A stretch of DNA of 17,521 nucleotides, taken from assembly GCA_016932895.1 (NCBI GenBank), contig JAFGCA010000811.1:1-17521 (forward strand), given 5' to 3'. Shown one piece after another: positions 1 to 17,521 of this stretch. The position numbers and the translations under genes are program-made. The notes below the pieces were generated by a model that saw only the letters and a program-made list of their open reading frames with translations, was not told the DNA's origin and did not search any database. Origin of the DNA: Sedimentisphaerales bacterium (GTDB taxonomy: Bacteria; Planctomycetota; Phycisphaerae; Sedimentisphaerales; SG8-4). How positions within the stretch are numbered: the stretch's first letter is position 1; the number at the start of each line of letters is the position of its first letter.

Positions 1-1134
1 CGTCTCGGAAGCCCCCAGCAGTTCTTCCGCCTTCGGCACGAGCACATCCCCGTAGAGCTTGAGCTTTCGTTCGCTGTCCTCAACGTCGTATAGAACGCGC
101 TCGACCTGCGCGACCAGACTGTTCTCAATGTCATCCTTTTCGTTTGCGATCTGGCGGGCCTGGGCGCGGGCCTGCAACTCGCGAGCCCCGTAGCTCTTAC
201 GCCACAGCGGCAGATTCATGCTGAACATCAGGATCACCGGGTCCTTGCCGCTGTCCGACACACCGGCAGCGGACGCCTCATCGGTCTGGATCCAGTCGAT
301 GCCGACGCCCAAATCCGGATAGAACCTCTTCTTGGCCAACTCGACGCGGCTGCGGGCGCTCTCCAACTCGAACCGTTTGGCCTGCAATTGGGGATTCTGA
401 TCTCTCAACCTCTTGAACAAGTGCGGCCGATCCACTTCGACGACGGTTGCTTCTTCTAGCCTCGGCCAGGGCAGCGCGCCGCCGGGGCGATTCAACGCAG
501 CGTTCAATCGCGCAACGATGGGCCGCCTCAGCTCCTCCAGCGTCGCCAGTTTGTCTTCCAACGTGGCCAGCTCGATCTGGGCCCGGACCACGTCCGGATG
601 CCGGGCCTCGGCCGTCACGTACCGGGTGCGCGCCAGCTCCTCGAAGTGCTTGACGAGCTCCAGGTTTTCCCGGGCGTTATCGATCGCCCGGCGCAGGTAC
701 ACGTACTCGTAGAATGCGTCCTTGACGTCATAGAATAACTGGAGCTTCTTTGCCTCGTAGTGTCGCTGCGCCGCTCGGGCGTCGGCGGTGGCCGCGTCCG
801 TGCGCGCCGCGATCTTGCCAAACCAGGGAAACACCTGCGAGATACCGACCCGCTGCCGCTGGGGTCCGACCCGCGTCTCCACCTCTTCGATGAAATAGCC
901 GTAGGTGAAACGCGGATCGGGCAGGGTGCGGGCCTGCGGGATCTCTTCGAGAGCCGCCTTCCACCGCTCAAACGCAGCTTTCAGGCCGGCGTTATGAAGG
1001 GCCGCATACGTGAGGTATTCGGGCAGCGTTTGCAGAGCGTTGGCATCGGCAGGCGTGGCCCCAATGCCGGCGGCAAGAGAGGTGGCACCGCCTACCAGGA
1101 GGAGCAACGCCGCGTAAATCGCTTTATTCACCAT
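1..1134 (-). CDS. TolC/CusC-family outer-membrane efflux protein (C-terminus beyond window)
   Basis: The reading frame is open from an ATG at 1132-1134 to the left edge (378 codons), so the C-terminal part is missing. A preceding AAGGA about 10 nt upstream supports the start. Residues 1-22 or so form a signal peptide (basic start, then A-A-L-L-L-L-V). The mature part is rich in long amphipathic helices, with the motif I-S-Q-V-F-P-W-F-G-K near residue 100. This matches the Q-x-x-P-W-F-G-K signature of the TolC/CusC/CzcC outer-membrane factor family. A second, repeat-like helical pair begins around residue 245 (N-P-Q-L-Q-A-K), as expected from the internal duplication of TolC proteins. The family forms trimeric outer-membrane channels for tripartite (RND or ABC) efflux. 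The adaptor and pump genes would be expected beyond the left edge, downstream of this gene; that is inference. Substrate unknown. It lies 99 bp downstream of the thioredoxin-like gene. Confidence 0.9.
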   Translation of the reverse strand, partial: MVNKAIYAALLLLVGGATSLAAGIGATPADANALQTLPEYLTYAALHNAGLKAAFERWKAALEEIPQARTLPDPRFTYGYFIEEVETRVGPQRQRVGISQVFPWFGKIAARTDAATADARAAQRHYEAKKLQLFYDVKDAFYEYVYLRRAIDNARENLELVKHFEELARTRYVTAEARHPDVVRAQIELATLEDKLATLEELRRPIVARLNAALNRPGGALPWPRLEEATVVEVDRPHLFKRLRDQNPQLQAKRFELESARSRVELAKKRFYPDLGVGIDWIQTDEASAAGVSDSGKDPVILMFSMNLPLWRKSYGARELQARAQARQIANEKDDIENSLVAQVERVLYDVEDSERKLKLYGDVLVPKAEELLGASET

Positions 1135-1233
1135 CCGGACTCGTTCCTTCCAAGCTGATCTGCCCCATGAATCCGCTGCCGGTGAGGAGCGCGTGCCGCC
1201 ACAGAAGGTGGCCGTCACACCGACCGACCGGCC

Positions 1234-1809
1234 TCAGAAGTAGTCGGGCTCGTTGCCCGGCTTCCACTTGATATTGCAGCCCATGCTCGGTTTCTGTTCG
1301 GCGTCGACCGGCCGGCCCGCCAGCACGGCGTCCAGAGCGGCCCGCAAATCCGCGCCGGTGATCGGCGCATCGTTGCCCGGCCGGCTGTCGTCCATCTGCC
1401 CTCGATACACAAGCCGGCGGTCCTTGTCGAACAAGAAGAAGTCGGGCGTGCAGGCGGCCCGGTAGCTCCTGGCCACCTCCTGCGTCGCATCGTAGAGATA
1501 CGGGAAGGGAAAACCCGTCTCCGCTGCAAGCCGGGCCATCTTATCGGGCCGGTCATCGGGGTAGGCCTCCACATCGTTGGAGTTAATCGCCGCCACCGCG
1601 ACTCCCCGCCCCTGGTATGCCTTCGCCAGTTCGACAAAATCGTCAATGATATGCTTCACAAACGGGCAGTGATTGCACATAAAGACGACCAGCAGTGCCT
1701 CAGCCTCGTTGCAATCCGCCGGCGAGACCGTCTGGCCTCTGGTGTCAGGCAGCGCAAAATGCGGCATCGGGGTACCCAGTGGCAACATCGTCGAAGGTGT
1801 GACAGCCAT
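1234..1809 (-). CDS. Thioredoxin-like/AhpC-TSA redoxin with CNHC active site
   Basis: The product is 191 residues. A longer frame reaches 1935, but the ATG at 1807-1809 has a strong ribosome site (AAAGGGGA, about 6 nt upstream) and the upstream extension does not look like protein of this family. There is no convincing signal peptide, so it is probably cytoplasmic. The fold is thioredoxin-like: V-V-F-M-C45-N-H-C48-P-F carries the CxxC pair, and A-C-T-P-D around residues 119-123 supplies the cis-proline loop. The C-terminal tail (G-C-N-I-K-W-K-P-G-N-E-P-D-Y-F) is typical of a widespread bacterial 'thioredoxin family protein' of about 180-190 residues whose substrate is not established. C120 and C178 are extra cysteines that could act as resolving residues (inference). 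It follows the dehydrogenase gene after 94 bp and precedes the TolC-like gene by 99 bp. Confidence 0.88.
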   Translation of the reverse strand: MAVTPSTMLPLGTPMPHFALPDTRGQTVSPADCNEAEALLVVFMCNHCPFVKHIIDDFVELAKAYQGRGVAVAAINSNDVEAYPDDRPDKMARLAAETGFPFPYLYDATQEVARSYRAACTPDFFLFDKDRRLVYRGQMDDSRPGNDAPITGADLRAALDAVLAGRPVDAEQKPSMGCNIKWKPGNEPDYF

Positions 1810-1903
1810 AGCAGATCCCCTTTCAGACGGCAACGCCGATTCCAACCTTTGTACCCTATATGCACGCGGAGCCGGAATGTTCTGCGAATTCCCACCCTCG
1901 GCC

Positions 1904-2938
1904 CTATGGCGAGACCTGCAAAGCAATTTTTCCACACTGCTTGCCCGCCTCCATTCGTGCCATCGCCTCGCGGGCTTCGTCCAGCGGAAACACCTTGTCC
2001 ACGACGGGTCTGAGCTGATTGACGGTCACGGCCCGCAGCATCTGCCGGTAATCCTCGGCCGAACCCATGGTCGAGCCGAATACGTTGACTTGATTCCAGT
2101 ACAGGGCCTGGAGATTCGTTTCGGCCCGGGGCCCGGTCGTGACGCCGCAGGTGACCACGCGCCCGCCCCGCCGCACCACGCCGAAATCGATTCCCCACGT
2201 GGCCGCCCCCACGCTGTCCACGACGACATCGACGCCCCGGTCGCCCGTAATCGCCCGAACGCGCTCCACCACGTCCTCCCGGGCATAGTTGACCGTGTGA
2301 TCGGCGCCCAGTTCCGCGGCCCGCGCAAGCTTCTCGTCGGACGAAGAAGTCACGATCGCCTCGGCGCCGATCCGCTTCGCCCATTGCAGCGCCGACAGGG
2401 CCGCACCGCCACCGATGCCGTGGATCAGCACACTTTCACCAGGCTTGGTGTGCGCGCGGGTGACCAGCATGCGCCAGGCCGTGACACACGTCAGCGAGAG
2501 GGTTGCCGCCTCTTCCACGCTCAGGTGCGGCGGCTTCGGACACAAGTTGCATGCGGGCAGTGACACCTGCTCGGCGAAGGTGCCGGGACGGCTGAATCCC
2601 ACCAATCCGAACGACGGACACTCGCTTTGCTCGCCCCGGGCGCAGAACTCGCAGCGACCGCAACTGACGGATGGGTTCACAATCACCTCGTCCCCCACGG
2701 CGGGACTCTCGACGTCGGCGCCCACGGCGACCACGACGCCCACCGCATCGGAGCCCAGAACGTGGGGCATGTTCAGCGTCACCCCGGGCCGGCCCCGGCG
2801 CACCCAGATGTCCAGATGATTGAGACCCGCACCCAAGACCTTCAGCACAGCCTCACCCGGACCGGGCGTGGGCTCGGGGACTTCTTCCACACGGAGAACG
2901 TCAAGATCCCCGTGCTCGTGAATGACTGCCGCTTTCAT
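1904..2938 (-). CDS. Medium-chain (zinc-type) dehydrogenase/quinone reductase-like oxidoreductase
   Basis: The protein has 344 residues, the normal length for the medium-chain dehydrogenase/reductase (MDR) superfamily. The N-terminal GroES-like domain contains the structural-zinc lobe with four cysteines, C93-x2-C96-x2-C99-x7-C107. The Rossmann domain shows G-I-G-G-G-A around residues 174-179, and T-S-S-S after the second strand, which hints at NADPH rather than NADH. The positions that bind catalytic zinc in alcohol dehydrogenases are not conserved: the usual Cys-His pair reads N40-H41, and the G-H-E motif reads G62-S-D. It therefore resembles the 'N-H-L-D-I-W' MDR subfamily, often annotated as alcohol dehydrogenase or quinone oxidoreductase. 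The substrate cannot be assigned. A GAGGGA ribosome site precedes the ATG. The gene lies 82 bp after the PQQ-like propeller gene and may be co-transcribed with it. Confidence 0.92.
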   Translation of the reverse strand: MKAAVIHEHGDLDVLRVEEVPEPTPGPGEAVLKVLGAGLNHLDIWVRRGRPGVTLNMPHVLGSDAVGVVVAVGADVESPAVGDEVIVNPSVSCGRCEFCARGEQSECPSFGLVGFSRPGTFAEQVSLPACNLCPKPPHLSVEEAATLSLTCVTAWRMLVTRAHTKPGESVLIHGIGGGAALSALQWAKRIGAEAIVTSSSDEKLARAAELGADHTVNYAREDVVERVRAITGDRGVDVVVDSVGAATWGIDFGVVRRGGRVVTCGVTTGPRAETNLQALYWNQVNVFGSTMGSAEDYRQMLRAVTVNQLRPVVDKVFPLDEAREAMARMEAGKQCGKIALQVSP

Positions 2939-3020
2939 GACACATCCCTCACAACTGCCCCTGTTTGCCGTGGCATGCTCGGCGCGATCCGGACGTATCA
3001 GAATTCCCGGTCAGCGCCGG

Positions 3021-4292
3021 CTACCCGGCCTTGATGTCGTAACAGAACAGCACGTCGGCGTGCCGCAGATAGAGCTTCCCATCGCAGATGACCGGATGGG
3101 CCCAGGCCGGCCCACTCATACCGGGCCGCTTGGGAGGGGTGAACGTGCTCTTCAAGTTGTACTTTTCCGGCGTGGCCTCCACCAGCGCCACCAGTCCGTT
3201 GTCGTAGCGAAAGTAGAGGTGCCCGTCCGCATAGAGCACGCAGCCGGAACCCCTTCCGGGCTGGTCCGCGTGCCACATGACCTTGCCCGTCTTCATCTCA
3301 ACGCACGCAGGTTCACCCTTGTTGTGGTTGTGGCCCCCGTAGATGTAATCGCCGACTTTGAGGAACCCGCCGTGATGATTCTGGAACTGGTCCTTGTCGA
3401 GCCAGTACACTTCCTCGGCCTTGACGCCGGCGCCGGCGCGCACGAGCTTGAGCAGCGCCGAGCCGGTCTGATACGCCGTGGAGACAAACACATAGTCCCC
3501 ATCAATGACTGGCGTCGAAATATTCGCCACTCGATTGGCGACCCGGTTGTATCCCCAGAGAAACTCCCCCTTGTCGGAGACGCCGATGAGACCTTCGTTG
3601 GTCAGTTGCACGTATTGCTTGACGCCGGCCCCGCGGCTGATTCGGATGGAGGAATAGCCGGCTTCTTCCTTGCCGTTCGGGCCGATGTCGGGCATGGCGC
3701 ACTTCCAGATGAGCTGCCCGGTCTCTTTGTTCAGAGCAACCACGGCGGCCTTGTGCCCGCCCGGCGTGCACAGCAGCCGGTCGCCGTCGATCAGGGGTGA
3801 TTCGCTGAATCTCCAGCCGGGATTGGACGCGCCGCCCAGGTTATCCAGCAGATGTCGCCTCCAGACGAGCTTGCCGCTGTTGGCAGAGATGCACACGACG
3901 TCCCCACTGGTACCGACAGCGTAGACAAAACCGCCGGCCACCGTCGGGGTGCACCGCGGCCCGTCCCGATGCGACGGGCCCACACGGGCCGCCCACAGCT
4001 CCCGGCGCGTATCCAGATCGTAGGCGTACACGTATTGGGCCTTCTCGCGATCGCCCATCGTGTAGAGCGCGCCGTCGGCGATGGAAACGGTCGAAAAGCC
4101 CGGCCCCAGACCCGAGATTTCCCACAACAGCTTCGGGCCCTCTGCGGGCCATTCTTTCAGCAGGCCGGTCTCCGCGCACACAGCATCGCGGTTTGGCCCG
4201 CGCCACTGCGGCCAGTCGCTGGCCCGCGAACCGCAAACGAAGGTCATCAACGCAAAACAGACAAAAACAGCAGACTTCACGAAATGTCGCAT
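3021..4292 (-). CDS. Secreted PQQ-like (BamB-type) beta-propeller protein
   Basis: The 423-residue protein starts with a clear Sec signal peptide (about residues 1-24, with G-S-R-A before the likely cut). The mature protein opens with S-D-W-P-Q-W-R-G-P-N-R-D, the signature start of a very large family of exported PQQ-like propellers abundant in Planctomycetota. Repeats of about 40-50 residues follow, each with a strand ending in 'tG.l.W' (for example R-R-E-L-W-A, G-K-L-V-W-R, G-Q-L-I-W-K, G-K-V-M-W-H). These are typical propeller blades. No PQQ-dependent dehydrogenase catalytic motifs were recognised, so it is probably a binding or scaffold propeller rather than an enzyme. Its function is unknown. 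The gene begins the leftward cluster and faces the divergent FMN-reductase gene across 199 bp. A GGAAGGG ribosome site lies 9 nt before the ATG. Confidence 0.9.
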   Translation of the reverse strand: MRHFVKSAVFVCFALMTFVCGSRASDWPQWRGPNRDAVCAETGLLKEWPAEGPKLLWEISGLGPGFSTVSIADGALYTMGDREKAQYVYAYDLDTRRELWAARVGPSHRDGPRCTPTVAGGFVYAVGTSGDVVCISANSGKLVWRRHLLDNLGGASNPGWRFSESPLIDGDRLLCTPGGHKAAVVALNKETGQLIWKCAMPDIGPNGKEEAGYSSIRISRGAGVKQYVQLTNEGLIGVSDKGEFLWGYNRVANRVANISTPVIDGDYVFVSTAYQTGSALLKLVRAGAGVKAEEVYWLDKDQFQNHHGGFLKVGDYIYGGHNHNKGEPACVEMKTGKVMWHADQPGRGSGCVLYADGHLYFRYDNGLVALVEATPEKYNLKSTFTPPKRPGMSGPAWAHPVICDGKLYLRHADVLFCYDIKAG

Positions 4293-4367
4293 AACCGAAT
4301 ACCCTTCCCAAAACGAGTAAGACCCTTGTCCTCCGCGCCGGTTCGCAGGTCAACCGCCTGTAAACCC

Positions 4368-4396
4368 TGTTCAAACGCGCCGGACTCCTGTATACT
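4368..4396 (+). promoter_or_regulatory. Candidate sigma70-type promoter for the Tat flavoprotein gene
   Basis: This sits in the 199-bp divergent intergenic region (4293-4491). A good -10 hexamer TATACT lies at 4391-4396. The best-spaced -35 candidate, TGTTCA at 4368-4373 with a 17-bp spacer, is weak. It would give a 5' leader of roughly 90 nt to the ATG at 4492. No convincing promoter could be picked out for the leftward gene in the same region, although TTGACC occurs on the minus strand near 4350. The rest of the interval holds no gene. Confidence 0.3.
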
Positions 4397-4491
4397 CCCT
4401 GTGCTCAGTCGGAGTTCGTACAATATACCGCAGGCCGGGTTGCCGACCAACGGAGAATCCGCCTCAACCGCCGCTCGAAAGGAGAGAACAC

Positions 4492-5205
4492 ATGGAGCGC
4501 ATCACACGTCGCAATTTCGTCGCCAACTCGATTGCCGCCGGCGCCGCCGCAGCCGCCGTCACCGGGCCGGCCCTTGCAGCACAAGACCGACCCGTGGGCA
4601 CAGCCAAGATCAAAATCGTCGCCGTCTCCTGCAGCCCGCGCGCGGGCAAAACGACGGCGACCTCGCTGCGAGTGAGCCTGCAGGCGGCCGCCGAGGTCAG
4701 CGCCAAGATCGAGACCGAATTGATCGAGCTGGCCGGCCTGCGGATCAACGGCAACCTCGCGGCCGGCATCCCGCTCGAACCGAACGAAAAGGACGACTTC
4801 CCCGCCCTCGTTCCCAAACTCAAGGACCCCAACGTGCGCGGCATCATCATCGGCACGCCCGTGTATTTCAGCAATATGAGCTCGTTGTGTAAGGCCTTCC
4901 TGGACCGTTGCATCGCTTTGTATAAGGACAACTGCGCCTTGAGCAACAAGGTCGCCGGCGTCCTGGCGGTCGGCGGCTCGCGCAACGGCGGCCAGGAAGT
5001 CACGATCCAGTCGGTGCAGTCGTCGCTGTACTGCCAGAAGATGATTGTCGTGGGCAACGGTGAGCCGGGACCGCGCAGCGGAGCGCGGATCTGGAGCGGC
5101 ATCGAAGGCGGTGTCGACAAGGACGAATACGGCATGAGCGCCGCCAAGTCCCTCGGCCGTCGCGTTGCGGAACTGGCGCTGCAATTGGGCGGCTCGACCG
5201 GCTGA
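4492..5205 (+). CDS. Tat-exported flavodoxin-like / NADPH-dependent FMN reductase family protein
   Basis: The 237-residue protein is the only convincing plus-strand gene in the window. AAGGAGAG lies 5 nt before the ATG. The N-terminus T-R-R-N-F-V-A-N followed by an Ala-rich hydrophobic stretch (residues 12-24) and A-L-A-A-Q is a textbook twin-arginine signal, so the folded flavoprotein is predicted to be exported. The mature part is an FMN-reductase/flavodoxin fold: V-A-V-S-C-S-P-R-A-G-K-T (43-54) is the FMN phosphate loop, and I-I-G-T-P-V-Y-F-S-N-M-S (119-130) is the conserved flavin-contact segment of the iron-sulfur-flavoprotein/WrbA-like group. The Cys-rich [4Fe-4S] loop of true Isf proteins is absent; only scattered cysteines remain. 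Because NAD(P)H is not expected outside the cytoplasm, electrons would have to come from another carrier (inference). It converges on the redox operon with a 13-bp gap. Confidence 0.87.
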   Translation: MERITRRNFVANSIAAGAAAAAVTGPALAAQDRPVGTAKIKIVAVSCSPRAGKTTATSLRVSLQAAAEVSAKIETELIELAGLRINGNLAAGIPLEPNEKDDFPALVPKLKDPNVRGIIIGTPVYFSNMSSLCKAFLDRCIALYKDNCALSNKVAGVLAVGGSRNGGQEVTIQSVQSSLYCQKMIVVGNGEPGPRSGARIWSGIEGGVDKDEYGMSAAKSLGRRVAELALQLGGSTG

Positions 5206-5218
5206 GCGCGCGTGCGCG
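5206..5218. other. 13-bp convergent gene junction of alternating G/C
   Basis: The stop codons of two convergent genes are separated only by a short alternating purine-pyrimidine run of G, C and one T. No hairpin with a T-tract is visible, so neither transcript has an evident intrinsic terminator here. Alternating GC can adopt Z-DNA under negative supercoiling, but nothing here shows that it does. Confidence 0.4.
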
Positions 5219-6802
5219 TCAGGAACCTTCCTCTGGGCGCGATTCGTCGCGGAACGCAAGCGCGCCGGTGGGACAGGCTTGCACGCATTGGGTCGCTGCC
5301 GTCCGCAGGCCCTCGGCCAGGGAGGCATCGAACGGCACGGCCACGCGCACGTCGAAACCCCGGCCGATGAACGTGAGCCCGAGCTCTTCCCGGGACGCCG
5401 ACGCAATCTCGATACAGATGCCGCAGTTGATGCATTTGCCCGGCTCGTAGATCACGTCGGGGTGCTGCGTGTCCTGAACGAAAGACCGTCGCTGCCCCTT
5501 GTATCTCGCCTGTCGCGCGCCGCAGGCCTGCGCGTAGCGCCGCAGCCGGCACGCCTCGGGCTTGCGGCAATCGCAGTGCAGGCACCGAGACGATTCGGCC
5601 CGCGCCTCGGACTCGATGAATCCCCCGGTTGGCCCGGAAGGCTTCTGTCGCGAGACGGAGCCGGCGGATTGCAGAAACGTCTCCATCTCGCCATCGGCGA
5701 GCGTGCCCATCCTGCTGTTGAACGGTCTGGCCGCGCCGGTCACCTCCGCGCCGGCGAGGTACTGCCCGATCGCGGCGGCGGCTTCTTTCCCGTCGGCCAC
5801 GGCGCGAACGGTCAGGCGCCGCTTACGCACTGCGTCACCGCCGGCAAAGACGCCGGGGACATCGGTCGCATACGTTCGGCTGTCGGCCTTGATCCCGTCG
5901 GCCGACACCGAGACGCCCAGATGATCCGCATCCCCCGGTTCCAACGCGCCGACGCCGACGAACACGGCATCATACTGCTTACGAATCTCGTCCATTGACA
6001 CGCCCACGCCGACCCGCGTGCGAAAGCGGAACTCCACGCCAAGCTTCTCGATGCACGCGATTTCGGCGTCCAGGACGTTATGGGGCAATTCCTCCGGCGA
6101 AACACCGTACCGTAACATCCCGCCGGGCTGCTCGTGGTCATCGAACACCGTGCAGGCAAACCCGTCGCGGCGCAAATAATAGGCGGCCGCCAGGCCGGCC
6201 GGGCCCGCGCCGATGACGGCCACGCGCTTGCCCCGTTCTGCGGTGCACACCGGTCGATAGCTCTCGTCCGATTGCAGATCCACACCGGCGACGAATCGCT
6301 TCAACAGGCAAATCGAGACCGCCTCGTCGTGCTGGGCCCGCCGGCACACCTTCTCGCACGGCGCCGGACAGATTCGTCCCAACACCGCCGGCAGGGCAAT
6401 GTCGCGCTTCACCGTCACGATCGCATCTTTCAACCGCCCCGCTGCAATCTGCCGGATCATCAGGGGGATATTCATATGGGCCGGACACGCCATATGACAG
6501 GGCCCCACGCAGTCGCCCACGTGGTCGCTGAGCAGCAGTTCCAGCGCCGACCGGCGCGCGTCGCGGACCTCTTCACAATCGTTTTCGACCTGCATCCCCT
6601 CGCGAGCCAGCGTGCCGCAGGCCGGCACCAACCCTTTGGCGCCGACGACCCTGACCACGCACACCATGCAACTGGTGGTCGCTTCGTGCCCGCGCAGATA
6701 GCACATCGTCGGGATCTCGATTCCCAGCTTCTCGGCGGCGTCAAGAATCGTCGCGCCGGCTTCGACCTCCACCGGGCGACCGTCTATGGTTAGTTTCGGC
6801 AT
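5219..6802 (-). CDS. NuoG-like [2Fe-2S] / GltD-like FAD Fe-S oxidoreductase chimera lacking the second nucleotide-binding domain
   Basis: The 527-residue protein begins 2 bp after the NuoEF gene and ends the operon. Residues 1-75 are a NuoG/HydA-type [2Fe-2S] ferredoxin (C34, C45, C48, C62). Residues 90-172 mix a NuoG-like H93/C98/C102 segment with the GltD N-terminal Fe-S region (C106, then G-R-I-C145-P-A-P-C149-E-x2-C153). An FAD Rossmann motif V-I-G-A-G-P-A-G-L-A follows at 196-205, with P-G-G-M-L-R-Y-G-V at 226-234. The FAD-closing motif G-V-F-A-G-G-D-A-V (317-325) comes only about 30 residues after the strand Y-D-A-V-F-V-G-V-G-A-L. The usual inserted NAD(P)H domain with its G-G-G-N-x-A-M-D motif, about 140 residues in GltD/NfnB, is missing. 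A Cys-rich segment (C407, C410, C412, C418) and a reduced ferredoxin (C457, C460, C463 with C510-P) end the protein. It probably passes electrons between the NuoEF fusion and another acceptor through FAD (inference). Confidence 0.88.
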   Translation of the reverse strand: MPKLTIDGRPVEVEAGATILDAAEKLGIEIPTMCYLRGHEATTSCMVCVVRVVGAKGLVPACGTLAREGMQVENDCEEVRDARRSALELLLSDHVGDCVGPCHMACPAHMNIPLMIRQIAAGRLKDAIVTVKRDIALPAVLGRICPAPCEKVCRRAQHDEAVSICLLKRFVAGVDLQSDESYRPVCTAERGKRVAVIGAGPAGLAAAYYLRRDGFACTVFDDHEQPGGMLRYGVSPEELPHNVLDAEIACIEKLGVEFRFRTRVGVGVSMDEIRKQYDAVFVGVGALEPGDADHLGVSVSADGIKADSRTYATDVPGVFAGGDAVRKRRLTVRAVADGKEAAAAIGQYLAGAEVTGAARPFNSRMGTLADGEMETFLQSAGSVSRQKPSGPTGGFIESEARAESSRCLHCDCRKPEACRLRRYAQACGARQARYKGQRRSFVQDTQHPDVIYEPGKCINCGICIEIASASREELGLTFIGRGFDVRVAVPFDASLAEGLRTAATQCVQACPTGALAFRDESRPEEGS

Positions 6803-6804
6803 AC

Positions 6805-9156
6805 CTACTCAACTCGAACGGCATCGGCGGGACAAACGCTCTGGCAGGTCCCGCATCGAATGCACTTGTCAACGTCTATTTCGTGCTTCTCGTACGGCTT
6901 CATCTCAATCGCATCGACCGGACAATGCTGGGCGCAAACGGTGCAGCCGATGCAGTCGTCGGTGATCTCATACGTGATAAGGGCCTTGCACTTGCCGGCG
7001 GGACAACGCCCCTGCACGTGGGCTTCGTACTCGTCGCGGAAGTACTTCATCGTCGACAGGACCGGGTTCGGGGCCGTCTTGCCCAGGCCGCAGAGACTGC
7101 CCTGCTTGACGATCCGCGCCAGGTGCTCCAACTCATCCAGGTCGGCCGGCTTACCCTCCCCGGCGCACAACCGCTCCAGGATATCCAACATGCGCCGCGT
7201 TCCGATGCGGCAAAACGTGCACTTGCCGCACGACTGATTTTGCGTGAACTCAAGAAAGTAGCGCGCGATGTCCACCATGCAGTCCGTTTCATCCAGCGCC
7301 ACCATGCCGCCCGAGCCCATCATAGCCCCGACCTCGGCCAGCGCTTCGTAGTCCACCGAATGGCTGTCCAGTGCGGTCGGGATACAGCCTCCGGACGGCC
7401 CCCCGATCTGCACGGCCTTGAGCCGCAGACCGCCGGCGATGCCGCCCCCGATCTCTTCGATGATCTGCCGGATCGTGATCCCCATGGGCACCTCGATCAA
7501 TCCGCCCCGGGCGACCTTGCCGGCCAAGGCGAAGACCTTGGTCCCCTTGCTCTTCTCGGTCCCGATACCGGCAAACGCCTCGGCGCCGTGGCGTATGATC
7601 CAGGGCACGACCGAGTACGTCTCGACATTGTTGATCAGCGTGGGCCGGCCCCACAGTCCCTTGTCCGCTGGATACGGCGGCCGCAGCGTGGGCATGCCCC
7701 GACGACCCTCGATGCTCGCCATCAGCGCGGTCTCCTCGCCGCAGACAAACGCGCCCGCCCCGGCCACGATCTTCAACCGCAGGGAGAAGTCACTGTCCAG
7801 GATATTCTCGCCCAGAAAACCTCGCTGCTCGCACGTGCGAATCGCCTCCGCCATGCGCTTGATGGCCAGCGGGTATTCCGCCCGGATATAGAGGTACCCT
7901 TCGCCGGCGCCGACGCAACGGGCGGCAATGGCCACGCCCTCGATGATGCGGTACGGGTAAGACTCCATCAGCATCCGGTCCATGAACGCGCCGGGATCAC
8001 CCTCATCGCCGTTACAGACGACGAACTTCTTCTCCGCAGAATGGCTCTGTACGGCCTTCCATTTCAAGTGCGTGGGGAAGCCCGCCCCGCCCCGGCCGCG
8101 AAGGCCGCTGCGCTCGATCTCCGAGGCGATCTCGTCAGGATTCCACTGCTTGAGGCATTTCTCCAGCGCCTTGAATCCGTCGTGACGCAGATACTCGTCC
8201 AGGTCCACCGGATCGGTATGGCCGGCGTGCTCGGTGGCGATATGCTTCTGCGGATCCGTGAAGCCGGCCACGTGCGTATCGCGAACGTTCAGGGAGTAGC
8301 GCGTCACGGCCCCCCACGCCTCGTCGGTCAGTATCCGGTCGAGCACGTTCGAGACAGCCGTAGCACTGCGCCGTCCCGGCCACCTTGGCTTGAAGTGACG
8401 CAACACAATCGCCCGGGCGTCCTGCGCCTCGACGTTGCCGTACCGAAACGAGTGGCCCGCGGGCAAAACGACCTCGACCAGCGGCGTCAGATAGGACATG
8501 CCGGAACACGCCACGCTTTTGACCACCGCCCGCGCCCTCGTCTGGGCCACGGCCTTCTTGAGGCTTTCGTACACCTGCCCGCTGCCGCTGGCCTGACAGC
8601 TCGAATCGAGACAGATGCGGATCTCCCCAAAGTCGTCGCGGCGCGGCCGGTGTCGCTCTTTGCGTCCCTTGCGCGCCGCCGCCTTCTCCTGCTCCAGAAA
8701 ATCCTTTAGGACCACCGGAACGCGATGGTCGTTCAAATGTCCGTAGACGATATCATCGATCTGGATGGCCGGCGCGAGCATGCAGCAACCGATACAGGCC
8801 ACCTTCTCCACGGTGAACAGCTTGTCGGCGTCGGTGTCGTCGTCGTCGGGAATCTTGAGGAAGCGTTTGAATGCGTCATAGACCTGCTGGCCGCCCTTGA
8901 CGTGACAAGCAGTGCCGATGCAGACGCGAATCGTATGCCGGCCCGCCGGGCGGTGGCGGAACTGATCGTAGAAGGTCGAGACCCCCGTGATGGCAGCCGG
9001 TGTGATGTCCGTCCGATCGCAGACGCGCTGCAACGCCTCCTTCGGCAAGTACCCGTAGTGCCCCTGGATGGCCTGGAGAATCTCCAGCACCTCATCCTTG
9101 CCGGTGCCGACTCTCGCCACCAACTCGTCAACGAATGTCAGGTCCAACTCTTCCAT
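6805..9156 (-). CDS. NuoE-NuoF fusion (HydC-HydB-like) NADH-binding FMN/Fe-S subunit
   Basis: The 783-residue protein fuses what are usually two subunits. Residues 1-160 are NuoE/HydC-like with a [2Fe-2S] site (C79-x4-C84, C121-x3-C125). Residues 175-255 form a second thioredoxin-like [2Fe-2S] domain as in HydB, but the expected fourth ligand is Ser (C182, C187, C217, S221). Residues about 285-705 are the NuoF core: the NADH loop R-G-R-G-G-A-G-F-P (353-361), the FMN motif C-N-G-D-E-G-D-P-G-A-F (381-391), G-A-F-V-C-G-E-E-T-A-L, and a [4Fe-4S] site (C643, C646, C649, C689). The C-terminus is a 2[4Fe-4S] ferredoxin (C735/738/741/745 and C765/768/771/775). This architecture matches NAD(H)-linked subunits of soluble HydABC/NfnABC-type enzymes, some of which bifurcate electrons, rather than complex I. 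The start is 6 bp after the propeller gene's stop. Which way electrons run is unknown. Confidence 0.93.
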   Translation of the reverse strand: MEELDLTFVDELVARVGTGKDEVLEILQAIQGHYGYLPKEALQRVCDRTDITPAAITGVSTFYDQFRHRPAGRHTIRVCIGTACHVKGGQQVYDAFKRFLKIPDDDDTDADKLFTVEKVACIGCCMLAPAIQIDDIVYGHLNDHRVPVVLKDFLEQEKAAARKGRKERHRPRRDDFGEIRICLDSSCQASGSGQVYESLKKAVAQTRARAVVKSVACSGMSYLTPLVEVVLPAGHSFRYGNVEAQDARAIVLRHFKPRWPGRRSATAVSNVLDRILTDEAWGAVTRYSLNVRDTHVAGFTDPQKHIATEHAGHTDPVDLDEYLRHDGFKALEKCLKQWNPDEIASEIERSGLRGRGGAGFPTHLKWKAVQSHSAEKKFVVCNGDEGDPGAFMDRMLMESYPYRIIEGVAIAARCVGAGEGYLYIRAEYPLAIKRMAEAIRTCEQRGFLGENILDSDFSLRLKIVAGAGAFVCGEETALMASIEGRRGMPTLRPPYPADKGLWGRPTLINNVETYSVVPWIIRHGAEAFAGIGTEKSKGTKVFALAGKVARGGLIEVPMGITIRQIIEEIGGGIAGGLRLKAVQIGGPSGGCIPTALDSHSVDYEALAEVGAMMGSGGMVALDETDCMVDIARYFLEFTQNQSCGKCTFCRIGTRRMLDILERLCAGEGKPADLDELEHLARIVKQGSLCGLGKTAPNPVLSTMKYFRDEYEAHVQGRCPAGKCKALITYEITDDCIGCTVCAQHCPVDAIEMKPYEKHEIDVDKCIRCGTCQSVCPADAVRVE

Positions 9157-9162
9157 AGAAGC

Positions 9163-10923
9163 TCAATTTACCTTGTCAACGGGGCCCGACTGCCTCTGCG
9201 CCGCTTGGCCGATGCAGTACAAGTTCTCGTCGCCCCGGATGTAAATCCGCCCGTCCACGAAGGCCGGTGAGGCAAAACACTCCTCGCCCAGCGCGCACGT
9301 GGTGATTTCCTTGTATTCCGGCCCGACCTCGGCAATGTGCATCACGCCCTTCATATCCAGCAGGTACAGCTTGTCGGCGACCATGCTGGGGGACGCCGTG
9401 AAACTCTCGCGCAGGTCATGCTCGTAGAGCTTCTCGCCGGTCTGCACGTTGCAGCAGACAAACAACCCCTCGCTTTCCATCAGATAGACGTACTGATCGT
9501 TGGCCACCGGGGAGCAGATGTCGGGTCCGGCCTCCTCCATGCGCCAGGCGATGTGGGTTTCGGTCACATCGCCCTGCCCGGTCGGCTTGATGCCGAGCAA
9601 GTGAGCGTACGGTTCGATCACGAGGATCAAGCCGCCCGCATAGATCGGGGAGCCGGCGACGTCGCCCGTGGCGCATTCGGCCCGCCACAACTCGCGTCCG
9701 TCGGACGGATCGTAGGCGACGGCGCACGGATCGGAGAGCGTCACAAGCTGGTACCGGCCCTCCACTTCGACCACCACCGGCGACGTCCAGGAGTTCGGTA
9801 ACGCCCGCGGGACTTCCCACACGGTGCGCCCCGACAGGCCGTCCAACGCGTAGAAGCGCGACTTGCCGTCCGTGCCGTCGCTCTGATCGTATTGAATGAG
9901 AACGAGGTTCTCGTAAGTTTCCAGAGACGTGGCGTAACCGTAGACGTTGTCGGGCAGGCCCAGGTTCTTGTGCCAGAGCCGCCGCCCGTTGAAATCGAAC
10001 GCAGCCACGTCGCCGGTGGCGAAGATCGCGTACACGCGCCGGCCGTCGGTTGCCGCGGTCGAAGCGGCGTACCCCGTGTCCTCCATCAGATCCAGCTCCG
10101 CATTCTCCGGCAGAGGCGCCGTGGGAACGTCGCCGCGCCAGAGCAGTCGGCCATCGGCGGCGTCGAAGCAGTACACCTCGCGAGCGTTCGGGTCCGCCCC
10201 GGTCAGGAAGATTCGGTCCTTCCAGACAACCGGAGAGTTTCGCCCCGGCAGCGGGACCTCCGCTTTCCACAGGACTCCCTCGCCCGTCTTTCCGTCCCAG
10301 CGCGTGGGGATGTTGGTGTACATACTAACGCCCGCTCCGCCCGGACCGCGGAAACGGGGCCACTGCTCGCGCATTTCCGCCATCGACGCGTAGGCAGGGC
10401 CTTGATCCTGGGCGTGGGCGAAATCCACGGATCCGCTGCTGTAGAGCAGCCAGGCGCCGCCCGCCAGCAGGACCAGGGCCCCCGCGACGGCCCAGCGCGC
10501 ATGCATGGCGGTTTCGATCTGAGCCTCGCCTACGTCGCGGACGGGCCCGGGACGCGGGGACTCTCTCGTCAGCAGACGCGCCACCTGGGCACCGATCAGG
10601 AAGACAACCACGCTGCCCAGCAGCATGTACGCAGCCTTGCGGTCGAACTCCCAGCGCCAGAGCCGGTCGCGCCGTATCTTCAGATCCAACTGGCGAATCT
10701 CGGCCAGCAACTCTTGATTGTCCGGCTCCTTCTGGACGCGGAGCTTCATGGCGTCCAGCTTGAGCTCCCGCGCCGGCCCGAGAACGGCGCTGCCGATGAG
10801 GTTGACAACCAGCAGGGCCGTGAAGACGGCCGCAAAAACAGCCCCGACAACGGCCGTCCTTCTCGCCGTCTGGTACCCGGCACCTGTCTCACGTTCACGA
10901 GTCTTTTCCACGGTTTCGGTCAT
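9163..10923 (-). CDS. Three-helix membrane protein fused to a PQQ-like beta-propeller
   Basis: The 586-residue product starts at the ATG 10921-10923, which shares one base with the stop of the NapH-like gene (TAATG), so translation is likely coupled. AAGGAG lies about 18 nt upstream. A longer in-frame extension to 11001 lies inside the upstream gene and was not chosen. Helices: TM1 about 23-46, TM2 about 97-117, TM3 about 144-163. Between TM1 and TM2 is a charged, probably coiled-coil stretch (51-92, rich in Lys/Arg/Glu/Leu). From about residue 185 (E-Q-W-P-R-F-R-G-P-G-G-A-G-V-S) the rest is a PQQ-like propeller with repeated 'dG..lWr' blades. With the N-terminus inside, the coiled coil and the propeller would both lie outside the cytoplasm (inference). 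No catalytic or haem motif was seen. It probably serves as a docking or structural subunit for the membrane Fe-S complex. Confidence 0.85.
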   Translation of the reverse strand: MTETVEKTRERETGAGYQTARRTAVVGAVFAAVFTALLVVNLIGSAVLGPARELKLDAMKLRVQKEPDNQELLAEIRQLDLKIRRDRLWRWEFDRKAAYMLLGSVVVFLIGAQVARLLTRESPRPGPVRDVGEAQIETAMHARWAVAGALVLLAGGAWLLYSSGSVDFAHAQDQGPAYASMAEMREQWPRFRGPGGAGVSMYTNIPTRWDGKTGEGVLWKAEVPLPGRNSPVVWKDRIFLTGADPNAREVYCFDAADGRLLWRGDVPTAPLPENAELDLMEDTGYAASTAATDGRRVYAIFATGDVAAFDFNGRRLWHKNLGLPDNVYGYATSLETYENLVLIQYDQSDGTDGKSRFYALDGLSGRTVWEVPRALPNSWTSPVVVEVEGRYQLVTLSDPCAVAYDPSDGRELWRAECATGDVAGSPIYAGGLILVIEPYAHLLGIKPTGQGDVTETHIAWRMEEAGPDICSPVANDQYVYLMESEGLFVCCNVQTGEKLYEHDLRESFTASPSMVADKLYLLDMKGVMHIAEVGPEYKEITTCALGEECFASPAFVDGRIYIRGDENLYCIGQAAQRQSGPVDKVN

Positions 10924-12224
10924 TAGTGTGCGGGGACCCGCTCCTTTTTCTGTTTCAATCGTTCGTGCTCCTTCGGACAGTAGCGGTAGCAGCGTCCGCA
11001 CGCCAGGCAGCCGGCCGGGTCCGCCTCGTAATCGCTGCGCCGCCGGCGGACCGATAGAGCGATCAGCTTTCCCGCCACCACGAAACCCAGGAACCCGCCC
11101 AGCAGCGCGCCGCCCAAAGCGAATCGATTGCGCAGCATCGAAGCCTGGCGGTAGAGATCGCCGCTGGCCCGGCCGGTCGCGCGAAACGCATCGCTGACGT
11201 CGTCGGTGCCCTCGACCTGTCCCGTCTCCTCCAGATAGACCCGCTCGGCGGTCCGCACAGTCGGATGCATCCGCGCCAAAGGCGCTTTCAGTTTATGACC
11301 GCCCCACGCTCCGGCGGCGACCAGGACCGGCAGCAGCACCAGGAACAACGCGAGCTTCCTCTTGGCAATTCGGTACTGCCCCGCCGGCCAGTCCTCGGTC
11401 GGCTCGTGAATGGCGCCGAAGGGACACGCGTCCTCACACAAGCGACACTTGACGCACTCGGTCGGCGTGATGGTGACGCGCCATTTCGACAGGCGCGAGA
11501 ACTGGCGCAACAGCACACCGTAGGGACACAGAAACCGGCAGTACGGCCGCCCGACGAAAAGCCCGATCAGCAACAGGGAGGTCCCGAAGACCAGAAGGTT
11601 CCAGTTGCCGCTGAACCTAAAGAACGCGACGAACGGATCGTAGCGACAAATGATAAACGCGCTGCCCGTAGCGGCAAAGAGCACGGCCGCTCCGAGATAC
11701 GCGTAGGCCAGAAGACGCAGGGCACTCTCCAGCCAGAGCGGAACCTTCACCGGGCGCACGAGCACCACGTCCTGGATCATCCCCAGGGGACAAACGGCCC
11801 CGCAAAACGTCCTGCCGAAGAACAGGGTAAAGGCCAGCGGCAAGACAAAGAAGAGCGCCGCCGTCATAGGTATCGCGTAGCTGCTGTCGAAAATCGTCAA
11901 CGTGACGTTTTGAATCGCCCCGATCGCGCAGATGCACCCGCGCCGCCAGAAACCGAAGTACAACAAGGAGAAGACCACCAGTGCGTAAATGGCGCGGCGG
12001 CTGCGCTGCTTGTGGATCAGGTACGACGCCAGTATCAGGGCCAGCAGGAAGACGGCCGCATCGACGTACTCATAGATGCTGTCACGGGCCGGCGGCACCG
12101 CCGTATCGGGAAGCTCGTAGCCACTCTCGAAGTCCGGCGGAGGGAACCGGTACTCTCCACACACCGCCAGAGACGGCGCCAGCAATGCCACGACGAAAAC
12201 GGTGAGACGAACGAGACGCGCCAT
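10923..12224 (-). CDS. NapH/NosR-like membrane-bound polyferredoxin
   Basis: The 433-residue protein starts at the ATG 12222-12224, 2 bp after the preceding stop. A longer frame to 12314 was rejected because M1 here begins a clean signal sequence (M-A-R-L-V-R-L-T-V-F-V-V-A-L-L-A). About seven hydrophobic helices follow (near 56-72, 78-92, 118-137, 170-187, 208-224, 290-306, 369-390). Two CxxxCP motifs, F-C141-G-A-V-C145-P and Y-C229-R-F-L-C233-P, are the hallmark of NapH/NosR/CcoG-type membrane iron-sulfur proteins. A [4Fe-4S] motif follows (C257/260/263/267-P), and there is another at the C-terminus (C406/409/412/416-P). G-C97-I-C99-A-I-G-A-I-Q-N lies on the opposite face. If the signal is cleaved, helix counting and the R-R-R-R after the last helix put all four Cys motifs on the cytoplasmic side. 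A 60-residue loop (307-368) faces outward. It is the likely trans-membrane electron wire of the operon. Confidence 0.88.
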   Translation of the reverse strand: MARLVRLTVFVVALLAPSLAVCGEYRFPPPDFESGYELPDTAVPPARDSIYEYVDAAVFLLALILASYLIHKQRSRRAIYALVVFSLLYFGFWRRGCICAIGAIQNVTLTIFDSSYAIPMTAALFFVLPLAFTLFFGRTFCGAVCPLGMIQDVVLVRPVKVPLWLESALRLLAYAYLGAAVLFAATGSAFIICRYDPFVAFFRFSGNWNLLVFGTSLLLIGLFVGRPYCRFLCPYGVLLRQFSRLSKWRVTITPTECVKCRLCEDACPFGAIHEPTEDWPAGQYRIAKRKLALFLVLLPVLVAAGAWGGHKLKAPLARMHPTVRTAERVYLEETGQVEGTDDVSDAFRATGRASGDLYRQASMLRNRFALGGALLGGFLGFVVAGKLIALSVRRRRSDYEADPAGCLACGRCYRYCPKEHERLKQKKERVPAH

Positions 12225-12226
12225 TA

Positions 12227-12790
12227 TCAATGAACCGCCTTTTTCAGCAGGTACGGCTGGTCCGCCGGAACCCGCTTGAACGCCTGCGAGGGACAGGCAA
12301 CCGCGATCGCGCATTCATTGCAGTTTAAGCACCGGTCGTGGCGAACCTGGAGATAGAGCGAGCCGTTGCCGAAAGCGTTGCATCCCTTGACGCATTTGCC
12401 GCAGCCGTTGCACAGCGACTCATCGATGGTGTACTGGTAGTACGGGTCCTCCACGAAAGTCCGCTTGATCGCGCCCGTCGGGCACAGCTCGTTCTCGGCA
12501 CCGGTATCCAGGGCCTTCGGCTCCGGGACCAGGTACGCCGTACAAAGATCGCAATATCCGCAGATAGCATACGAGTGGACGCACTTGACCGCCGATTCCT
12601 CCAGCACGCAATACGTCGCGCAGTTGCCGCATTGAATGCACAGGTGCGGATCGATCTGCCAGACCATGTTGTCACGGTTGTTCCGCGCCACGCTCAGGCC
12701 GGCGGCCCCGCCCAGCCCGGCCAGGCAGGCGCCCCACATACCTTCACGCAGAAACTTGCGTCTGTTCATCACGTCTTTGTTACGCGTCAT
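12227..12790 (-). CDS. Tat-exported ferredoxin with four [4Fe-4S] motifs
   Basis: The 187-residue protein starts at the ATG 12788-12790 with a near-perfect AGAGGAG 5 nt upstream. An alternative ATG at 12767-12769 has no ribosome site. The start overlaps the preceding 81-residue gene by 11 bp. N-R-R-K-F-L-R-E (9-16) plus a Gly/Ala-rich hydrophobic stretch forms a Tat signal. The mature part is packed with cysteines: C51/54/57/61, then C70, C77/80/83 and C103-P, then C127/130/133/137, then C154/157/160/166-P. This is enough for four [4Fe-4S] clusters, as in the NapG/DmsB/NrfC type of electron-transfer subunit. NapG partners NapH, and the gene directly downstream here is NapH-like. That makes a periplasmic electron-transfer partner for the membrane protein the best reading. 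It differs from typical NapG in sequence style, so no symbol is given. Confidence 0.88.
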   Translation of the reverse strand: MTRNKDVMNRRKFLREGMWGACLAGLGGAAGLSVARNNRDNMVWQIDPHLCIQCGNCATYCVLEESAVKCVHSYAICGYCDLCTAYLVPEPKALDTGAENELCPTGAIKRTFVEDPYYQYTIDESLCNGCGKCVKGCNAFGNGSLYLQVRHDRCLNCNECAIAVACPSQAFKRVPADQPYLLKKAVH

Positions 12791-13025
12791 CGTGGCTCCT
12801 CTTCATCGCGTGCCTAACCGAGAGGGCCCGCGGCAAACCACATTCCTCGAAGACCTCGCACTGCGAGCAAATCCCCTGGTTGAGGCACTTGCCTTCCCGC
12901 AGAAGGCGGCGTCGTTTGACGACCGCGGCCCCGCTGCCGGCGCCCAGCAGCGCCAGCGAGGCGTTTCTCAGCGCCCCGGCGAAAAAACGCCTGCGCGTAT
13001 GTTGGTTCTTTGCAGATTCGCTCAT
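12780..13025 (-). CDS. Small Tat-signal protein with four conserved-type cysteines (81 aa, hypothetical)
   Basis: The ATG at 13023-13025 overlaps the TGA of the NHL gene by 4 bp (ATGA). It has a purine-rich AAGGAAAG upstream, and the frame ends at TAA 12780-12782. The open frame extends far upstream, but that part lies inside the NHL gene in another frame and is not protein-like. The 81 residues contain T10-R-R-R-F-F-A-G-A-L followed by a hydrophobic Ala/Gly/Leu stretch, a Tat-type signal or N-anchor. Then comes C47-x5-C53-x2-C56-x5-C62 and a basic tail. Four closely set cysteines suggest one Fe-S cluster or a metal site (inference). I do not recognise the family. Its place between the NHL propeller and the Tat ferredoxin, with overlaps on both sides, argues that it is a real small subunit of the redox complex. 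Confidence 0.75.
   Translation of the reverse strand: MSESAKNQHTRRRFFAGALRNASLALLGAGSGAAVVKRRRLLREGKCLNQGICSQCEVFEECGLPRALSVRHAMKRSHDDA
12796..12802 (-). promoter_or_regulatory. Strong Shine-Dalgarno site fixing the start of the Tat ferredoxin gene
   Basis: On the minus strand the bases read AGAGGAG, ending 5 nt before the ATG at 12790. The site lies inside the end of the preceding 81-residue gene. It decides the start in favour of 12790 over the ATG 21 bp further in, and makes the 11-bp gene overlap real. Confidence 0.75.
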
Positions 13026-14044
13026 GGGCGTGCTTCTTTCCTTGCGAAGATTCTGATCACGTTTTTCGGTGGGTCCAGAATGTAGATGCGGCCGTCGGCG
13101 TCGGCGGCCACGTCCAGACCGGCCCCCTGACATTCCTCCGGTGTGTCGCAGATCTTGGCCTGCACGCCGTCGGTCAACTGCTCGTGGCCGGCCACCACTC
13201 CGACAAACCCGCCGTCGCTGTTGTATACTTTTACTCTCACGAGCCCCTTCTCGCTGGTGACGAAGCCCTGGTTGGGCAGCAGCGCGAAGTTCACGGGATT
13301 GCAGCAGCCGCAGAAGCCTCTGATATCGGCCGAGGGTTCGCCCCACCAGAACTCCAGGTCGCCTTCGCGCGTGTAGGCCTCGATGCGGTGCCGCCCCGGG
13401 TTAACCACTCGCAGCAGACCGTCGCGAGAGACCGCCACATCCATGTGAGGCCCCGGAACGACGAAACCCGGAATGTTCCGATCCGGATCCTTCTCGCCGA
13501 TGAAATCGATCAGGTTGCCCGCCAAATCATAGTGGAGCACGACGCGGTGACCTGCATCGGCGACGAATACGCTGTCGTTGTACTTCACAATACTGGTCAG
13601 GATCGCCTCTTCACCGAGAGGCTCCCAGGAGGCGAGGCGCCGGCCACCGTCGTCCCAGACCTCGACGTGGTCGGCCACACCCACGTATACCTTGTCATCA
13701 TCCGCCACCGTCAGGCAGCGTGGTTCACCGGCGACATCGATAATGCGCTGCAGGCTGCCCGCAGGGCTCAATATGCGAATCGCCTTGTCACCCGTGACAA
13801 AAATCCGTCCCTCGGAATCCAGGGCGAGGGCGCGGGACAGGGCAAAACCCGTGCTCAGCGGCTGGCCCACCTCCTCGTACAGAATGAGGTTGGGGTCCAC
13901 CCGCGCCAACTCGGTCAGATCGTAACTGAACGCGTCGCTCAGGCCACTACCGGACCGGCCCGTCGTATCGAGCTGAAGGACGGCCACCATCCCAACCGCC
14001 GCGACCACGACGACAAGGACCACCAGAAACAACTTGACGTCCAT
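13022..14044 (-). CDS. Membrane-anchored NHL/6-bladed beta-propeller protein with CGCC motif
   Basis: The ATG at 14042-14044 (340 residues) is chosen because it directly precedes the anchor M-D-V-K-L-F-L-V-V-L. A GTG at 14063-14065 would add seven residues and has AAGGAA 12 nt upstream, so it cannot be excluded. One hydrophobic segment (about 4-24) looks like an uncleaved signal anchor. The remainder shows NHL-type repeats: A-L-D-S-E-G-R-I-F-V, V-F-V-A-D-A-G-H-R-V, V-A-V-S-R-D-G-L-L-R-V, A-A-D-A-D-G-R-I-Y-I-L-D. Unusual for a propeller are the clustered cysteines F-C245-G-C247-C248-N-P and C299-x5-C305, which could bind a metal or Fe-S cluster or form disulfides. The gene is the first in the tight seven-gene operon, ends in a 4-bp overlap with the next gene, and lies downstream of a strong predicted promoter. 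Function unknown. Confidence 0.85.
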   Translation of the reverse strand: MDVKLFLVVLVVVVAAVGMVAVLQLDTTGRSGSGLSDAFSYDLTELARVDPNLILYEEVGQPLSTGFALSRALALDSEGRIFVTGDKAIRILSPAGSLQRIIDVAGEPRCLTVADDDKVYVGVADHVEVWDDGGRRLASWEPLGEEAILTSIVKYNDSVFVADAGHRVVLHYDLAGNLIDFIGEKDPDRNIPGFVVPGPHMDVAVSRDGLLRVVNPGRHRIEAYTREGDLEFWWGEPSADIRGFCGCCNPVNFALLPNQGFVTSEKGLVRVKVYNSDGGFVGVVAGHEQLTDGVQAKICDTPEECQGAGLDVAADADGRIYILDPPKNVIRIFARKEARP

Positions 14045-14110
14045 TTTCCCGGCTTCTCTTGTCACGATTATGCTCTATTCCTTTATCTGGAAACAACTTG
14101 CAGAAACAGC

Positions 14111-14139
14111 AGTATAGCAGGCATACCACGCAGGATCAA
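14111..14139 (-). promoter_or_regulatory. Predicted sigma70 extended -10 promoter of the redox operon
   Basis: Read on the minus strand, TTGATC (14139-14134) is followed by a 17-bp spacer and TATACT (14116-14111). TGC immediately before the -10 makes an extended -10 (TGCTATACT). It lies in the gap between the upstream propeller gene's stop (14147) and the NHL gene's start (14044 or 14065). It would begin transcription near 14104 and drive the seven genes down to 5219. Confidence 0.6.
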
Positions 14140-14146
14140 CGCCGCT

Positions 14147-15565
14147 CTACGGCCCAGCCACATCCAGACACGCCATGCGCGTCAGGTCCCGCACGATCAG
14201 CCGGCCCGAAGCCACGGCAATCGGCGCCCACGACTCGATTCCTTCCAGCACCTGCGCCTGGGCTAATTGCACGTACCCGCTGGAGGTAGCCTCAACGAGC
14301 GTAAGCACGCCGGAGTCGTCGAGAACGTAGATGAGGCCGTCGGCGATCGTGTAGGGGCCGCTGCCGAACCGGTTTTCGCTCGTGCTGGTCCAGACCACGT
14401 TGCCCTGCACATCGAGACAGCTCAACTGCTTGTCCATGCCGACGCCGTAGATGTAGCCTTCGTAATAGACCGGCGTATGCTGCATGGAGCCGAAGACATC
14501 CGTCGGGTGGGAGAACTCCACTTCGGGCACGACCTGGCCATCAGACTCAGTCAACCGCATCATCATGCACCCGCTGTCGTACTGGCCGTAACCGGCGGTG
14601 AAGAAGATGCGGTCCTCGCCGACAAGAACCGGCATCGGCACATTCGTGCGCACCTTCCACTGCTCCGTCTTCCACACCACGCTGCCGTCGGCGGCCGAGA
14701 CGCCGACGACGCCGCCGGCGTTGGTGGAACCGCCGCAGTAGATGTAGAAACGGCGTCCCTTGAATTCCATCGGTACGATGGACGAATGCGTCATCACCCA
14801 TTTGTCCGGGTTGGGCGTCTGCCAGACGATCTCACCGGTGGCACAATCCACGGCCATCATCAGCACGTCGCCGGCCGGCGCGATGATCGCTTTGCCGTCA
14901 TCTATCACAGGACACTGCGCCGCATACCACTGCGGTATCTTCGTGTTGTATTCCCGCACGAGGTTCAACATCCACTTGAACTCGCCCGTCCTGGCGTCCA
15001 GGCAGGTCACGTGGCCCTTGGGTCCCAGGGTGACAACGTATTCGTCGGTCACGGTCGGGACCGTCCGGCTCATGCCGTGCCATCGCTTGACCTTCACCGG
15101 ATAGGAGTACCGCCAGATGTCACGTCCATCCGCCAGCGAGAGACAGCGTACGACGTCCGCTTCGTTGGCTCGATCGTAGTCCAGCAGATACACTCTGCCG
15201 TTCAAGGCCGCCGCTCCGGCGTACCCCTCCCCCACCTCGACGGACCACAGCTCCGCCGGTCCCTCCTCGGGCCATTGTCGCCGCAGTGGCGTCTCTTCCC
15301 GGCTGACGCCGTCGTAGTCGGCCCCCCGGAAACGAGGCCAGGCGCCGGGCAGATCCGCCGGCACACCGTCGAGCGTCACCAGCGTGCCGGCAAGCTTGAC
15401 GGGAGCATCACTGGCGGCAATGCCCGCCGGCCGGTTGTCGCCGCCCGGCAGTCGCTCCTCGAGGTCGACCGCGGCGTCGGCGCTGAGCCAGACGTACATC
15501 AGGCAGATCACGCCCGCCACCGCAAACGCCATCGGCACGATGTCGGCAACGACCCGTTTCTTCAT
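14147..15565 (-). CDS. Membrane-anchored PQQ-like (BamB-type) beta-propeller protein
   Basis: The 472-residue protein starts at the ATG 15563-15565, preceded by AAGGGG 5 nt upstream. A 10-codon extension to 15595 was rejected for lack of a ribosome site. M-K-K-R-V-V-A-D-I-V-P precedes one hydrophobic helix (about 8-27) that probably anchors the protein with the rest outside. A linker of about 45 residues follows, then G-A-W-P-R-F-R-G-A-D-Y-D-G-V-S (74-88), the same opening motif as the other two PQQ-like proteins here. Blades follow with G-R-D-I-W-R, G-E-F-K-W-M, G-E-I-V-W-Q, G-S-V-V-W-K and G-N-V-V-W-T. No enzymatic motif was seen. It lies just upstream of the redox operon's promoter and may belong to the same system. 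The inverted-repeat element ends 28 bp before its start codon, so that element would lie in its leader if transcription begins upstream of it. Confidence 0.88.
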   Translation of the reverse strand: MKKRVVADIVPMAFAVAGVICLMYVWLSADAAVDLEERLPGGDNRPAGIAASDAPVKLAGTLVTLDGVPADLPGAWPRFRGADYDGVSREETPLRRQWPEEGPAELWSVEVGEGYAGAAALNGRVYLLDYDRANEADVVRCLSLADGRDIWRYSYPVKVKRWHGMSRTVPTVTDEYVVTLGPKGHVTCLDARTGEFKWMLNLVREYNTKIPQWYAAQCPVIDDGKAIIAPAGDVLMMAVDCATGEIVWQTPNPDKWVMTHSSIVPMEFKGRRFYIYCGGSTNAGGVVGVSAADGSVVWKTEQWKVRTNVPMPVLVGEDRIFFTAGYGQYDSGCMMMRLTESDGQVVPEVEFSHPTDVFGSMQHTPVYYEGYIYGVGMDKQLSCLDVQGNVVWTSTSENRFGSGPYTIADGLIYVLDDSGVLTLVEATSSGYVQLAQAQVLEGIESWAPIAVASGRLIVRDLTRMACLDVAGP

Positions 15566-15625
15566 CGCAACCCCTTGTATCGATTCGTACTGCACTTTTG
15601 CAAAATGGAGATTAGGCTTGCTTTA

Positions 15626-15659
15626 GGGAGGAAAAATCTCCTTCGTGATTTTTCCTCCC
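15626..15659. repeat. Internal hairpin 1 of the nested element
   Basis: GGGAGGAAAAATC (15626-15638) pairs perfectly over 13 bp with 15647-15659 around an 8-nt loop, TCCTTCGT. The apex sequence (GGA, A-run, ATC / GAT, T-run, TCC) resembles that of hairpin 2. Confidence 0.85.
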
Positions 15660-15697
15660 GAGGGCGCAAATACTGTTCGTATAAGCCCATAGACCCC

Positions 15698-15735
15698 TTC
15701 TTCAAGGAAATCAAACCAACGATTTCCTTGAAGAA
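15698..15735. repeat. Internal hairpin 2 of the nested element
   Basis: TTCTTCAAGGAAATC (15698-15712) pairs perfectly over 15 bp with 15721-15735 around an 8-nt loop, AAACCAAC. It shares the apex pattern and loop length with hairpin 1 but not the lower stem, and it has no downstream T-run on either strand. Confidence 0.85.
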
Positions 15736-15775
15736 TATAAGCCTAATCTCCATTTTGCAGAAGTCCTATTCTTAC

Positions 15776-17521
15776 CTATTCAACGCGTAATGCATCCAGC
15801 AGGTGCCCGCGAAGCGCCAGGCCGGCGGCAATCCACACCCAAAGCGCGCCGCTGACGGCGATCAGCAGCACTGTGGCAGCCAGCGACAGATACGGGACCG
15901 CGCCGCCCGGTGACTGCAAAGCGGGGATCACCGCGATGACGGCGGAGAGGACCCCACACACCAGCCCGGCCAGCATCAGCCCGCCGTGTTCGTAGAATAC
16001 CATACGTTTCAATCGGGCCTTGTCAAATCCCACGGCCCGCAGCATCGCCAGTTCGCCCCGCCGTTCCAGCATATTGCGCAGCACCACCAGCCCCAGGCCG
16101 ACGCTGCCGAGAACCAGGCCCAGACCGCCGAGGACCATAAATATGGACAAATACGTGTTCTCGACGGCCCCGAAGGCGGCTTGTCGTTCGGCCGCCGGCG
16201 TCAGGACCAGTCCGTAATCTCTCAGCGCCGACGAAAGTTCGTCCGACACGCTCCCGACCGCGTCGGCGGGCGCATCGATCAGAAAAACGCCGTACCCATC
16301 CACCGAAGGGAACCGCGCGGTAAACTCATTCTCGGCAATCACCAAACTCCCCTGCAGGATGGAACTTTCGATCATCCCCACGATGCGCACGCGCAGAGTC
16401 AGACCCTTCTCGTCACTATACTCCAGCTCCTCTCCGATGTTCTTGCCCAGCGCCCAGAAAACCGTAGGGTAATCGCCCACGGCCGGCACCACTCCCGTGT
16501 CGAGATCCATATCCAAGAGATCCCAACCCGTCTCGTCCGCGTCCGTCACCACCTCGGTAAACGTAAATGCGTTTCGTCGAGCCAATTCCTTCGGATCCAC
16601 AGCGAGCAGCCGAGGCTGCTGGGCCCGGTTCAGATTGAAGCAACTGGCGTCGTCCCCCTCGCGCACGCGAAACTGGACCGCCTCGACGCCCGCAAGGCCC
16701 CGCTGATCCAATCCCAGTTCCTTGCGTCCCGCCTCGCCGTTCATATCGTGCAGAATGGCCACCGCCGATTCCCCGTACAGGGCAAAACCGCCGGTCCCGG
16801 AGCTTCTGCTCTGCGGCGCCTTGAGAGCATTTCTTCGGTTGGCTCCCACCGCGACGACCATGAACACGCCGCAGGCGAGCAGGCCGACGATAGCCAGACT
16901 TCGCCCGGTCCGGCGCGCCGAGCTGCGAAAACCCAGGCCCCGCAGGGAAACCATGGGCCTGTCCCAACCCGCCGCCAGCATGCGAAGCACCGCATGGCCC
17001 AGGCCCAGCTCGCCAAGCAAGAGCAGCGCCCCGGCTCCGAAAAACGCACCGGCCACCGCCTGGCTGTCACCCCCGGCCATGAGAGCCATAAAGGTGATGA
17101 CGCTTGCAAAGGCGACAATCGCCACGAGCAGGCCCAGCTTGCCTCGCAACCGGGAGCCCTTCCCGTCGGGGCGCGGTTCGAGATTGCCCGCCATCAACTG
17201 GCAGGCGGGTCGTGAAACCTGTTTTCGCAGCGTGACCCAGACGGCGAACAGCGCCGCGGCCAGCCCGCCCAGGCCGCCGGTCGCCAACGTCGCAGAATCG
17301 GCGTGAAACTGAATCGCCGCCCCGGTGACGGCGCCGCTCCACAGGGTGGAAAGGCCGTAGATCATCAATCGCGTATAGACCGCGCCGGCCCCGACGCCCA
17401 CGAGCGTCCCGAGCAACGCCACGAGCCCCCCCTCGGCCAGGAGCAGTTCCTTGACCCGGTGGGCAGGCCAGCCAACCGCCAGAAGCACACCCACCTGAGA
17501 GCTGCGACTCTCGACCCCGAA
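15776..17521 (-). CDS. FtsX/MacB-type ABC-transporter permease (N-terminus beyond window)
   Basis: The frame is open to the right edge (581 codons visible). A GTG at 17492-17494 is inside the protein, because the residues before it (F-G-V-E-S-R-S-S-Q-V) continue the family motif. Two copies of the FtsX signature are visible: S-S-Q-V-G-V-L-L-A-V-G-W-P at the edge and R-G-E-L-A-M-L-R-A-V-G-F-D-K near the C-terminus, each followed by hydrophobic helices. Further helices and a long soluble, extracytoplasmic-type domain of about 200 residues lie between them. This is the layout of large macrolide-export/lipoprotein-release type permeases with duplicated FtsX domains. Such permeases work with a separate ATPase, expected beyond the right edge. 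The substrate is not determinable. The stop lies 12 bp from the nested inverted-repeat element. Confidence 0.88.
   Translation of the reverse strand, partial: FGVESRSSQVGVLLAVGWPAHRVKELLLAEGGLVALLGTLVGVGAGAVYTRLMIYGLSTLWSGAVTGAAIQFHADSATLATGGLGGLAAALFAVWVTLRKQVSRPACQLMAGNLEPRPDGKGSRLRGKLGLLVAIVAFASVITFMALMAGGDSQAVAGAFFGAGALLLLGELGLGHAVLRMLAAGWDRPMVSLRGLGFRSSARRTGRSLAIVGLLACGVFMVVAVGANRRNALKAPQSRSSGTGGFALYGESAVAILHDMNGEAGRKELGLDQRGLAGVEAVQFRVREGDDASCFNLNRAQQPRLLAVDPKELARRNAFTFTEVVTDADETGWDLLDMDLDTGVVPAVGDYPTVFWALGKNIGEELEYSDEKGLTLRVRIVGMIESSILQGSLVIAENEFTARFPSVDGYGVFLIDAPADAVGSVSDELSSALRDYGLVLTPAAERQAAFGAVENTYLSIFMVLGGLGLVLGSVGLGLVVLRNMLERRGELAMLRAVGFDKARLKRMVFYEHGGLMLAGLVCGVLSAVIAVIPALQSPGGAVPYLSLAATVLLIAVSGALWVWIAAGLALRGHLLDALRVE

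Follow-up and report, generated by a model that had tools for sequence, protein, structure and literature searches.

What could seven tightly packed genes of a Sedimentisphaerales bacterium accomplish together, when they combine an NAD(H)-linked iron-sulfur enzyme with a NapH/NosR-like membrane protein and propeller proteins? This question was raised by a 17,521-nucleotide stretch of DNA (the window), for which an earlier note, made from the letters alone, had proposed an undescribed electron conduit between NAD(H) and the periplasm. The spacing given there for the seven minus-strand genes (-4, -11, +2, -1, +6 and +2) was reproduced from the open reading frame coordinates, and a search of the open-licence PMC literature yielded no paper on the operon. 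The features are summarized in Table 1, where the "Tat" label formerly attached to the ferredoxin and the tiny protein has been replaced by the RR motif, read by eye, on which it had been based.

Table 1. Genes of the locus, in the order of transcription
Feature	Coordinates	Strand	Characteristics
FtsX-type ABC permease	15776..17521	-	cut by window end
PQQ-like propeller PQQ0, first gene of conserved core	14147..15595	-	ATG start at 15565 possible
NHL propeller	13022..14065	-	N-terminal membrane anchor; invariant Cys-Cys-Asn-Pro (C254-C255)
Tiny RR-motif protein	12780..13025	-	C-x5-C-x2-C-x5-C
NapG-like ferredoxin (Fdx), RR motif	12227..12790	-	16 conserved Cys for four [4Fe-4S] clusters
NapH/NosR-like polyferredoxin	10923..12224	-	Pfam Fer4_5, Fer4; signal-like first segment and six further TM-like segments
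Membrane PQQ-like propeller (PQQmem)	9163..10923	-	preceded by three TM-like segments
NuoE-NuoF fusion, 783 aa	6805..9156	-	BfuC-BfuB-type core, FMN domain, B1/B2/B3/B4/C1 ligands
Gene 7, 527 aa	5219..6802	-	Fer2 [2Fe-2S], Fer4_20, GltD FAD half, CxxCxCx5C site, C-terminal [4Fe-4S] site
PQQ-like propeller downstream of gene 7	3021..4292	-	Pfam

Gene order and distribution

The core order PQQ0-NHL-(tiny)-Fdx-NapH-PQQmem-NuoEF-gene 7 formed one uninterrupted run in 38/87 loci (window included), the part from PQQ0 to NuoEF did so in 46, and a NapH match was present in 74, in a set that contains many incomplete loci and a few overlapping loci from one genome, and that leaves out L020-L023 and L025-L080 (excluded from the first 80 loci as more distant GltD relatives; the first neighbourhood comparison covered L001-L026) as well as the short loci L081-L110 and L135-L142. 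Since the core order was found in Planctomycetota, Bacteroidota and Lentisphaerota, the union of NAD(H)/Fe-S genes with a NapGH-like module was borne out as conserved across phyla, and a chance neighbourhood was ruled out. The interval 5219..14065 previously assigned to the operon, however, proved too short, because PQQ0 preceded NHL in 56 of the 87 loci and the FtsX gene directly preceded PQQ0 in 13.

NapH-like proteins were matched in 53/198 genomes of the class of G001, which we take to be Phycisphaerae, in 34/198 of the order of G009, presumably Bacteroidales, and in 21/145 of the phylum of G012; the cluster is thus widespread, and the bacterial groups that carry it are apparently anaerobic. 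In the class sample, NapH lay no more than 4 kb from NuoEF in 48/53 NapH-bearing genomes, while in the other five NuoEF was not on the same contig (on another in three, no match listed in two). Gene 7 was matched at E 1e-80, a cut-off below which its shortened forms score, in 36/198 genomes, including 33 of the 52 cluster genomes, defined as those with both Fdx and NapH and compared below with 143 non-cluster genomes (G039 and G154, with Fdx only, and G050, with NapH only, were excluded from both sides). The remaining three (G025, G172 and G189) gave neither a NapH nor a ferredoxin match, and 3/20 genomes behind the gene-7 loci (G003, G005 and G015) lacked a NapH match at E 1e-20. Furthermore, 6/14 selected genomes (G530, G424, G477, G154, G210 and G077, whose NapH stands near a contig end) carried the NapH module, whole or partial, without a full-length fusion, indicating that the halves are separable. 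Gene 7 stood apart from genes 0-6 in G008, G011 and probably G018, and G020 was cut by contig ends. Separation of the NuoEF/NuoG pair from the NapH-like set, which by the earlier note would refute its proposal if regular, thus occurred in a minority of genomes. A gene 7 homologue with 72% identity was found in Anaerobaca lacustris, which is in culture (PMC11929135), and the question is thus testable.

A probable bifurcating core and its shortened third subunit

Pfam assigned 2Fe-2S_thioredx, Complex1_51K, NADH_4Fe-4S and a C-terminal Fer4 pair to the fusion. The Cys ligands of B1, B3, B4 and C1 were present in 32/32 full-length fusions (window included), as were the B2 residues C626, H713, C718 and C723, with the ligands assigned via alignment to A. 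mobile HydB, where the conserved B2 His is H525. The further B2 position, C664, was occupied by Cys in 21 fusions and by Thr in another 7 (28/32 for either residue); according to Schut et al. (PMC9304861), this Thr occurs in about two thirds of BfuB. For B5, a [2Fe-2S] cluster close to the BfuB N-terminus, the window has just C182, C187 and C217 plus Ser221, and the 32 fusions kept C187 and C217 in 32 each, C186 in 28, C221 in 23 and C182 in 4. StnB is described as having one [2Fe-2S] only (PMC10482914). A plain NuoEF was rejected in view of the Bfu ligands, whose retention suggests an electron-bifurcating core with ferredoxin probably serving as a substrate alongside NAD(H). The soluble NAD(H)/Fe-S module described beforehand was recovered in its genes, but would probably not be an enzyme of NAD(H) only.

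Gene 7 matched Fer2_4, Fer4_20 and Pyr_redox_2 in Pfam, and its match to chain 9bov_A stopped at chain residue 291 and restarted at 418, the NAD(P)-binding Rossmann domain being missing from the window protein and 13 aligned relatives. A working NADP site in gene 7 was thus rejected. Among the variants inspected, L130 was the sole case with a longer open frame (665 aa) and an apparent second Rossmann segment. When 41 loci were classified by domain presence, the FAD domain was present in 29, absent in 11 and decayed in 1, a count that omits 19/60 fusions whose gene 7 was truncated or left unclassified, and that would shift towards the FAD-less class with six of these (L125, L157-L161), which gave short gene 7 matches only. 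On the fusion tree about 7 changes of state were required, at least 4 of them forced by starred branches; as judged from these sequences, the FAD domain is lost repeatedly. From the "NuoG/GltD chimera" of the earlier note, the NAD(P)-binding domain is gone, and in other loci so is the FAD domain.

The Fer2 Cys and the C-terminal cluster Cys of gene 7 were kept in all aligned rows but one (C463, 59/60; Phe in L128), in an alignment in which the N-terminal parts of shortened forms were trimmed and examined whole separately. The first Cys of the CxxCxCx5C site was missing in L122 and L123. Gene 7 is best read as a StnC-like BfuA of the Stn/Nfn type, devoid of the NAD(P)-binding domain, that would act as an iron-sulfur relay, and the repeated loss of its FAD domain in a largely fixed operon would clearly exemplify a change of third substrate in a bifurcating enzyme.

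The NapGH-like module and the probable periplasmic proteins

The NapH-like protein contains two CX3CP motifs, a CxC and two [4Fe-4S] motifs, and 15 Cys were conserved in every covering row (27 or 28 of 28 rows) of an alignment that leaves out partially aligning forms such as L122, L123, L130 and L131. It scored 40.6 bits against the curated NapH/MauN model (cut-off 213.05) and 53.5 bits against that of NosR (cut-off 1000); Pfam found no FMN-binding domain in it, and matches of its profile to the PDB were confined to ferredoxin stretches. Together with the four-cluster exported ferredoxin (Fer4 in Pfam), this CX3CP membrane protein with two [4Fe-4S] motifs reproduces the NapGH pattern, and no NapA nitrate reductase partner was seen among the window proteins scanned. 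The clusters of NapH face the cytoplasm and those of NapG the periplasm. The tiny protein, scanned as a longer frame (12780-13346), matched no family, and a Cx4-7Cx2Cx3-7C pattern was present in 12/30 NHL-Fdx intervals, several of the 18 misses being clipped by stop-to-stop frame borders and some perhaps being true absences. Locus L133 offers two candidate frames for this protein.

The NHL protein exceeded its Pfam cut-off barely (21.6 vs 20); its predicted structure (mean pLDDT 86.7) had a long N-terminal helix and 24 strands of at least 3 residues, with the Cys-Cys placed in a loop, and its profile retrieved only generic NHL and designed propellers from the PDB. The PQQ-like propellers matched Pfam PQQ_2 and remained far below the cut-offs of the quinoprotein model TIGR03075 (27.1 vs 480) and the BamB model (54.7 vs 285), and were thus left unassigned to either family. 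The propeller downstream of gene 7 has an orthologue in L001 (67%), likewise downstream of gene 7. The absence of CxxCH from the ten window proteins scanned was confirmed, on which ground haem c was rejected, and a terminal oxidoreductase looked for in the cluster was not recognised, as already remarked in the earlier note. An Rfam scan gave zero matches at the gathering threshold.

Beyond the core, the locus includes an ABC exporter of the LolD/FtsX type, joined in some relatives by a class II terpene-cyclase module. In L178, L183 and L184, the core is preceded on a single strand by genes for rSAM-B12, DUF116-polyprenyl synthase, prenyl-repeat, class II cyclase, PQQ, glycosyltransferase (not seen in L178), ABC and FtsX proteins. 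The DxDD motif, the mark of class II terpene cyclases, was found in 10/10 cyclases examined. At E 1e-40, such a cyclase was encoded in 28/52 cluster genomes against 13/143 others (Fisher p 1.8e-10, a value overstated owing to kinship among the genomes). The cyclase gene shared a contig with NapH in 12 of these 28, at a distance of 3 to 15 kb, and was on a different contig in the other 16.

Proposed electron path, its direction and rival explanations

From gene order, ligands, domain losses and co-occurrence, we infer complex formation, an electron path, its direction and its acceptor as follows. At FMN and the clusters close to it, electrons would be exchanged between the fusion and its substrates NAD(H) and ferredoxin. 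Gene 7, a BfuA-type relay with a dispensable GltD-derived FAD part devoid of an NAD(P) site, would pass them to the NapH-like protein, at the clusters on its cytoplasmic side. This protein may carry them across the membrane to the exported ferredoxin, from which they could reach the periplasmic tiny four-Cys protein, the NHL protein with its Cys-Cys and the PQQ-like propellers. Outward flow is the likeliest, with NADH and reduced ferredoxin as donors and an acceptor of low potential in the envelope. The pathway that would most probably profit is the one for an envelope lipid (terpene cyclase, glycosyltransferase, ABC exporter) whose genes adjoin in some relatives. We consider it somewhat better than an even chance that the operon is such a membrane-tethered Bfu relative, in which a transmembrane arm of the NapGH type connects to the Bfu core and the flow is outward. 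A flavodoxin-type FMN reductase next door was rejected as a general acceptor, as it was seen only in the window, L001/L085 (one genome) and L081, in a survey in which many loci examined end within 1.5 kb of gene 7. A replacement of Rnf/Nqr was likewise not supported, PF03116 being present in 41/52 cluster genomes against 59/143 others.

It is possible, albeit on the unlikely side, that the wire supplies reductant for an envelope terpenoid lipid, feeding a single step of the terpene-cyclase/ABC-exporter pathway, and is not an energy-conserving chain, an explanation that overlaps the preferred one and differs in purpose. The cyclase module on the same strand upstream of the core, the DxDD motifs, and the loci L148, L149 and L134, where the wire or part of it accompanies the module with no fusion nearby, speak for it, whereas at E 1e-40 the cyclase was missing from 24/52 cluster genomes, it was on a different contig from NapH in 16 of the 28 that have it, and a lipid-acting periplasmic enzyme was not recognised. 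Since 15 of the 26 cluster genomes that lack quinone genes also lack the cyclase, a lipid link cannot be the universal function.

These 26/52 genomes, which gave no MqnE/C match (E 1e-40) and no MenD match over the cut-off, also bear on a quinone-linked enzyme, in which electrons of NADH (and ferredoxin) would be exchanged with the menaquinone pool by the membrane domain of the NapH-like protein, the periplasmic proteins being accessories. The NapGH of nitrate respiration offers a parallel, as quinol oxidation by the membrane segments has been proposed for Wolinella NapH, whose CX3CP motifs are important (PMC5928378), and the other 26/52 do have matches to MqnE/C or MenD. However, the quinone-gene-less genomes include G001, whose record L001 is labelled a chromosome, and the lack is commoner in cluster than in non-cluster genomes (26/52 vs 34/143, p 7.6e-4, kinship ignored), which weakens a quinone role and favours a direct wire, though genomes may be incomplete or quinones scavenged; we regard this explanation as improbable. 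Inward flow, in which a propeller protein oxidises a periplasmic donor and bifurcation passes the electrons on to NAD+ and ferredoxin, appears about equally improbable: Bfu enzymes are described as reversible, with a mid-potential third substrate (PMC9304861), and the PQQ_2 domains resemble quinoprotein dehydrogenases, but the low TIGR03075 and BamB scores leave the propellers unassigned and no donor enzyme was recognised in the cluster.

The preferred outward wire would extend the Bfu family, 17 BfuB clades of which had no assigned function in 2022 (PMC9304861), to a cytochrome-free, and perhaps quinone-free, delivery of electrons across the membrane. Decidedly speculative is the idea that the full locus is one system, by which anaerobes, many of them quinone-less, would make a cyclised isoprenoid with the class II cyclase, export it by the Lol-type transporter and charge it with electrons of NADH and ferredoxin via the bifurcating core and the haem-free Fe-S wire. 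If true, the product would be a lipid redox carrier of a new class or a reduced lipid of the envelope, served by an electron-bifurcating reductase of its own.

As for known systems, neither an H-cluster domain nor a NiFe subunit of [FeFe]- or [NiFe]-hydrogenases (HydABC, HydABCSL) was found by Pfam, and matches to curated hydrogenase models were far below cut-off and covered Fe-S parts only. The sub-type I BfuABC [FeFe]-hydrogenases reported from Hydrogenedentota (PMC11406978) are also Bfu enzymes with DPD_II and FAD domains, but those are hydrogenases, whereas the H-cluster domain was absent from the Pfam scan here. The membrane arm shares with NapGH, NosR and PceC two CX3CP motifs, two [4Fe-4S] motifs and a four-cluster ferredoxin partner; in contrast, no NapA, NosZ or dehalogenase was seen and no FMN-binding domain matched, an extra invariant CxC is present, and the scores are far below the NapH and NosR cut-offs. 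With the Bfu family as put forward by Schut et al. (2022, PMC9304861), the locus shares the B1, B2 with its His, B3, B4 and C1 ligands; the membrane types described there include Mbh- and Nuo-linked ones, and NapH does not appear in the main text of that paper. The Stn/Nfn-Bfu transhydrogenase StnABC of Sporomusa ovata (presumably PDB 8oh5; also 9bov, 9n5u) resembles it in a NuoE/NuoF-type bifurcating pair with a third subunit of the Fer2-Fer4_20-GltD type. That subunit has 1172 aa, a chain length that fits the identification of 8oh5 as Stn, against the 527 aa of gene 7. Unlike in Stn, NuoE and NuoF are fused here, the third subunit has shed its NAD(P) domain, and the soluble genes are joined by others for membrane and periplasmic Fe-S proteins.

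Extent and conservation of the operon

The seven tightly packed minus-strand genes reported in the earlier note were confirmed, the overlaps and gaps obtained from the coordinates matching those listed there. The interval assigned to the operon (5219..14065) encloses these genes and falls short of the conserved core, which continues upstream into a PQQ-like gene (PQQ0) and an FtsX permease; PQQ0 lay ahead of the NHL propeller gene in 56 of the 87 loci compared, and FtsX ahead of PQQ0 in 13.

Features of the window and of related loci (L numbers)
Feature	Position	Strand	Remark
TolC-type outer membrane protein	window 1-1218	-	downstream of operon
AhpC/TSA-type protein	window 1234-1935	-	downstream of operon
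Flavodoxin-type FMN reductase	window 4492-5205	+	RR motif near start; convergent to gene 7
PQQ-like gene PQQ0	window 14147-15595		ahead of the earlier interval
FtsX permease	window 15776 to end		upstream of PQQ0
Gene 7 remnant fused to NuoE-NuoF	L125:10174-13167	+	one 998-aa open frame
Long gene 7	L130:10460-12454	+	665-aa open frame
Terpenoid module	L148:171-5668
Terpenoid module	L149:11667-16918
Terpenoid module	L134:6408-11397

The named genomes yielded at least 80 loci, the close relatives by gene 7 (the Fer2/Fer4_20/GltD-type protein) being L001-L019 and L024. In the 87-locus set, which comprised these relatives, further genome samples and the window, and in which many loci are truncated by contig ends and a few from one genome overlap, the order PQQ0-NHL-(tiny four-Cys protein)-ferredoxin-NapH-PQQmem-NuoEF-gene 7 was uninterrupted in 38 loci, the stretch from PQQ0 to NuoEF in 46, and a NapH match was present in 74. 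The whole run was found in Planctomycetota (L001, L005, L017), Bacteroidota (L009, L013, L014, L019) and a Lentisphaerales record (L016), and only a partial run, at contig ends, in Sedimentisphaerales L018, Candidatus Zipacnadia L007 and Aminicenantes L006. Of 198 genomes sampled from the class of G001 (Phycisphaerae), 53 encode the NapH-like protein (E 1e-50), 54 the ferredoxin (E 1e-20), 52 both of these (the cluster genomes) and 36 gene 7 (E 1e-80); at E 1e-60, the NapH-like protein occurred in 34/198 genomes from the order of G009 and 21/145 from the phylum of G012. The operon is real and widespread.

As for the flanks, orthologues of the FMN reductase were found in the same position only in L001/L085 (66%, one genome) and L081 (69%) among the loci compared, where no close match to the TolC-type or AhpC/TSA-type protein lay near the operon.

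Regular separation of the NuoEF/gene 7 and NapH-like halves had been named as grounds for doubting a single unit. They mostly occur together: 48 of the 53 NapH genomes have a NuoEF orthologue no more than 4 kb from NapH; in three it was on another contig and in two none was listed. A minority are apart: the full-length fusion was absent, with partial HydB-like matches only, from six (G530, G424, G477, G154, G210, G077) of 14 genomes, most of them chosen since NuoEF had not turned up near NapH, and present in the other eight (N-terminus cut in G385). Conversely, a NapH match was absent from 3/20 genomes behind gene-7 loci (G003, G005, G015; E 1e-20), and both NapH and ferredoxin matches from 3/36 class-sample genomes with gene 7 (G025, G172, G189); incomplete assemblies may lie behind some of these absences. 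Gene 7 is away from genes 0-6 in G008, G011 and probably G018, it is flanked by a PQQ gene, a glycosyltransferase and an ABC exporter in L010, and the G020 locus is cut by contig ends. Separability of input (NuoEF-gene 7) and wire is part of the reading we favour.

The putative soluble input module

The closest solved relatives of the NuoE-NuoF fusion were StnB-like and HydB proteins. According to passages of Schut et al. (PMC9304861), the core of the electron-bifurcating Bfu family is defined by clusters B1-B5 together with C1; B2 is unusual, its ligands being Cys residues (one often Thr) and a His that is missing from non-bifurcating homologues. By alignment, the B2 ligands of the window fusion are C626, C664, H713, C718 and C723; in 32 full-length fusions, positions 626, 713, 718 and 723 and the B1, B3, B4 and C1 ligands were invariant, and position 664 was Cys in 21 and Thr in seven. 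The B5 site is uncertain, with three Cys and one Ser in the window fusion; as StnB is reported in passages of PMC10482914 to carry only one [2Fe-2S], this gap is not decisive. Judged by these ligands, the soluble part is of predicted bifurcating type. The initial description as an NAD(H)/FMN/FAD Fe-S module was incomplete, because retention of the Bfu-type ligands makes ferredoxin, then unmentioned, a probable substrate as well.

Gene 7 aligns with StnC/NfnA-type chains to about residue 290, after which the NAD(P) Rossmann domain is skipped. The window protein retains an unbroken FAD glycine motif, which is lost in L129. Eight loci (L115, L116, L118, L119, L121, L126, L128, L132) have frames of some 340-390 aa matching only residues ~1-175 and then from a point between 307 and 365 to ~518, the 242-aa frames of L122 and L123 have lost the Fer4_20 part as well, and in L125 a minimal remnant is fused to NuoE-NuoF. 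At the opposite extreme, the long gene 7 of L130 seemingly retains the FAD as well as the NAD(P) part; beside it, in the same gene order, NuoE and NuoF are matched as separate pieces, possibly an intermediate arrangement. On a tree of 60 fusions, built by a quick method and having 17 open forks, the FAD domain (present in 29, absent in 11, decayed in one, unclassified in 19) required about seven changes, at least four of them forced by well-supported branches. The Fer2 and C-terminal cluster Cys were kept in all aligned rows except for C463 (59/60), and the CxxCxCx5C site lacked its first Cys in L122 and L123. Relaying electrons is the most plausible constant function of gene 7.

The putative wire and its possible partners

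In the 28-row NapH-like alignment, made without partially aligning forms such as L122, L123, L130 and L131, the CX3CP pairs at 140/144 and 228/232, C192, the CxC (96/98) and two [4Fe-4S] motifs were conserved in all covering rows (27 or 28 of 28). Since the window protein scored far below the NapH and NosR model cut-offs, it is described as NapH/NosR-like and not as a member of either family. The 16 Cys of the ferredoxin would serve four clusters; C47 is conserved in 29/32 rows and each of the remaining 15 in 31-32. A Cys-Cys-Asn-Pro motif of the NHL protein was invariant in two alignments (28/28 and 50/50).

As to quinones, 131 of the 198 genomes in the G001 class sample have MqnE/MqnC-type matches (E 1e-40) and six have MenD over cut-off. 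An obligatory quinone step is unlikely, because neither MqnE/C nor MenD was found in 26/52 cluster genomes, vs 34/143 others (counts uncorrected for kinship); G001, whose 6.2-Mb record is titled chromosome, is among the 26, and the other quinone-gene-free genomes are possibly incomplete. Scavenged or novel quinones may be used. The operon as a stand-in for Rnf/Nqr was rejected, since of the 52 genomes with the cluster, 41 also have Rnf/Nqr-type PF03116.

The wider locus and relation to known systems

Downstream of gene 7, several loci of Bacteroidota and Lentisphaerales encode a PQQ protein, a glycosyltransferase of GT4 type (GT), an ATPase resembling LolD and a long FtsX permease. L178, L183 and L184 carry on a single strand rSAM-B12, DUF116-polyprenyl synthase, prenyl-repeat, squalene-hopene-cyclase-like, PQQ, GT (absent from view in L178), ABC and FtsX genes, followed by as much of the core as the locus includes; this set of terpene genes lies downstream of gene 7 in L179, L180 and L182. 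The cyclase stands directly ahead of PQQ0 in seven loci, and all ten cyclases examined have the DxDD motif. It was detected (E 1e-40) in 28/52 cluster genomes vs 13/143 others; 12 of the 28 carry it on the same contig as NapH, at a distance of 3 to 15 kb. L148, L149 and L134 combine the wire (or part of it) with a terpenoid module, the fusion being absent nearby and genome-wide (G424, G477, G154); the module comprises a ~295-aa ferredoxin, a DUF116-polyprenyl synthase fusion, a prenyltransferase-repeat protein and a DxDD class II cyclase, plus a B12-radical SAM protein in L134. No terpene genes were seen within the window, and a literature search on the module found nothing mentioning DUF116. 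We read the whole as three putative modules: NuoEF-gene 7 as the input, NapH with the ferredoxin and the propellers as the wire, and a third module for an envelope lipid. The wider locus deserves attention.

Complex formation, the direction of electron flow and the acceptor are what we infer from an analysis consisting of sequence comparison and one predicted structure (NHL protein). A search of open-licence PMC literature found no description of the operon, which, as predicted from its genes, is a variant of the Bfu kind, new in having a NapGH-like trans-membrane arm.
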